Assembly: GCF_002896875.1 (NCBI RefSeq)
Contig: NZ_CP023278.1
Span: 5,092,501-5,156,500, forward strand
DNA: 64,000 nucleotides
Reading direction: 5' to 3'
Origin: Nostoc sp. CENA543
Lineage (GTDB): Bacteria; Cyanobacteriota; Cyanobacteriia; Cyanobacteriales; Nostocaceae
Below, in pieces: positions 1 through 64,000 of the stretch. The notes under the pieces were generated by a model. The model did not search any database and was not told the DNA's origin. It saw nothing but the letters and a program-made list of their open reading frames with translations. Made by a program: the position numbers and the translations under genes. Position 1 is the first letter of the stretch; each line of letters starts with the position of its first letter.

Positions 1-2
1 TT

Positions 3-191
3 CCCCTGACTTACGCTGATACCAATCTTCGCTATTTGATGTCTGGCAGTTTAGTAAATTTAGAAGGCGATATTCTCGGTAAATACGTGGAAAAATTCCT
101 TCACCCTGGCAAAAGTTATCACAATACCTCAGATGATGCTGGTTTCAATGATATTACACCCGCATTTTTAGCAGAACACGGATATTTGTAA
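3..191 (+). CDS. C-terminal fragment of an unidentified protein
   Basis: An open frame enters from the left edge and closes with TAA at 189-191, giving the last 62 residues of a larger protein ending in AEHGYL. Composition and codon use look like a real cyanobacterial protein. I do not recognise the family and no catalytic motif is visible. The next gene is convergent on the other strand, separated by about 150 bp of G-rich repeat DNA. Confidence 0.6.
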   Translation, partial: PLTYADTNLRYLMSGSLVNLEGDILGKYVEKFLHPGKSYHNTSDDAGFNDITPAFLAEHGYL

Positions 192-345
192 ACAGGGTAC
201 TGGTTACTGGGGATTGGGTATAGGGCATGGGGCATGGGGCAAGCAGGAAGTGTGGGAGGGGTGGGAGGAGAGGGAAGAAATCTTTCCCCCTCTCTCCCCA
301 CACTCCCCACACTTCCCCATCTTCCCAGTCCCCAGTCCCCAATCC
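192..345. repeat. G-rich/C-rich degenerate heptamer repeat between convergent genes
   Basis: This gap holds GGGGATTGGG/GGGCATGGGG-type units followed by CCCCAGTCCCC units on the same strand. The G-rich and C-rich halves can pair, so the region may also form a hairpin between the two convergent gene ends. The same low-complexity family recurs in many gaps of this window. Confidence 0.6.
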
Positions 346-1908
346 CTACTCCCTCTTCAACGCCTGTGCTGTCTGCACGCCTCGTAATAATTGGCTGAGG
401 GCGACTTGCAATTCTACACCAGGATCAACAGCCACCCATCCGTTTTGTGTGAGATGACGGACTTCAAAGTGTAGGTGGGGGCCTGTGGAGTTGCCGGTGC
501 TACCTACACGCCCAATTACAGTTCCTGGTTCCACCCATTGTCCTGGTTGCACCAAGATTTCTGACATATGACCGTAGAGGGTTTGTTGAGCAGAACTGTG
601 GTTGAGGATGACGGTTAAACCATAGCCACCTACCCAATCAGCTGTCTCTACTTGACCTCTAGCAGCCGCCAAAATGGGAGTACCTAAGGGCGCACCTAAG
701 TCAGTACCAGCGTGGAAACGGCGATCGCCTGTGATGGGGTGAATCCGCCAACCAAATATAGATGTTACTGGTGCTGCTGCGGCTAGAGGATATACCATCC
801 CATTGCCACCACGGTAAGCTAATGTGCTGGTGTAGGGAATTTGCGGTAATACTGAAGCTAAGGGAATATCGTAAGCTACATTACTCTCACGGGGGGCTAT
901 GTTCCCTTCTGCCATTGGTGGGGGTAATGTCCCAGCACTAGGTGCAATGGGAGTAGCACTGACTTTCGTGGTAGCGAATTCGCTGGGGTTGGGAATAAAA
1001 CGGTTGGGTTGGAAAGCTGTTTTATTGGTGCTACCTACAGGTACTTGAGAACCACGCCATCTGCTTTGGCTTGGTGCAGTAGCTAAGGTGCGGACGGGGG
1101 ATGCTGTAGCTAACTGCGCTGTTTGACTGTTTCTAATCCATGTAGGGGCTGATTTAGCTGTACGCTGATTAGATGATGGTGTTTGCGCGCAAGCACTACC
1201 AGTTACCCCTTGTCCAGAATTCACAACTGTACGACAACCGCTAGAACGTTCTGTGAGAATTACAGAATTTGGTGCTTGATAAGTTCCAGTTGTATTGGCA
1301 CTGTAATCATTGGGATCAATATAGGCGTTGTTATAATCCTGCTTGGGTTGCCTAACTGTAACACTGTTATTGTTATCTGATGCGTTTGATGGTTGGGTAA
1401 CTACTGGTTTTTTCTCTGTGAATGATGGTTGAGCAACTACTGGTTTTTGCTCAGATATAGTTACTTCCCGTTGGGGTTTAACTTTGGCGTTTGGGGTTGG
1501 TGTAACTTGAGAAGCTTCTACTTGGGGTTGTGACTTTCTCACACTAAAAACTGGCTCATTTGGCTCATTTTCAATGCTGGGTTGAGATTGTCTAACAGGC
1601 TTTGGTGATTGTGAAACTTCTGATTGACGTAGCCTTTGCCGGAGTTTACCTTGCCGTGCCGAGAATTTTGGTTGTGATGGCGATGCTGCGGGTACAACAA
1701 CATCTTTTTTCACAGGAATAACTGGTGCTGCTGTTGGTTGGGAAGTTTCAACAGTAGGAACAATGTTATCGATGGATGTTTCTGTTTGAGCTAACACCAA
1801 GCCGCCACTGAGGAGGCTAACACCACCTAACCAACACAGACCTTGTGCTGGTAGAGTGTAGGCTAGGCGTTTCTTCGGATTATGGGCAGAGTGATTGCGC
1901 TGCGTCAT
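346..1908 (-). CDS. M23-family peptidoglycan metallopeptidase (LytM/NlpD-like)
   Basis: This 520-residue envelope protein has a hydrophobic segment near residues 22-41, best read as a signal peptide or membrane anchor. A long low-complexity Pro/Gln/Ser/Thr region follows to about residue 370, and a C-terminal M23 domain spans about 380-490. The zinc-site motifs are complete: HAGTD (H399, D403) and HLHFE (second His about 480), with YGHM before them. M23 enzymes cleave peptide cross-links in peptidoglycan, or act as activators when degenerate; the intact ligands argue for an active enzyme in the periplasm. The disordered linker probably spans the cell wall. The gene is transcribed alone, about 100 bp downstream of the birA 3' end on the same strand. 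Family assignment is firm; substrate is inferred. Confidence 0.9.
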   Translation of the reverse strand: MTQRNHSAHNPKKRLAYTLPAQGLCWLGGVSLLSGGLVLAQTETSIDNIVPTVETSQPTAAPVIPVKKDVVVPAASPSQPKFSARQGKLRQRLRQSEVSQSPKPVRQSQPSIENEPNEPVFSVRKSQPQVEASQVTPTPNAKVKPQREVTISEQKPVVAQPSFTEKKPVVTQPSNASDNNNSVTVRQPKQDYNNAYIDPNDYSANTTGTYQAPNSVILTERSSGCRTVVNSGQGVTGSACAQTPSSNQRTAKSAPTWIRNSQTAQLATASPVRTLATAPSQSRWRGSQVPVGSTNKTAFQPNRFIPNPSEFATTKVSATPIAPSAGTLPPPMAEGNIAPRESNVAYDIPLASVLPQIPYTSTLAYRGGNGMVYPLAAAAPVTSIFGWRIHPITGDRRFHAGTDLGAPLGTPILAAARGQVETADWVGGYGLTVILNHSSAQQTLYGHMSEILVQPGQWVEPGTVIGRVGSTGNSTGPHLHFEVRHLTQNGWVAVDPGVELQVALSQLLRGVQTAQALKRE

Positions 1909-2008
1909 TGTTTCTCTCAGTTGAGTTGTGTCTTATGTGCCTAAAGAGATGATGCCAGTGGTTTGTCTTACCCAAAGAGCGAAATTGTCAACAAACCTGA
2001 TATGAATC

Positions 2009-2872
2009 TTAAGAACTACGATAACCCAAACTAATTCTACCGGGTTCTAGATGAATTTCTGGTGTTTTCATATCAGTTATGCAACCTCTTTCTAAGGATA
2101 CTCGTAAACTCCCTTGAGGTGTTACGCCCACAACATTACCTGCGAGGTCGTTGACGTAAACGCGATCGCCCATGTTCACCAAAAACTCTAAATAACGAGA
2201 CACAAGTATATTAATTCCTTCTTCCAAAAGGCAGACCACACCCGATTCTATGCCTAATAGCACTTGACAAATTAAGGTTTCTATATCGGGAACTGGGGAT
2301 TGGGCATTGTATTTTTCCTCCCCTGCGCCCCTGCACCCCTGCCCCCCTGCCTCTCTTGCCTCCCCTAGCCATGACTGTAAATTAATCCCCGTTTCCGGTA
2401 CAGGATTAGCCCAGTTAATCCCGACACCAACTATTGCTTGTGTGATTTGGCCTTGATTCACTTTGGTTTCTGTTAGAATTCCGCCTAATTTGCGTCCTTC
2501 TAAAACTAAATCATTCGGCCATTTAATTCCGACATTAATTCCACATTGACGCAATTGATGTGTAATCCCCCAAGCGGTAGCTAACGTGAGTTGATAACTA
2601 GCATTAGCTGCTATATGGGGATTAATCGCCACAGAAAGGTATAATCCGCCTGTTTGGGAAATCCACTGTCGTCCCCATTGTCCTTTTCCGGACGTTTGTT
2701 GTGTGGCAATCACTACATTACCTGCTGTCGCGCCTTGGCTAATTAACTCCCAAAGCGTTAGATTAGTTGAGGTAACACAGTCATAGATATGTAGAGTAAA
2801 AGGTAAATAACCATACTTGCGCTCAGTGGCGAGGGCAGTTAAGATTTTTTGCTGATCAAGTTTGACAGCCAT
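2009..2872 (-). CDS. birA: Biotin--[acetyl-CoA-carboxylase] ligase
   Basis: This cytoplasmic enzyme makes biotinyl-AMP and transfers biotin to the carboxyl carrier protein of acetyl-CoA carboxylase. It is the short, HTH-less class: 287 residues starting directly in the catalytic domain. The biotin-binding loop reads GKGQWGRQW (residues 62-70), the KWPND motif is at 117-121, and a small C-terminal SH3-like domain follows (MGDRVYVND...). Residues about 171-196 are a Gly/Arg/Glu-rich segment encoded by the same C-rich repeat found between genes elsewhere in the window, so the loop looks repeat-derived and inserted in frame. The enzyme is probably still functional because all active-site motifs are intact. 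It is divergent from the PgeF gene with about 70 bp between starts. Confidence 0.9.
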   Translation of the reverse strand: MAVKLDQQKILTALATERKYGYLPFTLHIYDCVTSTNLTLWELISQGATAGNVVIATQQTSGKGQWGRQWISQTGGLYLSVAINPHIAANASYQLTLATAWGITHQLRQCGINVGIKWPNDLVLEGRKLGGILTETKVNQGQITQAIVGVGINWANPVPETGINLQSWLGEAREAGGQGCRGAGEEKYNAQSPVPDIETLICQVLLGIESGVVCLLEEGINILVSRYLEFLVNMGDRVYVNDLAGNVVGVTPQGSLRVSLERGCITDMKTPEIHLEPGRISLGYRSS

Positions 2873-2941
2873 TAGCCTAAAATTCCGTAGTTCAAGTTAG
2901 CATGAATTGGCTGATAAGTTTCTGATTAGGTTTGGTTCAAG

Positions 2942-3715
2942 ATGCACACTTGGCATTGGCATGATTGGGAGGGACTACCATACCTAACTTGTAGTCTCTT
3001 AAAGAATTGGCAACACGGCTTTTTTACCCAGCAGTTTTGGCCGCGATCGCCCGACGAGTTAACAAAGGTGCTGCACCCAGAAGCATCAGCATATCGTTTG
3101 AAACAGGTACATGGCAATACAGTCCTCACCCCCAGAGAAATAGCCGCTAATCTGGATGCAGAAGATGAATTAGCCCTGGCAGATGGTTTAATGAGCGAAG
3201 CACCCTTACAAGCTGTGTGGGTAGCCAGTGCTGATTGTACACCCGTGTTAATTGGAGATATCAAAACTGGACAGGTAGCAGCACTCCATGCGGGTTGGCG
3301 GGGTACAGCGAAGAAAATTGTCCCCCAGGCGATCGCTAGGATGCAAGCCCAAGGTAGCCAACTAGCAGACTTGCGGATTGCTATGGGGCCAGCTATTGCT
3401 GGAGAAGTTTACCAAGTTTCTGTGGAAGTTGCCGCAGAAATTGGAGCTAGCATTATACCACATGAAGATAACCAAAAAATTGTTCAGACATTACATGATT
3501 TACCCCATTCTCCATTGTTAGCTGATCCTGAGCCTGGAAGAGTCAGGGTAGATGTCCGCCGAGTCAATGCGTTGCAAATGGAAAATTTAGGGATTAGTGC
3601 GGAACAGATAGCGATCGCACCCTACTGTACTTACCAAACTCCAGATCATTTCTTTTCCTACCGTCGTGAGCAACAGAAAAAAGTACAATGGTCTGGCATT
3701 GTTAGTGTTGTTTAA
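2942..3715 (+). CDS. pgeF: PgeF/YfiH-family protein (laccase-domain, purine nucleoside phosphorylase-like)
   Basis: The 257-residue length is normal for the COG1496/DUF152 family. The three conserved metal/active-site residues are visible: His57 in VHGNT, Cys99 in ADCTP and His116 in LHAGWRGT. Members were first called polyphenol oxidases or laccases; characterised homologues have purine nucleoside/adenosine phosphorylase-type activity or, as PgeF, hydrolyse mis-incorporated L-Ser from peptidoglycan precursors. The sequence alone does not separate these. The gene lies back-to-back with birA, so the 70-bp gap should hold both promoters. Nothing looks truncated. Confidence 0.85.
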   Translation: MHTWHWHDWEGLPYLTCSLLKNWQHGFFTQQFWPRSPDELTKVLHPEASAYRLKQVHGNTVLTPREIAANLDAEDELALADGLMSEAPLQAVWVASADCTPVLIGDIKTGQVAALHAGWRGTAKKIVPQAIARMQAQGSQLADLRIAMGPAIAGEVYQVSVEVAAEIGASIIPHEDNQKIVQTLHDLPHSPLLADPEPGRVRVDVRRVNALQMENLGISAEQIAIAPYCTYQTPDHFFSYRREQQKKVQWSGIVSVV

Positions 3716-4299
3716 ATCACCGAAACAGTGGTGAGTGCTGAGTAGTAAGTGCTGAGTTGAAACTAAAATTAGTTGCACGGGCTGAACGTCATGCTACTGC
3801 TAACAGCACTTTCAACTCAGCACTAATGAACTTTGCTTGTGCCTGATTCTCTTTAACTTTAGGGACTTCCAGATAAAAAAAATACCCAAACTTTAGGGTG
3901 CGTCAGTATGAATAATCTCTTGGTATAGTTAGGTTTTCTCGCACTGACGCACCCTACTAAGGCGTTTATTGGGGATAATTTATTTTTTGGTGTTCCCTTA
4001 AAAGCGATATACCACACATTAATAAGAGATAATTTTTAGGATTTAAAAAATGTTTAAACCCTAAGAATTATCAGTATATTTACTATCAAATTAATCATCA
4101 TTTAAATTCCTATTTAATTTTTGAGTAAAACTTCCTATAACCTTTCATTAATTGTTAAAATTTACCTAAAAAAATACCTTTTTTTCCCCTACATCCCTAC
4201 ACCCTTATACCCCTACCCCCTATTTATTACTCATTGATGTTCCTAGATGCTAAATGGGAACAATACGTCATATAGATAATTGCGTGAGTATAAATTTGT
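3716..4299. other. Intergenic region with repeat fragments and a hairpin element
   Basis: There is no convincing gene in these 584 bp. From 3725 to 3830 there are GAGTGCTGAGT-type units and an inverted copy of the TGTTAGCGGTAGC..GTTTAGCC family (3772-3813). At 3894-3956 lies a perfect inverted repeat. The remainder is AT-rich DNA with a C-rich heptamer patch at 4185-4225, and it leads into the kinase gene, so its promoter must be here. Confidence 0.6.
3894..3956. repeat. Small inverted-repeat element (MITE-like), GTGCGTCAGT arms
   Basis: TAGGGTGCGTCAGT at 3894-3907 is perfectly complementary to ACTGACGCACCCTA at 3943-3956, with a 35-bp spacer. A shorter relative with TTGCGTCAGT arms occurs at 36005-36059, so this looks like a dispersed family rather than a gene-specific terminator. 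Confidence 0.65.
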
Positions 4300-7200
4300 A
4301 TGGCAGTTTCATTAGAGACAAGTTTTGTAATTCCAGGCTATCGCTTCACAGAGCAAATATACATAGGTAGCAAAACCATTGTCTATCGAGCTATTAGGTC
4401 AGCAGATGAAACACCAGTCATCATCAAACTGATGCGGAAAGAAAATCCCAATCTCAATGAAATTGCTCAGTTTCATAATCAATACACCATCACCAAAAAT
4501 CTAGACATACCAGGGATTATTAAACCCCTAAATATCGAAAATTATGGCGACAACTACGCCATAGTTTTGGAAGATATGGGCGGAATATCTCTATCAGAAT
4601 GGCGACGACAAAACGGTATCAGTCTAGAGGAATTCTTCTCGATAGCCATCAATATAGTCACTATCCTAGAAAAAATACATAAAGCCAGAATTATTCACAA
4701 AGATATCAAACCTGCCAATATCTTAATTAACCCAGAAACACAAGAAATTAGAATTATAGATTTCAGTATCGCCAGCTTGCTACCAAGGGAAATTCAATTA
4801 CTGAAAAACCCCAACGTCTTAGAAGGAACACTAGCGTATATATCCCCTGAACAAACCGGTAGGATGAATCGAGGTGTTGACTATCGTAGTGACTTTTATT
4901 CTTTGGGAGTGACCTTTTTTGAATTGCTCACGGGAGAATTACCTTTTAGTAGTAAAGATCCAATGGAGTTGGTCTACTGTCATATTGCCAAAATACCACC
5001 AAGATTAGGTCACAAAATCGAAATCCCGCAAGCTCTTGCAGATATTGTCATGAAGCTAATGGCAAAAAATGCCGAAGACCGTTATCAAAGTGCCTATGGT
5101 CTAATTCATGATTTAGAAACTTGTCAACAGCAGTGGCAAACTACAAAACAGATTACACAGTTTAATTTAGCAACTAAAGATATTGCTGACTGTTTCCTTA
5201 TTCCTGAAAAACTCTATGGTCGTCAAACAGCAGTAACAAATTTATTAGCTGCTTTTGAGCGTGTTACCCAGGGGAAAACAGAATTAGTATTAGTTGCGGG
5301 TGCTTCTGGGGTTGGGAAAACTGCTGTAGTAAATGAGGTACATAAGCCTATTGTTCGCCAACGTAGTTATTTTATTCAAGGTAAGTTTGAACAATTGCAA
5401 AGAGATATTCCCTTATTTGCTTTTGTGCAAGCATTTAAAGATTTAATTGGGCAGATTTTGAGTGAATCTGATGCTCAAATTCAAACTTGGAAAACTCAAC
5501 TTCAGTCAGCTTTAGGTGAACAAGCACAAGTCATAATTGATCTAATTCCAGATTTGGAACTAATTTTGGGTGAACAGCCTCCGGTGACTGGGTTAGCTGG
5601 GAATGCGGCGGAACATCGATTAAATTTATTATTGCAACGATTTATTCAGGTGTTTACAGCCAATGAACGTCCCTTAGTGCTGTTTTTAGATGATTTGCAA
5701 TGGGCTGATGCTGCATCTTTGAAGTTACTCCAACTATTAATGTCTCCCTCAGAATCATCCTTGACGGTGGCTGAATCTCATCTAGCTGAAAATTCTCACT
5801 CCGGTTTATTATTAATTGGTGCATATCGTGACCATGAAATTTTCCCAGGTCATCCTTTAGAACTGACCATTAATGAAATTCTTAAGTCAGATGGTAGCTT
5901 ACAAATTATAACTCTGGCTACCTTAACATTTGAAGATTTAACTCATCTTGTTACTGACACATTACATTGCCCAAAAAATCTGGCTATTCCTCTAACTCAA
6001 ATTATCTTTGCTACAACTCAAGGTAATCCTTTCTTTACTCATCAATTTCTAAAATATCTATATCAAGAAAATATCATTGAGTTCAATCATCATCTTGAAT
6101 ATTGGCATTGTGATATTAGCAAAGTTGAAGCATTGCAACTAACAGATAATGTAGTTGAATTTATGAAAATTCAATTACTGAAGCTACAACAATCAACTCA
6201 GCAAGCATTGCAACTAGCAGCTTGTATTGGGCATCATTTTGATTTAAAGACTTTAGCAATTGTTTATGAAAAGTCTTTAGCTGAGACTATATCAGATTTA
6301 CGTGCAGCGATGCTAGAAGGGATGATTTTACTGCAATCTGAAGTTTATCAGTTATTAGAAGTTAATACTGATCAACAATATCAGTTAGTTAATTCAGAAC
6401 AGGAAGAATCTACAAATTCTCTTTATCAATTATCTCAATGCCAATTTGTTCACGATCGCATCCAACAAGCTGCCTATTCTCTAATTCCAGAACAGCAAAA
6501 ACTCTCACTACATTTAAAGATAGGCAAATTACTATTTGATCATACTCCTACTAGTAAATTAGAAGAAAATATTTTTAGTATTGTCAATCAATTGAACATG
6601 GCAATACAGTTAATTGTAGAGCCTAGTGAACGTATTAAACTAGTCGAGATGAATCTCCAAGCTGGGCATAAGGCTTTAATTTCTACAGCCTATTCCTCAG
6701 CTAGAAAATATTTAAATACAGGTATTCAATTACTACCTCAGCAAAGTTGGGACACTCACTATCACCTCACTTTAGCTTTATATGAAACTGCCACCGAGAC
6801 ATCATATCTGGCTGGTGACTTTGAGCAAATGGAAGCATTAGCACAAGTTGTATTATCAAAAGCAAAAACCAAAATAGACCAACTGAAAATTTATGATGTC
6901 AAGATTAGAAACTATAGTTCGCAGGGTAAAGCACTAGAAGCCATTGAAATTGCGTTAGATTTTTGTCAGGTTTTAGGAGTGAAATTTCCCAAAAAGCCTA
7001 GCCAATTAGATGTACAACAAGAAATACAAAAAATCTATAGCAATTTAGCTAACAAGTGCATTGAAGATTTAATTGATTTACCAGAAATGCAAGATGTTGA
7101 AGCATTAGCTTTGATGCGAGTTCTTGCTAGTGCATTTAGTTCTTTTTACCAAGCTTTTCCAGCCCTTATGCCATTGGTATGTTTAAAACAAATAGATTTA

Positions 7201-9885
7201 TCATTACAGTTTGGTAATTCCCCTTTATCAGCCTTTGCATACGCTATTTATGGCTTTATGCTCTGTGGTGTAGTTGGTGATATTGCATCTGGTTATCAGT
7301 TTGGTAAATTAGCTGTCAATTTAGCTCATAAATTTAATGATAAAGAAGTCAAAGCCAAAAGTATGGGGACTTTTAACTCCCATATTAGTCACTGGCACAT
7401 TCATCTGAGAGATACATTAAAGAACTTTTTAGAAACCTATACAGTTGCACTGGAAACGGGAGATTTAGAATTTGCAGCTTTTTCGCTGCAAAATTATGGT
7501 TACTCTGCATTTTTTCTGGGTAAAGAACTAGGATATCTCCAACAAGAATTAGCTAAACATAGCTCTGCCATCAAGCAGATTAATCAAGAAAAAGTATTTT
7601 ATTGGCAGGAGATTTATCATCAGACAGTCTTGAATTTGCTAGAAGATAGAGAAAATAGCTTTGATTTATCGGGAGAAGTATACGACGAAGTAAAAATGCT
7701 ACCCATCCACCTCAAAGATAATGATGGTATAGCTATTTCACACTTGTATTTATGTAGGACTTATCTCTGCTATCTGTTTCAGGACTATAGCAAAGCCTGG
7801 GAAAATACCAAAAAAACGGCAGAGTTTTTACATGGTGGTGTAGGGACTTTAACTTACACTCAATTTCATTTTTATGATTCTCTAGTACGTTTAGCTGTAT
7901 ATATTGATCTGAGCGAATCTGAACAACAAGAAATTTTAGTGCAAGTCAAAGTTAATCAAGAAAAACTTCAGCATTGGGCAAGTTATGCACCGATGAATTA
8001 TTTACATAAATTTCATTTGGTAGAAGCTGAGTATCATCGGGTTTTAGATAATAAAACAGCAGCAATGGATAACTATGAGCGGGCTATAAATTTAGCTAAA
8101 GAAAATGATTATATTCATGAAGCAGCTTTAGCTTGTGAATTGGCTGCTCAATTCTATTTAGCATGGGGAAAACAAAGAATAGTACCCAACTATTTAACTG
8201 ATGCGTATCGCGCTTATCAACGTTGGGGTGCAGTTGCAAAAGTCAAACACCTCCAAAAACGCTATCCCCAATTACTCACACCCATAATTCAGCAAGAAAT
8301 GCTCAAAACTCAAATTGTCAGCAAACGAGAACCAATTACTGTTTCTATGCTGACATCTTTGTCTGCAACTAAAACTAGTGAAACGGTGATTAGTTCTCAC
8401 ACCAGTGTTTCTGAGATGCTGGATTTAGGAAGTGTGATTAAAGCATCTCAGTTACTCTCTGGAGAAATTGAACTAGAACAATTACTTTCTACTTTAATGG
8501 CTGTGGTGATGGAAAATGCTGGCGCATCAAAAGCAGTATTGATGTTGAGTGATAGTGATACAGATTTCAAAGTCACCGCCGTAAGTTATAGTGCTGAGAG
8601 TGGGAATATCTTGACTGATTTCCCATCAATTAATTTAGAAGATAGTCAAGATATTCCCCTGACTCTGATTAATTATGTCAAACGCACCAAAGAAATGTTT
8701 GTCTGTGATGATGCTAAAACAGTAGCGTTTTTAGCAGGCGATCGCTATATTCAAAACCAACAACCCCAAAGCCTAGTTTGCATTCCCATTATTAATCAAG
8801 GGAAGTTACTAGGTATGATGTACCTGGAGAATAATCTTACCATTGGGGCATTCACACGCGATCGCATTGAAGTCCTCAAACTCATCACCACCCAAGCCGC
8901 TATTTCTCTAGAAAATGCTATTCTCTACGAAAATCTCGCCACCGCCAATCAACGTTTAGAAGAACAAAACCAAACCCTAGAACAAAAAGTTGCCCAGAGA
9001 ACTCAAGAGTTAGAAGAAAAAAATCAATATTTACAACAAACCTTACTAAAATTACAACATACCCAAACCCAATTAGTACAAAGTGAAAAAATGTCTTCTT
9101 TGGGACAAATGGTAGCCGGAATTGCCCATGAAATCAATAATCCTATTAACTTTATTCATGGCAATATTAATCATGCCCATGACTATGTACAAGACTTACT
9201 AGATTTAGTCGAGATTTATCAACAAGAATATCCCAGCCCTTCTGATATCATTGCCGAAAAATCCCAAGCAATAGATATTAAATTCCTCATACAAGACTTA
9301 CCTAAAGTGCTGGACTCCATGAAAATCGGCAGTTCACGCATTCGTAATATTGTGATTGGGTTACGTAACTTTTCCCGTCTAGATGAATCAGAGATGAAAC
9401 CTGTAGATATACATGAAGGTATTGAAAGTACCCTCATGATTTTACAGCACAGACTCAAAGAAAAGAGTGATTCACCAGAAATTTTAGTTACAAAAGAATA
9501 TACCCAATTGCCATTGGTTAATTGTTATGCCGGTCAATTAAATCAAGTCTTTATGAATATCATTAGTAATGCTATTGACGCATTAGAAGATTCTAGATTG
9601 ACAGCTAGTGATCCATCAAAATATCTCCAGATTATCATTAAAACTGAGTTGTTAGCATCAAATACAGTTAGAGTGAGCATTACTGATAATGGTTCTGGGA
9701 TGACAGAAACAACCAAACAAAAAATATTTGACCCATTTTTCACTACTAAGCCTATCGGTAGTGGTACAGGCTTAGGGTTATCAATTAGCTATCAAGTAGT
9801 AGTAGAAAAACACAAAGGTCAGTTAACTTGTAATTCCACATTGGGTAAAGGAACTGAATTTTTAATTGATATTCCCATTCAATAG
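4300..9885 (+). CDS. HstK-type hybrid: Ser/Thr kinase + AAA ATPase + GAF + histidine kinase
   Basis: A very large 1861-residue signalling protein. The protein-kinase domain spans about 15-275, with catalytic Lys43, HKDIKPAN (Asp135, Asn140), DFS in place of DFG (154-156) and SPE in place of APE (182-184). A STAND/AAA-type NTPase follows, with Walker A GASGVGKT near 334-341 and Walker B LVLFLDD. A long helical TPR-like middle precedes a GAF sensor domain at about 1375-1545, a coiled coil, and a HisKA domain with GIAHEINNPINF (His about 1610). The HATPase domain ends the protein with DNGSGM and GTGLGLS. This architecture is the HstK/Pkn41 class known from heterocystous cyanobacteria. The ligand and output are unknown; no response regulator is adjacent. 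It is a monocistronic unit flanked by repeats. Confidence 0.93.
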   Translation: MAVSLETSFVIPGYRFTEQIYIGSKTIVYRAIRSADETPVIIKLMRKENPNLNEIAQFHNQYTITKNLDIPGIIKPLNIENYGDNYAIVLEDMGGISLSEWRRQNGISLEEFFSIAINIVTILEKIHKARIIHKDIKPANILINPETQEIRIIDFSIASLLPREIQLLKNPNVLEGTLAYISPEQTGRMNRGVDYRSDFYSLGVTFFELLTGELPFSSKDPMELVYCHIAKIPPRLGHKIEIPQALADIVMKLMAKNAEDRYQSAYGLIHDLETCQQQWQTTKQITQFNLATKDIADCFLIPEKLYGRQTAVTNLLAAFERVTQGKTELVLVAGASGVGKTAVVNEVHKPIVRQRSYFIQGKFEQLQRDIPLFAFVQAFKDLIGQILSESDAQIQTWKTQLQSALGEQAQVIIDLIPDLELILGEQPPVTGLAGNAAEHRLNLLLQRFIQVFTANERPLVLFLDDLQWADAASLKLLQLLMSPSESSLTVAESHLAENSHSGLLLIGAYRDHEIFPGHPLELTINEILKSDGSLQIITLATLTFEDLTHLVTDTLHCPKNLAIPLTQIIFATTQGNPFFTHQFLKYLYQENIIEFNHHLEYWHCDISKVEALQLTDNVVEFMKIQLLKLQQSTQQALQLAACIGHHFDLKTLAIVYEKSLAETISDLRAAMLEGMILLQSEVYQLLEVNTDQQYQLVNSEQEESTNSLYQLSQCQFVHDRIQQAAYSLIPEQQKLSLHLKIGKLLFDHTPTSKLEENIFSIVNQLNMAIQLIVEPSERIKLVEMNLQAGHKALISTAYSSARKYLNTGIQLLPQQSWDTHYHLTLALYETATETSYLAGDFEQMEALAQVVLSKAKTKIDQLKIYDVKIRNYSSQGKALEAIEIALDFCQVLGVKFPKKPSQLDVQQEIQKIYSNLANKCIEDLIDLPEMQDVEALALMRVLASAFSSFYQAFPALMPLVCLKQIDLSLQFGNSPLSAFAYAIYGFMLCGVVGDIASGYQFGKLAVNLAHKFNDKEVKAKSMGTFNSHISHWHIHLRDTLKNFLETYTVALETGDLEFAAFSLQNYGYSAFFLGKELGYLQQELAKHSSAIKQINQEKVFYWQEIYHQTVLNLLEDRENSFDLSGEVYDEVKMLPIHLKDNDGIAISHLYLCRTYLCYLFQDYSKAWENTKKTAEFLHGGVGTLTYTQFHFYDSLVRLAVYIDLSESEQQEILVQVKVNQEKLQHWASYAPMNYLHKFHLVEAEYHRVLDNKTAAMDNYERAINLAKENDYIHEAALACELAAQFYLAWGKQRIVPNYLTDAYRAYQRWGAVAKVKHLQKRYPQLLTPIIQQEMLKTQIVSKREPITVSMLTSLSATKTSETVISSHTSVSEMLDLGSVIKASQLLSGEIELEQLLSTLMAVVMENAGASKAVLMLSDSDTDFKVTAVSYSAESGNILTDFPSINLEDSQDIPLTLINYVKRTKEMFVCDDAKTVAFLAGDRYIQNQQPQSLVCIPIINQGKLLGMMYLENNLTIGAFTRDRIEVLKLITTQAAISLENAILYENLATANQRLEEQNQTLEQKVAQRTQELEEKNQYLQQTLLKLQHTQTQLVQSEKMSSLGQMVAGIAHEINNPINFIHGNINHAHDYVQDLLDLVEIYQQEYPSPSDIIAEKSQAIDIKFLIQDLPKVLDSMKIGSSRIRNIVIGLRNFSRLDESEMKPVDIHEGIESTLMILQHRLKEKSDSPEILVTKEYTQLPLVNCYAGQLNQVFMNIISNAIDALEDSRLTASDPSKYLQIIIKTELLASNTVRVSITDNGSGMTETTKQKIFDPFFTTKPIGSGTGLGLSISYQVVVEKHKGQLTCNSTLGKGTEFLIDIPIQ

Positions 9886-10138
9886 ACCTGTCTTAAAAAT
9901 GGGGATTGGGTATTGGGAATTGGGTATGGGAAAATTGATTTTTATTGTTCCGTTGAGAGCATAGCTCATAGAATATTTTGCAAAATTAATGATTATAGTG
10001 TAATTATTTTCATCCTTGCGCCTACTCTACGAGTTCCGCGTTATCAGTATGCACGAAACAAAAAAAATACACCCTAGTTTATAGAGTGTATACATATTAT
10101 GTTATGGCAGTAGAATATCAATATAAATTCACAATACT
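9886..10138. other. Intergenic region after the kinase gene
   Basis: No gene is visible. There is a short GGGGATTGGGTATTGGG repeat patch at 9899-9930, then AT-rich DNA containing a possible short hairpin around 10060-10095 (CACCCTAGTTTATAGAGTG). It separates the convergent kinase and monooxygenase genes. Confidence 0.5.
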
Positions 10139-10231
10139 AATAACCAATGACTAATGACTATTGACTATTGACTATTGACTATTGACTATTGACTAATGAC
10201 TATTGACTATTGACTATTGACTATTGACTAA
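10139..10231. repeat. Heptanucleotide tandem repeat array (TGACTAT/TGACTAA)
   Basis: About 13 units of the 7-bp sequence TGACTAT or TGACTAA run head to tail, ending inside the last codons of the monooxygenase gene. Such short tandemly repeated sequences are a known hallmark of heterocystous cyanobacterial genomes. Other copies are at about 17050-17133, 17838-17908 and 28500-28567. Confidence 0.9.
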
Positions 10232-11771
10232 CACCAACAGTTTCACGAGGCTTGATAGTAAAACTATCTACATAAGAAGGTCTTCTTAACTTTAAAGTCT
10301 GTCTAATTCGTTGATAATTAGCTGGAGACATAGGTGAAATATTCTTGAGTATTTTCTGCCAAATTGGCGAAGTATCTACTATCCCCATATCACTCATTAA
10401 TTCATCAATATAATGAAAACTGAACGGGAATATCGATGTGCCATGATGTAAACCATATTCCCATTCTTGCTTTTTCCATTGCCACTCTAAAGCTATTTCT
10501 TCTAACATCTTTTGTGGTGTAGGCAAATTGAGATTACCTTGGAAGTATTCCAGTAACCACTGAGAATTAATATCTGATGTTAGGGGGCAGAATTTGCTGG
10601 AGTTGTAACCCACAAAACCAAGGTTGGGAATATGAGGGTGAATAATATTGCGGTAAAGTTGAAAATTTCCTTGTTTATCTATTAAGGTTTGACGATCTTC
10701 TGCTGCTAAAAACGGTACATCTTGACGAAATCCTGTACCGAATACCACAATATCCGCAGGTATATGTTCTCCAGTGGCTAACTCTACACCATCAGCAACA
10801 AACCGTTTAATTTCAGTTTTTTTTGCTTGAATCTTCCCAGAAGCAACATACTGATAAAAATTAGGAGTTTCTAAAGCGATAGAAGAAACCACCCATTTAG
10901 TCAGGGGTTGATCAGGAATCATTCCGCAAGCATCTAACTTGAGTTGATAGCGGAGTAGTATTTCATTAATGCGCCAAAAAGCCCAGACTAATGGCTTACC
11001 AATACTGTGTAGTAGCCATTCCATACCCTCTAACTTACGATATGGTAGCCAGCTTTCAGCAAAGCGTGTTAACAAAACATACTTAATATTTACTTTTCCC
11101 AAGAAGAATTTAGGAATCTTCCAAGGTATTTGACGAAACACCATTGTGCATTTTGCAGATACATCAGCAGATAGAGTGGCGATGTCAGTCGCAGATTTAC
11201 CCAGACCTACCACAACTACCCGCTTACCTTCTACAATCGAGGTGTTATTAAATTCTGTGGTGTGTAATACTTGACCCCCAGCAGCAATAAATTCTTCTTT
11301 TCCAGGTAGAGAAGGTTGGTAAGGAATATGAAAAATTCCAGTACACACAACTACAAAATCAAACTCTAATTGTTCCTGTTGAAGTTCTCCAGAAACCTGA
11401 TCACGAAACCGAATATTAACTAACCATTTTGGTATTTCTGAAGTTTTTCTGGTGACTTGAGTTACTTCCGTTTGAAAACGGATTCTGGGAGTTACACCAA
11501 AATGTTCGGCGTAAGATATTAAGTAATTGCGTGTTTGCTCTGCGGTCGGCCATTCTGGATAGGATGCAGGCATGGGATAATCAGGGAAGGCATAGGTATC
11601 GCGGGGGCTTTGAATAGTCAACCCTGGATAGACTCTAGATTTTTCCCACACACCACCTATTCCCGCTTGTGTTTCAAACACAGTGACTTCATAGCCAGTT
11701 TCTATAAAGTTTCTTGCTGTGACTAATCCACTAACGCCAGCCCCAATTACACATACTTTCTTTGTTTGCAT
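10221..11771 (-). CDS. FMO-type flavin-dependent monooxygenase, last gene of the RiPP-like locus
   Basis: A 516-residue class B flavoprotein. The N-terminal FAD Rossmann motif is VIGAGVSG (residues 8-15). A degenerate FMO/Baeyer-Villiger fingerprint reads AGGQVLHTTEF (Phe of FxGxxxHxxxF replaced by Ala). The NADPH-binding Rossmann motif is VVVGLGKSATD, and the late VFGTGFR motif is present. The family uses NADPH and O2 to oxygenate N, S or ketone substrates. It is the most downstream gene of the same-strand series oxidase, repeat peptide, halogenase, FMO, with a 114-bp gap from the halogenase. Its stop codon and final Ser-Gln lie inside a heptamer repeat array, so the extreme C-terminus is repeat-encoded. 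Family is secure; a role in modifying the repeat peptide is inferred from context only. Confidence 0.85.
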   Translation of the reverse strand: MQTKKVCVIGAGVSGLVTARNFIETGYEVTVFETQAGIGGVWEKSRVYPGLTIQSPRDTYAFPDYPMPASYPEWPTAEQTRNYLISYAEHFGVTPRIRFQTEVTQVTRKTSEIPKWLVNIRFRDQVSGELQQEQLEFDFVVVCTGIFHIPYQPSLPGKEEFIAAGGQVLHTTEFNNTSIVEGKRVVVVGLGKSATDIATLSADVSAKCTMVFRQIPWKIPKFFLGKVNIKYVLLTRFAESWLPYRKLEGMEWLLHSIGKPLVWAFWRINEILLRYQLKLDACGMIPDQPLTKWVVSSIALETPNFYQYVASGKIQAKKTEIKRFVADGVELATGEHIPADIVVFGTGFRQDVPFLAAEDRQTLIDKQGNFQLYRNIIHPHIPNLGFVGYNSSKFCPLTSDINSQWLLEYFQGNLNLPTPQKMLEEIALEWQWKKQEWEYGLHHGTSIFPFSFHYIDELMSDMGIVDTSPIWQKILKNISPMSPANYQRIRQTLKLRRPSYVDSFTIKPRETVGVSQ

Positions 11772-11885
11772 TATTAGTTTTGTCCTGTATTCAGAGGGAA
11801 TGGGGAATGGGGAATGGGAAAAATCTTTACTAATTCCCTGTTCCCTACCCCCACCAAAGAACTTTTTCCGCCAGCCCTAAGTAAA

Positions 11886-13613
11886 TTAACTACGACCGGA
11901 GTAATGTAATTGACCTTCAACGGGCATAGAAATTTTCAGTGGTGGTTTCTCAGGATTTAAAGAGGCTTTTACCCAACCTTCTAAAGCCATGACTTCTAAG
12001 CAGAACATTGTATGCTGGATGGCGATGCGGAGATGTTCGGCGGGAAAGCGGTTCTTGAACAAACTAATGAGGTAATGATAAATTTGCTCAATATCAGACG
12101 TACGGCTGAGAATATCAATTAATAAACCATAAAGACCGGTAATCGGTAAGCGATCGCCATTTTCTCTGCGGTAGCATTTTACTCGTGTAATTGCACCGTT
12201 GCTATACACAGCAACGAATTCTTCTTGGGTGTCGTCAATGTTTAACTCAAAGACGTTGTAACCGCTAATTTCCCAAGGTAATTCCTCTTTGGAAAAACGC
12301 TGTACCATCTGTTTCATCGCCCCTAAGTCAAAGCCACCAATGACAGCTTGACCAACAATATCATTGGTAAAACCACCTTGGGCTAACCAGCGAAAGGCTT
12401 CGGCGGGACTGAGATTTAAACCGGCTTCTTTGGCGATGGTTTGACAGTGGTCATATAAGTCTGTAAATTGACCATTGGCAGCATACCAGTAATCTGCAAA
12501 GCGGATATGCTGTTGGACGCGACGGCGTTGATTATGGTCGTATTGGCTTTTTAACCAATCTGCATCATATTGATTTTGGAGTAGTGCAGATATGGTGTAT
12601 GCTAACTCCTTACCGCCTACATGGGTGAGAGTTAAACCCGCAGATAAAATCGGATCAGCAAAACCTGCGGCTTCTCCTACTAAAAACCAGTTTTCCCCTG
12701 TGGTTCTCTCTGCTAGGAAAGACCAATCTTTCGTAATCTCAATATTACCTCTGCTAGTAGCATTAGCCAGCAGCTTAGAAATTAGCGGTTCATCTTGGAG
12801 TGCTTGATGATAAATCTCTGCGGCTGATTTTTTCGCTTGTTTGTAATAGCTAGCTGGACAAACAAAACCAACACTAGTACGGGTGGGGCTGAGGGGAATA
12901 AACCAAATCCATCCGTGTGGTAAGCTCATTATCTGTATGCGAGTCCCACCCACACCAATTTCTACCGCCCACTCTGCATTTTCCCAATAATCCCAGATGG
13001 CGACATTTTGCAGTTGTGTAGGACATTCTGTTTGCACACCTACAGCTTTTCGCAATACACCGACATGGCCAGAACCATCAACGTAGTAAGTTGCAGTGAT
13101 TGTTTCCCCAGTATTCAAGTGTAAGGCCGTGATGCGATGGGCTACGCCCCGCCGGAGGCTATCGCCTTGTGTATCTACTTTCACCACTGCTGTTTGTTCT
13201 CTGACTTCACATCCCAATTCTTCAGCATGACGCAGCAGAATCTCATCATAAACCGCCCGGTCTACTTGAAACGCTGTTTGTTTGCGTTGTCCTGTAAACT
13301 TGGCTGGACGAGGTTCATCTTTAAATTCCTCTAGACGTAAAAAGTGAAACTCCCAAGGTTCTGGATCTTTTCCCCAGCGATAGTTACCCCCAACTTTAAT
13401 GGGGAAATTAGCAGCTTCTACTTTATCCCAACATCCCATCTCATCAAGGATTTCACTAATCTGCGGTAGCTGACTTTCACCCACATGATCCCGTGGAAAC
13501 TTTTCTTTTTCCAGAATTAATACACGCAATTGAGGATTATACTTTTTCAATAGAGTGCCGGTTGTGCTACCTGCGGGGCCACCACCAACAATTACAACAT
13601 CATAATGGTTCAT
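11886..13613 (-). CDS. Flavin-dependent halogenase (tryptophan halogenase family)
   Basis: A 575-residue FAD enzyme. GGGPAG (10-15) binds FAD. A candidate catalytic lysine is Lys73 in NFPIKVGGNY. The halogenase-specific motif GWIWFIP (GWxWxIP) is at 234-240, and FADPILSAG at 318-326 fits the FxxPxxSxG halogenase motif. These features separate it from ordinary FAD monooxygenases and geranylgeranyl reductases, which share the fold. Known members chlorinate or brominate Trp, phenol or pyrrole rings through HOX, using FADH2. No flavin reductase gene is adjacent. Residues about 149-160 (GDSLRRGVAHR) are encoded by a dispersed genomic repeat. It lies about 200 bp downstream of a gene for a peptide with an invariant Trp in seven repeats, which suggests a peptidyl substrate. 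Halogenation activity and substrate are inferred. Confidence 0.8.
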   Translation of the reverse strand: MNHYDVVIVGGGPAGSTTGTLLKKYNPQLRVLILEKEKFPRDHVGESQLPQISEILDEMGCWDKVEAANFPIKVGGNYRWGKDPEPWEFHFLRLEEFKDEPRPAKFTGQRKQTAFQVDRAVYDEILLRHAEELGCEVREQTAVVKVDTQGDSLRRGVAHRITALHLNTGETITATYYVDGSGHVGVLRKAVGVQTECPTQLQNVAIWDYWENAEWAVEIGVGGTRIQIMSLPHGWIWFIPLSPTRTSVGFVCPASYYKQAKKSAAEIYHQALQDEPLISKLLANATSRGNIEITKDWSFLAERTTGENWFLVGEAAGFADPILSAGLTLTHVGGKELAYTISALLQNQYDADWLKSQYDHNQRRRVQQHIRFADYWYAANGQFTDLYDHCQTIAKEAGLNLSPAEAFRWLAQGGFTNDIVGQAVIGGFDLGAMKQMVQRFSKEELPWEISGYNVFELNIDDTQEEFVAVYSNGAITRVKCYRRENGDRLPITGLYGLLIDILSRTSDIEQIYHYLISLFKNRFPAEHLRIAIQHTMFCLEVMALEGWVKASLNPEKPPLKISMPVEGQLHYSGRS

Positions 13614-13732
13614 AAGAATTTGGGATTTGTGAAGAGTAAATTTTGCACTGCAACAATCACTGTCAAACCACAGACAATTGCTTTGATCTAACTATCAGCT
13701 TCTCTATCAAAGATAATTTTCTACTTTAATAG

Positions 13733-13777
13733 AGCATACTGAAAACACACCTACCCATAGGAAAGTTTCAGTATGCT
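13733..13777 (-). terminator. Hairpin between precursor-peptide and halogenase genes (candidate attenuator)
   Basis: AGCATACTGAAA (13733-13744) and TTTCAGTATGCT (13766-13777) form a perfect 12-bp stem with a 21-nt loop. It lies in the 196-bp gap after the peptide gene. There is no strong T-run on the minus strand, so partial termination or mRNA stabilisation is more likely than a full stop. Such hairpins often allow a precursor to be made in excess over its modifying enzymes. Confidence 0.5.
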
Positions 13778-13809
13778 AATAGTTAGACGAGCAATCTACT
13801 TTTTAACTT

Positions 13810-14103
13810 TTAAGCATTACCAGATAATGCAGCTTTTGCGTTGCCCATAGCAGGATAGTTAATATCTAGATTTTCAGTCCAAGTATGGGAAAATTCTAGA
13901 TTTTCAGTCCAAGTATGGGAAAATTCTAAATTCTCAGTCCAGGTATGAGAAATATTCAAATTTTCAGTCCAAGTGTGGGAGATATCCAAATTCTCAGTCC
14001 AGGTGTGGGAGAATTCTAAATTCTCAGTCCAGGTATGGGAGATATCTAAATTTTCAGTCCAGGTGTGAACGATATCAAGGGTTTTTTGTTGTACATTAGA
14101 CAT
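13810..14103 (-). CDS. Multi-repeat (7x HTWTENL) precursor-like peptide
   Basis: A 97-residue peptide: a 12-residue N-terminus (MSNVQQKTLDIV), then seven contiguous 10-residue units, then a 15-residue tail (YPAMGNAKAALSGNA). Every unit is HTWTENL followed by (D/E/N)(I/F)(S/N), with no phase slip. Between units the codons vary only synonymously at His (CAT/CAC), first Thr (ACT/ACC), Glu (GAA/GAG) and Leu (CTA/TTA/TTG), so the peptide sequence rather than the DNA is conserved. There is no signal peptide, no Cys and no GG cleavage site. The form resembles a multi-core RiPP precursor. It sits between a diiron-oxidase-like gene and a halogenase gene on the same strand. I do not recognise it as a member of any named family. 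A structural repeat protein is the alternative. Confidence 0.8.
   Translation of the reverse strand: MSNVQQKTLDIVHTWTENLDISHTWTENLEFSHTWTENLDISHTWTENLNISHTWTENLEFSHTWTENLEFSHTWTENLDINYPAMGNAKAALSGNA
13858..14067 (-). repeat. Seven in-frame 30-bp tandem repeats inside the precursor gene
   Basis: Seven 30-bp units encode the HTWTENL cores. The two units nearest the 3' end are nearly identical, suggesting recent duplication. The others differ mainly at third codon positions. Confidence 0.9.
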
Positions 14104-14381
14104 GATTTTGATCCTCAGTCAGTGGGTAAATTGGGGTAGGTGCTAAACATAAAAATTCTGCTATATTCAGGCACTGCAACTTATTAACAGTTCTCTACAA
14201 TTAAGCAACAGATGCAAACATTGAAGCCCAGATATTATCTGAGTTTATTAATAGCTATCTTATCTACGAGAGCCACGCCAACGTAGCGGGACGTTAGCCC
14301 ATCGCAATTGCAAATTAATTGGCATTAGACTACTTTCAAGGATTCACTTGTAGTCATCAAGTTATATTGCATAGAATTAAG
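14104..14381. other. Leader region of the peptide gene with an interspersed repeat copy
   Basis: The 5' part next to the peptide start should carry its promoter or ribosome-binding site; GAGGATCAA lies just upstream of the ATG on the minus strand. From about 14205 to 14325 there is a copy of a dispersed repeat (AGCAACAGATGCAAA..., then GCGGGACGTTAGCCCATCGCAATTGC) that is also found near 24970-25075 and, rearranged, at 40030-40170. Confidence 0.55.
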
Positions 14382-15125
14382 TTAGGCGGCTGAGACAGTA
14401 TTATTAATCGGAGATATCTGTTTCAGTTCTAGCTGCTGATTATGAGTGATAGCATATTGAAAGAGTGCATTGACTAATTCTGTAATTAGGGCAAATATCT
14501 TCTCTGCCAGTTCCAAAGCAGATTGAGATTGCACTGGTGTCAATTCCAAGCTTTGTAGCGAAGTTTCTATGTTATCCGTACCTGTAGTATGACCAGTTTC
14601 TACAGCTAGATGAAATCCTCCAAAATACAGATATTTATCCCCTGTCAATACTTGCAATTCTTGGGCAACTTTCGTAGCATGGGCAAACACAATATTGCCT
14701 GTAGACTCTAATACCTCAATAATGACTAGTTTATGGAGAGGATCTGATTTCCACGCATAAAAAAATAGTTGATGAATTACCCAGCGAGGTATTTGAGTTT
14801 CTTCATCCCATAAAAATTTTACGGTGTCACTGAATTTTAACGAGCAATCAAAGCCAAGTTTTTCCATATCTGAGAGAAACCATAGCCAGTGATGGTCATC
14901 CTCTTCAGTATGTTTATTAATGATTATCTGAATAGGATCATTACTTGTCAAATCCCGAAATGCGTATTTGTTCAGTTCTCCAAACCCCATGATAAAAGGT
15001 GTGGCACAAGGACTCCAAGCCAATCTTTGGATTGGTTCTATGCTGGTGTCTTGCATGAATTTCAACAAAGGTAAATGGGCAAACTCTTGCTTCTTGGCAT
15101 CAATGAATGCAAGTATTTCCTTCAT
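14382..15125 (-). CDS. Heme-oxygenase-like diiron oxidase (HDO) family protein
   Basis: A 247-residue all-helical protein without signal peptide. Candidate ligands fit the HDO pattern known from CADD, UndA and SznF: an ExxH pair (Glu75, His78), a central helix with Glu137 or Glu140, and HLAVETGH giving His172-x3-Glu176-x2-His179. In characterised members the last motif is H-x3-D-x2-H, so Glu176 would replace the usual Asp. HDOs use two irons and O2 for N-oxygenation, C-C cleavage, desaturation or hydroxylation. It is the first gene of the four-gene locus and lies directly upstream of the repeat peptide. A role as a tailoring oxidase is inferred. The fold call is moderately sure; the reaction cannot be read from sequence. 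A TenA-like or non-metal relative is the alternative. Confidence 0.65.
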   Translation of the reverse strand: MKEILAFIDAKKQEFAHLPLLKFMQDTSIEPIQRLAWSPCATPFIMGFGELNKYAFRDLTSNDPIQIIINKHTEEDDHHWLWFLSDMEKLGFDCSLKFSDTVKFLWDEETQIPRWVIHQLFFYAWKSDPLHKLVIIEVLESTGNIVFAHATKVAQELQVLTGDKYLYFGGFHLAVETGHTTGTDNIETSLQSLELTPVQSQSALELAEKIFALITELVNALFQYAITHNQQLELKQISPINNTVSAA

Positions 15126-15785
15126 ATTTAATGCCCTATATCCGATAAATAATTTAGCTGCGGAAAATCATGAAAACATAGCACTCATAATCTTGCTAGT
15201 TTTTCTACTTATTGAATATCTTGAGTGCTAGAAATGGAATCTGAATGAACTTATTAACTATTTTTTAATATTTTTCTTTTAATAAAGATATCCGTGTGAT
15301 TCGCTATTTTTGTATGTAAAAAAGTCTACATTAATACAATGTATTTTTAAACACCAGCTTTTAATATTTACTGAGAATAACAAATAGAAAAATTTAATCA
15401 GGTATATATTTTGCTCCAGTGCTGATGGTGAACAGAATACACATCAATAGATTTGATTCTCCAAAGAAATAGAAGTGATACAAAAGACAATTTTTTTTGT
15501 GGTTTATACTTAATTGTCAAGGTTTGACGATAATTCACAATCGGCAAAATCTGGGCTATTACAGATTTTGAGAAAAAATAAAGGCGGAAAATCCTATATT
15601 TAGGTTGATGCTACTAGCAAGCAATTGATTTGAGAGTGTGTTAATTTACGTAGTCAATATTACATATAAATTTTCTTAGTGATTCATATTTAAAGATCAA
15701 TCAAAAGATAGATGATAAAAAATTGAATATTAATTAAGCTTGTACTAAGGTTATATTATCTACCTTAAAAATTGTGCCTAAAAAT
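15126..15785. other. Long AT-rich region upstream of the RiPP-like locus
   Basis: These 660 bp carry no supportable gene on either strand. The part nearest 15125 must contain the promoter of the minus-strand locus. A perfect NtcA-type palindrome lies at 15316-15329. Several long T and A runs occur. Nothing else is recognised. Confidence 0.5.
15316..15329. promoter_or_regulatory. Possible NtcA site (GTA-N8-TAC)
   Basis: GTAAAAAAGTCTAC matches the NtcA consensus GTAN8TAC exactly. Read on the minus strand, a TAN3T-like -10 element (TATCTT) begins 26 nt further, slightly beyond the usual 20-24 nt. It is about 190 bp from the diiron-oxidase start. The motif is short enough to occur by chance several times in this window. 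Confidence 0.3.
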
Positions 15786-16832
15786 CTAACTTAAAACTTC
15801 ACCTAACAAATTACGATGTTGCAATGCGCCATCTATGAGTATTTGGATAGTTGCAGATGAGATTGCCTGACCATTAGTGTAATATTCTATCCAAGTTTGA
15901 CTAATTAACTGTGGTTCATCTGGTAAATTAACTAAGTCCCAGCCAGGTATCATCAAATCTTCCATTAAACGATTAACTTTGGGGTCATAACTCAAAGCAA
16001 AACAGCGACAGCCTTCAGCCGCAGCCATAATTAAACTGTGGAGTCGCATTCCAATTACCATTTCTACATCTCGAAATACGCCCTTTAATATCTGCGGATC
16101 TTCAAGAGACAAAATCTGACTGACATCTGCAAGGTGTGGCTGTATAGCTTGAGCAATTTCCAGGTCTTCACTTTTTTGGAATGGCAGCAAAATAATAAAA
16201 CTTTGAGTAGCTTTTTGAAACTCTACTAAAGCATGAATGAAATTGGCTAAACGCGCTTCCGTTAATTGGGGATGCTTCCTTAAAGTGACAGCGACTCTAG
16301 GCTGGGGTAAATCCCAAATTGCGGGTACTGGTTTAGCAGCTAAAGCCCAGACAGGATCAGGTGCAATGATGTGGGGGATTTGCCAATCAGATAATAAAGC
16401 TGAACTGGCGCGATCGCGTACACTGACTTTAGTACAACCAGTAAAATTTTGTCTTGCTAACCATCGAGTTTGGGGGCGCACCAAAGGGCCAATACCCTGC
16501 GCCCAAGCAATAGTTTTTAAACCCATACTTTGGGCTAACGCCATCAACCCCCCATAGTAAAAAGGACTTATGGTGCTAGTAACATCCTGAATTAGACTCC
16601 CTCCACCCCAAATCAAAGCATCACAGGAACGTAAAGCTTGCAATACAGCCAGGGGTGACATTCGGTCATAGGCTTCTACATTGTAGCGATCGCGCGTTTG
16701 TTCTGGATTGCCCGACAACACCACAGGCGTGACATGAGATGGTAGCATTTGCAGTAGTGTAGCTAACAAAGCCTCATCACCACCGTTGCCCTTACCGTAA
16801 TACCCAGATAATAGCGATCGCATCTTTACCAC
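15786..16832 (-). CDS. csaB: Polysaccharide pyruvyl transferase CsaB
   Basis: A 348-residue cytoplasmic enzyme of the polysaccharide pyruvyltransferase family (PF04230). The N-terminal SGYYGKGNGGDEALL motif is characteristic of CsaB, and further conserved blocks are visible: WGGGSLIQD, AQGIGP and the C-terminal MRLHSLIMAAAEG. CsaB transfers pyruvate from PEP to wall or exopolysaccharide sugars; the pyruvylated polymer anchors SLH-domain proteins. That fits with the SLH porin gene some 10 kb away, though they are not in one operon. Length is normal and the start codon is followed directly by the conserved motif. It is monocistronic on the minus strand. Confidence 0.88.
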   Translation of the reverse strand: MVKMRSLLSGYYGKGNGGDEALLATLLQMLPSHVTPVVLSGNPEQTRDRYNVEAYDRMSPLAVLQALRSCDALIWGGGSLIQDVTSTISPFYYGGLMALAQSMGLKTIAWAQGIGPLVRPQTRWLARQNFTGCTKVSVRDRASSALLSDWQIPHIIAPDPVWALAAKPVPAIWDLPQPRVAVTLRKHPQLTEARLANFIHALVEFQKATQSFIILLPFQKSEDLEIAQAIQPHLADVSQILSLEDPQILKGVFRDVEMVIGMRLHSLIMAAAEGCRCFALSYDPKVNRLMEDLMIPGWDLVNLPDEPQLISQTWIEYYTNGQAISSATIQILIDGALQHRNLLGEVLS

Positions 16833-17143
16833 AAAAAATTTTGAATATCGGATTTAAGGTTATCAACTTTTTCGGATTACTTCACCCAATGTCAGCCATC
16901 TTGCTACAAAAAGTTGAATAAGCCTGTGCGAAGATTAAGTGAGTGCTGAGTAATGAGTGCTGAGTGCTGAGTGCTGTTAGCGGTAGCGCGGCGTTTAGCC
17001 GGTGCTGTTAGCGGAAGCGGGGCGTTTAGCCCGTGCTGAGTAATGAGTTCTGGGTGTTAAAGTCTAATAACTAATGACTAATGACTAATGACTAATGACT
17101 AATGACTATTGACTATTGACTATTGACTATTGACTAACTTTCT
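16833..17143. repeat. Composite intergenic repeats: GTGCTGAGT units, TTAGCGG..CGTTTAGCC copies, TGACTAA heptamers
   Basis: From 16940 there are GAGTGCTGAGT units and two tandem copies of the TGTTAGCGGTAGCGCGGCG...TTTAGCC family (about 16976-17035). About eleven TGACTAA/TGACTAT heptamers follow at 17070-17136, ending right before the DUF2499 start. No gene is visible. Confidence 0.8.
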
Positions 17144-17491
17144 ATGCACGCTCTTTCAATTCCCACTTGGATTATTCATGTTTCTAGCGTCATTGAGTGG
17201 ATGGCGGCGATTTGGTTAATTTGGACTTATGGCGAACTCACTGGAAATCGTAGCTGGTGGGGATTGTCTTTGGGGATGTTACCAGCTTTGGTGAGTGCTA
17301 TGTGTGCTTGCACTTGGCATTATTACGACAATGCCGAATCTTTAGAATGGTTAGTAACCTTGCAAGCTACTATGACTGTAGTTGGTAATTTTACCCTTTG
17401 GGCTGCGGCGGTGTGGATTTGGCGTGAATCCCGTAGTACCAAGACAGAAACAGATTCTTTTGAGCCGAAATCTATTAAATCAGAGCGATGA
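17144..17491 (+). CDS. DUF2499-domain membrane protein
   Basis: A 115-residue protein conserved in cyanobacteria and plastid-bearing eukaryotes (DUF2499). Three hydrophobic segments are seen at about 10-28, 42-58 and 72-95, the first preceded by HALSIPTWIIHVSSVIEW, which is very typical of the family. Function is not known. Its stop overlaps the start of the next gene by 4 bp (ATGA), a translational coupling that pairs it with DUF3593, and the two families often occur together. It begins only a few bases after a heptamer array. Confidence 0.85.
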   Translation: MHALSIPTWIIHVSSVIEWMAAIWLIWTYGELTGNRSWWGLSLGMLPALVSAMCACTWHYYDNAESLEWLVTLQATMTVVGNFTLWAAAVWIWRESRSTKTETDSFEPKSIKSER

Positions 17492-17775
17492 TATCGAAAG
17501 ACACCCTTTTTGCCTTATCACTGTTTCCTTACCTGGGTTTCTTGTGGTTTATCACCCGCAGTCAACAATTACCCCGTTTAGCATTGTATGGATTTTACGG
17601 GACGTTGGTTTTTGTAGCGGTGACAATTCCCGCCGGCATATACGCCAAAATTCATTATGGCGAAGCCCTAGCTAACATCGATTGGCTGCATGGTGGTGCA
17701 GAAGTTTTCTTGACACTTTCTAATATTTTGGTTGTCTTGGGCTTCCGTCAAGCTGTGATGCAGTTGAAGAAGTAG
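17488..17775 (+). CDS. DUF3593-domain membrane protein
   Basis: A 95-residue membrane protein of the cyanobacterial/plastid DUF3593 family, with hydrophobic segments near 7-24, 32-52 and 70-88 and the conserved FPYLGFLWF start region. It overlaps the DUF2499 gene by 4 bp, so the two are almost certainly co-translated and may form one membrane complex. Function is unknown. A G-rich heptamer array starts immediately after its stop codon. Confidence 0.85.
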   Translation: MISKDTLFALSLFPYLGFLWFITRSQQLPRLALYGFYGTLVFVAVTIPAGIYAKIHYGEALANIDWLHGGAEVFLTLSNILVVLGFRQAVMQLKK

Positions 17776-17925
17776 GGATTGGGGATTGGGGATTGGGGAC
17801 TGGGCAGGGGGCAGGGGGCAGGGGGCAGGGAGATAAAACTAATGACTAATGACTAATGACTATTGACTAATGACTATTGACTAATGACTATTGACTATTG
17901 ACTATTGACCATACAGGGAAAAATT
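17776..17925. repeat. GGGGATT/GGGGCAG and TGACTAA/TGACTAT heptamer arrays
   Basis: GGGGATTGGGGATTGGGGACTGGGCAGG.. units (17776-17832) are followed by about ten TGACTAA/TGACTAT units (17838-17908). The array fills almost the whole gap before hisA, so the hisA promoter is either within it or further upstream. Confidence 0.85.
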
Positions 17926-17929
17926 TACT

Positions 17930-18703
17930 ATGGATGTGATTCCAGCAATTGATTTATTAGATGGTCGTTGTGTGCGACTGTATCAAGGAGACTACGATCG
18001 CTCTCAGGTTTTTAGTGAAAATCCTGTGGATGTGGCTAAACAATGGGCAGATCAAGGTGCGACTAGATTGCACATTGTGGATTTAGATGGTGCAAAGGCT
18101 GGTAAAGTAGTAAACTTGCAGGCGATTGAAGCGATCGCGCAAGCAATTTCTATCCCCATTGAAATTGGTGGTGGACTGCGTGACCAAGCTAGTGTACAAC
18201 AAGTATTTGATTTGGGTGTACGCTGGGCGATTCTCGGTACTGTCGCTGTTGAACAACCCCAATTAGTACAACAACTGTGTCAAGAGTTTCCTGACAAAAT
18301 TATTATTGGCATTGATGCGCGGAATGGACTAGTAGCGACTCGTGGTTGGTTGGAAACTTCACAGGTATTAGCTACCCAACTCGCTGTGCAGATGCAAGAA
18401 CTGGGAGCAGCTGCAATCATTTACACTGATATTCACCGTGATGGGACTCTCGAAGGGCCAAACCTAGAAGCATTGCGAGAACTCGCTGCTGCAATTTCTA
18501 TTCCTGTGATTGCGTCTGGGGGTGTTAGTTCTGTGACTGATTTGTTGAGTTTGTTGGCTCTAGAACCCCAAGGCGTTACAGGTGTAATTGTCGGGCGCGC
18601 CCTGTATACTGGTGATATTTCGTTAAGGGAAGCATTGCAAGCGATCGGGTCAGGACGAATTCAAGATATCCCACCCAATTTAGATTTTTCTTCTTTCGCT
18701 TAA
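17930..18703 (+). CDS. hisA: Phosphoribosylformimino-5-aminoimidazole carboxamide ribotide isomerase
   Basis: HisA catalyses the fourth step of histidine synthesis, isomerising ProFAR to PRFAR in the cytoplasm. The 257-residue (beta/alpha)8 protein begins [17 protein letters not shown], with the catalytic Asp of PAIDL and the paired Asp in [10 protein letters not shown]. The phosphate-binding loops EIGGGLR and IASGGVSS are intact. It stands alone rather than in a his operon, as is common in cyanobacteria. Confidence 0.95.
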
Positions 18704-18898
18704 TATTAACTGCTAAATTACTGATTGTAATTTCTGGAAAACGCCCTGACACCGTTGTAGCTTTAAATATAGAGAGTTAATCAACGGTTTGTCTATCTTT
18801 CTTCATTACTGTAACTGCATGGTTGTATAAATGCAGTCAAGTTTACTAGTTAATTGCTCTAGTTCTATTTGCTAAATCTAATTGGGTTTCCTTCTCTT

Positions 18899-18931
18899 AA
18901 GAGGCGTAAAATTAATTACGTCTCTTTTTTA
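18899..18931 (+). terminator. Intrinsic terminator-like hairpin
   Basis: AGAGGCGTAA (18900-18909) pairs with TTACGTCTCT (18916-18925, one G-U) and is followed by a T run. It lies about 200 bp after hisA, so it either ends a long hisA 3' UTR or a short transcript from 18704-18899. A small ATGCAGT hairpin occurs in that interval, but no RNA family is recognised. Confidence 0.6.
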
Positions 18932-19016
18932 TTATGTAAAATTTTTAACTATTTTCAGAAAATAGCCATATGCTAGATGTAGATAAACATTGTCTTTAAT
19001 TACACTACTTCGCCTT

Positions 19017-19130
19017 ATGTCTAGCCAACAACCTAATTCCAAACAACCACCCAATCAAAAAACAACTAACACCAGTAAGACTAGAAAGAAACCCCTCAAT
19101 AATGGTCGTCCAGATAAAACAGACCATTAA
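19017..19130 (+). CDS. Possible small basic protein (37 aa)
   Basis: ATG at 19017 opens a 37-codon frame ending TAA at 19128. The product is very hydrophilic, rich in Gln, Asn, Lys and Thr (MSSQQPNSKQPPNQ..., ..PDKTDH) and has no hydrophobic segment. The composition differs from random translation of the AT-rich surroundings. Its stop codon overlaps the left arm of an inverted repeat. I cannot name a family, and it may not be translated. Confidence 0.35.
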   Translation: MSSQQPNSKQPPNQKTTNTSKTRKKPLNNGRPDKTDH

Positions 19131-19186
19131 GTTTGTAGTAAGGACTTTAGTCCTGAGATGAGGACTGAAGTTCTTACTACAAACTT
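19129..19186. repeat. 26-bp inverted repeat (AAGTTTGTAGTAAG arms)
   Basis: Arms at 19129-19154 and 19161-19186 match at 24 of 26 positions with a 6-bp loop; the central part reads AGGACTTTAGTCCT..AGGACTGAAGT. It lies between a plus-strand region and the 3' end of the coiled-coil operon and may act as a bidirectional terminator, or be a palindromic mobile repeat. Confidence 0.65.
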
Positions 19187-19241
19187 ATTCTTCCCTAACA
19201 AACCTAAACTGTATTAAAAACTAAAAAACTTCTGCACTTAA

Positions 19242-20321
19242 CTATTTATTTTTAACTTGACTTTTAGCCTGTTCTAAAGCGATTTCCTTCATGGCTTGAT
19301 AAGAATTAATATTTGCAGTTCCTTCAATCGCTTTCACTGCTAAATCCTGAACTTGTTTGAGGGCTGATTCTAGTTGTTTGGAGAGATTTTGTAGCCTATT
19401 TTCTTGGTTAGAAATTGTTTGTTCTAAAGACTGTAAACGCTGTTCATAAAAACGTTTTTGCCCATCTACTTCTTTAGCATACAAATCAGCTTTAACTTTG
19501 GCTTGGTAATGGGCGATTCCTTTACCTTCTTCTGTCGCTTTTTTCACAGCCGCTTCTTTTTCCTTGGGGAAAGCTTCTACTTTAGTTTTATACTCATCAA
19601 ACTGCTTTTCCCTTTCTGCAATTAATTTTTCTCGCTCATTCCACTGTTTTTCTGCTTCCTGCTGCGAGGCTTCTAATTCTTGATATAAAACTTTCTGCTG
19701 TTGTTCGTATTCTTCAATATTGAGTCGGCGTTGCAGTTCTAAATCATATTTATATTCTGCTGTTTCTCTTTGTCTATTCTTGTTTAAATTATCATTTCTC
19801 TCTTTGACAGTTCTTTGATATTCTTCTTGTTCTTTTTGCCAAGCGGTTTTTTCTGCTAATACTTCTTGTGAGAGTAACTCATAACGCTGCTCAAATTCAT
19901 CTTGATAAGCTTTAGAATTCTCTTCATAGCTGGTTATTAGAGTGTCTAAAGTATTATCGTTAATTTCTAAGCTGTGCAATTGTTTTAACTGTTCAACTTC
20001 CGTCTCTACAGAATTTCTGATTTCTTCTAACTTAGATGCTTGTGTAGTTAATTGTTCTGATAATTCATTAGCTGCACTACCAAATCCCAATTGAATTTTT
20101 GCTAGACTTTCAATTGTATAATTCATTTTCTGTTGAATAGTAGCAGCCTGATTCATAATTTTATTGGGTTCTGGTTTAGCTTGAGGTTGAGTAGCAGGTG
20201 GTTTCTCTTTTGCGGGTTGATTAATTTGTGATTTGAGTGATGATGTCTCCTTGAGTAAATCTTCATAGGCTTGAAGAATCTCGGCTTTGGTATTTTTATC
20301 TGTTAATTTCTTGGTGGCCAT
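19242..20321 (-). CDS. Coiled-coil-rich protein, second of a paralogous pair (ZacK-like)
   Basis: A 359-residue soluble protein. Residues 1-80 are a Lys/Gln/Pro-rich head, followed by heptad-rich helix over most of 80-330 (many Glu, Gln, Lys with regular Leu). There is no signal peptide, membrane segment or enzyme motif. It is clearly paralogous to the gene immediately upstream: shared are the order and wording of FGSA..ELSEQL, ILTS/LDTLI, KEQEEYQ, EEYEQQ and the C-terminal QLESALKQVQDLAVKA. Adjacent paired coiled-coil genes divergent from sphR match the genomic setting I recall for ZicK/ZacK, the heteropolymer-forming cell-shape proteins of Anabaena PCC 7120. That identity is an inference from memory of locus order. 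Confidence 0.7.
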   Translation of the reverse strand: MATKKLTDKNTKAEILQAYEDLLKETSSLKSQINQPAKEKPPATQPQAKPEPNKIMNQAATIQQKMNYTIESLAKIQLGFGSAANELSEQLTTQASKLEEIRNSVETEVEQLKQLHSLEINDNTLDTLITSYEENSKAYQDEFEQRYELLSQEVLAEKTAWQKEQEEYQRTVKERNDNLNKNRQRETAEYKYDLELQRRLNIEEYEQQQKVLYQELEASQQEAEKQWNEREKLIAEREKQFDEYKTKVEAFPKEKEAAVKKATEEGKGIAHYQAKVKADLYAKEVDGQKRFYEQRLQSLEQTISNQENRLQNLSKQLESALKQVQDLAVKAIEGTANINSYQAMKEIALEQAKSQVKNK

Positions 20322-20373
20322 AAGTACCTCTTTTTACGCACTCACTGGGAATTAAACATGAACAAACTGCTGA

Positions 20374-21357
20374 TTATTTGGTAGCAGAACTATCAAAGGC
20401 TCTCATTGCTAAGTCTTGTGCTTGTTTTAATGTGGATTGCAATTGAGCGGAGATACTTTCTATTTGTTCAACTTGTTTCTGGATAGTCTCTTCTAAAGAT
20501 TTAATTTTCAATTCATAGCTTTGCTTAGTAGCTTCCCATTCTTTTTCAAATAAATCAGCTTCTATTTTTGCTTTCTGACTAGTTTCCTTGATTGCTTCTT
20601 CTCTAGCTTTTTTAATAGCTTCCTCTAATTCGTTGGGGAAATTAGCTATTTTTTGTTGATATTCACTAAATAAAGTCTTATTTGCATTTAATACATTTTC
20701 TCTTTCAGTCCAGTCTTTTTCCTTTTGTTGAATTTTTTCTTGGATATCTCTTTCTAAATTGCGTTTTTTCGATTCATAGGCATCTGTGTTCAGTTTACGG
20801 GTTGTTTCGAGTTTATACTGATATTCCTCTTGTTCTTGCTGACGTTCTTTAGCTAATAATTCATTATATTTCTGCAATGCTTCTTCGTATGCTAATTGTT
20901 CTTTTTGCCAGTCTTTACGTTGATTAGCACTTTCTTTTTCTAAGCTTTCTCGCTTACTGGCAGTATCTTGATCTAGTATTCTGAGTTTTTCTTGGTGTTC
21001 TTGATTTAAAATATCTAGAGTGTCAGCAACAATTCTAATTTTCTGTAGTTCTTGTAAAGTTTGAGTTTCAATTTCTATAGCTTTATTGAGTTCATCTAAT
21101 TTAGAATTTTCTTTGGCTAATTTCTCTGATAAAGCACTAACTACACTGCCAAATTCTAGTTGTAAATCTGCTAAACCTTTGACGATACTATCTACAGTAT
21201 ATGTAGAAGCCACTGCTAGAATTTCTTGATTTTTAGCTTTATCAGCCTCTTCTTGCTTAGTGGCTATTTTAGATTCTAATTTTTTCTGCTCATTCAAAAT
21301 TTGTTGAAATGCTTGCATTAGTTGCTGTTTGCTATCTTTGAGGGCAACTGTTGTCAT
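20374..21357 (-). CDS. Coiled-coil-rich protein, first of a paralogous pair (ZicK-like)
   Basis: A 327-residue protein predicted almost wholly as long coiled coil, with a short N-terminus (MTTVALKDSKQQLMQAF) and C-terminal QLQSTLKQAQDLAMRAFDSSATK that mirrors its neighbour. It lies 52 bp upstream of the second gene, so the two are probably one operon and products of a tandem duplication. No catalytic motif is seen. If these are ZicK and ZacK, they would form mixed filaments that keep the straight trichome shape; the pairing and divergent sphR neighbour support this. A generic SMC-like or phage-tail-like coiled coil is the alternative. Confidence 0.7.
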   Translation of the reverse strand: MTTVALKDSKQQLMQAFQQILNEQKKLESKIATKQEEADKAKNQEILAVASTYTVDSIVKGLADLQLEFGSVVSALSEKLAKENSKLDELNKAIEIETQTLQELQKIRIVADTLDILNQEHQEKLRILDQDTASKRESLEKESANQRKDWQKEQLAYEEALQKYNELLAKERQQEQEEYQYKLETTRKLNTDAYESKKRNLERDIQEKIQQKEKDWTERENVLNANKTLFSEYQQKIANFPNELEEAIKKAREEAIKETSQKAKIEADLFEKEWEATKQSYELKIKSLEETIQKQVEQIESISAQLQSTLKQAQDLAMRAFDSSATK

Positions 21358-21931
21358 ATTTCAACTCCTATGGTGTAGATGTTTGAGAATAGTTAAATGA
21401 GTAGCAAGTCATACCAATTAATACCAATTCACTGAAATTCTGATACAGATACCAACACTAAAAGGTATGCTGAGTCTCACTTTCTTAATTTTGAATTTTG
21501 AATTTTGAATTGGTATAACTACTCTATGCAGACATTTCAGAGTAGCTTGGAAATGAAGATTATTAATGCAGTGCAATTACTGAAATCCGGTAACTACCCA
21601 TACTAAAGTTAAGTATGAGTAGCAAAACTCAACTTGTTGATGTGGTGTTTGGTGCGGTGGAAGCCTTTGCTGTTTATAGTATTTATGTACTATAAGTATA
21701 CTCAGATGAGTCTGCTGTTGTCAAGCCTTTCTACCCCTGCACACCTACATTTGTCATGAGTTAAAGTAAATGCGATCGCCTGCTTGCAAGTAGAGTAATT
21801 TATGATATATGTATTACTGTTACTGGAATTACTTTTTTGCAGCATAATTCACGATAGAGCAAGCGTGAATGCACTGAAGACAGATAATTAACTCAACTAT
21901 CATATTGATACAAGCACAGGGTTAGACTTTT
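21358..21931. other. Divergent promoter region with an interspersed repeat
   Basis: The 574 bp separate the coiled-coil operon from sphR and should hold promoters for both. From about 21413 to 21520 there is a copy of the dispersed repeat family (CCAATTCACTGAAATTCTGATACAGAT ... then three AATTTTG units and TTGGTAT), flanked by ATACCAATT-type ends. CATACT..AGTATG at 21598-21617 can form a small hairpin. I could not find a clear PHO box. Confidence 0.5.
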
Positions 21932-22693
21932 GTGATATCAATGTACACCAGTGAATCGATCAAATATTCTGCTAGAGCAGACATTGGACAAACAAGCCGT
22001 GTTCTGGTGGTAGAAGATGAAGAGCTAATCCAAGAAATGCTAGCCGTAGCATTAGAAGAAGAAGGTTATAGCGTAGTCACAGCCCCTGATGGGCGTGCTG
22101 CGATCGAATATCTGAAAAGTTTTGAACCCAACGGCGGAGAGTTTCCCTTTGATTTGGTGATTTTGGACATTATGTTGCCCCAAATCAACGGTTTAGATAT
22201 TTGCCGCTTGCTGCGTCATCAAGGCAACCCTGTCCCGATTTTAATGTTGAGTGCCAAGGGCAGCGAAACTGACCGCGTCTTGGGTTTAGAAGTAGGTGCA
22301 GATGACTATTTAACCAAACCTTTCAGTATGCGGGAATTAGTCGCCCGTTGTCGTGCGCTGCTGCGTCGTCAACGCCTCAGCACCTTACCACAGCTACCAG
22401 TCCTCAAATATAAAGACGTAACTTTAAACCCCCAAGAATGTCGAGTATTGGTACGTGGGCAAGAAGTTAACCTTTCCCCCAAAGAATTCCGTCTATTAGA
22501 ATTATTTATGAGTTATGCCCGTCGGGTGTGGTCACGGGAACAGTTACTAGACCAAGTGTGGGGGCCTGACTTTGTGGGAGATAGCAAAACTGTAGATGTT
22601 CACATCCGGTGGTTGCGGGAAAAACTAGAGCAAGACCCCAGCCACCCAGAATATATTGTGACTGTCAGAGGATTTGGCTATCGATTCGGATAA
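21932..22693 (+). CDS. sphR: Phosphate-response regulator SphR (PhoB-like, OmpR family)
   Basis: A 253-residue two-domain regulator. The receiver domain is at about 22-140, with acidic residues Glu28-Asp29, phospho-acceptor Asp79 in LVILDIMLP and the TKPF lysine. A winged-helix OmpR-type DNA-binding domain follows at about 155-253 (LSPKEFRLLELF, WSREQLLDQVWG, RGFGYRFG). The neighbouring kinase and PhoU mark it as SphR, the phosphate-starvation regulator, rather than RpaA or RpaB. The frame opens at GTG 21932 with an ATG three codons later at 21941; either could start translation. The kinase gene follows after 59 bp. Confidence 0.88.
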   Translation: MISMYTSESIKYSARADIGQTSRVLVVEDEELIQEMLAVALEEEGYSVVTAPDGRAAIEYLKSFEPNGGEFPFDLVILDIMLPQINGLDICRLLRHQGNPVPILMLSAKGSETDRVLGLEVGADDYLTKPFSMRELVARCRALLRRQRLSTLPQLPVLKYKDVTLNPQECRVLVRGQEVNLSPKEFRLLELFMSYARRVWSREQLLDQVWGPDFVGDSKTVDVHIRWLREKLEQDPSHPEYIVTVRGFGYRFG

Positions 22694-22752
22694 TCTAGTG
22701 AGATAGTTGTTAGTTTTTATTAATCACCAGCAACTAACAACTCTTTCCTCAA

Positions 22753-24084
22753 ATGCTCTTATTGGGATTTCTTCTCGGTTTAGCGGTAGGCATTGGATTT
22801 TGGATTTGGCAACAGGTTCAGTTAAACCGCTACCTGGAACGCGTACTCCAACCTTTAAATTCCCGCACCGCTAAAGTCAAAACCCCTTTGCTACCACGAC
22901 TACGGCAAGAAATTGCCATCATCAAACAGCAGGGACAGGATTTACAGCAGTCATTACAAATCTATCAAGATGTGCTGGACTTTGCCCCAGTGGGGTACTT
23001 ACAGGTAGACGAAGAAAATCAGCTGCTGTGGTGTAATCAACAAGCCCGGAAACTCTTGTACCTGCAAAGATGGCAACCAGGACAGGTACGCCTGTTGCTA
23101 GAATTAGTGCGTTCCTATGAACTAGATAGGTTAATTGAGCAAACTCGTGATGAGCAAGTCGCTAAAAATAAGGAGTGGATGTTTCATCCCTCTTGTGATA
23201 ATCCGGCGGAAATGCCGACAATTAAATCTTTAGCATTGCGTGCTGCTAGTTTACCTTTACCGAATGGTCAAGTCGGCGTATTCTTAGAAAATCGCCAACC
23301 CATGCAGGACATGAACCAAGTCCGAGAACGTTCCTTTTCTGACTTGGCGCATGAGTTGCGAACCCCCTTAACTTCAATTCGCTTGGTGGTAGAAACCCTG
23401 CAAAATCGTTTAGAACCGCCTTTAAATCGCTGGGTTGATCGCTTAATGCAGGAAGTAGACCGATTAATTAACTTAGTGCAAAGCTGGCTAGAACTCACCC
23501 AAATGGAGACTAGTTTAGCGGCACAATTACAAACTGAAGCGGTAGAAGTGCGATCGCTGATTTTCTCTGTTTGGGAAACGTTAGAACCCTTAGCACAACG
23601 TCAAAACTTATCTCTAGCCTATTCTGGCCCTGAAAGTATCTGGATTAAAGCCGATTCAGCCAAAATTTACCAAGTTTTTCTGAATTTGCTAGATAATAGT
23701 ATTAAATACAGTCCACCTGCTGCTGATATTCAAATTCAAACCAAAATATTGCAGCCAGCAAATCATCAAGGGGGTGAGATTAATTCCTCTATTTTAGAAA
23801 TTAATCTGATTGACTCTGGCACAGGTTTTGCACCAGAAGATTTACCCCATATTTTTGAGCGATTTTATCGTGGAGATAAAGCCAGAACCCATTCCCCTTT
23901 ACCAGCAAATAGTCCAGTGGAAACTATTGTCGGTAATGGCTTAGGACTGGCGATCGTGCGACAAATTGTCTTAGCGCATGGTGGTTCGATCAAAGCTATG
24001 AACCATCCCCAAACCGGTGGCGCATGGATGCAACTCCAATTCCCACAGGTGATGGCAAACTCCCAAAGCCAAGACTATAGTTAA
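22753..24084 (+). CDS. sphS: Phosphate-sensor histidine kinase SphS (PhoR-like)
   Basis: A 443-residue membrane-tethered kinase. A single N-terminal hydrophobic helix (residues 2-19) is followed by a PAS-like region at about 70-185, then HisKA with FSDLAHELRTPLTS (His200) and an HATPase domain with NLLDNSIKYSP, DSGTGFAPEDL and GNGLGLAIV. It lacks a large periplasmic domain, as PhoR-type kinases do, and senses through PhoU. With sphR upstream and phoU 28 bp downstream it forms the phosphate-sensing operon. No pst transporter genes lie in the window. Confidence 0.88.
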   Translation: MLLLGFLLGLAVGIGFWIWQQVQLNRYLERVLQPLNSRTAKVKTPLLPRLRQEIAIIKQQGQDLQQSLQIYQDVLDFAPVGYLQVDEENQLLWCNQQARKLLYLQRWQPGQVRLLLELVRSYELDRLIEQTRDEQVAKNKEWMFHPSCDNPAEMPTIKSLALRAASLPLPNGQVGVFLENRQPMQDMNQVRERSFSDLAHELRTPLTSIRLVVETLQNRLEPPLNRWVDRLMQEVDRLINLVQSWLELTQMETSLAAQLQTEAVEVRSLIFSVWETLEPLAQRQNLSLAYSGPESIWIKADSAKIYQVFLNLLDNSIKYSPPAADIQIQTKILQPANHQGGEINSSILEINLIDSGTGFAPEDLPHIFERFYRGDKARTHSPLPANSPVETIVGNGLGLAIVRQIVLAHGGSIKAMNHPQTGGAWMQLQFPQVMANSQSQDYS

Positions 24085-24112
24085 AAATATCTTCACGTTT
24101 GAGACTACAAGT

Positions 24113-24781
24113 GTGAAAGCTGTTATTTATAGCCCTAACTCTGGAAGTCCCCAGTTAGCACGCGCCATCAGGCGTTTAGAACGGGATGTATTACGCATGG
24201 GTGCTTTGGTAGAACAATCATGTCGCCTCAGCCACCAGGCTTTATTTGCTCGTGATTTACAAGCAGCTGAGGAACTTCCCCGATTAGATAAAAAAATTGA
24301 TCGTTTTTATAGACAAATAGAATCAGACTGTACATCTATCATGACCTTACAAGCACCGACAGCGCAAGATTTACGTTGTTTGAGTGCTTTTATGCAGTTA
24401 GTTCGCGATTTAGAACGCATCGGTGATTATGCTAAAGATTTAGCTGATATTGCTGTTAAAATCTTTCCCTATCCGCCTCATCAGTCTTTACCAGAAATTG
24501 CTGTCATGTCCCACCATGCCCAAGCTATGCTAGCAACGAGTTTAGTAGCTTTGGCTGATTTAGATGAAGTTGGTGGGCGGAGCATTAAAAATTTAGATGA
24601 TACTGTAGATAGTGCATACGATCGCCTTTATCAAACCCTAGCTCAACAACGGGACTTGCCAGGAGTCGTAGAACCAATTATCTTACTGGCTTTGGCGATT
24701 CGATGTCTGGAAAGAATGGCAGATCACTCAACGAATATCGGTCAAAGGGTGGCTTATATCGTCACTGGTCAACGTTCTTAA
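24113..24781 (+). CDS. phoU: Phosphate-signalling protein PhoU (SphU)
   Basis: A 222-residue all-helical cytoplasmic protein made of two PhoU three-helix repeats. The metal/acid signatures are seen twice: LVRDLERIGDYAKDLADIA near the middle and CLERMADHSTNIGQRVAYIV at the C-terminus. PhoU links the phosphate transporter to the SphS kinase and represses it when phosphate is ample. The start is GTG at 24113, 28 bp after sphS; length is normal. An intrinsic terminator follows directly. Confidence 0.92.
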   Translation: MKAVIYSPNSGSPQLARAIRRLERDVLRMGALVEQSCRLSHQALFARDLQAAEELPRLDKKIDRFYRQIESDCTSIMTLQAPTAQDLRCLSAFMQLVRDLERIGDYAKDLADIAVKIFPYPPHQSLPEIAVMSHHAQAMLATSLVALADLDEVGGRSIKNLDDTVDSAYDRLYQTLAQQRDLPGVVEPIILLALAIRCLERMADHSTNIGQRVAYIVTGQRS

Positions 24782-24805
24782 ATTTATGCAAAATTTGGCA
24801 ACATC

Positions 24806-24844
24806 AAGGATTGGCAAGTTTTATCAGCCAATCCTTTATTTTTA
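24806..24844 (+). terminator. Intrinsic terminator of the sphR-sphS-phoU operon
   Basis: AAGGATTGGC (24806-24815) pairs perfectly with GCCAATCCTT (24827-24836), followed by TATTTTTA, 25 bp after the phoU stop. Confidence 0.8.
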
Positions 24845-25135
24845 TCTGCGATGAGAGTGCTGAGTGATGAGTGCTGTTAGCGGTAGCGCGGCGTTTAGCC
24901 GGTGCTGAGTAGTGAGTGCTGAGTAGTGAGTGATGAGTGATGAGTGGTTTTATACCAATTCTCCAAAATTCAGCAACAGATGCAAAGTTTGAAACCCAAG
25001 TGGTATCTGACTGTCTTAATTGCGAACCGCGAACTGCGAATTGCGTTAGCGAAGCGGGACGTTAGTCCATTGCGAATTGCGAATTGGTGTTAGCGGTAGC
25101 CCGGCGTTTAGCAGGTGCTGTTAGTGCAGTGTTTA
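24845..25135. repeat. Composite interspersed repeat block
   Basis: It contains GAGTGCTGAGTAGT units and two copies of the TTAGCGGTAGC..CGTTTAGC family (about 24868-24905 and 25086-25125). It also has a copy of the AGCAACAGATGCAAAGTTTG.. module (24968-25015), then GCGTTAGCGAAGCGGGACGTTAGTCC with GCGAATTGCGAATTG. Parts recur at 14205-14325, 21413-21520, 40030-40170 and 51940-52110. Confidence 0.8.
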
Positions 25136-25654
25136 GTCTTGACTGAGTTAGGAAATAAATTCCACCTTGTCCACCCGGTCTACCTTGTCCAATTTCATAC
25201 TTAAAACTGTGTCATAACCTAATGAAATCATTAAAAGTTACTGAAAGCACGTAATCCTTTACCGTATCATTACCTTTCCTTAAACTCAGGCAATTAAATT
25301 TGGCTGTGAAATCAATAAGTATCTAACTTTTAATACTCTGATGAATAGCATCAATAATTATCTATTATCCATAAATTAGATTTAGTAGTAAGATGATACT
25401 AAACTCTCACTATAAATTCATGTCTAATTGCTTATTCATGCGGTCATTTAAGAATTTACATCATATAGCTTGAGCCAAAATCAATAGACATTGACTGAAT
25501 AAATTTTCCCGAACAAGAGAGCTAAACTAAATCTAATTATAATAATTACTTTAATTTATTAATTAATCTATTTCGATTAATATCGAAATCAGCTAATAGT
25601 TAATTCTAAATCACTAACAATCCAGTAATTCCATTTACAGGAACAGCTCCCACA
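25136..25654. other. AT-rich upstream region of the Crp-family gene
   Basis: About 520 bp without a supportable gene. It is strongly AT-rich in its last 250 bp and presumably holds the promoter of the Crp-like gene. A symmetrical CTATTTCGATTAATATCGAAAT stretch near 25568-25589 (ATTTCGAT..ATCGAAAT) could be an operator, perhaps for the Crp-like regulator itself. Confidence 0.45.
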
Positions 25655-26266
25655 ATGTCTTCGATTATTTTATCCCCAGATTCTTCTACTTTACTAAAAA
25701 ATATTCCCTTGGCTGGACAATTAACTCAACGGCTTTTTACTCGTAAAGAGGTCATCGAGCCTTGCAGTGATGTTATGTGGATGATTGAGAGGGGGGCGGT
25801 GCGTACGCTGACATGGAGCGAAGAAGGAACGTTTATCACTTTGGGCTATTGGGGGCCGGGTGATTTGATAGGATATAACTTAACTAATCTCAAACCTTAT
25901 CAAATTGAATGTTTAACTAGTGTTGAAGTAACTACGGTGCCTCTGCATCTTAGACATCAATATATAGATGCTTTAATAGCACACATTCAAAATTCAGAAG
26001 AGCTTTTACACATAATCAACCGCAAACCCATTTCCTTACGTCTATGGGAATTTTTGGTGTGGCTAAGTAAAAAGTTTGGGCGCAATTTAGAGCAAGGTTG
26101 CCTTATAGAACTATATATTACCCATCAGGAAATAGCAGAAGTTTTAAACACCACTAGAGTTACAATTACACGTTTACTGCAAGAATTTGAAACAGCAAAA
26201 ATGCTGTTACGTCATCAACGCCGGATTATTCTATATCCACCAGACAAATCACTGAAAAAATCTTAA
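25655..26266 (+). CDS. Crp/Fnr-family transcriptional regulator
   Basis: A 203-residue regulator with an N-terminal cyclic-nucleotide-binding-like beta-barrel (about 20-110, with GYWGPGDLIGYN at the usual position) and a C-terminal winged HTH (about 145-195, THQEIAEVLNTTRVTITRLLQEF). It lacks a recognisable cAMP-binding RS motif and an Fe-S cysteine set, so the effector is unknown. It is not NtcA, whose recognition helix and ligand residues differ. The porin gene follows on the same strand after about 145 bp, so it may regulate the porin, but this is conjecture. Confidence 0.85.
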   Translation: MSSIILSPDSSTLLKNIPLAGQLTQRLFTRKEVIEPCSDVMWMIERGAVRTLTWSEEGTFITLGYWGPGDLIGYNLTNLKPYQIECLTSVEVTTVPLHLRHQYIDALIAHIQNSEELLHIINRKPISLRLWEFLVWLSKKFGRNLEQGCLIELYITHQEIAEVLNTTRVTITRLLQEFETAKMLLRHQRRIILYPPDKSLKKS

Positions 26267-26410
26267 AAAAATCAGCAACACTCTTGTGTTAATCAACGGT
26301 AAATATGTATAATCTTTACTGAAATCATGTGTAAATTATCCTACGAAAAATAATTGAGTCGGAAATTTTACCATGAGTGCGAACTCGTTGGTGTGAGCGG
26401 AAGTAATATC

Positions 26411-28033
26411 ATGACAAAACTATTCTGGAATGCTGTCAAAGCAAGTCCCGCAATCCTTGCTGCAACTTTCTTGGCTGCTAATGCTGCTTGGGCTGAAGAA
26501 GCGAATCAAAATGTTACCAGTGTTGCCCAATTGACTCAAGCCTCTCAAGATATGGGTCAAGTAACATCTGTATCACAGTTTTCCGATGTTCAGCCTACTG
26601 ACTGGGCTTTCCAAGCATTACAATCTTTGGTTGAGCGTTACGGTTGTATCGCAGGTTATCCTAACGGCACATATCGTGGGAATCGTGCTTTAACTCGGTA
26701 TGAATTTGCTGCTGGTTTAAACGCTTGTTTAGACAGAGTTAACGAGTTAATTGCTACAGCGACAGCTGATTTGGTAACTAAAGAAGACCTCGCTACCTTA
26801 CAGCGTTTGCAAGAAGAATTCTCTGCGGAATTAGCTACTTTACGCGGTCGTGTTGATGCACTAGAAGCACGCACTGCTGAATTAGAGGCAAATCAGTTCT
26901 CCACCACCACTAAACTTTCTGGAGAAGTCATTTTCGCTGGTTCTCAAGTATTTGGTGATGAAAGAGCCGATAATGGCCAAGATTTACAAAGCAACACTAC
27001 TTTCTCCAATCGGGTACGTCTTACCCTCAATACCAGTTTCACCGGGAAAGACAGACTGCAAACTCGTTTGAATGCAGGTAATATCGTATCCAACAGTACA
27101 GTAACTGGAACCAACATGACCCGTCTGGGTTTTGATGGTGACAATAGTAATGGCGTTGTCATAGATAAACTCAACTACAGCTTCAACCTGACCGATGCAA
27201 TCAAAGTCAAAGTGGATGCTACTGGTGCTGAGTTAAACGAAAACGTTAATGTTTTCCACCCTGACTTTGCCAGTTCGGGTAGAGGCGCACTGTCTCGCTA
27301 TGGTCGTTTTAGCCCCATTTATCGTCAAGGTTTCGGTGGTGCTGGTTTAACAGTCAATTTTGACAACGGCGGGCCTCTTACCTTATCAGCTGCTTACTTA
27401 GCTCCTCGTTCTAACAACCCTAACGATGGTAATGGTGCCTTCGATGGTACTAACACCTTCTTTGGTCAATTAGCTTTCAAACCTAGCAAAGCGTTAAATC
27501 TGGGTTTTGCATACGCTCACACTTATCAAAATAGATTCAGCACTGTAAACCTATTTAACAGCACTGGTAGTGTTTTTGCTAACAACCCATTAAGTGCTGC
27601 TAACAATAACTATGCCATCACATCCAACAACTATGGTGTTCAAGCTACTTTCCAGCCTAGCTCAAAGTTTACTGTAGGTGGTTGGGCAGGCTACACTGTC
27701 GCTACAGCTGAATCTGGCTCAAATAGAGGCAGAAATGCTGAGATTTGGTATTGGGCTGCTAGCTTGGCTTTAAAAGACTTCGGTAGAGAAGGTAACACAC
27801 TGGGTCTGATTTTTGGCCAACCACCTAAAGTTACTGACAACGAATTTATTGGTGCTAACAATACCAGAAGAGAAGATAGCGACAACTCCTATCATCTAGA
27901 AGGAATCTACAAAATTCAGTTGACTGATAATATTCAGATCACACCTGGTTTATTGGTGATCTTCAACCCTGAACACAGAGACGACAGAGATGCTATCTAC
28001 GTTGGTACTATCCGTACAACTTTCAGTTTCTAA
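26411..28033 (+). CDS. SLH-domain OprB-type porin (iron uptake porin family)
   Basis: An outer-membrane channel of the cyanobacterial Som/iron-uptake porin class. I place the start at ATG 26411, giving 540 residues: MTKLFWNAVKASPAILAATFLAANAAWAEE is a classical signal peptide, while the frame extends upstream only to a TTG at 26354. An SLH domain lies at about 45-105 (FSDVQPTDWAFQALQSL, GYPNGTYRGNRALTRYEFA). A coiled coil (about 110-165) and a C-terminal OprB beta-barrel ending in Phe follow. The SLH domain binds the peptidoglycan-linked, probably pyruvylated, polymer; CsaB is encoded elsewhere in this window. A terminator follows the stop. Confidence 0.93.
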   Translation: MTKLFWNAVKASPAILAATFLAANAAWAEEANQNVTSVAQLTQASQDMGQVTSVSQFSDVQPTDWAFQALQSLVERYGCIAGYPNGTYRGNRALTRYEFAAGLNACLDRVNELIATATADLVTKEDLATLQRLQEEFSAELATLRGRVDALEARTAELEANQFSTTTKLSGEVIFAGSQVFGDERADNGQDLQSNTTFSNRVRLTLNTSFTGKDRLQTRLNAGNIVSNSTVTGTNMTRLGFDGDNSNGVVIDKLNYSFNLTDAIKVKVDATGAELNENVNVFHPDFASSGRGALSRYGRFSPIYRQGFGGAGLTVNFDNGGPLTLSAAYLAPRSNNPNDGNGAFDGTNTFFGQLAFKPSKALNLGFAYAHTYQNRFSTVNLFNSTGSVFANNPLSAANNNYAITSNNYGVQATFQPSSKFTVGGWAGYTVATAESGSNRGRNAEIWYWAASLALKDFGREGNTLGLIFGQPPKVTDNEFIGANNTRREDSDNSYHLEGIYKIQLTDNIQITPGLLVIFNPEHRDDRDAIYVGTIRTTFSF

Positions 28034-28068
28034 AACTGGTGATAGTTTAGTTCAGTCCTAAATCAAAC

Positions 28069-28097
28069 AAAAAGCCCGCTTAAGAGTGGGCTTTTTA
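28069..28097 (+). terminator. Intrinsic terminator after the porin gene
   Basis: AAAAGCCCGCT (28070-28080) pairs with AGTGGGCTTTT (28085-28095, one G-U), with a TAAG loop and T-rich tail. Because the next gene is convergent it may stop transcription from both sides. Confidence 0.85.
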
Positions 28098-28108
28098 TTT
28101 TCATCTAA

Positions 28109-28369
28109 TTATTCAAGCTCAGAATCTTGCTGTTTGATTAAGTCTGAGGGAGGCCGATCGCTACTCCAAGCCCACCACACACAACCACATTGACAATGAT
28201 AAAATTCCTGCCACTTGCGACGATTACCTTCAGTTAAAACAGGCGATCGCCGATTAATCCAAACTTGCACAGCTTCTAAACTACTAGCACGACAACTAGG
28301 GCAGCAAAACTCATAAGCGTGAACTGCCTTGTGTGTCCATTCAGGTGGGATGGGAGCAAAAGCGTCCAT
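28109..28369 (-). CDS. Small cysteine-rich (zinc-ribbon-like) conserved protein
   Basis: An 86-residue protein with CCPSCRASS near residues 22-30 and CQCGCVWW near 59-66. The two Cys pairs suggest a single zinc ribbon. The rest is polar with conserved-looking Trp. I do not recognise a named family; similar small proteins occur in many cyanobacteria. It is convergent with the porin gene. Function is unknown; the metal site is inferred. Confidence 0.65.
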   Translation of the reverse strand: MDAFAPIPPEWTHKAVHAYEFCCPSCRASSLEAVQVWINRRSPVLTEGNRRKWQEFYHCQCGCVWWAWSSDRPPSDLIKQQDSELE

Positions 28370-28439
28370 TAGTATAATTTGTAGTTAGTAATTCGTAATT
28401 CAGAAAGATAAGTTTCTTACAATACATCATAGAATACGT

Positions 28440-28568
28440 TGGTACTGGGGATTGGGGATTGGGGACTGGGGATTGGGGACTGGGGAGACAAGGTAGAAGT
28501 AATGACTAATGACTAATGACTATTGACTAATGACTAATGACTAATGACTAATGACTATTGACTATTAA
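28440..28568. repeat. GGGGATT/GGGGACT and TGACTAA/TGACTAT heptamer arrays
   Basis: Six or seven GGGGATT/GGGGACT units at 28446-28490 are followed by about nine TGACTAA/TGACTAT units at 28501-28564, which stop a few bases before the DUF3318 start. Confidence 0.85.
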
Positions 28569-28571
28569 CCA

Positions 28572-29168
28572 ATGGAATCCAACATAGAGATTCGTCGTTT
28601 ATTCGATGTTATGCCTGCTTCTGGGCGTATGACTACGAAGATTGTCAGTAAACCAGAACAGCCCAAGGTAATAGATGTGTCATTTCCTTTTCCTTGGAAT
28701 CGGGAACGACCGATATATATTAACTTTGATTTGTGGGGGCGACTATCAAAGCCTCAACGAGATTTGCTGTTGTTGCAAAAAGTTGCTTGGTTAACGGGGG
28801 TGAGATGGTTTAAACCTGATGTTTATCAAGGTGTAGCTGTGGCTGGATTAGTTGGCGCATTTGTGGAGTTAAGCCAATCAGATGCGGTGGGTGTGGCGGT
28901 GGCTGGGGGATTAAGTGCGATCGCCCTTGTTCGCATTTGGGGGACTAATAAATCTCAAGAATCCGAGATTAATGCTGATTTAGCAGCGATTAAAGTTGCC
29001 CAAAGACGGGGTTACACAGAAGCCGCAGCAGCTCAACATTTACTCTCTGCCATTGAAACAGTCAATAAAATCGAAGGGAATTCTACTTTAAATTTTATTG
29101 ACTTAATCCGTTGCCAAAACTTAAGGGCGATCGCTGGGTTATCACCAATTGGCATACCAGAAAAGTGA
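28572..29168 (+). CDS. DUF3318-domain protein
   Basis: A 198-residue cyanobacterial protein of the DUF3318 family, recognisable from the N-terminal RRLFDVMPASGRM and FPFPWNRERPIYINFDLWGRLSKPQRDLLLL. A hydrophobic Gly/Ala/Val stretch (about 95-122) may insert in the membrane. The basic C-terminal half (AKVAQRRGYTEAAAAQHLLSAIE) is helical. Function is unknown. The gene is convergent with the following DMFase-like gene. Confidence 0.8.
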   Translation: MESNIEIRRLFDVMPASGRMTTKIVSKPEQPKVIDVSFPFPWNRERPIYINFDLWGRLSKPQRDLLLLQKVAWLTGVRWFKPDVYQGVAVAGLVGAFVELSQSDAVGVAVAGGLSAIALVRIWGTNKSQESEINADLAAIKVAQRRGYTEAAAAQHLLSAIETVNKIEGNSTLNFIDLIRCQNLRAIAGLSPIGIPEK

Positions 29169-29219
29169 AAACAAAAGCATCTTGTCAACTTTTGCCTTTT
29201 GCCTTTTACCTTTTTCTCC

Positions 29220-30854
29220 CTATTTCCCAATCATTCGATTGAGAACATTACGAGTTATAGCCTGGGCATCGGGATTTAAGACAGAGGGGTGTAACTTTGG
29301 TGCGTTGTAATCATCTAAACCCCAACTCCACTGTATAGAACCAGTAGCAAATACTAGTGCGCCGGAATCGGCAGTGTATATAGTCATATCTGAGTATCTA
29401 GTTTTACCCTTATATCGATAAGGTGAATGGGCTAGACGAATTGTATTAGTTGGGGCGTAGCGAAACATTCGATCAACTTCATAGCCTAAAAGCCCCTTCA
29501 AACGCATTTGGTTAGGGTTGGTTTTTTGATTACTCTGCACCGATGCTGCACCATGATTTTGATCTAGTTGTGTGTTAGCTAGTAACCAATCTGGCGCGGT
29601 GTTATTCAAAATAATGTCAGCATTCACGTGAAACGTTTCATACATCACTCCAATCAGTGCTTCTTCTGGACGATTCACAGGTTTGCTACGCCAAAGAGTT
29701 GTCACTAAAAAATCATTAGTAGGATTTTTATCTCTGGCAAAAGGATCTAATGCCGCATCTTCTTTGTAAGAAACAATAGTACGGTTCATTTCTTTGGTAA
29801 TAGCACTAGGTTCTAAACGTATTTGCCAGTAGCACGTATTAGCAGAGAAAAATCCCAAATTTAAGCCATAATCCCTCGCAGTTTCCAGATTTTGCCGCAT
29901 CTGAGATGACCAATATTCATCATGTCCCACGGAAAGAAAGACCTTGTGTAGCCATAGCATGGGCTTGGTAGTATTAATATCTAGAGGATTTTCGTGGGTA
30001 TCGATGTTTGTAACATAAGTGACATCATAACCAGAACGTTCTAGCCACCTCACCATGTTGTATTCCCAACCTGCACTAGAAGTTCTTCTTTTGGGTTGTA
30101 AATTGGTTAAAAACTCTCCTGCACCTACTCCATAAGCGGCGGCTGAATTGGGACTAGCAGCATAGGGACGGTTAAAGGAAACTTTGAAAGCTTTGTTACC
30201 GCGACTGTTCCAGCGATACAGAGACATCCAGCCCCAATTATTGTAGGCTTGATAAGTCGTCACACTGGATTGAAAGAGAATATCAGCAGGGCGAGAGTCA
30301 TCACGCACCACAAAAATAATGTAACTTTGCTTACCACTTTTACTGCCAGTGAGTTTAGCTAAGTAAAAACCGCTAGCCCATTGTGTCGGGTCTTGAGGAC
30401 TATAGGGAATTTTAAGAATGTATGGATCTTTCCAGTCACATTCAATCAAACCAGTAGCTTTATCGATAATTGGCGGTGGTTGTTTGACTCCTACTCTTTT
30501 AATCGCCGCCGCCATTTGCCTACCACCAGCACCACCATACCAACCCATGCGAAAGATTTCTATGGTGTAGTTTGGCTCTTTAGTATTGACGAACAACTTA
30601 ATTGTATCGCCGCGATTCACACTAGTCAGGGAAGCATAACCCTCTATTTCTCGTCTAGTCGCCGGATTAGTCAATTGCCAAGCTGTAGTCCCAACTTTTT
30701 GATTTTCTATAATTATGGGATTATTTGCCTGATGGAAATTTGCCAAATCAGCCGCGATCGCATAGGGTTGATTAAAAAGTGCGATCGTAGCAATACTGAG
30801 CAGACAAGATAATATAACTCTGGTAAAAAACTTTAAGGGATGTGTAGATAACAT
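29220..30854 (-). CDS. Secreted N,N-dimethylformamidase large-subunit-like protein
   Basis: A protein of about 544 residues related to the large (beta) subunit of N,N-dimethylformamidase. I favour the ATG at 30854 because it starts a standard signal peptide (MLSTHPLKFFTRVILSCLLSIATIALF...AIAAD); an ATG eight codons upstream is possible. Characteristic blocks are YTIEIFRMGWYGGAGGR, TYQAYNNWGWMSLYRW, LSVGHDEYWSSQMRQNLETARD and FFSANTCYW. DMFase hydrolyses DMF through an iron site in cytoplasmic enzymes, so an exported relative without the small subunit probably has another substrate. The gene is monocistronic and substrate unknown. Confidence 0.75.
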   Translation of the reverse strand: MLSTHPLKFFTRVILSCLLSIATIALFNQPYAIAADLANFHQANNPIIIENQKVGTTAWQLTNPATRREIEGYASLTSVNRGDTIKLFVNTKEPNYTIEIFRMGWYGGAGGRQMAAAIKRVGVKQPPPIIDKATGLIECDWKDPYILKIPYSPQDPTQWASGFYLAKLTGSKSGKQSYIIFVVRDDSRPADILFQSSVTTYQAYNNWGWMSLYRWNSRGNKAFKVSFNRPYAASPNSAAAYGVGAGEFLTNLQPKRRTSSAGWEYNMVRWLERSGYDVTYVTNIDTHENPLDINTTKPMLWLHKVFLSVGHDEYWSSQMRQNLETARDYGLNLGFFSANTCYWQIRLEPSAITKEMNRTIVSYKEDAALDPFARDKNPTNDFLVTTLWRSKPVNRPEEALIGVMYETFHVNADIILNNTAPDWLLANTQLDQNHGAASVQSNQKTNPNQMRLKGLLGYEVDRMFRYAPTNTIRLAHSPYRYKGKTRYSDMTIYTADSGALVFATGSIQWSWGLDDYNAPKLHPSVLNPDAQAITRNVLNRMIGK

Positions 30855-30967
30855 TACAGTCTCAAAGAATGTAAGCAATCAAATTTGCACTCTGTTTTGA
30901 TTGTTTCACGTTGACTGTGACTTGTATATCTCAAAACATAGAAAAAATTGTGACAATTGAAATTTGA

Positions 30968-31504
30968 CTAGTGTCCATTTTCCCAATTTTTGAAAAATTT
31001 GAGAATCACAAAAGTTAAGCACGTAGCAATCAAACTTAATTGCCATAACCCACAGCCAGCCACAATTCCCAATGCAGCTGAAATCCAAATAGCTGCGGCT
31101 GATGTTAATCCCCGAATTTCCAGGCGATGTGATGCTTGGGAAGATTCACGCACAATTTCTCCAGCACCCAAGAACCCTACACCCGTAGCAACACCTTGAA
31201 TAACTCGACTGATAACTTCCGATATCGATGCTGATGTACTGATTTGCAAGGGTACTAAAGTAAACATAGCCGCACCAATACTTACGAGCATATGAGTTCT
31301 TAATCCGGCTGGTTTTTGACGGATTTCTCGTTCTAAACCGATGACTGCGCCACTCATTAAAGCTAAACTCAGCCGAAAAATTATGTTGAGTATATCATTA
31401 GGTGCAAGCTCGTAAGTGTTTAACACTGTGATTACATATATAAGAAAGACTGTCTTCTGGATTAATTGATGAATTATGATACTTGTTTTATGATCAGCGA
31501 ACAA
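30968..31504 (-). CDS. MgtC/SapB-family membrane protein
   Basis: A polytopic membrane protein of the MgtC family; signature LALMSGAVIGLEREIRQKPAGLRTHMLVSIGAAMFTLV and GVGFLGAGEIVRESSQASHRLEIRGLTSAAAIWISAALG. About five hydrophobic helices are seen. The frame is 178 residues, but residues 1-25 are not family-like and the true start may be a GTG near 31429. MgtC proteins restrain F1Fo-ATPase or affect Mg2+ homeostasis in other bacteria; the present role is unknown. The C-terminal extension of larger homologues is missing, as in many short forms. Confidence 0.85.
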   Translation of the reverse strand: MFADHKTSIIIHQLIQKTVFLIYVITVLNTYELAPNDILNIIFRLSLALMSGAVIGLEREIRQKPAGLRTHMLVSIGAAMFTLVPLQISTSASISEVISRVIQGVATGVGFLGAGEIVRESSQASHRLEIRGLTSAAAIWISAALGIVAGCGLWQLSLIATCLTFVILKFFKNWENGH

Positions 31505-31902
31505 GTGTAATTAGGGAGTGGGAGTAGAGAGTTGGGGAAAAGTTACTTCACACTCATTTGCTACTTTTCTGGGATTGAGATAGCCTTTTACTATTGTGTA
31601 TGGGCATATGAATTTTTCAAAACTTTCTGGGAAAAATTGCGTGCCGTTTGGAAAAGGCTGATTCTTCATAACCTGTTTTCTTTGCCAAAACCAGATTGAA
31701 GGTAATAAATAATACAAATAAAATATAAAAAAGTAAAGGGAAAAAGTAAACAAGGATGATTGTTTGCCTTTTAACTTCTACCTTGTCACTTGTGGATGTT
31801 GATACCCCTACACCTTGACAAACCTAAATTTTACTCCCCTACTTTCTACTTTCCATTGCCTATTCCTGTTTTAAACTACATCAATGATCTGCAAAAAATT
31901 GA
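31505..31902. other. Intergenic region, possible 50-80-residue minus-strand ORF
   Basis: An 80-codon minus-strand frame (31511-31753) has a hydrophobic start and a last part running into repeat-like CTCCCAC sequence. An internal Met at 31669 would give about 52 residues (MKNQPFPNGTQFF...). I do not count it as a gene. From 31770 to 31870 there is C-rich low-complexity DNA before the PEP-synthase-like gene. Confidence 0.35.
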
Positions 31903-34194
31903 GTGGATAGACTCTACTGGTTAGACCAAATCAAACTACAAGACCGCACCCAGGTAGGTGAGAAAGCATTCTACTTGAGTAGACTCAGACAACGTGGCTA
32001 CCCTGTGGTCTCTGGTTTTGTGGTGTCGGAAGAATTCATGCGACTATTTTTAGAAACCATTAATACCACTGAGTCGTTAGTCGCCAACTTACCCCATTCT
32101 TCTTTACATTTAGATGTCGGCAACTGGCGACAACTCCAGCAAGTAGCTAGTCGTTTGCGTCAAGAAATTCTTGCTGCTAATGTCCCTTCTGACTGGGTGA
32201 GTACAATCTTGAACACTGCCAAGGGATGGCAAACAGAGTATTTAATTTTACGTCCAAGTTTAGCTATACCCAAAGTGCGAAACACTTCAGGCTTGCTAGA
32301 GTCCAGTTTTTGTCACTGTGATGAAGTGGCGATCGCGAGGGCGTTAAAATCTATCTGGAGTCAATTATTTTCCGCGAAAAGTCTATTTTGTTGGCAACGT
32401 TTGGAGATCAATTTACAGCAACTGAATTTAGCTGTTTTAATTCAACCAGTCACGAATGCGGTTGCTAGTGGCGTGCTGAGGGTGAATCCTACAGGCTGGA
32501 CAATTGAAGCGACTTGGGGCTTAGGAAATGCGATCGCCCAAGGTGAAGTTTTACCAGATACATACTACATCCAGCCAGATACAGGTGTAGTCTTACAAAA
32601 GCATCTAGGGAATAAAATCCTAGCTTATCGTTTGAGTCACGAAACACCAACCTTAAGCATTCACCACAGCATTCCTCAAGTCTATTTAGTGGAAGAAGCG
32701 CAACAGCAACAATACGCTTTACCAGAAGAATTTTTACAACAAGTCATCACCCTTGGTCATCAATTGGTGAGTGAATTGGGTAATAACTTTACAATTGATT
32801 GGACAATTGCAGAAGAAGCAAACAGTCAAAATCTTTACATTACCCAAGTCAACACCCCCCAATTAGCAATTCCCAATTTGCAAACTCTCAAAGGTATAGG
32901 TGCTGCGGGAGGAAGAGTTACAGGCTATGCTCATGTAGTCACAAATACTCAATTAAAACCAGAACAAATATCCAACGGCGCAATATTAGTAGTACCTAAG
33001 ATTACACCAGACTGGTTGCCACTGTTGCAACAGGCAGGGGGTTTGATCACAGCACAGGGAGGTTTGACTAGTCATGCAGGAATTTTGGCTAGAGAATTGG
33101 GTATTCCGGCTGTAGTGAGTACAACCGATGCTACAGTAATTATTCAAAATGGAGAGCGTTTATTAGTGGATGGTAATCGTGGAGAAGTTTATCGCCTCAG
33201 AGATGCTGAAGTGAGTGAGGAAGAACCGCAACAGCAAACTTCCCCCTTCTTACTCCCCTCGCCTTCCCATCAAACTGTTGTTACTTCTCACTTACCAATG
33301 ATTGCTACCCAACTGTTGGTTAATTTGAGTCAACCGAGTTTAATTGAGCAAGTCAAAAAATTACCTGTAGATGGCGTAGGATTATTACGCTCGGAACTCA
33401 TGCTAGTCCCACTACTCAAAGGACAACATCCTCATTTTTGGGTGATAGAGGGACGAAAATCCGAATTATTGGCGTATTTAACTGAAAAAATTACGGAATT
33501 TGCCCGTGCTTTCGCGCCTAAACCAATTTTTTATCGCTCCTTAGACTGGCGATCGCACGAATTATCGTCAACTAGTGCAGCTTCCACAGTTACCTCAAGT
33601 TTAGGCGATCGCGGTACATTCAGCTATATCCAAGATGGGGCTGTATTTGATTTAGAATTAAGTGCGATCGCCAATGTCCAAAAAGCTGGCTATAGCAACA
33701 TTAACCTGCTCTTACCCTTTGTTCGCAGTGTCCCTGAATTTACTTACTGTCAACAAAAAGTTGAGCAAATGGGACTAACTCAAATACCCCAGTTTCAATT
33801 GTGGATGATGGCAGAAGTCCCCAGCGTCTTGTTTTTACTACCTGAATATGTCAAAGCTGGGGTTGCTGGTATTTCCATTGGTTCAAATGACCTGACACAA
33901 TTAATTTTAGGGGTAGACCGCGAACAAACCCAATTAACAAGAGTATTCAATGAACGCCACCCGGCGGTACTAGCTGCAATTTCTCAACTCATCCAAATGT
34001 CAAAAGCCGCAGGAATACCTTGTTCTATCTGTGGCCAAGCACCAGCTATTTATCCAGAAATCATTGATCAACTAGTGCAGTGGGGAATTACTTCTATTTC
34101 CGTAGAACCAGAAGCCCTAGAACAAACATATCAGGCGATCGCTCGTGCTGAACAGCGTTTACTCTTAGCCGCCGCCCGCCAGAAACTTGAGTAA
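31903..34194 (+). CDS. Phosphoenolpyruvate synthase-like / PEP-utilising enzyme
   Basis: A 763-residue protein with the full PPDK/PpsA layout. The N-terminal ATP-grasp-like domain spans about 10-320, the swivelling phospho-His domain has GGLTSHAG (His391) and GIPAVV, and the C-terminal PEP-binding TIM barrel (about 460-755) has GISIGSNDLTQLILGVDR and catalytic-type Cys710 in SICGQAP. The start is GTG 31903, since MDRLYWLDQIKLQD.. matches the usual PpsA beginning. The nucleotide-binding half looks eroded: the usual VRSSA loop reads LRPSL. It could be a divergent PEP synthase, or a regulatory phosphotransfer protein without full activity. Monocistronic. Confidence 0.8.
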   Translation: MDRLYWLDQIKLQDRTQVGEKAFYLSRLRQRGYPVVSGFVVSEEFMRLFLETINTTESLVANLPHSSLHLDVGNWRQLQQVASRLRQEILAANVPSDWVSTILNTAKGWQTEYLILRPSLAIPKVRNTSGLLESSFCHCDEVAIARALKSIWSQLFSAKSLFCWQRLEINLQQLNLAVLIQPVTNAVASGVLRVNPTGWTIEATWGLGNAIAQGEVLPDTYYIQPDTGVVLQKHLGNKILAYRLSHETPTLSIHHSIPQVYLVEEAQQQQYALPEEFLQQVITLGHQLVSELGNNFTIDWTIAEEANSQNLYITQVNTPQLAIPNLQTLKGIGAAGGRVTGYAHVVTNTQLKPEQISNGAILVVPKITPDWLPLLQQAGGLITAQGGLTSHAGILARELGIPAVVSTTDATVIIQNGERLLVDGNRGEVYRLRDAEVSEEEPQQQTSPFLLPSPSHQTVVTSHLPMIATQLLVNLSQPSLIEQVKKLPVDGVGLLRSELMLVPLLKGQHPHFWVIEGRKSELLAYLTEKITEFARAFAPKPIFYRSLDWRSHELSSTSAASTVTSSLGDRGTFSYIQDGAVFDLELSAIANVQKAGYSNINLLLPFVRSVPEFTYCQQKVEQMGLTQIPQFQLWMMAEVPSVLFLLPEYVKAGVAGISIGSNDLTQLILGVDREQTQLTRVFNERHPAVLAAISQLIQMSKAAGIPCSICGQAPAIYPEIIDQLVQWGITSISVEPEALEQTYQAIARAEQRLLLAAARQKLE

Positions 34195-34261
34195 GGAATT
34201 ATACTGGAGCCAAATCAACACAGTTAGTTAATTTGTTAATCAAAAACTATTCAGGGACTTT

Positions 34262-34930
34262 ATGGGCGGTAATCCTTGGCATTACTTTGCTTGCTATGAT
34301 GCAAATATTAACTCCGTTTTACAGACTTTGCGTGAACAAGAATTCCGCGCCGGTCGCTTTGGCAGGGCTGCATGGTTCAATGATGATGCAGCAAATTTGG
34401 TGAAAAGTTTTCCGCAAGAATCTAGCAGATCTAGTCAATCAGTAAAATCTCCCGAAGAGTTACTTACAGAATACGGTACTGTCGAAAAAGCAATAGAAGC
34501 TGTTTGGCATGATTACGGAGCTGAAGCTAGAAGTTCTATATTTGACTTAGTTACATGCTCAAAAAGTCAGATTCCTAGAGAATCTCCTGAAGAGTTAATC
34601 GCAAAGTGCGGTAGTGTTCAAGCAGCGATAGAAGCTGTGTTAGATGAATACGCAGAAGAGGGAACAAGTTCTATTTTAGATATGCAGGAAATTTCTCTAT
34701 TTCCCCAAGCTGGTGCTGTTTCTCCTGTACCCGAAAATGAGTTAATTGAACTATTTGGCACAGATCAACCAACACGAGAAATGGTCGTATCTATTCTCAT
34801 AGAAGAAGCAGACCAAGAAGCTTGGGAAACATTTTGGGAAAGTATCAATCGTGGGGAAGGAAGATATATTGTGATCTACAGTGAAAATCAACCTGTAGAG
34901 ATTTTCTTTGCAGGTTACTCTTTTGATTAG
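34262..34930 (+). CDS. Hypothetical protein with an internal 34-residue duplication
   Basis: A 222-residue acidic, soluble protein that I cannot assign. Residues 63-96 and 108-141 are clear repeats of each other (SPEELLTEYGTVEKAIEAV.. and SPEELIAKCGSVQAAIEAV.., each ending SSI(F/L)D). The N-terminus (MGGNPWHYFACYDANINSVLQTLREQEFRAGRF) resembles cyanobacterial proteins of unknown function. There is no signal peptide or membrane segment. It begins 67 bp after the PEP-synthase-like gene on the same strand and may be co-transcribed. Confidence 0.75.
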   Translation: MGGNPWHYFACYDANINSVLQTLREQEFRAGRFGRAAWFNDDAANLVKSFPQESSRSSQSVKSPEELLTEYGTVEKAIEAVWHDYGAEARSSIFDLVTCSKSQIPRESPEELIAKCGSVQAAIEAVLDEYAEEGTSSILDMQEISLFPQAGAVSPVPENELIELFGTDQPTREMVVSILIEEADQEAWETFWESINRGEGRYIVIYSENQPVEIFFAGYSFD

Positions 34931-34978
34931 CAGCCCCAGCGTCACCCAAAATACAAAATCCAAGATGTATGGTCAAAA

Positions 34979-35022
34979 AATTTGAGATTTTAGATTCAAT
35001 CTAAAACCCAAAATCTCAAATT
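34979..35022. terminator. Bidirectional hairpin between convergent genes
   Basis: AATTTGAGATTTT (34979-34991) and AAAATCTCAAATT (35010-35022) form a perfect 13-bp stem. Inside it AGATT/AATCT can pair further. The T/A-rich ends would terminate transcription from both flanking genes. Confidence 0.6.
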
Positions 35023-35033
35023 CGGATGGTCAA

Positions 35034-35564
35034 TCATTCAGTATCTACAACACCATAGAATTGTAGACGGGCAGTACCTAGCCCATAGTTACTGGTTTGT
35101 TTGTCTGCGGCTAGACTCTGGACTCGAAATTGATATACCCCTTCGTACTGAGGATTACGGAAAGGTTTGAGTGCAATAGTGACTGTTTGTCCTGGGGCGA
35201 TCGCTTGGTTGAGATTGACAATCACTGTTTGGGGTTGACTACCTTTAGCTAGGGAAATTCCCAGTTTTTCACCTTGGCGATCGCTTGTCCCAGTAAAGGC
35301 GTAACTTGCTTGCGAATCAAAATCAATCGCTTCTAAACCTGTAATTTGAGTCAGGGCGATCGTTTGTAATGGGGTAGCTGTGGTTGGGACTGTAACGGTG
35401 AAATAATAAGTTGAGTCCCAAGCACTCGTATGATTATAAGTTGTAGCCGTAGACAGCAGTTTTGGTGCTTGTGCTAAGGCTGATATCGGAGATCCAGGAA
35501 CAGCAAATAAACATAGTCCTGTACTCACTAATAAAGTTTTACACAGATGTGAAAGGTTATTCAT
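35034..35564 (-). CDS. DUF2808-domain secreted protein
   Basis: A 176-residue exported protein of the cyanobacterial DUF2808 family. A signal peptide occupies about residues 1-32 (..LLVSTGLCLFAVPGSPISALAQA), and the mature part is a beta-rich domain with YYFTVTVP, PLQTIALTQ, GLEAIDFD and the closing ARLQFYGVVDTE. Length is family-typical. Function is unknown; the type suggests an envelope-attached beta-sandwich. Monocistronic. Confidence 0.85.
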   Translation of the reverse strand: MNNLSHLCKTLLVSTGLCLFAVPGSPISALAQAPKLLSTATTYNHTSAWDSTYYFTVTVPTTATPLQTIALTQITGLEAIDFDSQASYAFTGTSDRQGEKLGISLAKGSQPQTVIVNLNQAIAPGQTVTIALKPFRNPQYEGVYQFRVQSLAADKQTSNYGLGTARLQFYGVVDTE

Positions 35565-36070
35565 GTCAATTGGGGATGGTTATAGAAAATCGGACTTTTT
35601 TGTGAAATGACTCAACAAAAAAGTTTTTACTGATGGCTACTGCACAGATAGGAAGTAAATTTATATAGCCGCAGCAATATACATGAATCAATTTCCCAGT
35701 TAGATGCCATGAAATTGAATCATTTATATCTTAGGGAATATAAAATTTATTCCTCTACTATTTGAGTATCTACTGTTTTAATATAACCTGTCAAAAGTGA
35801 CAAGATTATGTCTAAATAAAATATTTTTTAGTGAATTAAAATGGCACTAAAGCGATGTGATTATGTGCTTTTTATCCAAGAAAATCTCTTTTAATCAATA
35901 TTTATTGAATGACTAATTCAGATACTTTTCATTTCCAACAAATCAATAATTAACTGATTAAATATCATTCAGCAAGCCCTAAATTAATATCCCATCTCTA
36001 GGTTTTGCGTCAGTCAGAAAACTCGTTAACATTCCGAGAAATTCTTTGTACTGACGCAACTCGTTAAGAT
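35565..36070. other. AT-rich intergenic region with a MITE-like hairpin
   Basis: About 500 bp, strongly AT-rich, no supportable gene. It carries the promoter of the DUF2808 gene at its left end. At 36005-36059 there is a small inverted repeat related to the one at 3894-3956. Confidence 0.5.
36005..36067. repeat. Small inverted-repeat element, GCGTCAGT arms
   Basis: TTGCGTCAGT (36005-36014) pairs with ACTGACGCAA (36050-36059). A 10-bp direct repeat AACTCGTTAA occurs inside (36020-36029) and at the right edge (36058-36067). Same core as the 3894-3956 element. Confidence 0.55.
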
Positions 36071-36259
36071 TTATACATCTATGTTAATCTGTTCTATCTG
36101 TCTAGCTGCTTTATCCCAGCGTTTGGCAGATGTCTCATCTTGCCAGTGATTACGTAAATTTTCTGCTTTTTTATGACAAATTCGCTCTAACATCTCTAAA
36201 ATGGCAGATAATGTTAATTTATCAATTAAAGCTTCTAAAACATCCATATTGTCTTTCAT
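36071..36259 (-). CDS. Small conserved hypothetical protein (62 aa)
   Basis: A 62-residue, largely helical, charged protein (MKDNMDVLEALIDKLTLSAILEMLERICHKKAENLR...). Regular spacing of hydrophobic residues and the absence of rare codons suggest a true gene. It resembles small uncharacterised cyanobacterial proteins, but I cannot name a family. No neighbour suggests a role. Confidence 0.55.
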   Translation of the reverse strand: MKDNMDVLEALIDKLTLSAILEMLERICHKKAENLRNHWQDETSAKRWDKAARQIEQINIDV

Positions 36260-36492
36260 ATCGTTAAATTAGTAAACATCCTTGATCCATCTATATGTTC
36301 AAGGTAAGCAAAGAAATTGAAGAACTTGTGAGGAGGAAATAGCAACGGGCGTTTGGGGTTTGGGAATGCTTAACTGTCTTAGTTTTTAGAGTCAATTATT
36401 TTTGTGGCGATGGGTACTATGAAAAGTACCTTGAAATATCAGGTAAGAGTTAAACATAGCCAACCTATCCCAACTATTAGTTTTAATGGCTT

Positions 36493-36828
36493 ATGCCCTT
36501 TTATCCCATGAAGACAAATCAGCAACCATCATCCAGCTTAAATAATGTGATAGATCAGATACATTCCGAACTCCGAGAAGATTCGGAAGAAACTGATGTA
36601 GATTATGAAGTGATTGAGTCTAGTATATTAACTACTGTTGTTCCAGAATGGTACGCGGAACAAGCACAACAGACTATGAGGACATTAAATTTTGACTTGC
36701 ACTTGGCAGTATGTGAGAGAGAAATAAGAAATAGTATTAGTGCAAGTTTAGAACCAATACCACTGCCTGATCCACGACAAATAGAAGTGACAATTTATAA
36801 TTTAAACGCCATTTTAGACGGATATTAA
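36493..36828 (+). CDS. Hypothetical acidic protein (111 aa)
   Basis: An acidic, soluble protein of up to 111 residues. The first ATG is 36493; the ATG five codons later (36508, MKTNQQPSSS) is an equally good start. Acidic residues cluster in residues 28-45 (ELREDSEETDVDYEVIES), with a Trp-Tyr motif after. It has no recognised domain. It is convergent with ilvB, separated by a perfect palindrome. Confidence 0.6.
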   Translation: MPFYPMKTNQQPSSSLNNVIDQIHSELREDSEETDVDYEVIESSILTTVVPEWYAEQAQQTMRTLNFDLHLAVCEREIRNSISASLEPIPLPDPRQIEVTIYNLNAILDGY

Positions 36829-36926
36829 AGCAACTATCAGTCTTAATGGCGTTATGGTGTGGAGAGTACACGAACAATTTACCCCAATGGGTTTGGTGTT
36901 TTGCTAGTGTGATTTTACTCAACTGT

Positions 36927-36960
36927 GTTGATTGTTGACTGTTAACAGTCAACAATCAAC
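36927..36960. terminator. 34-bp perfect palindrome between convergent genes
   Basis: GTTGATTGTTGACTGTT is followed immediately by its exact reverse complement (AACAGTCAACAATCAAC), with no spacer. The units resemble TTGACTG heptamers placed head to head. It begins just beyond the ilvB stop and could terminate both genes. Confidence 0.65.
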
Positions 36961-36964
36961 ATGA

Positions 36965-38869
36965 TTACAACTTAGTTCCGCACTCAGAACAGAAGTTATG
37001 GTTGGAGGCGTTTTTGGTGCCGCAATGGCTGCAATATACTGCTTCAATGTTGGTTTTTGGTGGCTGTTTGGGTAAACCAATCATTTGGGCGTTGCTCTTG
37101 CCTGGAGCTACCATTGGATAGCAGTTTTCGTCTTTGGTGACGTGGACATCTAGAATTACAGGGCCATTATGGGCTAACATTTGGGCGATCGCATCTTGTA
37201 ATTGCTCGCGTTTTGTGACTATGATTCCCTTAATTCCGTAGGCTTGGGCTAATAACTCAATGTCTGGCATCCCGACTTCCATGTTGGAACATGAGTAACG
37301 TTCACCGTGGAAGGCTTGTTGCCACTGACGTACCATTCCTTGCCAGCCATTATTCACAATAATGGTCTTGACACCAATACCGTATTGTGCAGCAGTTCCC
37401 AATTCTTGCAGACACATTTGGAAACTAGCATCACCGCTAATACAGACGACTTGTTCATCTGGGAAAGCCACCTTAGCACCGATAGCTGCGGGTAGACCAA
37501 AACCCATTGTGCCTAAGCCTGCGCTAGAAATCCAGCGTCGGGGGCCATTCTTGAGAAATTGTGCTGCCCACATTTGATGCTGACCAACATCAGTAGTGTA
37601 GAAGGCGTGGGGGGCTTGGTGTGCAACTTCCACAATCACTTCTTGGGGTGAGATGCTGTCTGGATGTTGGGGTACGACTAAAGGATATTCTTCCCGCCAA
37701 CGATTAATTAAATTCAGCCATTCGCTGGTTTGGTTGGGATTAAGTTTGACTTTGCCTTGTTTGCAGCGATGTAACATGTCAATTAAGACTTTCCGCACAT
37801 CACCCACAATGGGGACTTCGGGGACGCGGTTCTTACCAACTTCTGCGGGGTCAATATCAATATGAATGACTTTGGCACGGGAGGCGAATTCGTCTAATTT
37901 GCCGGTGACACGGTCATCAAATCTAGCACCAACGCAAATGAGCAAATCACAATCAGTTACGGCAAAGTTAGCGTAAGCTGTACCGTGCATTCCCAACATC
38001 CCCAAGGATAGGGGGTGATGTTCGTCAAAAGCACCGATACCCATCAAGGTAGTTGTGACGGGGATTTGGCATAATTCTGCTAATTCTTGAATTTCTGTGT
38101 GGGCATTAGATGCGATCGCACCCCCACCGACATACAGTAAAGGACGACGGCTTTCTTGAATTAACTGAATGGCGGCGTTGATTTGACGGGGATTTCCCTT
38201 CACGGTGGGGCGATATCCAGGTAGTTTGACTGTCCCTGGTTCTACAGGTACATAGTCAAATTCCTCAAACGCTACATCTTTCGGCACATCAATTAACACT
38301 GGGCCAGGACGACCGGTGCTAGCAATGTGAAATGCTTCAGCTACGATACGCGCCATATCGGCTGGGTCGCGCACTACATAGGAATGCTTCACAATGGGTA
38401 GAGTGATACCGTAGATGTCTGTCTCTTGGAAAGCATCCGTACCAATCATTTTCCGTGGTACTTGTCCGGTGACAATCACCATCGGAATCGAATCCATGTA
38501 AGCTGTCGCAATACCTGTGACTAAATTAGTCGCCCCAGGGCCAGAAGTACCAAAGCACACACCGACTTTACCAGTGGCGCGGGCATAACCATCGGCAGCA
38601 TGAGCCGCCCCCTGTTCGTGCCTCACGAGAATATGCTTAATACTGCCAGTTGCTTCTACTTTGTACAGGTCATCATAAATCGGTAGAATTGCCCCACCAG
38701 GGTAGCCAAAGATATATTCGACACCGTGGCGCAGGAGACTATCCAGTAGTGCAGAACCACCAGTGACCCGTTTTGGGAACACATCTGATGATTTAGAGCT
38801 GACAGATTGGGTATGTTGCTCTGTTTGTGAGGGACTAGTCGGGGAAGGCAAGCTCACAGTCACGATCAA
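36965..38869 (-). CDS. ilvB: Acetolactate synthase large (catalytic) subunit
   Basis: This ThDP/FAD enzyme catalyses the first common step of valine, leucine and isoleucine synthesis. The 634-residue protein has the three expected domains: N-terminal ThDP pyrimidine domain ([22 protein letters not shown], catalytic Glu in the [15 protein letters not shown] block), central FAD-type domain, and C-terminal ThDP domain with GDASFQM..N motif. Beyond the normal end it carries a short zinc ribbon, with Cys613, Cys616, Cys627 and Cys630 ([18 protein letters not shown]). The regulatory subunit ilvN is not in the window. The gene is monocistronic. Confidence 0.95.
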
Positions 38870-39182
38870 ACCTCAGAGGATAGCTAAGTTAATACGAAAT
38901 TTCTGTATTTAATATTTCAATTTTAGTTGAAAATTTCAACCAAGTTATGACTGAAAATTATATCTTGAGGATGTAGCTAAGGCACGAATATCGTGTATGA
39001 GCCTGCCTGTACAAGATGACCCGTGCTTCTAGTTTAGAACTGAAGCAGGTCATATTGGTTAATTTTTCCTGACTTAGCAAAATTGGAGAGGGTGTAAGGG
39101 TGTAGGGGTGTAAGGGTGTAGGGGTTAAAAAGTTGAATTATTGCTCGTTTTTCCCAATTCCCAATTCCCAATGCCCTATACC
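38870..39182. other. ilvB upstream region and GTGTAAGG-type repeats
   Basis: Next to the ilvB start there is AT-rich promoter DNA. From 39087 to 39175 there are GGGTGTAAGGGTGTAGGGGTGTAAGG units and CCCAATTCCCAATTCCCAATGCCC. No gene. Confidence 0.6.
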
Positions 39183-39836
39183 CTATAAACTATTAGGAAT
39201 ACCTACGACAGCACAGGGGAAATTAGGGCTGATCTGTTGAATGAGGGGGTGATAAATAGATTTACACCCTAAAAATAAGATGTCAGCTGATTCAATTTCT
39301 ACTACTGTTTTCAGTTCTTGACTGAGATTACCAAAGCGTAGATGTGATTTAAAAGAACCTTGCCATTCTTCTGCCAGGCTTCTAGCTTGCCACAGAATCC
39401 TATCAGCTTCTTGGATTGTGTTTAGTGTCTTTTGTTGTACATTGGATACAGTTTCCCGCGCAGTTGGGTGTATTAATATAGATGTGTGCGATTTGGATAT
39501 TTCACTGGCGGAAGATGCAAAGTTTGGTAATTTGCTATTCAGCTTCAGTGGATGATATTTTGCCTCGCGATAGCCGTCTTCTACGACATAAACAGCTTGG
39601 ACTACCACTTCTTGATTAGCGGCTAATCGGGTTTGATGTGCAATCCAAAAAGCTATGTCTAATGCGGTATGGCTACTAGGAGAAGCATCATAACCCACAA
39701 TTAAGTTTATTGTTCTATTGATTGAGGCCTGCTCAGGAAAAGCTGGCTTTGGTTCGGGAAGTAATAAGATTTGCTCGATGATATCGTCCCGACCCATCGC
39801 ACTTTGCAACCGGGCTAACATTGGCTTGATGTTCAC
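39183..39836 (-). CDS. Universal stress protein family (UspA-like)
   Basis: A 217-residue protein whose C-terminal part forms a UspA fold: NLIVGYDASPSSHTALDIAFWIAHQTR near residue 45, a long variable insert (about 85-125), then an end FGNLSQELKTVVEIESADILFLGCKSIYHPLIQ. The ATP-binding G-2x-G-9x-G(S/T) motif is not intact, so it may not bind ATP. The remains of a c-di-AMP riboswitch lie upstream (39961-40308), split by repeat DNA. In cyanobacteria this riboswitch class often controls osmotic or ion-transport genes. Residues SNVQQKTL are identical to the N-terminus of the repeat peptide at 14 kb. Function is unknown beyond the family. Confidence 0.75.
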   Translation of the reverse strand: MNIKPMLARLQSAMGRDDIIEQILLLPEPKPAFPEQASINRTINLIVGYDASPSSHTALDIAFWIAHQTRLAANQEVVVQAVYVVEDGYREAKYHPLKLNSKLPNFASSASEISKSHTSILIHPTARETVSNVQQKTLNTIQEADRILWQARSLAEEWQGSFKSHLRFGNLSQELKTVVEIESADILFLGCKSIYHPLIQQISPNFPCAVVGIPNSL

Positions 39837-39960
39837 AGCTTTGACTTCTCCTAAACTTAACTAACAATGAATGAGAAGTAGGGTTAACACGAATAAATCG
39901 AGATTTATCCGCTAGGAATCCCCAATAACAACTGGTAATAAAGCCAAAGTTTTGGGGGTT

Positions 39961-40308
39961 CCTTCCATTGCCGACGGAGTTAGCTGACGGGCTAAGACTG
40001 GAAGGTGTCTTTCTTATGAGTGACGCGGTGTTATACCAATTCACAATTCGCAATGGACTAACGTCCCGCTTCGCTAACGCAATTCGCAATTAAAAAACTT
40101 AGATGCAGCAAAACTTTCAGGGTTTACATCTGTATCAGGTTTTTCGTGAAATGGTGTTAGGGGTAGCACGGCGTTGAGCCGATGTTGAGTAATTAGTTGC
40201 TCCCTTAGTGACACTCGCAGATGCTTCACTCTATATATTTAAGATGCGCCCCATAATTTGGTTCCTCCGCTTCAAATTTCGGTTAACTGAATTTGAATTA
40301 GGCGACCC
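39961..40308 (-). promoter_or_regulatory. c-di-AMP (ydaO/yuaA) riboswitch split by an interspersed repeat
   Basis: Read on the minus strand, 40308-40197 gives the 5' half with GCGGAGGAACC and ATGGGGCGCATC, and 40007-39961 gives the 3' half with CCCGTCAGCTAACTCCGTCGGC. These are hallmark blocks of the ydaO class and align with the intact copy at 43915-44092. Between AGCAACT (about 40196) and CCTTCCAG (about 40006) lie about 185 bp of the dispersed repeat family. The pairing CTTCCA/TGGAAG around the 3' half is retained. It may fold with the insert as a peripheral loop, or be dead. Confidence 0.65.
40010..40195. repeat. Interspersed repeat inserted in a riboswitch
   Basis: The segment contains TTATACCAATTCACAATTCGC, ATGGACTAACGTCCCGCTTCGCTAACGCAATTCGC, the GATACAGAT...TGCTGCATCT module (reverse orientation) and a TGTTAGGGGTAGCACGGCGTTGAGCC copy. 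All four parts also occur in other gaps of the window. Confidence 0.75.
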
Positions 40309-40330
40309 ACTACAGAAATCATAAATCACT

Positions 40331-41167
40331 TTATTCTTCGTGAGCAAAATATTGATCGAGAAAGTTGAGTGCGTGATTGCGGATTTCAAAGTATTCTTTA
40401 GAGTTACGGATAGCAGCGCGATCGCGTGGATGAGGAAAGGGTACTTCTAAGATTTCCCCAATGGTAGCGGCTGGCCCGTTAGTCATTAATACGATGCGAT
40501 CGGACATATAAATAGCTTCATCAACATCGTGAGTAATCATCATCACTGCTTGCCGATTACTTTCCCAAATATCTAAAACTTGCCTTTGCAATTTACCTCT
40601 AGTTAGAGCATCTAATGCACCGAAAGGTTCATCCATGAGTAACATTTTTGGACGAATTGCTAAGGCTCTGGCAATGCCCACTCGTTGTTTCATACCTCCA
40701 GAAATTTCATCAGGATATTTGTCTGCTGCCGCCGTTAAGTTTACCATTGCCAAGTGTTCGTTCACAATGCTAATTTTTTCAGCCCGATTAGCATTTTTTA
40801 ACACTTCATCGACAGCTAGGCGAATATTGTCTCTAACTGTTAACCAAGGTAACAAAGAATAGTTTTGAAATATCATCATTCTTTCTGCACCAGGCTTGCG
40901 AATCTCTTTCCCATCAAGACGTACAGAGCCAGAAGTGAGTCTTTCTAAGCCCGCTACAATTTTTAACAAAGTCGATTTACCGCAACCGGAATGTCCGATG
41001 ACAGAAATAAATTCATCTTCACCAATGGTTAAATTCACATCATTAAGTACGATAAAGTTACCCTTATCTGGTGTCGGATAAGACTTCACTAAATTTTCGA
41101 TTTCTAAAAAGTTAGGTCTGGACATAGGTGGTTGATGAGCATTGACGGTTAAAGGTGTAGATTTCAT
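40331..41167 (-). CDS. ABC transporter ATP-binding protein (nitrate/bicarbonate/taurine type)
   Basis: A 278-residue ATPase of the NrtD/SsuB/TauB class. Walker A is GHSGCGKSTLLK, the ABC signature ISGGMKQRVGIARAL, Walker B LLMDEPFGALD, and the switch His follows in MITHDVDEAI. It lacks the NrtA-like C-terminal extension seen in NrtC and CmpC. It is the third gene of a minus-strand operon with the permease and the substrate-binding protein; the start has AGGA 11 bp upstream. The cytoplasmic pair would energise uptake of an anion or sulphonate. Substrate is not determined. Confidence 0.9.
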   Translation of the reverse strand: MKSTPLTVNAHQPPMSRPNFLEIENLVKSYPTPDKGNFIVLNDVNLTIGEDEFISVIGHSGCGKSTLLKIVAGLERLTSGSVRLDGKEIRKPGAERMMIFQNYSLLPWLTVRDNIRLAVDEVLKNANRAEKISIVNEHLAMVNLTAAADKYPDEISGGMKQRVGIARALAIRPKMLLMDEPFGALDALTRGKLQRQVLDIWESNRQAVMMITHDVDEAIYMSDRIVLMTNGPAATIGEILEVPFPHPRDRAAIRNSKEYFEIRNHALNFLDQYFAHEE

Positions 41168-41212
41168 GTCAATTATTCCTATTGATTGTTAACTATTGAC
41201 TATTGCTTGATT

Positions 41213-42655
41213 TCAAGACATAAAAAATCGGGTTGGTGCGTTGGCTCTAATGGCAAAGCTATTTAAATAACCAACGGGGTCACTAGGATCAAAGCTTTTT
41301 CTATCAATGAATACTTCTGGTGGTTCAACTTTATAGTCGTCTTTAGGGCATTCAATGGCCATTTCACCTGCTATTTCCCGATATAAATCGCTTTTCCAGG
41401 CTCTTGCCGCTAATTTTTCGGCATCTTTAGGAAATTCTTTGATTTGTCCCCAACGGGCGGCTTGAGTCATTAACCACAGACTTCTGGATCTCCATAAAAA
41501 TGTCGCGTGTTCACCCGGTACTTTGGGTAGATTGTCAGGAATATCAAAGAAAATAGTTGTATCTGTGGCGTTGATGGTGCGGTCTTTACCATCAAAACCA
41601 CCATAGTTGTAATTCCCCAGAATTCCAGGTGCAGTAAATTTAGTTATTGGTGCATTGGGATTTTTGGGTTTTGCACCTGTAAAGGAACGGTCTGTTAATA
41701 ATTCAGCGATTTCTTGGCGATTTTCTGGCTTGCTGCAATATTGACAAGCTTCTATCATGGCTTTGACTAACGAACGATAGGTTTTGGGATATTTTTCAAT
41801 GAAGGATTCCATCACTCCCAATAACCTATCTGGGTGTCCTAGCCAGATTTCTTTACCTTGGGCAAAAGTAAAACCGATGTTTTCATTACCTGTAATGGCT
41901 CTAGTGTTCCAGGGTTCGGCTACCATATAGGCTTGCATAGCCCCTATTCTGACGTTCGTCACCATCTGGGGTGGTGGAACTATGATGATGCGGAATTCTT
42001 TGAGAGGATCAACACCAGCCGCCGCAGAGATATAACGCAAAAAGTATTCGTAAATAGCGGAACTTAGAACTACAGCCCAGACTTTATTTTCTGGTGCTTG
42101 TTTGGCAAAGTAGGCTCTAAAATCTTTGCCGAAAGCTTCTAATGCGCCATCGCCATATTGTTGTTGATATTCATACCAAGGACGTAAACCAAAATCCCAC
42201 ATAGCTTTGTTCATGGTCATGGCGTTTCCGTGGTGATGAATGGTCATGGCTGCACACAAGGGGGCGTGGCGTGCGCCTTCTGCACCGATGCGGGCGTTGG
42301 TGACTGCGCCGGAAACGACGGGGGACGCATCTAAGCGACCAAAAATTAAACCATCACGGGAGTTAGCCCAACTAGCTTCGCGGTTGAGTTGGACGTTTAA
42401 GCCATATTTGCGAAAAAAGCCTTTTTTCCAGGCGATCGCAAATGGCGCACAATCATTAACGGGAACGTATCCCACAATTAAGTCTGGTTTTTCTAGGTCT
42501 TGGGGTCTGACTACTGGTTGTACGGCTAAGGCTTCCTCCGTTAGTCCTTTGGCTGATTTATCTGCTGATACAGCACAGGAGGAAAGTGTCATACCTGCGG
42601 TAGTCGCGCCTATACCTTTAATAAAATCTCGTCTTGTCCAGTTAAAGTTATTCAT
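41213..42655 (-). CDS. ABC transporter substrate-binding protein, Tat lipoprotein (NrtA/CmpA-like)
   Basis: I place the start at ATG 42655 (480 residues), preceded by AGAGG on the minus strand; a longer frame to 42754 would run into a transposon remnant and lacks family similarity. The N-terminus is a twin-arginine signal (TRRDFIKGIG, Arg8-Arg9) ending in a lipobox LSSC (Cys27), so it should be an exported lipoprotein. The body has the NrtA/SsuA-type fold with LIVGYVPVNDCAPFAIAWKKGFF and NARIGAEGARHAPL. Relatives bind nitrate, nitrite, bicarbonate or taurine; which applies here cannot be told from the sequence. It is 45 bp upstream of the ATPase gene. Confidence 0.88.
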   Translation of the reverse strand: MNNFNWTRRDFIKGIGATTAGMTLSSCAVSADKSAKGLTEEALAVQPVVRPQDLEKPDLIVGYVPVNDCAPFAIAWKKGFFRKYGLNVQLNREASWANSRDGLIFGRLDASPVVSGAVTNARIGAEGARHAPLCAAMTIHHHGNAMTMNKAMWDFGLRPWYEYQQQYGDGALEAFGKDFRAYFAKQAPENKVWAVVLSSAIYEYFLRYISAAAGVDPLKEFRIIIVPPPQMVTNVRIGAMQAYMVAEPWNTRAITGNENIGFTFAQGKEIWLGHPDRLLGVMESFIEKYPKTYRSLVKAMIEACQYCSKPENRQEIAELLTDRSFTGAKPKNPNAPITKFTAPGILGNYNYGGFDGKDRTINATDTTIFFDIPDNLPKVPGEHATFLWRSRSLWLMTQAARWGQIKEFPKDAEKLAARAWKSDLYREIAGEMAIECPKDDYKVEPPEVFIDRKSFDPSDPVGYLNSFAIRANAPTRFFMS

Positions 42656-42664
42656 CGAAACCTC

Positions 42665-42861
42665 TGGGTCTGAAACCCCGTCCTTATAGGACGGCTTTGT
42701 GCTACAGTTAATTACATACCGAGGGACATCCGGGAATTTAAGTCTGTGGAGCAAACATAAGACCGAAAAACCTTTGGGGTGGAGGCAGTTGCTAAGAAGC
42801 AGAAATCTAAGCCGTGAGACTTAGAGAATCCTTTCACCTTTAGGTCAAGGAGTATGTCAAG
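42665..42861 (+). mobile_element. IS200/IS605-derived remnant with tnpB tail/omega-RNA-like right end
   Basis: The left part (42665-42697) has GGGTCTGAAACCCCG and the hairpin CCGTCCT-TAT-AGGACGG, typical of IS200/IS605 left ends. The right part carries CTGTGGAGC..GGTGGAGGCAGTTGCTAAGAAGCAGAAATC, an AAGCCGTGAGACTTAG hairpin, and CCTTTCACCTTTAGGTCAAGG ending GTATGTCAAG, which matches the tnpB 3'/omega-RNA/right-end region of such elements. Broken frames still read EFKSVEQT and [15 protein letters not shown] as a tnpB C-terminus would. No transposase remains. It lies between the permease and binding-protein genes, antisense to them. Confidence 0.6.
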
Positions 42862-42956
42862 TGGCGTTGAATAATTTAATTAGCTCACGCATAAGTGTAG
42901 AGGCGCACAGAGAATCTGCGTCTATTAAGTGTTATGGAAGGTTCGTCTGTTCCCTT

Positions 42957-43808
42957 TTATTTAGGAGCGACGGGACGATGGGTGACTAATTCTTGCAGTT
43001 TGCCGACGGCAAAGTCTAGGATGAGTCCAGTTAAACCGATGACGAGTACCGCTAGAAACACTGAACTCAGGTTTAAACGACTCCATTCATCCCAGACAAA
43101 AAAGCCTATCCCAACACCACCAGTGAGCATTTCTACTGCAACGATGACCAGCCACGCAATTCCTAAGCTGATTCTCAGTCCTGTGAAAATGTAGGGTAAA
43201 CTGGCAGGCCAGATAATTTTGGTGATGCGCCGCCATTGGGGCATTTCTAAAACTTGGGCGACATCTATATAATCTTTGGGGACGCTGGCAACTCCCAAGG
43301 CTGTATTAATGATGGTTGGCCATAGGGAGGTGATAAAAATTACGAAAATTGCCGAAGGATCGGCTAGGTTAAAGATGGCGAGGGCTATGGGTAGCCAAGC
43401 TAGCGGTGATACGGGTTTGAAAATTTGAATGATGGGATTGAGTGCTAGCATGGCAGGTCTAGACATCCCAATCAAAAATCCTAGAGGAATTGCCACTACT
43501 GCACTAAGGGCAAAGCCTATGAGTACGCGACGTAAGCTAGCTATCAATAACCAACCAATGCCTAAGTTACCGGGGCCTCTTTGATAGAAAGGGTTGAGAA
43601 TGTAGTCTAAGTTGGCGGCTAAGGCTTCTGGTGGTGTGGGCATTAACTCATGATTTGCTAATGCAATCACCCACCACAGTAATATAATCCCTAAAAAACC
43701 TATAATGGGTAGTAATACTACATCCCGCATAATTACAGGTTTAGTCTTTTTCCAGACAGCCTGACTGGTGACAGCCAAAATAGCTGCCAAATTTAATTGC
43801 AGTATCAT
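42957..43808 (-). CDS. ABC transporter permease (NrtB/SsuC/TauC type)
   Basis: The permease of the same transporter, about 283 residues from ATG 43808, which has TTGAGG upstream. The frame stays open to an ATG at 43889, but that would place the start within the riboswitch expression platform and before an intrinsic terminator, so the shorter form is right. Six or so membrane helices are visible, with the EAA loop EMPQWRRITKIIWPASLPYIFTGLRISLG coupling to the ATPase. First gene of the operon; expression is probably controlled by the c-di-AMP riboswitch upstream. Confidence 0.9.
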   Translation of the reverse strand: MILQLNLAAILAVTSQAVWKKTKPVIMRDVVLLPIIGFLGIILLWWVIALANHELMPTPPEALAANLDYILNPFYQRGPGNLGIGWLLIASLRRVLIGFALSAVVAIPLGFLIGMSRPAMLALNPIIQIFKPVSPLAWLPIALAIFNLADPSAIFVIFITSLWPTIINTALGVASVPKDYIDVAQVLEMPQWRRITKIIWPASLPYIFTGLRISLGIAWLVIVAVEMLTGGVGIGFFVWDEWSRLNLSSVFLAVLVIGLTGLILDFAVGKLQELVTHRPVAPK

Positions 43809-43841
43809 AGACGCAACCTCAACAGAGTTAAGTGCAGGTAC

Positions 43842-43868
43842 AAAAAAACCGAGCAGTACCAGCCTCGG
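43842..43868 (-). terminator. Intrinsic terminator of the riboswitch expression platform
   Basis: On the minus strand CCGAG (43868-43864) pairs with CTCGG (43853-43849) around a 10-nt loop and is followed by seven T. It lies between the riboswitch aptamer and the permease start, as expected for transcriptional control. Confidence 0.75.
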
Positions 43869-43914
43869 ACACTGATGAGAGCTAAACATTAAAAAAATGC
43901 TGTCTCTTCAGTCT

Positions 43915-44092
43915 CCTCTCAATGCCTACGAAGTTAGCTGACGGGCTAGGGCTGAGAGTTGCCCCTCTTGAGAGAGTCTAGAGTTATCTGAAATCGTGTA
44001 ACTCTTAGGTAATTACTTTCTACAAGATACGCCCCAAAATTGGTTCCTCCGCTCCAACTAGATTATGATTTTTAGTTGGATTAGGCTGACTT
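43915..44092 (-). promoter_or_regulatory. Cyclic-di-AMP (ydaO/yuaA) riboswitch, apparently intact
   Basis: Read on the minus strand from 44092: GCCTAAT, a CCAACT..AGTTGG stem, GGAGCGGAGGAACC, TTTTGGGGCGTATC, GGGGCAACTCTCAG, then AGCCCGTCAGCTAACTTCGTAGGC. These match the conserved blocks of the ydaO class (Bacillus: GGGGGACCCAA, GGGGTGAATC, CCGTCAGCTAACCTCGTAAGCG). The closing stem GCCTA/TAGGC and CTCTCA/TGAGAG are both present. High c-di-AMP normally turns such genes off. It precedes the ABC transporter operon. Confidence 0.8.
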
Positions 44093-44438
44093 ACTCATAT
44101 AGATATTAGTGACAAAATTTTATCATCTTTTTTAGGTATAAGCAACATTTGAATCATAAATGTTGTTTATTAAAATGCTCAGAGTTTTTATCAGATTAGT
44201 CAATGTTAGTGTATCAAGAAGGGTTTCAGAGAGATTTCACCAGAAATTCTACAATTTATGTGAAAAATTATCTAGAATCAATGGTTGTATTGTGAAAGGA
44301 TGGGCTAGAATTGGGAGCCTAATAATATATTTCAAGTGATAGATGAAATTTTTAGCTGTTTTCTATAATTGTCACTCCACTCGTTACACTAATGACATAT
44401 AGAATTTAGTCCTCTATCACCTAGCCGATTTTAAAAGC
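44093..44438. other. Divergent upstream region
   Basis: About 345 AT-rich bp between the riboswitch and the next histidine kinase gene. It must contain promoters of both, but no consensus site stands out. No gene seen. Confidence 0.4.
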
Positions 44439-45644
44439 ATGGATTTTAGTCAATTACTGGCTGAAAATACGCATAATATCATCGAAAAATGGATTCTCAA
44501 AGTTCGTAATGATCGTCACATAGAAAGTGCTGATGATTTATCTTACACAGCGATTAAAAATCATATTCCTGACATTTTTCAGGCAATGATCACAGTTTTA
44601 TCACCTACTCAAGAGGGTGAAATTAAATCCATCGTTACGGCTAGTTGGCAGCATGGACTATTACGCGCTGAACAAGGCTTTGACCCGTCCGAAATTGCTC
44701 GCGAGTATTGTCTACTACGTACAGTCATATTTGATACGATAGAGGGTGAGCTATCCCAGGCGACACCAGTAGAAATTATTCGTTATATGCGGTTAATTGA
44801 TGCGGTAATTGATGAGGCGATCGCACGGTGTTTTAATAGTTATGTAGGAGAACGCTTACGGGAATTACAAAGTTTACAAGCTTCCCTGACTCTGCACAAT
44901 GAAGAACTGACACGTTTAATTAATGCTCATCAAGACAAGCTATCGGAATTAGCACACGAACTTAAACATCCCCTAACAGCAATTATTGGTTATTCAGATT
45001 TATTTTTAAGGCAACAAAGACGACAGGGTACGACAAAAGATAATTATGTCAATTTAGACCATATTGAACGTGTACTCCGCAATGGTAGACATTTGTTAAG
45101 ATTGATTAACAATGTTTTAGAACTGTCAAAATTTGAAGCTGGTAAACTCCAACTCCAAGCAGCATCTATTAATGTGCAGGAATTAATTAGTAATGTCTGC
45201 GAGATGTTAGAACCGCTAGCAGCAGAGAAGAATTTAACAATTATAGTTGATAGCGATCGCCTACCTCCAGAGATAATCACAGATGGTTTTCAATTACAAC
45301 AGATTGTCACAAATCTTGTGAGTAATGCCATCCGTTACACAGACTCCGGCACTATTAGTATAAAGTGTGAGATGCTGAATAGTCAAAAGTGGGCGATCGC
45401 GGTGGCTGATACTGGAATTGGAATTGCACCAAAAGACCAAAAACAAATATTCGAGCCTTATTTTCGCGTTAACTCTGAAGAACGTCCCCAACTTCCTGAT
45501 AGTACAGGCTTAGGTTTAGCGATCGTAGCGCGGTTAGTAAAATTACTGCAAGGTGAAATTCATCTAGTGTCTCAAGAGGGTATTGGCTCTACCTTTACGG
45601 TGATTTTGCCATTGGATGTGACTAAAACTTTACCAGAAGAATAA
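44439..45644 (+). CDS. Soluble sensor histidine kinase with RsbRD-like N-terminal domain
   Basis: A 401-residue cytoplasmic kinase. Residues 1-140 match an RsbRD-type four-helix sensor (LLAENTHNIIEKWILKVRND... and DPSEIAREYCLLRTVIFDTIE), followed by a short coiled coil. HisKA follows with LSELAHELKHPLTAIIGYSD (His173), then HATPase with NLVSNAIRY, DTGIGIAPKDQ and GLGLAIVARLV. There is no transmembrane segment. It is 121 bp upstream of a receiver-kinase pair on the same strand, so signalling through that receiver is possible. Confidence 0.88.
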   Translation: MDFSQLLAENTHNIIEKWILKVRNDRHIESADDLSYTAIKNHIPDIFQAMITVLSPTQEGEIKSIVTASWQHGLLRAEQGFDPSEIAREYCLLRTVIFDTIEGELSQATPVEIIRYMRLIDAVIDEAIARCFNSYVGERLRELQSLQASLTLHNEELTRLINAHQDKLSELAHELKHPLTAIIGYSDLFLRQQRRQGTTKDNYVNLDHIERVLRNGRHLLRLINNVLELSKFEAGKLQLQAASINVQELISNVCEMLEPLAAEKNLTIIVDSDRLPPEIITDGFQLQQIVTNLVSNAIRYTDSGTISIKCEMLNSQKWAIAVADTGIGIAPKDQKQIFEPYFRVNSEERPQLPDSTGLGLAIVARLVKLLQGEIHLVSQEGIGSTFTVILPLDVTKTLPEE

Positions 45645-45765
45645 AAAAATTTGAGTTCAGCTTCAGAATCATCCTACTGGAAAAGTCTGACTTCTACCCC
45701 GGAGAGATGCCAAAAATCTGACTCATTGTCAATCTAAACTTAGGAGTTAACCTGACTTTTGAACG

Positions 45766-46143
45766 ATGCCCCACGTCTTACTCGTAGATGATGAAACTGC
45801 CCTCTGTGAAAGTCTGACTTATACCTTACAAAAAGAAGGCTATACAGTGACGACCGTAGCAGATGGACAAAGTGCAATTAAACAATTCCACAAGCAAGTA
45901 CCCGATGTCATCTTGTTGGACTTAATGCTCCCAGAAGTAAGCGGGATGGAAGTTTGTTGGCGCATTCGGGCATTTTCCGATGTGCCAATTGTCATGCTGA
46001 CAGCCAAAGACCAAGACATCGATAAAATTTGGGGTTTGGAAGCGGGAGCAGATGATTATGTCACCAAGCCATTCAACACCCGTGAGCTATTAGCACGCAT
46101 CAAAGCCGTGTTACGTCGTCGCCTCGGAGAACAGCCTAGATGA
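45766..46143 (+). CDS. Stand-alone response-regulator receiver domain
   Basis: A 125-residue protein consisting of only a receiver domain of the OmpR type: acidic pair Asp8-Asp9, phospho-acceptor Asp52 in ILLDLMLPEVSG, conserved Thr in MLTAKDQ and Lys in VTKPF. It stops shortly after the domain (LRRRLGEQPR), where OmpR regulators continue into DNA binding. Its stop overlaps the start of the next kinase by 4 bp (ATGA), which argues that the short form is natural and co-translated with that kinase. Confidence 0.9.
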   Translation: MPHVLLVDDETALCESLTYTLQKEGYTVTTVADGQSAIKQFHKQVPDVILLDLMLPEVSGMEVCWRIRAFSDVPIVMLTAKDQDIDKIWGLEAGADDYVTKPFNTRELLARIKAVLRRRLGEQPR

Positions 46144-47561
46144 AAGGCTGGTGGCGTTGCCTGAAACTAAATACTATCCATTCCAAGTTGTTAGGGACTT
46201 ACTTGCTGCTGATAGTCTTGGGAACCTCCTCAATGGCAGGGTATATTCTTTGGTCTTTCCATGTCTACTTTATGCGATCGCGACAACTAGACTTAGAAAA
46301 CTGGACAAATGCTTTGAGTGAGAGTGTCGCCGATGCTATAGAAGAAAAAAATCTTCAACGCGTCAACTTGCTAGTCCAAAGATATGGCGCACCACAGAAC
46401 GTCACCTTGCGGATTTTCAATCAGCAGGGTAGCTTAATTGCCACTTCGGCTCCCAAATTAGATCGACAAATTGAAGGCTGGTACAAAGTTCCCGGAATGG
46501 CAGAAGCACTGCAAAAACGTCCAGCACAGGGGATTGCCAAGGGAGTATTATCGGGTGAGGATCGTCTGTACATTGCAAGACCCATTGTACGTAACGGTCA
46601 ACTCTTGGGTGTGTTGCGAATCTCGATTACGTTGGATCAGTTTCAACGCCAGTTTGCTAAAGTAATTGCCAGTGTGCTGGGCAGTTTAGGATTAACTATC
46701 TCGCTGTGTGCGTTGATTAGCACTCGCTTTGCTCGTAGTCTGTCTCGACCGATTGAAATTATGCGTAATTTTGCAATTCGGTTGGGCAGTGGTCAATTTG
46801 GCGACACTTTAAGTATTCAGGAAAATAATGAATTAGACCAGTTGGCGGCGGAACTCAACCGGATGAGCCAAAGATTAGCTTCCCTAGACTACGAAAGGAG
46901 AACCTTTTTGGCAAATGTTTCTCATGAACTCCGCACACCTATTAGCAATGTTCAAGTTACAGTTGATGCACTCAAAAGCGGAGCTTTTGAAGAACCACAA
47001 TTGCGCGATCGCTTCTTCCAAACAATAGAAAATGAAACTAAACGTTTATCACGACTGATTCATGATTTGTTAGATTTAGGACGTTTAGAAGCGGGAGTCA
47101 GCCAACTAGAAGAGGAAACCATATCATTAGTAAGTCTGATTAAGCGTGCTGTTAATGCTATGGAACCGAGAATGCAAGCTGCTGGTGTATCAGTACGGGT
47201 CAAAGTTGCCAATTTATTTATTCAAGGTGATCCAGAACGCCTATTACAAGCAATTTTAAACTTGCTAGATAATGCCATTAAACACTCACAACGCAATTCT
47301 CAAGTTTTTATTTCTGGATATAGTGATGATAAACAAGCAGTAATTAAAATTCAAGACCAAGGTAAAGGTATTAGTGAGCAAGATTTACCCCGGATTTTTG
47401 AACAATTTTATACAACAGATCCTTCCCGAACAGGTAAAAGTAATGGTTTAGGATTAGCAATTACTAAACGCATTATAGAAGCTCACCAAGGAAATATTAC
47501 AGCGAGTAGCACTGCTAATCAGGGTGCAACTTTTATAATTTATTTACCCTTAAAATCCTAA
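46140..47561 (+). CDS. Membrane sensor histidine kinase with HAMP domain
   Basis: A 473-residue kinase with two transmembrane helices (about 18-40 and 174-195) that bracket a periplasmic sensor loop of about 130 residues. HAMP (about 197-250), HisKA with FLANVSHELRTPISN (His262) and HATPase (ILNLLDNAIKHS, DQGKGISEQDL, SNGLGLAIT) follow. It overlaps the receiver gene by 4 bp, so these two form a pair. The stimulus is unknown. Confidence 0.9.
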   Translation: MKGWWRCLKLNTIHSKLLGTYLLLIVLGTSSMAGYILWSFHVYFMRSRQLDLENWTNALSESVADAIEEKNLQRVNLLVQRYGAPQNVTLRIFNQQGSLIATSAPKLDRQIEGWYKVPGMAEALQKRPAQGIAKGVLSGEDRLYIARPIVRNGQLLGVLRISITLDQFQRQFAKVIASVLGSLGLTISLCALISTRFARSLSRPIEIMRNFAIRLGSGQFGDTLSIQENNELDQLAAELNRMSQRLASLDYERRTFLANVSHELRTPISNVQVTVDALKSGAFEEPQLRDRFFQTIENETKRLSRLIHDLLDLGRLEAGVSQLEEETISLVSLIKRAVNAMEPRMQAAGVSVRVKVANLFIQGDPERLLQAILNLLDNAIKHSQRNSQVFISGYSDDKQAVIKIQDQGKGISEQDLPRIFEQFYTTDPSRTGKSNGLGLAITKRIIEAHQGNITASSTANQGATFIIYLPLKS

Positions 47562-47575
47562 AACAAGAACAGCAG

Positions 47576-47604
47576 AATCAGCGAAAAAGCTGATTATTGT
47601 TTGT
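47576..47604. terminator. Short hairpin between convergent genes
   Basis: AATCAGC (47576-47582) pairs with GCTGATT (47589-47595), and a T-rich stretch follows. It is weak but correctly placed after the kinase stop and before the rnc 3' end. Confidence 0.45.
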
Positions 47605-47631
47605 ATTTTATCCTCGTAAAAAGCAGTTAAT

Positions 47632-48339
47632 TTACGACAACAAACCTTGTAATTTTAACTGAGATAACGCATCCTCAGCCGCCGCTTTTTCCGCTTCTTT
47701 CTTATTCTTTCCTATTGCTTCTCCGTACTTTTGATCTCCCACATAAACCTCAGCTTTAAATTCCGGTGCGTGAGATAAACCACCTGTTTGTGTTGTAATG
47801 TATTTAGGAGTAGTCGGGCCAATATTGCGCTGTACCCATTCTTGAAAGCGATTTTTGGAATCTACATTCGAGCGAGACACAACAATTTGTTCAGGGACAG
47901 CATCAAATAATGGTTCAATAATGGCACGTACTGCTTCAATATTGGAGTCGTTATCTAAATAGTAAGCACCAATTACAGCTTCAAACGTACTACTAAGTAA
48001 ATTTGGATTTTGATAACCACCATCTCGAATTGCGCCTTTACCTAAGCGCATTCTTAAATCTAAGCCGACTTCCAGAGCAAATTTAGCTAATTGTTTTTCA
48101 TCGACTAATGCGGAACGTCGCCTTGTTAATTCATCTTCTCCTTTTTCGGGGTGACGGCTATAAAGATATTCACCACTTAAGAAATTCAGCACCGCATCAC
48201 CAAGAAATTCTAGGCGTTCATTATGTTCGCCTTCGCCTGGATTTTCATGAACATAGGAACGATGAGTAAGTGCTTGACGGAGAAGTTCTTCATTGCGAAA
48301 TTTGAGAATTTTGGGGATTTCTGATATTTTATTCTCCAT
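47632..48339 (-). CDS. rnc: Ribonuclease III
   Basis: A 235-residue double-strand-specific endoribonuclease that processes rRNA and structured mRNAs in the cytoplasm. The RNase III signature NERLEFLGDAVLNF is at about 40-53, with the second catalytic Asp/Glu region in LLSSTFEAVIGAYYLD, and a C-terminal dsRNA-binding domain (about 162-232, KNRFQEWVQRN...KKEAEKAAAEDALSQL). Length is normal. Cyanobacteria often have more than one RNase III; this full-length form is the main type. Confidence 0.95.
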   Translation of the reverse strand: MENKISEIPKILKFRNEELLRQALTHRSYVHENPGEGEHNERLEFLGDAVLNFLSGEYLYSRHPEKGEDELTRRRSALVDEKQLAKFALEVGLDLRMRLGKGAIRDGGYQNPNLLSSTFEAVIGAYYLDNDSNIEAVRAIIEPLFDAVPEQIVVSRSNVDSKNRFQEWVQRNIGPTTPKYITTQTGGLSHAPEFKAEVYVGDQKYGEAIGKNKKEAEKAAAEDALSQLKLQGLLS

Positions 48340-48380
48340 GCTTGTATCAATATTATCTTGAAAATAAATATAAAATATTA

Positions 48381-48986
48381 TTATATATTTTGAGCGATCG
48401 CAGCATACAAGATACCCAGTATTTTTTTTATGTCCTTAATATAATATTCCTGTAAATCAATGCTGATTACATTACTTTCAAGTTTCATGAATTGCCAAAT
48501 AGTGCCGATGGTAACAGCACCATAAATTGATTTAATAGCATTGCCACTTCTTTCATTAAAAATTTGAGCCGCAACCATTTCTGCAATACATTGTGCCAAT
48601 CCAGAGCGCAAATTTTCATTTTTACTTTCTACTAAAACAATCACCGGACTGCGAACAAACAATTGTTCTGGAGAAAGACTTAAAATAAAATCACAAAACC
48701 CATTTAAACCTCGTTGAGCATCAACAGCAAACTCTACCCCAGAAAATAAACCGATTTGATAATTAAATTTTCGCCTGATTTCTAATAGTATTGGGCTAAT
48801 AATCATTTCACTGCGAGCTTTTTCCGAACCGATAGCAACTGCTAAATCAACATTCTCTCTCAAGATTGTAGACAGCAAATCACTACATTCTTGCTCTGGT
48901 AAATTGGCAAATAATCCAGATGACTCTTGAACTATTAAGCCAAAAGTGTCAATAATTTCGTTAAGTTTAAAATCACTATAGCTCAT
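48381..48986 (-). CDS. Hypothetical protein with PD-(D/E)XK nuclease-like motif
   Basis: A 201-residue protein of a cyanobacterial family I cannot name. The middle reads RGLNGFCDFILSLSPEQLFVRSPVIVLVESKNEN: Asp99 followed by Glu120-x-Lys122, arranged on a predicted beta-hairpin as in the restriction-endonuclease-like fold. The gene overlaps the upstream Uma2 gene by 4 bp (ATGA), so they are translationally coupled. Nuclease activity is an inference from the motif; there is no methylase or other restriction gene nearby. Confidence 0.6.
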   Translation of the reverse strand: MSYSDFKLNEIIDTFGLIVQESSGLFANLPEQECSDLLSTILRENVDLAVAIGSEKARSEMIISPILLEIRRKFNYQIGLFSGVEFAVDAQRGLNGFCDFILSLSPEQLFVRSPVIVLVESKNENLRSGLAQCIAEMVAAQIFNERSGNAIKSIYGAVTIGTIWQFMKLESNVISIDLQEYYIKDIKKILGILYAAIAQNI

Positions 48987-49573
48987 TGAAAATTTGTTTT
49001 TTGAGGAAATATCTTATTTAAATCAATAGATAAATCGGGAAAACAAGGAAAATAAACTACTTGATTAGGCAGAAAAATTCGCTTAGTTGAATAACCGTAT
49101 TTTCCTTGACTATCTTGATAGGGGTCACTGTAACATTCCAAATAATTATCGAATAAATTAAATATCCAATAATCAGAAATACCTGCTTGAGCATAGAGAG
49201 GTAGTTTCACATCTTGGTCATAACTTAAAGATGAATCAGCTACTTCCATCACTAGCAACACATCAGCAGGGCTAGGATGAGCAGAAAAATAATCATCAAG
49301 GCGGTTCTGCACAATAGCAAAATCCGGTTCTGGTTCGCTATTAGGCGGTAAAGTGATAGGGGCTTGAGATTGCAAAGTAGCTCTATCGCCTATGACTTTT
49401 GGCAGTTCTTTTAATAACTTTCTTAAGCAAGTTTCATGGGCTGTACCCTTAGATACCATTTGAATCAGTTCCCCCTTAATTAATTGGATGTGGTCATCCT
49501 CGTGGAGAAAGCCCAATTCTATGAGTCTGTGGTACTCATCTAATGTGAAGCGTTTAGTTTGAGCGATACTCAT
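48983..49573 (-). CDS. Uma2-family putative endonuclease (DUF820)
   Basis: A 196-residue protein of the Uma2/DUF820 family, abundant in cyanobacteria. I use ATG 49573 (MSIAQTKRFTLDEYHRLIELG) as start because the family begins there; the frame continues nine codons upstream. The restriction-endonuclease-like core is visible: EPDFAIV, LLVMEVADSS, then YAQAGISDYWIFNLFDNYLECY. Members are thought to be nucleases, often solitary and highly duplicated; the cellular role is not known. Paired with the downstream gene by a 4-bp overlap. Confidence 0.88.
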   Translation of the reverse strand: MSIAQTKRFTLDEYHRLIELGFLHEDDHIQLIKGELIQMVSKGTAHETCLRKLLKELPKVIGDRATLQSQAPITLPPNSEPEPDFAIVQNRLDDYFSAHPSPADVLLVMEVADSSLSYDQDVKLPLYAQAGISDYWIFNLFDNYLECYSDPYQDSQGKYGYSTKRIFLPNQVVYFPCFPDLSIDLNKIFPQKTNFQ

Positions 49574-49659
49574 AAATTTTGCCCCCAGAGTAATACACAA
49601 ACCATATTCTTATAACCCTTATTCTAAATGAGCCAGAAATTGATATGCTAAAAACCAAG

Positions 49660-49792
49660 ACTAGGTTAAGAGTGCTGAGTAGTGAGTGCTGAGTGTTGAG
49701 AGGAAAGAGCAAGAGAATGAAAATCCAATGCCCGATTCCCTATGCCCCATGCCCAATCCCTAGTCCCCAATCCCCAGTCCCCTATCTGTAAA
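49660..49792. repeat. GAGTGCTGAGT and CCCCATGCCCAATCCC repeats before chlD
   Basis: Low-complexity units fill the gap from the divergent Uma2 region to the chlD start; the C-rich part ends only about 10 bp before the ATG. Confidence 0.7.
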
Positions 49793-49794
49793 CC

Positions 49795-51834
49795 ATGCCT
49801 GCGCCTACTATCAACCCGACAATTACTTCATTTCCCTTGACGGCTGTAGTCGGTCAAGAAGCCATTAAACTTGCTTTATTATTAGCAGCAGTCGATCCTG
49901 GGTTGGGAGGAGTAGCGATCGCAGGTCGTCGCGGTACGGCAAAATCAGTAATGGCGCGTGCTATTCACGCTTTGTTACCACCGATTGAAGTTGTCACCGA
50001 TTCAGTTAGCAACTGCGACCCCAACCACCCAGAAGAATGGGATGATTATCTGTTGGCTGAATGCGCTGACAAAGATATTCAGGATGTCCCGACGCAAATT
50101 ATTCCTGCGCCATTTGTGCAGATTCCCCTTGGTGTCACAGAAGACCGTCTCCTGGGTTCCGTGGATGTGGAAAAATCTGTGAAGCAAGGAGATACAGTAT
50201 TTCAGCCTGGGTTACTCGCCACAGCTAACCGGGGTGTGCTGTATGTGGATGAAATCAATCTTTTAGATGACCAGATATCCAACCAGTTATTAACAGTCCT
50301 CTCCGAAGGACGTAACCAAATTGAACGGGAAGGGATTAGTTTTCAGCATCCTTGCAAATCCCTGTTTATCGCTACCTACAACCCAGAAGAAGGGGCATTA
50401 CGAGAACATTTATTAGATAGAATTGCGATCGCTCTTTCGGCTGACGGTGTTCTTGGTCTAGATCAAAGAGTCCAAGCAGTTGAGCAAGCGATCAGTTATT
50501 CTAAATCACCCCAAGACTTCCTCCAACAATACAGCGAAGATATCGACGCGCTGAAAACTCAAATTATCCTGGCGCGGGAATGGTTGAAGGAAGTCACCAT
50601 CACCAGCGAACAAATTGCTTACTTAGTCAATGAAGCCATTCGCGGTGCTGTCCAAGGACATCGGGCAGAATTATTCGCGGTGCGGGTAGCAAAAGCGGCT
50701 GCGGCTTTAGACGGACGCGCCACAGTCAACGCTGACGACTTACGCCGGGCGGTAGAATTAGTGATTGTGCCACGGGCGACTGTAGTGCAGACACCCCCAC
50801 CAGACCAACCACCCCCACCACCGCCACCACCACCACAAAGCCAAGACGAGTCAGAACAAGACCAACAAGAGGAAGACCAAGAAGAAGACAAAGAAGACCA
50901 ACCAGACGAACCCCAAGAACAAGAACCCCCCAGCATCCCAGAAGAATTTATCTTCGATCCAGAAGGGGTAATCATGGATGATAGTGTGTTGTACTTTGCT
51001 CAAATGGCACAACGTCAGGGCAAATCTGGAAGTCGTAGTATTATCTTTTCTGATGACCGGGGACGCTACATCAAGCCGATGTTACCTAAAGGGAAAGTCC
51101 GCCGCATTGCTGTAGACGCGACCTTAAGGGCAGCTGCACCCTACCAAAAAGCCCGACGAGAAAGACACCCAGAAAAGAAAGTTATTGTCGAACAAGGGGA
51201 TATTCGCTCTAAACGCCTCATCCGTAAAGCCGGGGCGTTGGTGGTGTTTGTTGTGGATGCTTCGGGGTCGATGGCTTTGAACCGGATGCAGTCCGCTAAA
51301 GGTGCGGTAATGCAGCTATTGACTGAAGCCTATCAAAACCGTGACCAAGTAGCCTTGATTCCCTTCCGAGGAGAACAAGCCGAAGTCTTACTACCCCCCA
51401 CCCGTTCCATCGCTTTAGCCCGTAACCGTTTGGAGAGATTACCCTGTGGTGGTGGTTCACCTTTAGCACATGGTATTACCCAAGCCGTCCGCATCGGTTT
51501 AAATGCTCAAATGAGCGGCGATATTGGGCAAGTCGTGATTGTGGCAATTACTGACGGACGAGGTAATATTCCTTTGTCTCGTTCTCTAGGTGAACCCCAA
51601 GAACCAGGAGAAAAACCAGACATTAAAGGGGAGTTACTCGAAATTGCTGCCAGAATTCGTGGTTTGGGAATGCAGCTATTAGTTATAGATACTGAGAGTA
51701 AATTTGTCTCCACTGGCTTTGCTAAAGAGTTAGCCCAAACCGCAGGCGGTAAATATTATCACCTACCCAAAGCCACCGATAAAGCCATTGCTGCCATGAC
51801 CAAAGGCGCGATCGCTGATTTAAAATCTCGGTAA
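49795..51834 (+). CDS. chlD: Magnesium chelatase subunit D
   Basis: ChlD joins ChlI and ChlH to insert Mg2+ into protoporphyrin IX, the first committed step of chlorophyll synthesis. The 679-residue protein has an N-terminal AAA+ domain (about 10-330; Walker A-like [17 protein letters not shown]). A Pro-rich then acidic linker spans about 335-385 (a run of prolines followed by Asp/Glu/Gln). The C-terminal integrin-like VWA domain has [13 protein letters not shown] and ITDGRGN. Full length is typical. It stands alone here. Confidence 0.96.
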
Positions 51835-52322
51835 AATTTAGGGGTTTAAGTCTCCGGCTTCTATCAAGCCGCAACTGTTATCGCTGGATTTCCCCGTCAT
51901 CAAACGGAAAAAGCGAATTGTGTACCACTTTGCTACGCAACGCTACCGCGAACGTGAAAGCAAGCTACGCGGTAGCGTCTCGTCGTACAGAAGTGGGGCA
52001 TTAGCCCATTGCGTTAGCGTCTCGTAGAGAAGCGGGACGTTAGTCCATTGCGTTAGCGAAGCGGGGCGTTAGCCCATTGCGAATTGCGAATTGCGAATTG
52101 CGAATTGATTCAATCTGTTTGTCTAATCTTCTCTATAATTTATTCAAATATGTCTGCGATCGCGTCAGCAAGTCCAGTGCTGAAAATCTAATTTCTCATC
52201 TACATCCTACATAGGAAAAACAAGAGTTATTATGTCTCAATGCTGATTGAGACCAAAAATCTCGTATATTAGCACAGGAAACTTTATTGTTGTGTTCTAT
52301 TACATCCTAAGAGGATTAAATC
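51835..52322. repeat. Interspersed repeat block between chlD and the PBP4 gene
   Basis: From about 51940 to 52110 there are tandem and inverted copies of GCGTTAGCG(AAGC)GGGACGTTAGTCCATT and four GCGAATT units. The rest (52111-52322) is AT-rich and should hold the promoter of the next gene. No gene. Confidence 0.7.
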
Positions 52323-53642
52323 ATGCTGGAATTGTTGGGTTCAGGTTTGGTGTCACTCTGGCTAGAGATGGCTGGAGTTCAAGTCAAGCCTTCAGAGGCC
52401 TTAGACGTGCTGACTTGGCAAAGTAGCCCTGGCTTAGTAATTGCACCCGATCCCAATCCAGCAGGGGCTAATACTGTTAAACAATATCTGCAAGGACTAT
52501 TAAAATCTAAGCTGATCGCTGAAAATCTCACTCCCAACCAAGGAATTTGGATGCAGTCGGGGCCTGTACTGATGGCTGATCATCAAGGTACAACACCTTT
52601 ACCTGCGGCTTCTCTCACTAAGATTGCTACTTCGTTGGTGACTTTGAAAACCTTCGGTTCAGAACACCAATTTGACACCATGATTAGTTCTACAGGGCCG
52701 ATAGTTAACGGTGTTATACAAGGTGATTTAGTTGTTAATGGCGGTGGCGATCCCATGTTTGTTTGGGAAGAAGCGATCGCTTTGGGTAATACGCTCAATA
52801 AAATGGGGATCAAAGAAGTCAAGGGCAATTTGGTGATTACTGGCAATTTTGCCATGAATTTCCAGCGTCATCCCCTATTAGCGGGACAAATGCTCAAACA
52901 ATCTCTCAATTCTAAAACTTGGACTCGTCCAGCGATTTATATTCACTCCATCATGCCCAAGGGTACACCAAAACCCCAAGTGGCGATCGCTGGTCAAATC
53001 AAATTTGCTCCCCAACCCAACCCCCATCAAACTCTTTTAGTGCGTCACCGTTCTCTACCCTTGAAGCAATTAATCAAGGAAATGAATGTGTACAGCAACA
53101 ACGAAATGGCGCAAATGTTAGCAGAATCAGTAGGTGGTCATACAGTAGTACAGACTAAAGCCGCAGAATTTGCTAATGTTCCCCACGGAGAAATTCAGTT
53201 AATTAATGGTTCAGGACTAGGGCCAGAAAACCGCATTTCCCCCAGGGCTGCTTGTGCGATGTTAATGGCTATTCAACAAGAAGCCGCAAATCATCAACTG
53301 AATTTAGCTGATTTATTTCCCACCTCTGGCTTCGATAAGCGAGGCACAATGCAGCATCGTCACTTACCAGTAGCGACTGTGATGAAAACAGGTACTTTGC
53401 GCGATGTCAGTGCTTTAGCTGGAGTCGTACCCACACGCGATCGCGGTTTAGTTTGGTTCGCCATCATTAACCGTGGCCCACAAATCTCCGCCTTCCGCCA
53501 AGAACAAGACAAACTCCTACAAAATCTAGTCAAACAACTAGAAATCTCCCCCAGTGTTCCTAATGCTTTAACACCCCATACAGCTAAATCACTACCAGAT
53601 TTAGGCAATACTAAGCGGAATGAGATTGTGTTTCGTGGATAA
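52323..53642 (+). CDS. dacB: D-alanyl-D-alanine carboxypeptidase/endopeptidase (PBP4/DacB family, S13)
   Basis: A 439-residue penicillin-binding protein that trims or cleaves peptidoglycan peptides. All three active-site motifs are present: SxxK as SLTK in PLPAASLTKIATSLVT (about residue 97), SxN as SNN in YSNNEMAQML and KTG in VMKTGTLRDVSALAG. The N-terminus is hydrophobic (MLELLGSGLVSLWLEMAG) and probably acts as an uncleaved export signal or weak signal peptide. Length fits the cyanobacterial S13 type. Confidence 0.9.
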   Translation: MLELLGSGLVSLWLEMAGVQVKPSEALDVLTWQSSPGLVIAPDPNPAGANTVKQYLQGLLKSKLIAENLTPNQGIWMQSGPVLMADHQGTTPLPAASLTKIATSLVTLKTFGSEHQFDTMISSTGPIVNGVIQGDLVVNGGGDPMFVWEEAIALGNTLNKMGIKEVKGNLVITGNFAMNFQRHPLLAGQMLKQSLNSKTWTRPAIYIHSIMPKGTPKPQVAIAGQIKFAPQPNPHQTLLVRHRSLPLKQLIKEMNVYSNNEMAQMLAESVGGHTVVQTKAAEFANVPHGEIQLINGSGLGPENRISPRAACAMLMAIQQEAANHQLNLADLFPTSGFDKRGTMQHRHLPVATVMKTGTLRDVSALAGVVPTRDRGLVWFAIINRGPQISAFRQEQDKLLQNLVKQLEISPSVPNALTPHTAKSLPDLGNTKRNEIVFRG

Positions 53643-53717
53643 GGGTGTAAGGGTGTAAGGGTGTAAGGGAAAACAGAGGGAGAAAAATCTCATACCCAAT
53701 GCCCAATGCCCAATGCC
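53643..53717. repeat. GGGTGTAA and CCCAATG tandem repeats
   Basis: Four GGTGTAAG units and four GCCCAATG units lie between the convergent dacB and lptC genes. Confidence 0.75.
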
Positions 53718-54941
53718 CTATTCCCTACTTCTAGGAATAATTTCCGTCACTACCCGATTTCCAGAACCACCACTGACTACGATATTTTCAGTTTGCAGAT
53801 TACCAACGGCTTTTTCACCCTTGAAATTAACAGGGGGATCAGCTTGTTGGTAGGTGACATTTCCTTGGGCTTCTAATAATTTTTTGTCTAAATACCAAGT
53901 CATTTTTTGAGCATTCAGGGTTTGACGACGCTGTCCAATAGCGTTGACGTTGCCTGTTAAATACGCTATTTTTTGGGGGATTTTCATTTCCCCCTGGTTA
54001 GCGGTGACAGTCAAGTTTTCTGCTTTGTGAAAGATGCGTATAGGGGAATTTGTAATCACATTTTCTGCTTTCATATTCCAAATCATAGAGTTACTGGCAA
54101 TCTGCATTGGCGGTTCTGATAACTCTAACTGGGCATTTTTTTGCAGGAATGCTACTTGGGTTTTCAGGTTGAATTCGGCGGCGTTACCTCTGGCGCGATC
54201 GCTGATTTGATTATTTTTATAACGGTCAATCTGCACAGGGCGATCGCCAATTAATTTTTCTTCTTTAATCTGCCAAATTAAATGTTCGGTTCGCATTTGC
54301 ATCTGGGGATCAACTGATTTGGCGACTACACCGCCAGATAATTCCATGCGTTGTTCACGGGTTTTAACTTTGGCTTCTTGGGCAACCGCTTGTAATTGTT
54401 TATGATTACCATTAATTTGGTTACGGACAATTAATAAATCTTCTTGGGGTCGCCATTCTAATTCATTTCCTCGCAAAACAATCCCATTTACGGGGTCGGT
54501 TGCGACTATTTTTCCCCGCAAAAACAGTTGTTTGCCATCTTGTTCAATATCTGCCTTCTCAGCTGTTACTTGATAAACTATCTTGCCATCTTGATACAGT
54601 TCTCCGTAGGGGCTTTGTGCTTCACCAATTTGTTTTTCTTTGGTATATTGGGCTTGTTTAGCTTTCACTCTCCAGACTGGTCTGCCATCTTCATCTGCTT
54701 GTTCTAGGGTGACATCAAAGAATGTTAAATTACTCTCTTGATTAGGTGAATTAGTATTATTTGGTTGGTTATTCCTGGGTACTTTATTTGTACAGGCAAC
54801 TAAACCCATGACTAAAACAAGATTGATAGCCAGGTAAAACCCATACTTAGATCGTAAACAGAATAGGGGGAAAGTTTTTTGAATTCCCCCCTGTTGATTT
54901 AAACTTGCATTTTTTCGGAACGGTGTTTGCTGATATTTCAT
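53718..54941 (-). CDS. lptC: LptC-like lipopolysaccharide-transport protein
   Basis: A 407-residue protein of the LptC/OstA-like fold. An N-terminal hydrophobic segment (about 31-50, YGFYLAINLVLVMGLVACTN) ends in a Cys that could be a lipobox (GLVAC). The rest is repeated beta-strand pairs typical of LptA/C domains (WRVKAKQAQYTKEKQIGEAQSPYGELYQDGKIVY.., LRGNELEWRPQEDLLIV.., ..LTGNVNAIGQRRQTLNAQKMTWYL). Cyanobacterial versions are longer than that of E. coli. It would carry lipopolysaccharide from the inner membrane toward LptA. It shares one base with the upstream LabA-like gene, implying an operon. Confidence 0.85.
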   Translation of the reverse strand: MKYQQTPFRKNASLNQQGGIQKTFPLFCLRSKYGFYLAINLVLVMGLVACTNKVPRNNQPNNTNSPNQESNLTFFDVTLEQADEDGRPVWRVKAKQAQYTKEKQIGEAQSPYGELYQDGKIVYQVTAEKADIEQDGKQLFLRGKIVATDPVNGIVLRGNELEWRPQEDLLIVRNQINGNHKQLQAVAQEAKVKTREQRMELSGGVVAKSVDPQMQMRTEHLIWQIKEEKLIGDRPVQIDRYKNNQISDRARGNAAEFNLKTQVAFLQKNAQLELSEPPMQIASNSMIWNMKAENVITNSPIRIFHKAENLTVTANQGEMKIPQKIAYLTGNVNAIGQRRQTLNAQKMTWYLDKKLLEAQGNVTYQQADPPVNFKGEKAVGNLQTENIVVSGGSGNRVVTEIIPRSRE

Positions 54942-55573
54942 TAATCTTGAATTTCTAAATGTCCATCGCTGGGATCATCTAAAAATCCCATACCCGATAA
55001 GGGTCGATAGGGATAGCTTTGACGGGGGGTTTTTTGTATGTCTTCTTTGATAGCTTCTAAATCAATATAGCGATCGCTGACATTAATTAAGCTATCACTA
55101 GTCATAGAACGCAAACTCACAACCTCCACTCTCACCCCACGATAACTGACGGAATTAACTGCATAAGCTAAATCCCCGTCACCGCTAACTAACACGGCTG
55201 TATCGTAGGAATCTACTAAAGCCATCATATCTACGGCGATTTCTACGTCTAGATTAGCTTTTTTTGAGCCATCTGGTAGCTGTACTAAGTCTTTAGCGAT
55301 GACTCTATAGCCATTGCGCCGCATCCACAACAGAAAACCCTGTTGTTTTTCATTGGTGCGGTCTACACCAGTATAGAAAAAAGCCCGCAATAACCGAGAA
55401 CCACCTGTTAAGCGACAAAGCAGTTTCGTGTAATCAATTTCAATTCCTAATTGCAAAGCAGCGTAAAATAGGTTTGAGCCATCAATAAAGATAGCCACAC
55501 GCCCTCGATTTTCTAAAACTTGCTCCGGCGTAAATATCGAGTCATTTTCCAAATTATTCAACATTGTTGTCAT
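54941..55573 (-). CDS. LabA-like NYN-domain protein
   Basis: A 210-residue protein with a PIN-like NYN domain of the LabA/DUF88 family: RVAIFIDGSNLFYA (about 25-38), LDVEIAVDMMALVDSYDTAVLVSGDGDLAYAVNSV and the SDRYIDL end. Conserved acidic residues for a metal-dependent RNase site are present. LabA of Synechococcus takes part in circadian output; whether this homologue does so is unknown. The stop shares a base with the lptC start, so they are co-transcribed. Confidence 0.85.
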   Translation of the reverse strand: MTTMLNNLENDSIFTPEQVLENRGRVAIFIDGSNLFYAALQLGIEIDYTKLLCRLTGGSRLLRAFFYTGVDRTNEKQQGFLLWMRRNGYRVIAKDLVQLPDGSKKANLDVEIAVDMMALVDSYDTAVLVSGDGDLAYAVNSVSYRGVRVEVVSLRSMTSDSLINVSDRYIDLEAIKEDIQKTPRQSYPYRPLSGMGFLDDPSDGHLEIQD

Positions 55574-55733
55574 ACCTCATTTTTATCTTTGATATTTTTG
55601 ATAGAAGTTTTCAAGGGGAGAATACTAGGGGTTTATGATAACTTTCCAGGGCTAAAAATTAAGTTTAGCCCCGTTAATTTTTGCGAAAAAATAAAAATGG
55701 CACTAGCGTGTGATTAATCAAAAATTAAAAAAA

Positions 55734-57320
55734 CTAATCGTTTTTTGGTGGTTCTATGCGTTTAAAAATGGGTTGTGGTTTTCCTAAAGTTTGTTGGTTA
55801 GATAGTAGCCCCCATTGGGCATGGGTGGCAAAACTGGGTGTTTGTTCGTTAAAGTTAACTTCCCAGCCTAACTGCTGATAAATCTCACTGCTAATATTGG
55901 GAATTACTGGAGATAGCAAATAAGCTGCTAGTCTGACTGATTCTAGAACTGCATAGAGGACAATTTCGACTTCCTGCTGTTTGCCTTGTTTATATAGTGT
56001 CCAAGGTGCTTGGTCATCAATGTACTTGTTACTGGCTTGTACCAATGACAGCACAGCCTCACAAGCTTGATTAAAAGCTAGTGATTCGTAGGCTTGTTTG
56101 ACTTTTTCTCCTAGGTTTGCGCCGATGTTTTGCAATGGATTATCCGCCGCAATAGCTTGGTGATTAACTGAAAGTGCGTTGTCCGCACAGTATTTCTTCA
56201 CCATGTTTAAGGTGCGATTGAGCAAATTACCTAAATCATTTGCTAAATCTGCATTTAAAACATTAATGAATCTAATTTCATTAAAGTCGCCATCTTTGCC
56301 AAATTCGATTTCCTTAAGGAAGTAATAACGAACGGCATCACTACCATAGCGTTGCAATAATGCTACGGGATCTAAAGTGTTACCTAGACTTTTACCCATT
56401 TTTTGCCCATCTTTGGTTAAAAACCCATGACCAAAAACTTTTTGTGGTAAAGGTAGATTTGCCGACATCAACATGGCAGGCCAATAAACGGCGTGAAAGC
56501 GGAGAATATCTTTGCCAATTAAATGTAGGTTAATCGGCCACCATTTAGCTAGGGCATTTTCTAAGGTGGGTGTGTCATCAGCATCTAACAGTGCTGTGAC
56601 ATAACCGAGTAGGGCATCGAACCATACATACAGGGTATGCTTGGGGTCAGTAGGTACGGGAAAACCCCAACTCACATTGATCCGTGAAATAGAAAAGTCT
56701 TGTAAACCTTGGCCTACGAAATTGAAAACTTCATTACGGCGACTTTCTGGTTGAATAAAATCAGGATGAGCTTGATAAAATGCTTCTAATTGGGTTTGAT
56801 ATTTAGATAAGCGGAAAAAATAGTTTTGTTCGTCTCGCCACTCAACTTCTTTGTTGGTATGAATCGGACAACGATTGCCTTCTAATAAATCCCTCTCTTC
56901 TTTAAATTCTTCACAAGATACACAATACCAGCCTTTTTGTTGACCTTGATAAATATCACCAGAAGACCACACTCTTTGAAAAAATTCTTGCACAATTGCT
57001 TCGTGGCGGGGTGAGGTGGTGCGAATAAAGCGATCATACCTAATGTTGAGCAAGTCCCACAAGGAAGAAAAGCTAGCAGAGATTTGATCGCAAAACTCTT
57101 GTGGTGCTTTACCTAGAGTTTCTGCGGAACGCTGAATTTTTTGCCCGTGTTCATCTGTACCTGTAATTAATAACACTTGCCGCCCTAGCAAGCGATAAAA
57201 CCGCGCTAGGGTATCCGCCGCCATAGTTGTGTAAGCACTACCTACGTGGGGTACATCGTTTACATAATATAACGGGGTTGTTAGTGCAAAGGTTTTTTCT
57301 GTTTGAGCCACTATATTCAT
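55734..57320 (-). CDS. metG: Methionyl-tRNA synthetase
   Basis: A class I synthetase of 528 residues. The HIGH-type motif reads HVGSAYTT (about 24-31) and the KMSKS loop KMGKS (in GQKMGKSLGNTLDP). A zinc-binding insert CVSC..C is present in the connective domain (about 130-150). There is no C-terminal tRNA-binding EMAP domain, as in many cyanobacteria. The enzyme charges initiator and elongator tRNA-Met. Confidence 0.95.
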   Translation of the reverse strand: MNIVAQTEKTFALTTPLYYVNDVPHVGSAYTTMAADTLARFYRLLGRQVLLITGTDEHGQKIQRSAETLGKAPQEFCDQISASFSSLWDLLNIRYDRFIRTTSPRHEAIVQEFFQRVWSSGDIYQGQQKGWYCVSCEEFKEERDLLEGNRCPIHTNKEVEWRDEQNYFFRLSKYQTQLEAFYQAHPDFIQPESRRNEVFNFVGQGLQDFSISRINVSWGFPVPTDPKHTLYVWFDALLGYVTALLDADDTPTLENALAKWWPINLHLIGKDILRFHAVYWPAMLMSANLPLPQKVFGHGFLTKDGQKMGKSLGNTLDPVALLQRYGSDAVRYYFLKEIEFGKDGDFNEIRFINVLNADLANDLGNLLNRTLNMVKKYCADNALSVNHQAIAADNPLQNIGANLGEKVKQAYESLAFNQACEAVLSLVQASNKYIDDQAPWTLYKQGKQQEVEIVLYAVLESVRLAAYLLSPVIPNISSEIYQQLGWEVNFNEQTPSFATHAQWGLLSNQQTLGKPQPIFKRIEPPKND

Positions 57321-57697
57321 GCAAAATAAAAATCAAATTATTAAACTGTCTAATGTTTTACTTATCAAGACAAAACCAAGCAATTATATAACATTACTAT
57401 CCTTTTTTCCAAACTCAATTTAATATTAGCAAATTTCCTACATTTGGCATGATTTTTTAACTGATAGAAATATTGCTTATTTCGATGAGAAAGACGGTAA
57501 TTGACTAATAACAATCTTGATGAATGAATTTTATTACATCTGTGTTGCTATGTAATTTACACCTGCAAATAGCTGAGTTTTGTTGCTTATTGGGGATAGG
57601 ACATTTCTACCTTAAGACTGTCATGGTATTAGTGAAGAAATGTAAAAATTAAGTCAAGATAAACTGCGATATTTTCCCGAAAAGACATAAATAATTT
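57321..57697. other. Divergent promoter region, metG / acyltransferase
   Basis: About 377 AT-rich bp. Promoters of both genes must lie here. I see no repeat, RNA gene or further ORF. Confidence 0.4.
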
Positions 57698-58423
57698 ATG
57701 AGTCTCCAGAGTCCTCTTGACATTTCTCGATCCTTTTTGGCGACTGTTTCCACAAAGATGTTCCGCTATTATGAGGATCGCATCCCCAAAGACGCTAGTT
57801 TGTTAATAGTGAGCAATCATCGCAGTTTTATGGATGCCCTCGTATTAATGGCAGCATTAGCTAATCCGATTCGCTTTGCTTGTCATCATTACATGGGGGA
57901 AGTACCCATTTTGCGAGAGATTGTTACAGGACAATTAGGTTGTTTTCCTTTAGAAGAAAATCAACAGCGTCAGCAAAGCTTCTTTTCTCAGTCCCAACAG
58001 CTATTAAAAAGGAAACAAATGGTAGGAGTATTTCCCGAAGGTGCTAACCCAATGGTGAAATACACTCAACCCAATCATGTAGGTGAATTTAGGCGTGGTT
58101 TTGCACACCTAGCTTTACGTGCCGATGTGCCAGATTTAGCTGTTTTACCAATTGCGATCGCCTCTTTAGAAGAAGTCAATACCGCCGCTTTTCCCTTGAG
58201 GTTGTTAAGTCTGTTTGACCCTTCTGAACCTCTGTTTCATCAATCAGGTTGGCATCCCCTGGTTATTTATCATCGGGTTGCTGTATTAATCGGTCGTCCT
58301 TATTGGATTACCTCTCAACATCAACATCAATATCACGGTAAACAAGCTAAAAATGTTGTAGCTGAACTAACTACATATTGTCACCATGAAATTGCTGACT
58401 TACTATTACAAGGCTGTTATTAA
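57698..58423 (+). CDS. Lysophospholipid acyltransferase (PlsC family)
   Basis: A 241-residue acyltransferase. The catalytic HX4D motif reads NHRSFMD (about 43-49) and the substrate-binding block FPEGAN is at about 112-117. These are hallmarks of 1-acylglycerol-3-phosphate acyltransferases, which make phosphatidic acid at the membrane. It lacks a clear transmembrane anchor at the N-terminus, so a peripheral or alternative acyltransferase is possible. Another family member may be the housekeeping PlsC. Monocistronic. Confidence 0.8.
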   Translation: MSLQSPLDISRSFLATVSTKMFRYYEDRIPKDASLLIVSNHRSFMDALVLMAALANPIRFACHHYMGEVPILREIVTGQLGCFPLEENQQRQQSFFSQSQQLLKRKQMVGVFPEGANPMVKYTQPNHVGEFRRGFAHLALRADVPDLAVLPIAIASLEEVNTAAFPLRLLSLFDPSEPLFHQSGWHPLVIYHRVAVLIGRPYWITSQHQHQYHGKQAKNVVAELTTYCHHEIADLLLQGCY

Positions 58424-58930
58424 CATTATCAACATGGGAGTTGTTTTTAATTCACCAGTATAGACAATTCTTCCCCGTTTTACGAAATGGCATTTTCTAT
58501 CGGCTTATTCAACAAAATGCCTAGATAAATCTCTAGGATAATCATCAGCAATCTAGACAAAATTTGGATAAATTTATCTGTTTTTACACTTGTATAAACA
58601 AGTTAATGGCAATGCAATCAAGCAGGGGAAGCAGGGAGAGTAAGAATTTGATGATTATCTTCGTTTTCACTCGTGGAATAATTTAATTGCTGAAATTCCC
58701 CTACAAACCTTGAATGATTTATCCTGTTCCACTTAGCAGATTTATCTTGAGTATGGCAGACAAACTAGACAATTATTAATTTATCGTAACATTTCTCAAG
58801 CAGTTGTTACACTTATAGTTATGATTTGATGAGAATTTGAGCTTTGATATTTTGGTTATTTATTTACCATGTTGGATATTCATGGAGTAAAGCTGAATCA
58901 GACGCATAAAACCCAGAAAGATTAGCCATA
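58424..58930. other. Intergenic region, no gene found
   Basis: About 507 bp. GGCATTTT..AAAATGCC (about 58490-58522) can form a hairpin shortly after the acyltransferase. The rest is AT-rich without a supportable ORF; a short broken coding-like stretch near 58640-58760 might be a gene relic, but I cannot support it. Confidence 0.4.
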
Positions 58931-59752
58931 ATGCTAGAAGTTGAATTAAAACCGTGTTTTCTTACCCCTAGACAAGTAAAACCAGAGTTCCCACTGTTTG
59001 TGTATTTGCCGGGAATGGATGGAACTGGAAGACTATTGCGATCGCAAACTGCGGGATTAGAAGTAGGCTTTGATGTCCGGTGTTTGGCAATACCCCGACA
59101 AGATTTGACAAGTTGGGACGTGCTGACAAGTAATGTATTGGATTTAATTCACGCAGAATTAGAAAGAAGTTCTCAAAGACCTGTTTATTTGTGCGGTGAA
59201 TCTTTTGGCGGTTGCTTGGCGATGAAAGTAGCCATTGCAGCTCCACACCTATTTAAACGCATGATTTTAATTAATCCGGCTTCTGCGTTTAAATTACGTC
59301 CTTGGTTAGATTGGACATCACAACTAATGTACTTAGTTCCAGGATGTTTTTATGATGTGGGTGCATTAGGTTTACTCCCATTTTTGGCATCTTTACCCCG
59401 AATTTCTCGGAGTGTCAGACAAGAACTACTAAAAACTATGCGTTCTGTACCTTCAGAGACAGTAAATTGGCGAGTATCAATGCTGCGGGAATTTAGTATT
59501 GATGAAGATAAACTGCGTTCCCTGCAACAAACAGTTTTACTCATAGCAGGTGGTAGCGATCGCCTCCTACCATCAGTCAGTGAAATTCAACGCCTAGCCG
59601 AAATTATTCCCCATAATCAGACATTAATCCTACCAGAAAGTGGACACGCCTGCTTATTAGAAGAAAGCGTAAATCTTTATAAAATTCTCCAGTCGTATAA
59701 CTTTTTAGAGACAAAAATCACCCCAAAAGTAAAAAATCCCCTGTGGAAATAA
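58931..59752 (+). CDS. Alpha/beta-hydrolase fold protein
   Basis: A 273-residue serine hydrolase-like protein. The nucleophile elbow is CGESFGG (GxSxG, Ser about 81), the oxyanion region is VYLPGMDGTGRLL, an Asp lies in GGSDRLLP and the catalytic His in PESGHACLLEE. There is no signal peptide. Substrate is unknown; the N-terminal PGMDGTG resembles plant and cyanobacterial acyl-ester hydrolases. Monocistronic, 112 bp before an EcsC-family gene on the same strand. Confidence 0.85.
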   Translation: MLEVELKPCFLTPRQVKPEFPLFVYLPGMDGTGRLLRSQTAGLEVGFDVRCLAIPRQDLTSWDVLTSNVLDLIHAELERSSQRPVYLCGESFGGCLAMKVAIAAPHLFKRMILINPASAFKLRPWLDWTSQLMYLVPGCFYDVGALGLLPFLASLPRISRSVRQELLKTMRSVPSETVNWRVSMLREFSIDEDKLRSLQQTVLLIAGGSDRLLPSVSEIQRLAEIIPHNQTLILPESGHACLLEESVNLYKILQSYNFLETKITPKVKNPLWK

Positions 59753-59864
59753 CAAAGGGGTAAAAACTCATGTATCAAACTTTGTGCTGTTTGGAAGATG
59801 TCGACACCCACCGGATTTGACTACAAACAAAACAGAGAGTTGGTCATGAGGCAAATACTCAAAA

Positions 59865-60953
59865 ATGTCAGATAATCATCAATCAGTTGATTCATCCCCA
59901 AATCAAACAAACTTAAGCAAGAATTTGGCTGAAACTGCCCTAGATACAGGCAAAAAATTTTTAGATAAAGCAGTAGACATAGGCACAGCAACAGCAAAAA
60001 CTACACAAAATTTACTGGAAAAATCCACTCAAATCACAGGTACAGTCATCAATCATATTGGTGAAAATTGGCTAATTAGAAGAATATCTGGATTTTTGAA
60101 TCTAAATTGGCTAATTGGTGCAAGTGACAATGTTGATTTTGCCAAAATGTCCGTTGCAGTTAAACAACTCCAACAAAAATATCCCCAAGAATCACCAAGG
60201 CAAATTGCCCATCGCATCATGACAGAAAAAGCTGCGAAAGCTGGTGGGATTGGTTTAGCTAGTAGTATTTTGCCAGGATTTGCCGCCGCCTTACTAGCTG
60301 TAGATTTAGCAGCAACCATGCAATTACAAACAGAAATGTTGTATCAAATTGCCTTCGCCTATGGACTAGATTTACAAGACCCCAGTCGGAAAGGGGAATT
60401 ATTGACAATTTTTGGTTTAGGCTTGGGTGGGAATCGTCTCTTGAAAGCCGCCGGATTAGCTTTATTGCGGAATGTTCCCTTTGCTGGAGCCGCGATCGCC
60501 GCTAGTACCAATGCCACCATGAGTTATTCTCTAGGGTATGCGGCTTGTCGATTTTACGAAGCCAAACTAGACGAATCCGTATCCTTAGAATCACCGGAAA
60601 CAATAGCTAACTTAAAAGCAGAAAGCGAAAAATATCTAGAAACTGCGATCGCTCAACAAGCAGTCATGGATAAAATCTTAGTGCGAATGATTTTAGCTAG
60701 TCACCCTGAAAAAACTTGGCAAGAAATCCTACCCCAACTGCAAGCTGCTAACCTCAGTCCCACCTCATTATCAGCGATTGCGAAGAATATCACATCACCC
60801 CAACCCCTAGATCAATTACTCAACCAACTAGATCGGGATTTTGCCATACCCTTACTAGCGCAATGTCGAAAAATTGCCCAACTAGACAATCAGACTACAC
60901 CAGCAGAGCAAGAAATTATCACTGCGATCGCCAATAAATTTGATATTGAATAG
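59865..60953 (+). CDS. EcsC-family protein
   Basis: A 362-residue protein. The N-terminal 60 residues are polar and helical, and the central 120-250 region carries the EcsC-like segment GGIGLASSILPGFAAALLAVDLAATMQLQTEMLYQIAFAYGLDL and LGLGGNRLLKAAGLALLRNVPFAGAAIAASTNA with two hydrophobic helical hairpins. A helical C-terminus follows. EcsC proteins are of unknown function; homologues are found with membrane transport. Start ATG at 59865. Confidence 0.75.
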   Translation: MSDNHQSVDSSPNQTNLSKNLAETALDTGKKFLDKAVDIGTATAKTTQNLLEKSTQITGTVINHIGENWLIRRISGFLNLNWLIGASDNVDFAKMSVAVKQLQQKYPQESPRQIAHRIMTEKAAKAGGIGLASSILPGFAAALLAVDLAATMQLQTEMLYQIAFAYGLDLQDPSRKGELLTIFGLGLGGNRLLKAAGLALLRNVPFAGAAIAASTNATMSYSLGYAACRFYEAKLDESVSLESPETIANLKAESEKYLETAIAQQAVMDKILVRMILASHPEKTWQEILPQLQAANLSPTSLSAIAKNITSPQPLDQLLNQLDRDFAIPLLAQCRKIAQLDNQTTPAEQEIITAIANKFDIE

Positions 60954-61095
60954 CACTTAAAAGTCATTCCATTTACTCAGAATCCATACTAAGCGATCAT
61001 AAATTTCCCAACCCCCAATCCCCAGTCCCCCATCCCTCACTCCGAAAATTTTAAGCAATACTTGTACAAGAAGTAAGTTTACGCAAAATGCAAAA

Positions 61096-62577
61096 ATGGC
61101 AATTCAACTAAGTGACAAGCCTTTACTAGAGTGGGCAGGAGATACGCTAGCGATCGCACTATTTGAAGAAGCGGTAGAGTTAACAGGGGAACTCGCAACT
61201 TTAGATGGGCAGTTTGCTGGCATTTTAAAAGAAGTCATTGCCGAAGAAGAATTTACAGGGAAAGCCAACAGCACCGTTTTTACCCGCGTCAGTGGTGCTA
61301 GTCCAGTTAAAAAAATCATTTTGGTGGGTTTAGGAAAAGCCGATAACCTCAAATTAGAAACCCTGAGACGGACGGCTGCGGCTGTCGGCAAAGTCGCCAA
61401 AAAACAAAAAAGTAAAGTTTTAGGCTTGAGTTTTCCCTTGTGGAACAATGATCCAACCGCCACTGTACAAGCACTGGCTGAAGGCGTACAACTAGCCCTA
61501 TACCAAGATATCCGCTTTAAATCAGACCCAGAAGATAAAGCCTCACAGGTCGAGACTATCGAATTTCTGGGTTTTGCTGGCCAAGAAGCTGCCATTACCA
61601 AAGCCAATCAAATTGTTTCCGGCGTGATTTTAGCCAGACAACTAGTAGCCGCACCAGCCAACACCGTAACACCAATTACGATGGCAGAAACAGCCCAACA
61701 AATTGCCCAAGACCACGGTTTGCATCTGGAAATTCTAGAACAAGCCGACTGTGAAAAATTGGGGATGGGTGCTTTTTTAGGTGTGGCGCAAGCTTCTGAT
61801 TTACCACCGAAATTTATTCACCTCACCTACAAACCAGAAGGCACACCTAAACGAAAATTAGGAATCATCGGTAAAGGTTTAACTTTTGATTCCGGTGGAT
61901 TGAATATCAAAGGAGCAGGTAGCGGCATCGAAACCATGAAAATTGATATGGGTGGTGCAGCCGCAACTTTAGGCGCAGCCAAAGCGATCGCCCAACTCAA
62001 ACCTGATGCTGAAGTTCACTTTATTTCAGCCGTTACCGAAAACATGATTAGCGGTCACGCTATGCACCCAGGAGACATCCTTACTGCATCTAACGGCAAA
62101 ACTATCGAAGTTAATAACACCGATGCTGAAGGACGTTTAACTTTAGCAGATGCTTTAGTTTTTGCTGACAAATTAGGCTTAGATGCCATTGTCGATTTAG
62201 CCACCCTGACTGGTGCCTGTGTCATTGCCTTGGGTGACGACATTGCCGGGTTGTACTCTCCTGATGATGCTTTAGCCAAACAGCTAGAGCAAGCCTCAGC
62301 CACTTCAGGCGAAAAAATTTGGCGAATGCCAATGGAAGACAAATATTTTGAAGGCTTAAAATCCGGTATTGCCGACATGAAAAACACCGGCCCCCGTCCT
62401 GGTGGTTCAATTACCGCCGCCTTATTCCTCAAACAGTTCGTCAAAGACACAGCCTGGGCGCACTTAGACATAGCCGGGCCAGTTTGGGCAGACAAAGACA
62501 ACGGCTACAACAACACCGGCGCAACCGGCTTTGGCGTGAGAATGTTGGTTGATTGGGTACTGGAGACTGGGGAATAG
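61096..62577 (+). CDS. pepA: Leucyl aminopeptidase (M17)
   Basis: A 493-residue cytoplasmic, hexameric metallo-exopeptidase that releases N-terminal residues during protein turnover. The M17 signature [14 protein letters not shown] is intact, as are the metal ligands in [19 protein letters not shown] and the KIDMGGAAA region. The N-terminal macro-like domain spans about 1-165. Full length, no insertion. A possible hairpin terminator follows. Confidence 0.95.
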
Positions 62578-62599
62578 GAATTTTAGATTTTGGATTTTG

Positions 62600-62634
62600 A
62601 ATTTTGGATTGGATTCAATCTCAAATCCAAAATT
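62600..62634 (+). terminator. Possible terminator after pepA
   Basis: AATTTTGGATT (62600-62610) pairs perfectly with AATCCAAAATT (62624-62634), 23 bp after the stop. It resembles ATTTTGGATT-type repeats elsewhere, so it may be a repeat serving as a terminator. Confidence 0.45.
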
Positions 62635-62639
62635 GAAAG

Positions 62640-62740
62640 GTTGGGTACTGGAGACTGGGAGGCAGAGGGGCTGATGGGAAAAATCTCATCCCTAATCCCC
62701 AATCCCTAATCCCCAATCCCCGATCCCCAATCCCCAATAA
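62640..62740. repeat. GGTACTGGAGACTGGG and CCCCAATCCCTAAT heptamer repeats
   Basis: G-rich then C-rich heptamer units (CCCCAAT/CCCTAAT about eight times) fill most of the pepA-plsX gap. Confidence 0.8.
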
Positions 62741-62870
62741 TTCGTGCTATTGTTGGCTTACCGTCATCAGTTGTTGCAAAAGTAACAAGACTAACTTGAC
62801 GGTAAGAAAGTTAAGGTTTTTCAGCAAAGCCATCTGGTAAAATTTGTAAGGTTTCTAGAAGCTCTAAGCA

Positions 62871-63896
62871 ATGGGATCGACTGGCGTGCGGATAGCAATT
62901 GATGCAATGGGAGGGGATCACGCTCCCGGTGAAATCGTTACTGGCGCGGTGCGAGCCAGTGAAGAATTAGGTGTAAAAGTTCTATTAGTGGGTGATCCCC
63001 AAAAAATTAAAGCTGCCTTGCCCCCAAAAACCAATTTGGAAGGAGTGGAAATCATTCCGGCTGAGGATGCGATCGCAATGGATGAAGAGCCTTTAAATGC
63101 GGTGAGACGCAAACGCAAGGCTTCGATTAATGTGGCGATGGATTTGGTCAAGCAACAACAGGCCGATGCGGTATTCTCAGCAGGTCATTCTGGCGCGGCT
63201 ATGGCATCAGCCCTACTCCGCTTGGGAAGATTGCCTGGGGTTGACCGTCCAGCTATTGGCACAGTATTTCCGACAATTAAAGCAGGTAAGCCGGTTCTCA
63301 TCTTGGATGTAGGAGCAAATGTAGATTGTCGTCCTAAATTTTTAGAACAGTTTGCCGTCATTGGTTCGATTTATAGCCAATACGTCCTCGGTACTGACGA
63401 ACCGAAAGTGGGTTTGCTCAATATTGGTGAAGAAGATACCAAAGGCAATGAGTTAGCTTTGCGGACTCATGAACTGTTGCGGGAAAACCGTTATATCACC
63501 TTCATCGGCAATGCGGAAGGCAGAGACGTACTGTCTGGCGAGTTTGACGTAATTGTCTGTGATGGCTTTGTGGGTAACATCTTACTCAAGTTTGCAGAAG
63601 CTATAGGTGGAGTTATTTTGCAAATCTTACGGGAAGAATTACCCCAAGGACTGCACGGACAAATCGGCACAGCACTATTAAAGCCAAATCTCAAGCGCAT
63701 CAAACAGCGTATGGATCACGCCGAACATGGCGGGGCTTTGCTGTTGGGTGTTTCAGGAGTTTGTTTGATTGGTCATGGCAGCTCTCAAGCACCTTCAGTG
63801 TTTAACGCCATTCGCATGGCGAAAGAAGCTGTCGATAACAAAGTCATGGAGCAACTGCAATCTCAATATGAGATGCTACAGAGTGAGAGTAGTTAG
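62871..63896 (+). CDS. plsX: Phosphate acyltransferase PlsX
   Basis: PlsX makes acyl-phosphate from acyl-ACP, feeding PlsY in phospholipid synthesis; it is a peripheral membrane enzyme. The 341-residue protein begins VRIAIDAMGGDHAPGEIV, the family signature, and carries SAGHSGAAMA, LDVGANVDCRP and LGVSGVCLIGHGSS. Length is typical. The region after the stop is heptamer repeat to the window edge; in many cyanobacteria fabH follows, which here would lie outside. Confidence 0.95.
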   Translation: MGSTGVRIAIDAMGGDHAPGEIVTGAVRASEELGVKVLLVGDPQKIKAALPPKTNLEGVEIIPAEDAIAMDEEPLNAVRRKRKASINVAMDLVKQQQADAVFSAGHSGAAMASALLRLGRLPGVDRPAIGTVFPTIKAGKPVLILDVGANVDCRPKFLEQFAVIGSIYSQYVLGTDEPKVGLLNIGEEDTKGNELALRTHELLRENRYITFIGNAEGRDVLSGEFDVIVCDGFVGNILLKFAEAIGGVILQILREELPQGLHGQIGTALLKPNLKRIKQRMDHAEHGGALLLGVSGVCLIGHGSSQAPSVFNAIRMAKEAVDNKVMEQLQSQYEMLQSESS

Positions 63897-63939
63897 CAAT
63901 CAGCCATCAAACTAGCAATAGCTAGTAACAAGTCATTGG

Positions 63940-64000
63940 TTAGCAGTTAGAGACTAATGACTAGTGACTGATAACTAATGACTAACAGCTGATAGCTTGG
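63940..64000. repeat. TGACTAA-like heptamer array at the right edge
   Basis: Imperfect ACTAATGACTAGTGACTGATAACTAATGAC units start about 45 bp after plsX and run to near the window end. Confidence 0.65.

Follow-up and report, generated by a model that had tools for sequence, protein, structure and literature searches.

We analysed a 64,000-nucleotide stretch of Nostoc sp. CENA543 DNA (contig NZ_CP023278.1, positions 5,092,501 to 5,156,500; hereafter the window), in which open reading frames of at least 60 aa overlapping positions 5000–20000 were listed. Four genes lie on the minus strand, each where the first-pass annotation had placed it: an HDO homologous to AetD (14382..15125, 247 aa); a repeat peptide, the candidate precursor or scaffold (13810..14103, 97 aa); a CmlS/CndH-type flavin-dependent halogenase (11886..13613, 575 aa; Trp_halogenase PF04820, E 3.3e-39); and an FMO-type monooxygenase (10221..11771, 516 aa; FMO-like PF00743, E 7e-50). 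Convergent with this cluster, on the plus strand, domain matches mark a giant protein of 1861 aa (4300..9885) with the order Ser/Thr kinase – AAA – GAF – histidine kinase; it had been overlooked earlier, and its type accompanies the HDO family. The cluster had also been described as flanked by repeat-filled gaps, which holds for the FMO side (a TGACTAT array at 10136–10230); on the HDO side no tandem array is listed in the scanned part of the flank (15126–15300).

ORF translation and a pattern search both recovered the seven HTWTENL repeats reported earlier for the 97-residue peptide; with their three-residue linkers they occupy 13867..14067 (minus strand) from first unit to last, and at the DNA level they appear as a 30-bp tandem array (13861–14064). 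The window contains 7 stretches of DNA that could encode HTWTENL, versus a mean of 0.00 over 100 shuffles. An earlier pattern-based count (75 units from 15 peptides, with 30 DNA and 3 amino-acid spellings) was partly circular because the pattern fixes most letters, and was replaced by blind stepping, in which each of 15 peptides was read at ten-residue intervals, starting with its first HTW and ending with its last Trp (the peptide of locus L011 was excluded for its irregular spacing). Between neighbouring repeats the seven HTWTENL positions carried 77 synonymous versus 0 amino-acid-changing codon differences, the three linker positions carried 32 synonymous and 33 amino-acid-changing differences, and Trp was present in 73/73 stepped units. 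The HTWTENL unit is maintained at the protein level across species, which together with the shuffle result argues that the repeat is more than chance. Copy number ranges from 3 to 7 among the peptides and the array is flanked by short tails; the stretch ahead of it is only 12–19 residues in 15/16 peptides (L011, whose start is uncertain, was omitted), and no long leader was seen. Between the peptide stop codon and the halogenase start lies a stem-loop (13733..13777, minus strand) with a perfect 12-bp stem, matched in 0/200 dinucleotide shuffles; in 11/12 loci the peptide gene is followed by a hairpin whose stem has 9 bp or more, and its probable role is to make precursor transcripts more abundant than those for the enzymes.

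The repeat peptide was found at 16 distinct cyanobacterial loci, that is, the window and 15 others, and both the HDO and the halogenase are present at 16/16 in constant gene order, so that the three genes make up a conserved unit in the loci found. The 9 of 291 order genomes with the halogenase (at least 70% identity) are the same 9 that have the peptide (E below 1e-10), and the halogenase and peptide sets coincide likewise in 6 of 386 phylum genomes, the order and phylum genome sets overlapping. The search for a peptide without the halogenase or HDO returned clear matches always accompanied by both, weak matches in the order having been left out on score (E 1.3e-6 to 7.5e-4, 13–39% identity; they lie in nine genomes that lack a clear peptide and at a second place in G255). 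A Bacteroidales match was discarded as chance, being a single unit-like match within a 618-aa protein. Two genomes with distant halogenase relatives (G216 and G227, 35–38%) have no repeat peptide or HDO adjoining these in the ORF list. HDOs also occur on plasmids of Streptomyces and Cupriavidus, and for the latter no peptide or halogenase was seen by eye. The FMO, which had been counted as a member of the cluster, is present at just 4/14 assessable peptide loci; it is optional, an accessory outside the core set.

Flavin-dependent halogenases are marked by an FAD motif, a catalytic Lys, WxWxIP and FxxPxxSxG. All four are present in the window enzyme (GxGxxG, K73 in FPIK, WIWFIP and FADPILSAG); the first three are kept in 12 aligned orthologues, and the Ser of FxxPxxSxG is Ala in 6 of the 12. 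Its closest PDB matches are 8zop, CndH (3e1t) and CmlS (3i3l), followed by Mpy16, PltA and ChlB4. The substrates of the 8zop/CndH/CmlS/PltA group are mostly carrier-protein-bound. The structure 5uao, which we take to be MibH, is absent among the 14 PDB matches at E up to 1e-10, and these matches place the enzyme with the CmlS/CndH type and not with MibH, which had been cited as an example of a peptidyl Trp halogenase. QhpG and LodB are among its distant relatives, so it could possibly be a hydroxylase instead of a halogenase. The AlphaFold model (pLDDT 47) was too poor for inspection of a peptide groove, and the fold search was taken only as agreeing with CmlS. The C-terminal domain (about residues 440–575 of 575) gave no convincing Pfam or NCBIfam family and is left unassigned; in the model, residues 454–551 form four strands, three helices and one strand, an order which resembles PqqD/RRE, a resemblance that proves nothing. 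In agreement with the RRE absence noted at first, none was found in this domain by hmmscan or PDB profile search, and hhalign against 13 cyanobacterial PqqD sequences gave a probability of 0.13%.

The 247-aa HDO has no Pfam match. With AetD (8ji2) it gave a phmmer E of 8.5e-54 and 38.5% identity, ungapped across 231 residues; the ligands D76, H79, E140, H172, E176 and H179 are retained together with F44 and Y167; and with its AlphaFold model (pLDDT 82) Foldseek matches 1–21 were all AetD (TM about 0.85). These comparisons identify the HDO as homologous to AetD, the enzyme that forms nitriles from (bromo)tryptophan. Throughout 20 peptide-locus rows (15 distinct loci) the six diiron ligands are retained, except that L048 has E instead of D76; Y167 is replaced by F in 2/20 rows, L008 and its duplicate L046. 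At the two positions that distinguish AetD from SktA, 142 and 214 (PMC13108848, excerpt), the window HDO carries T and I, and 20/20 rows carry T at the former and F or I at the latter; by these two residues the enzyme is nearer SktA than AetD. According to an excerpt of PMC10654658, AetD binds the Trp amine and carboxylate at Fe1, with roles for Phe44 and Tyr167 (carboxylate binding), and the halogen on its substrate is dispensable, AetD being active on unhalogenated Trp. (Halo)tryptophan is a likelier target of the HDO than the His or Asn proposed earlier, since enzymes of the AetD/SktA type are known to act on free Trp derivatives and this member of the type retains Tyr167 and Phe44. An HDO of this type also makes a small indole a possible end product of the cluster.

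AetD-like HDOs were found in 59/291 order genomes, and few of the paralogues adjoin a recognised halogenase. For the flavoproteins of 533–593 aa beside three of them (L086, L098 and L136), an identity as AetF-like halogenases was weighed and set aside, no AetF-named PDB match having been found for L086 or L098. In the HDO tree, which omits six identical or near-identical rows (L002, L003, L004, L005, L008 and L009) and 13 HDOs without the iron ligands, the HDO of L011 groups with that of the peptide-less L092 (support 99) and the HDO of L048 with that of the peptide-less L128 (support 78); the peptide–halogenase pair, as placed by this tree, occurs with two HDO lineages and probably a third. 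The HDO of a further locus, L085, falls in the same clade as the window HDO (support 89), the L085–Nostoc grouping within that clade having a support of only 59 and the deeper nodes being weak. At L085 the HDO is accompanied by a Trp-5-halogenase (8fov, E 2.5e-183; motif ATFSTI, resembling group B1, PMC8269204), an FMO and a kinase; the locus has no peptide, and the order and phylum peptide searches found none in its genome (G240). Judged by its gene content, a free-Trp 5-halogenase and FMO stand at L085 in place of the peptide pair. The HDO and giant kinase occur together without the peptide at 24/60 loci; the giant Ser/Thr-His kinase thus accompanies this HDO family, peptide or not, and is possibly a regulator or sensor. 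A kinase locus elsewhere in the window's own genome (L150) is without an HDO.

The reading that we favour, with a probability of about 0.4, is that the peptide would be a ribosomal carrier of Trp which is halogenated, degraded and fed to the HDO. HTWTENL would be recognised by the flavin halogenase and its Trp halogenated within the peptide, a step we regard as probable; cellular proteases would free halo-Trp, or short fragments ending in it, the odds for this being about even; and the AetD/SktA-like HDO would, by homology and with a similarly balanced chance, grip the freed halo-Trp by amine and carboxylate and split it oxidatively to a halo-skatole-like indole or indole nitrile. Where encoded, the FMO would oxidise the halogenated indole, and the neighbouring kinase may serve as a sensor or regulator of the product; the peptide–halogenase pair would replace a free-Trp halogenase as the supply of halo-Trp, in a bacterial parallel to thyroglobulin. 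The fuller form, in which the halo-Trp-repeat scaffold is degraded to feed a nitrile- or skatole-forming diiron oxidase and the kinase senses the indole, is somewhat more tentative. We base the carrier reading on the gene identity, conservation, motifs and co-occurrence observed, every reaction in it being a prediction; the 16/16 co-occurrence, the matching genome sets, Trp in 73/73 units, the halogenase's nearness to a group with mostly carrier-protein-bound substrates, the HDO residues, L085 and the several HDO lineages suggest it. The AetD homology, the L085 variant, the several HDO lineages and the accompanying kinase are additions to the first-pass annotation.

Against the carrier reading, a fixed whole unit with a free linker fits a peptide product at least equally, and the ORFs around the window cluster include none recognisable as a release protease. 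Since AetD needs no halogen on its substrate (PMC10654658, excerpt), HDO and halogenase need not act serially. Also to be set against it are the Ala in FxxPxxSxG (6/12), the QhpG and LodB relatives, Y167F in 2/20 rows, the E at position 76 in L048, the weak tree nodes and the pLDDT 47 model. The Ala in the halogenase motif and the core-plus-linker pattern lead us to hold the carrier reading less firmly, and a mature modified peptide, its close rival, more firmly. This is the model first proposed, with the HDO redirected to Trp: Trp would be halogenated, the HDO (for example on a terminal Trp after cleavage), with or without the FMO, would oxidise the peptide, and the product would be cut into identical short peptides. 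It is a real possibility that stops short of being probable. The seven-residue unit fixed at protein level and the free three-residue linker have the look expected if the repeats are cores, as had been supposed; the variable copy number, the short tails, the hairpin suited to a precursor surplus and a small precursor gene conserved beside modifying enzymes at 16/16 loci fit as well, as does, at L048 only, an apparent divergent ABC transporter pair adjoining the HDO (by eye). It is opposed by the short pre-array stretch, and by the ORF list, the Pfam scan and the hmmscan and hhalign searches of the halogenase C-terminal domain, in which no PqqD-like RRE or further RiPP enzyme was recognised; moreover, Fe1 of AetD takes the amine and carboxylate of Trp (PMC10654658, excerpt), and the carboxylate-binding Tyr is kept in the HDO.

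It is unlikely that the two parts of the locus function in parallel, with the HDO making an unhalogenated indole signal for the kinase and the peptide and halogenase serving separately (for example as a halide sink or modified structural peptide). The peptide-less HDO–kinase loci, the activity of AetD on unhalogenated Trp (PMC10654658, excerpt) and the rarity of a recognised halogenase beside HDO paralogues would fit such a division; an HDO at 16/16 peptide loci and the pairing with more than one HDO lineage are hard to explain if the parts are uncoupled, and L085 couples an HDO with a Trp halogenase. The numerous Trp codons followed by a hairpin ahead of the next gene could also be read as a Trp-sensing leader peptide with an attenuator of the halogenase gene. 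Trp codons followed by a hairpin are found in trp leader regions. A leader needs just the sensed codons, whereas in this array of about 200 nt the other residues of the unit (His, Thr, Glu, Asn and Leu) are conserved as strictly as Trp, and we consider this explanation very improbable.

Several known systems resemble parts of the locus. The HDO shares family, fold, the six ligands, Phe44 and Tyr167 with AetD, and its T142 and I/F214 lie nearer to SktA (residues as described in excerpts of PMC13108848 and PMC10654658); the described substrates of AetD and SktA are free bromo-Trp, whereas the window HDO has the repeat peptide and the CmlS-type halogenase as neighbours. A flavin halogenase gene beside a Trp-containing ribosomal peptide recalls MibH, SrpI, MppI and ChlH (lanthipeptide, proteusin and lasso peptide pathways), said in an excerpt of PMC12424672 to be the only halogenases acting on Trp within peptides; the window enzyme instead matches CmlS, CndH and PltA, and the peptide beside it has tandem repeats after a short N-terminal stretch. 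With CmlS, CndH and PltA it shares motifs and an alignment over about residues 3–385, but its C-terminal domain is unmatched and no carrier-protein, NRPS or PKS gene was recognised adjoining it. In pearlins such as ammosamide, peptide-tethered Trp is likewise modified, then freed by proteolysis and processed further as a small molecule; there, however, PEARLs add the Trp post-translationally and chlorination follows release (PMC12424672, excerpt), whereas the window Trp is encoded in the repeats and no PEARL was recognised by Pfam scan among the six main ORFs of 4300–16832.

If the carrier reading is true, it would represent a new route from a ribosomal peptide to small halo-indoles, and the CmlS-type enzyme would be a fifth peptidyl-Trp halogenase, from a lineage other than that of MibH, with a minimal repeat-based substrate. 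It would also join two separate fields, peptidyl-Trp halogenation (four known enzymes in the excerpt of PMC12424672) and the AetD/SktA diiron oxidases. The 16 loci, with two or three HDO lineages and L085 as a natural control, provide a test set, and the giant Ser/Thr-His kinase is a recurring neighbour of AetD-like HDOs. The conserved unit points to an unusual, readily testable means by which these cyanobacteria may arrive at halogenated indoles or peptides.

The 247-residue diiron oxidase (HDO) encoded at 14382–15125 on the minus strand is, by sequence, a homologue of AetD: among PDB sequences it matched AetD with an E value of 8.5e-54 (next different match, 0.047), and the two aligned over 231 residues without gaps at 38.5% identity, so that residue numbers are common to both. 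All six iron ligands are present, as are Phe44 and Tyr167, which in AetD clamp the indole and hydrogen bond to the substrate carboxylate, respectively (available text of PMC10654658). An AlphaFold model of the HDO (pLDDT 82) placed AetD structures at ranks 1–21 with TM of about 0.85. Positions 142 and 214 are A and S in AetD versus T and F in SktA, which converts 5-bromo-Trp to 5-bromoskatole (available text of PMC13108848); the window HDO has T and I. The 20 HDO rows from loci with the HTWTENL peptide gene (peptide loci) all had T at 142, with F (14) or I (6) at 214; F at 214 is the usual state of the family rather than a mark of these loci, given its presence in 42 of the 46 other AetD-like HDOs with full ligands.

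The first-pass annotation had proposed a four-gene RiPP-like cluster on one strand, and all four genes were found where it had drawn them: behind the HDO gene follow, also on the minus strand, genes for a 97-residue peptide (13810–14103), a halogenase (11886–13613; Pfam PF04820, E 3.3e-39) and an FMO-type monooxygenase (10221–11771; PF00743, E 7e-50). The peptide and HDO had no Pfam match above cut-off. The peptide does contain the seven HTWTENL copies claimed for it, at ten-residue spacing, forming a 30-bp tandem array in the DNA. A separate array of about 12 TGACTAT heptanucleotides lies downstream of the FMO gene (10136–10230).

Repeat codons were compared in blind ten-residue steps running between the first HTW and the final Trp of each of 15 peptides (omitting that of locus L011), giving 73 units and 58 pairs of neighbours. 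Codon differences between neighbours were 77 synonymous versus 0 amino-acid-changing at the seven HTWTENL positions, and 32 versus 33 at the three linker positions; of single changes made at random, a share of about 0.21 would be synonymous. His, Thr, Trp, Thr, Glu and Leu were invariant in 73/73 units; Asn was kept in 70, the exceptions being the three L048 units, which have Thr instead. Peptides carry three to seven units, and some arrays are flanked by partial units without Trp; the L011 peptide has uneven spacing, ENM and EKL variants and an early stop.

A peptide-pattern scan of 84,980 species genomes, which detects close relatives only, gave 13 loci, 12 of them cyanobacterial (Nostoc, Anabaena, Trichormus, Calothrix, Microcoleus, Tychonema and relatives); the other, L014, was rejected as a chance match. 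The order HDO–peptide–halogenase on a single strand was kept in 12/12, the halogenase of L013 being truncated by a contig end. With three further loci from genome searches (L047, L048, L049) and the window counted, the expected company of repeats, halogenase and HDO was complete at 16/16 distinct loci. Among 291 genomes of the Cyanobacteriales, nine encode a halogenase with ≥70% identity, and the identical nine encode the peptide (E <1e-10), a count that leaves outside nine other genomes whose peptide matches are weak (E 1.3e-6 or worse); among 386 genomes of the phylum, a set overlapping the first, both occurred in the same six. These co-occurrences are not independent events, because of common ancestry. 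The halogenase had no match at E 1e-60 in 72,556 plasmid records. The FMO, counted as a cluster member in the first-pass annotation, is not part of the core set: among the 14 peptide loci that could be assessed, it is present in four, namely the window, L002, L004 and L047 (the sequences of L003 and L013 end too early).

Residues ~3–385 of the halogenase align with 8zop, CndH, CmlS, Mpy16, PltA and ChlB4, and the FDH motifs are present; in FxxPxxSxG, Ala replaces Ser in 6 of 12 orthologues. Enzymes of the CmlS/CndH/PltA type act mostly on carrier-bound substrates. MibH (5uao), named in the first-pass annotation as an example of a peptidyl Trp halogenase, was absent from the PDB matches at E up to 1e-10. 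Domain and profile searches gave no convincing family for the C-terminal domain. Because QhpG and LodB are among the NCBIfam relatives, hydroxylation is a formal alternative to halogenation. Halogenases from 15 peptide loci clustered together against two distant outgroups.

AetD-like HDOs were found in 59 of the 291 genomes, and 80 HDO loci were read, comprising the 20 rows from 15 distinct peptide loci plus 60 others, a few weaker or fragmentary matches being left out. One peptide-less locus from another genus of the same family, L085 (8769–11995), carries an HDO, a Trp-5-halogenase, an FMO and a kinase, and is likely a halo-indole pathway. Its halogenase (8fov, E 2.5e-183) matches the 5uao chain, unlike that of the window, and has the motif ATFSTI, comparable to group B1 in PMC8269204; its FMO falls in the window FMO's BLAST cluster. 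A Calothrix plasmid carries an HDO with a monooxygenase, SDR and kinase. In the HDO tree, weakly supported at deeper nodes, peptide-locus HDOs are spread over more than one clade. Those from the peptide loci of Nostoc and Microcoleus group with L085 (support 89; L085–Nostoc, 59), and L011 and L048 pair with the peptide-less L092 (99) and L128 (78).

Thirteen HDO paralogues (L118, L121, L123, L124, L129–L132, L134, L135, L137–L139) have Tyr at iron-ligand His79 and Tyr or Cys at His172, each sitting, by eye, between ndk-like and proB-like genes; they are possibly a metal-free, non-enzymatic branch. Flavoproteins of 533–593 residues with an FMO-like N-terminus adjoin the HDO at L086:8844–10625, L098:6117–7892 and L136:6332–7933, the C-terminal part of that in L098 resembling MshE/PilF. 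Seven HDOs from another family of the order (L087–L090, L093, L096, L101) form a tight clade; four adjoin genes for GGxGND-rich repeat proteins, RTX-like by eye, and the kinase is absent from all stretches read.

A giant kinase like that of the window (4300–9885; Ser/Thr kinase–AAA–GAF–histidine kinase) accompanies the cluster in 7 of 9 peptide-bearing genomes of the order (absent in G077 and G274), and similar kinases of >1500 residues lay within ~3.1 kb of the HDO at 24 of 60 non-peptide loci. The 18 such kinases in the 7.2-Mb genome of the window strain would put, by arithmetic for that genome only, ~3% of arbitrary genes that near one. HDO-linked kinases form several groups in the kinase tree, no single one, and only L150 of the 16 own-genome kinases without an HDO falls inside such a group. 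Reading 82 neighbourhoods, of which 80 contain an AetD-like HDO, showed giant kinases or shorter members of their BLAST cluster at 58, often convergent with the HDO, peptide or halogenase present or not. The kinase is a possible sensor of the HDO product.

Between the peptide and halogenase genes a perfect stem of 9–15 bp was found at 11/12 loci (none in the gap of L003; that of L011 was taken from the early stop). Each stem was compared with 200 dinucleotide shuffles of its locus, which reached it 0 times in 8/11 and 1–5 times in 3/11, and a comparable stem occurred in 1/10 HDO–peptide gaps (L002). The stems of Nostoc and Microcoleus have different sequences, and the best stem of L009 is inside an apparent dispersed repeat. 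The hairpin would fit a precursor mRNA produced or retained in excess.

The literature searched, which covers few subscription papers, contained no HTWTENL, and by title and abstract no cluster joining a repeat precursor, a halogenase and a diiron enzyme, an HDO/AetD with a precursor peptide, or a scaffold peptide with halogenation. The available text of PMC12615548, a review, and of PMC11791876, on MppI, describes peptidyl-Trp halogenation systems, and PMC12424672 (available text) puts the number of halogenases acting on Trp in peptides at four; the system in the abstract of PMC13060819 makes peptide nitriles by a different enzyme type.

Gene identity, conservation and context were observed. 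At the position of halo-Trp supply the window cluster has a Trp-repeat peptide with a halogenase of carrier-dependent type where the related L085 cluster has a free-Trp halogenase; by homology the HDO would expect free (halo)Trp as substrate. Two readings compete closely, one of them a multi-core RiPP whose cores are of heptapeptide type, favoured by a unit that is fixed and a linker that is free. The other, the simplest serial reading, in which we infer every reaction, is that Trp would be halogenated while in the peptide, the halogenated peptide would undergo proteolysis, and the HDO would break the halo-Trp down oxidatively to a small indole, which the FMO might optionally oxidise.
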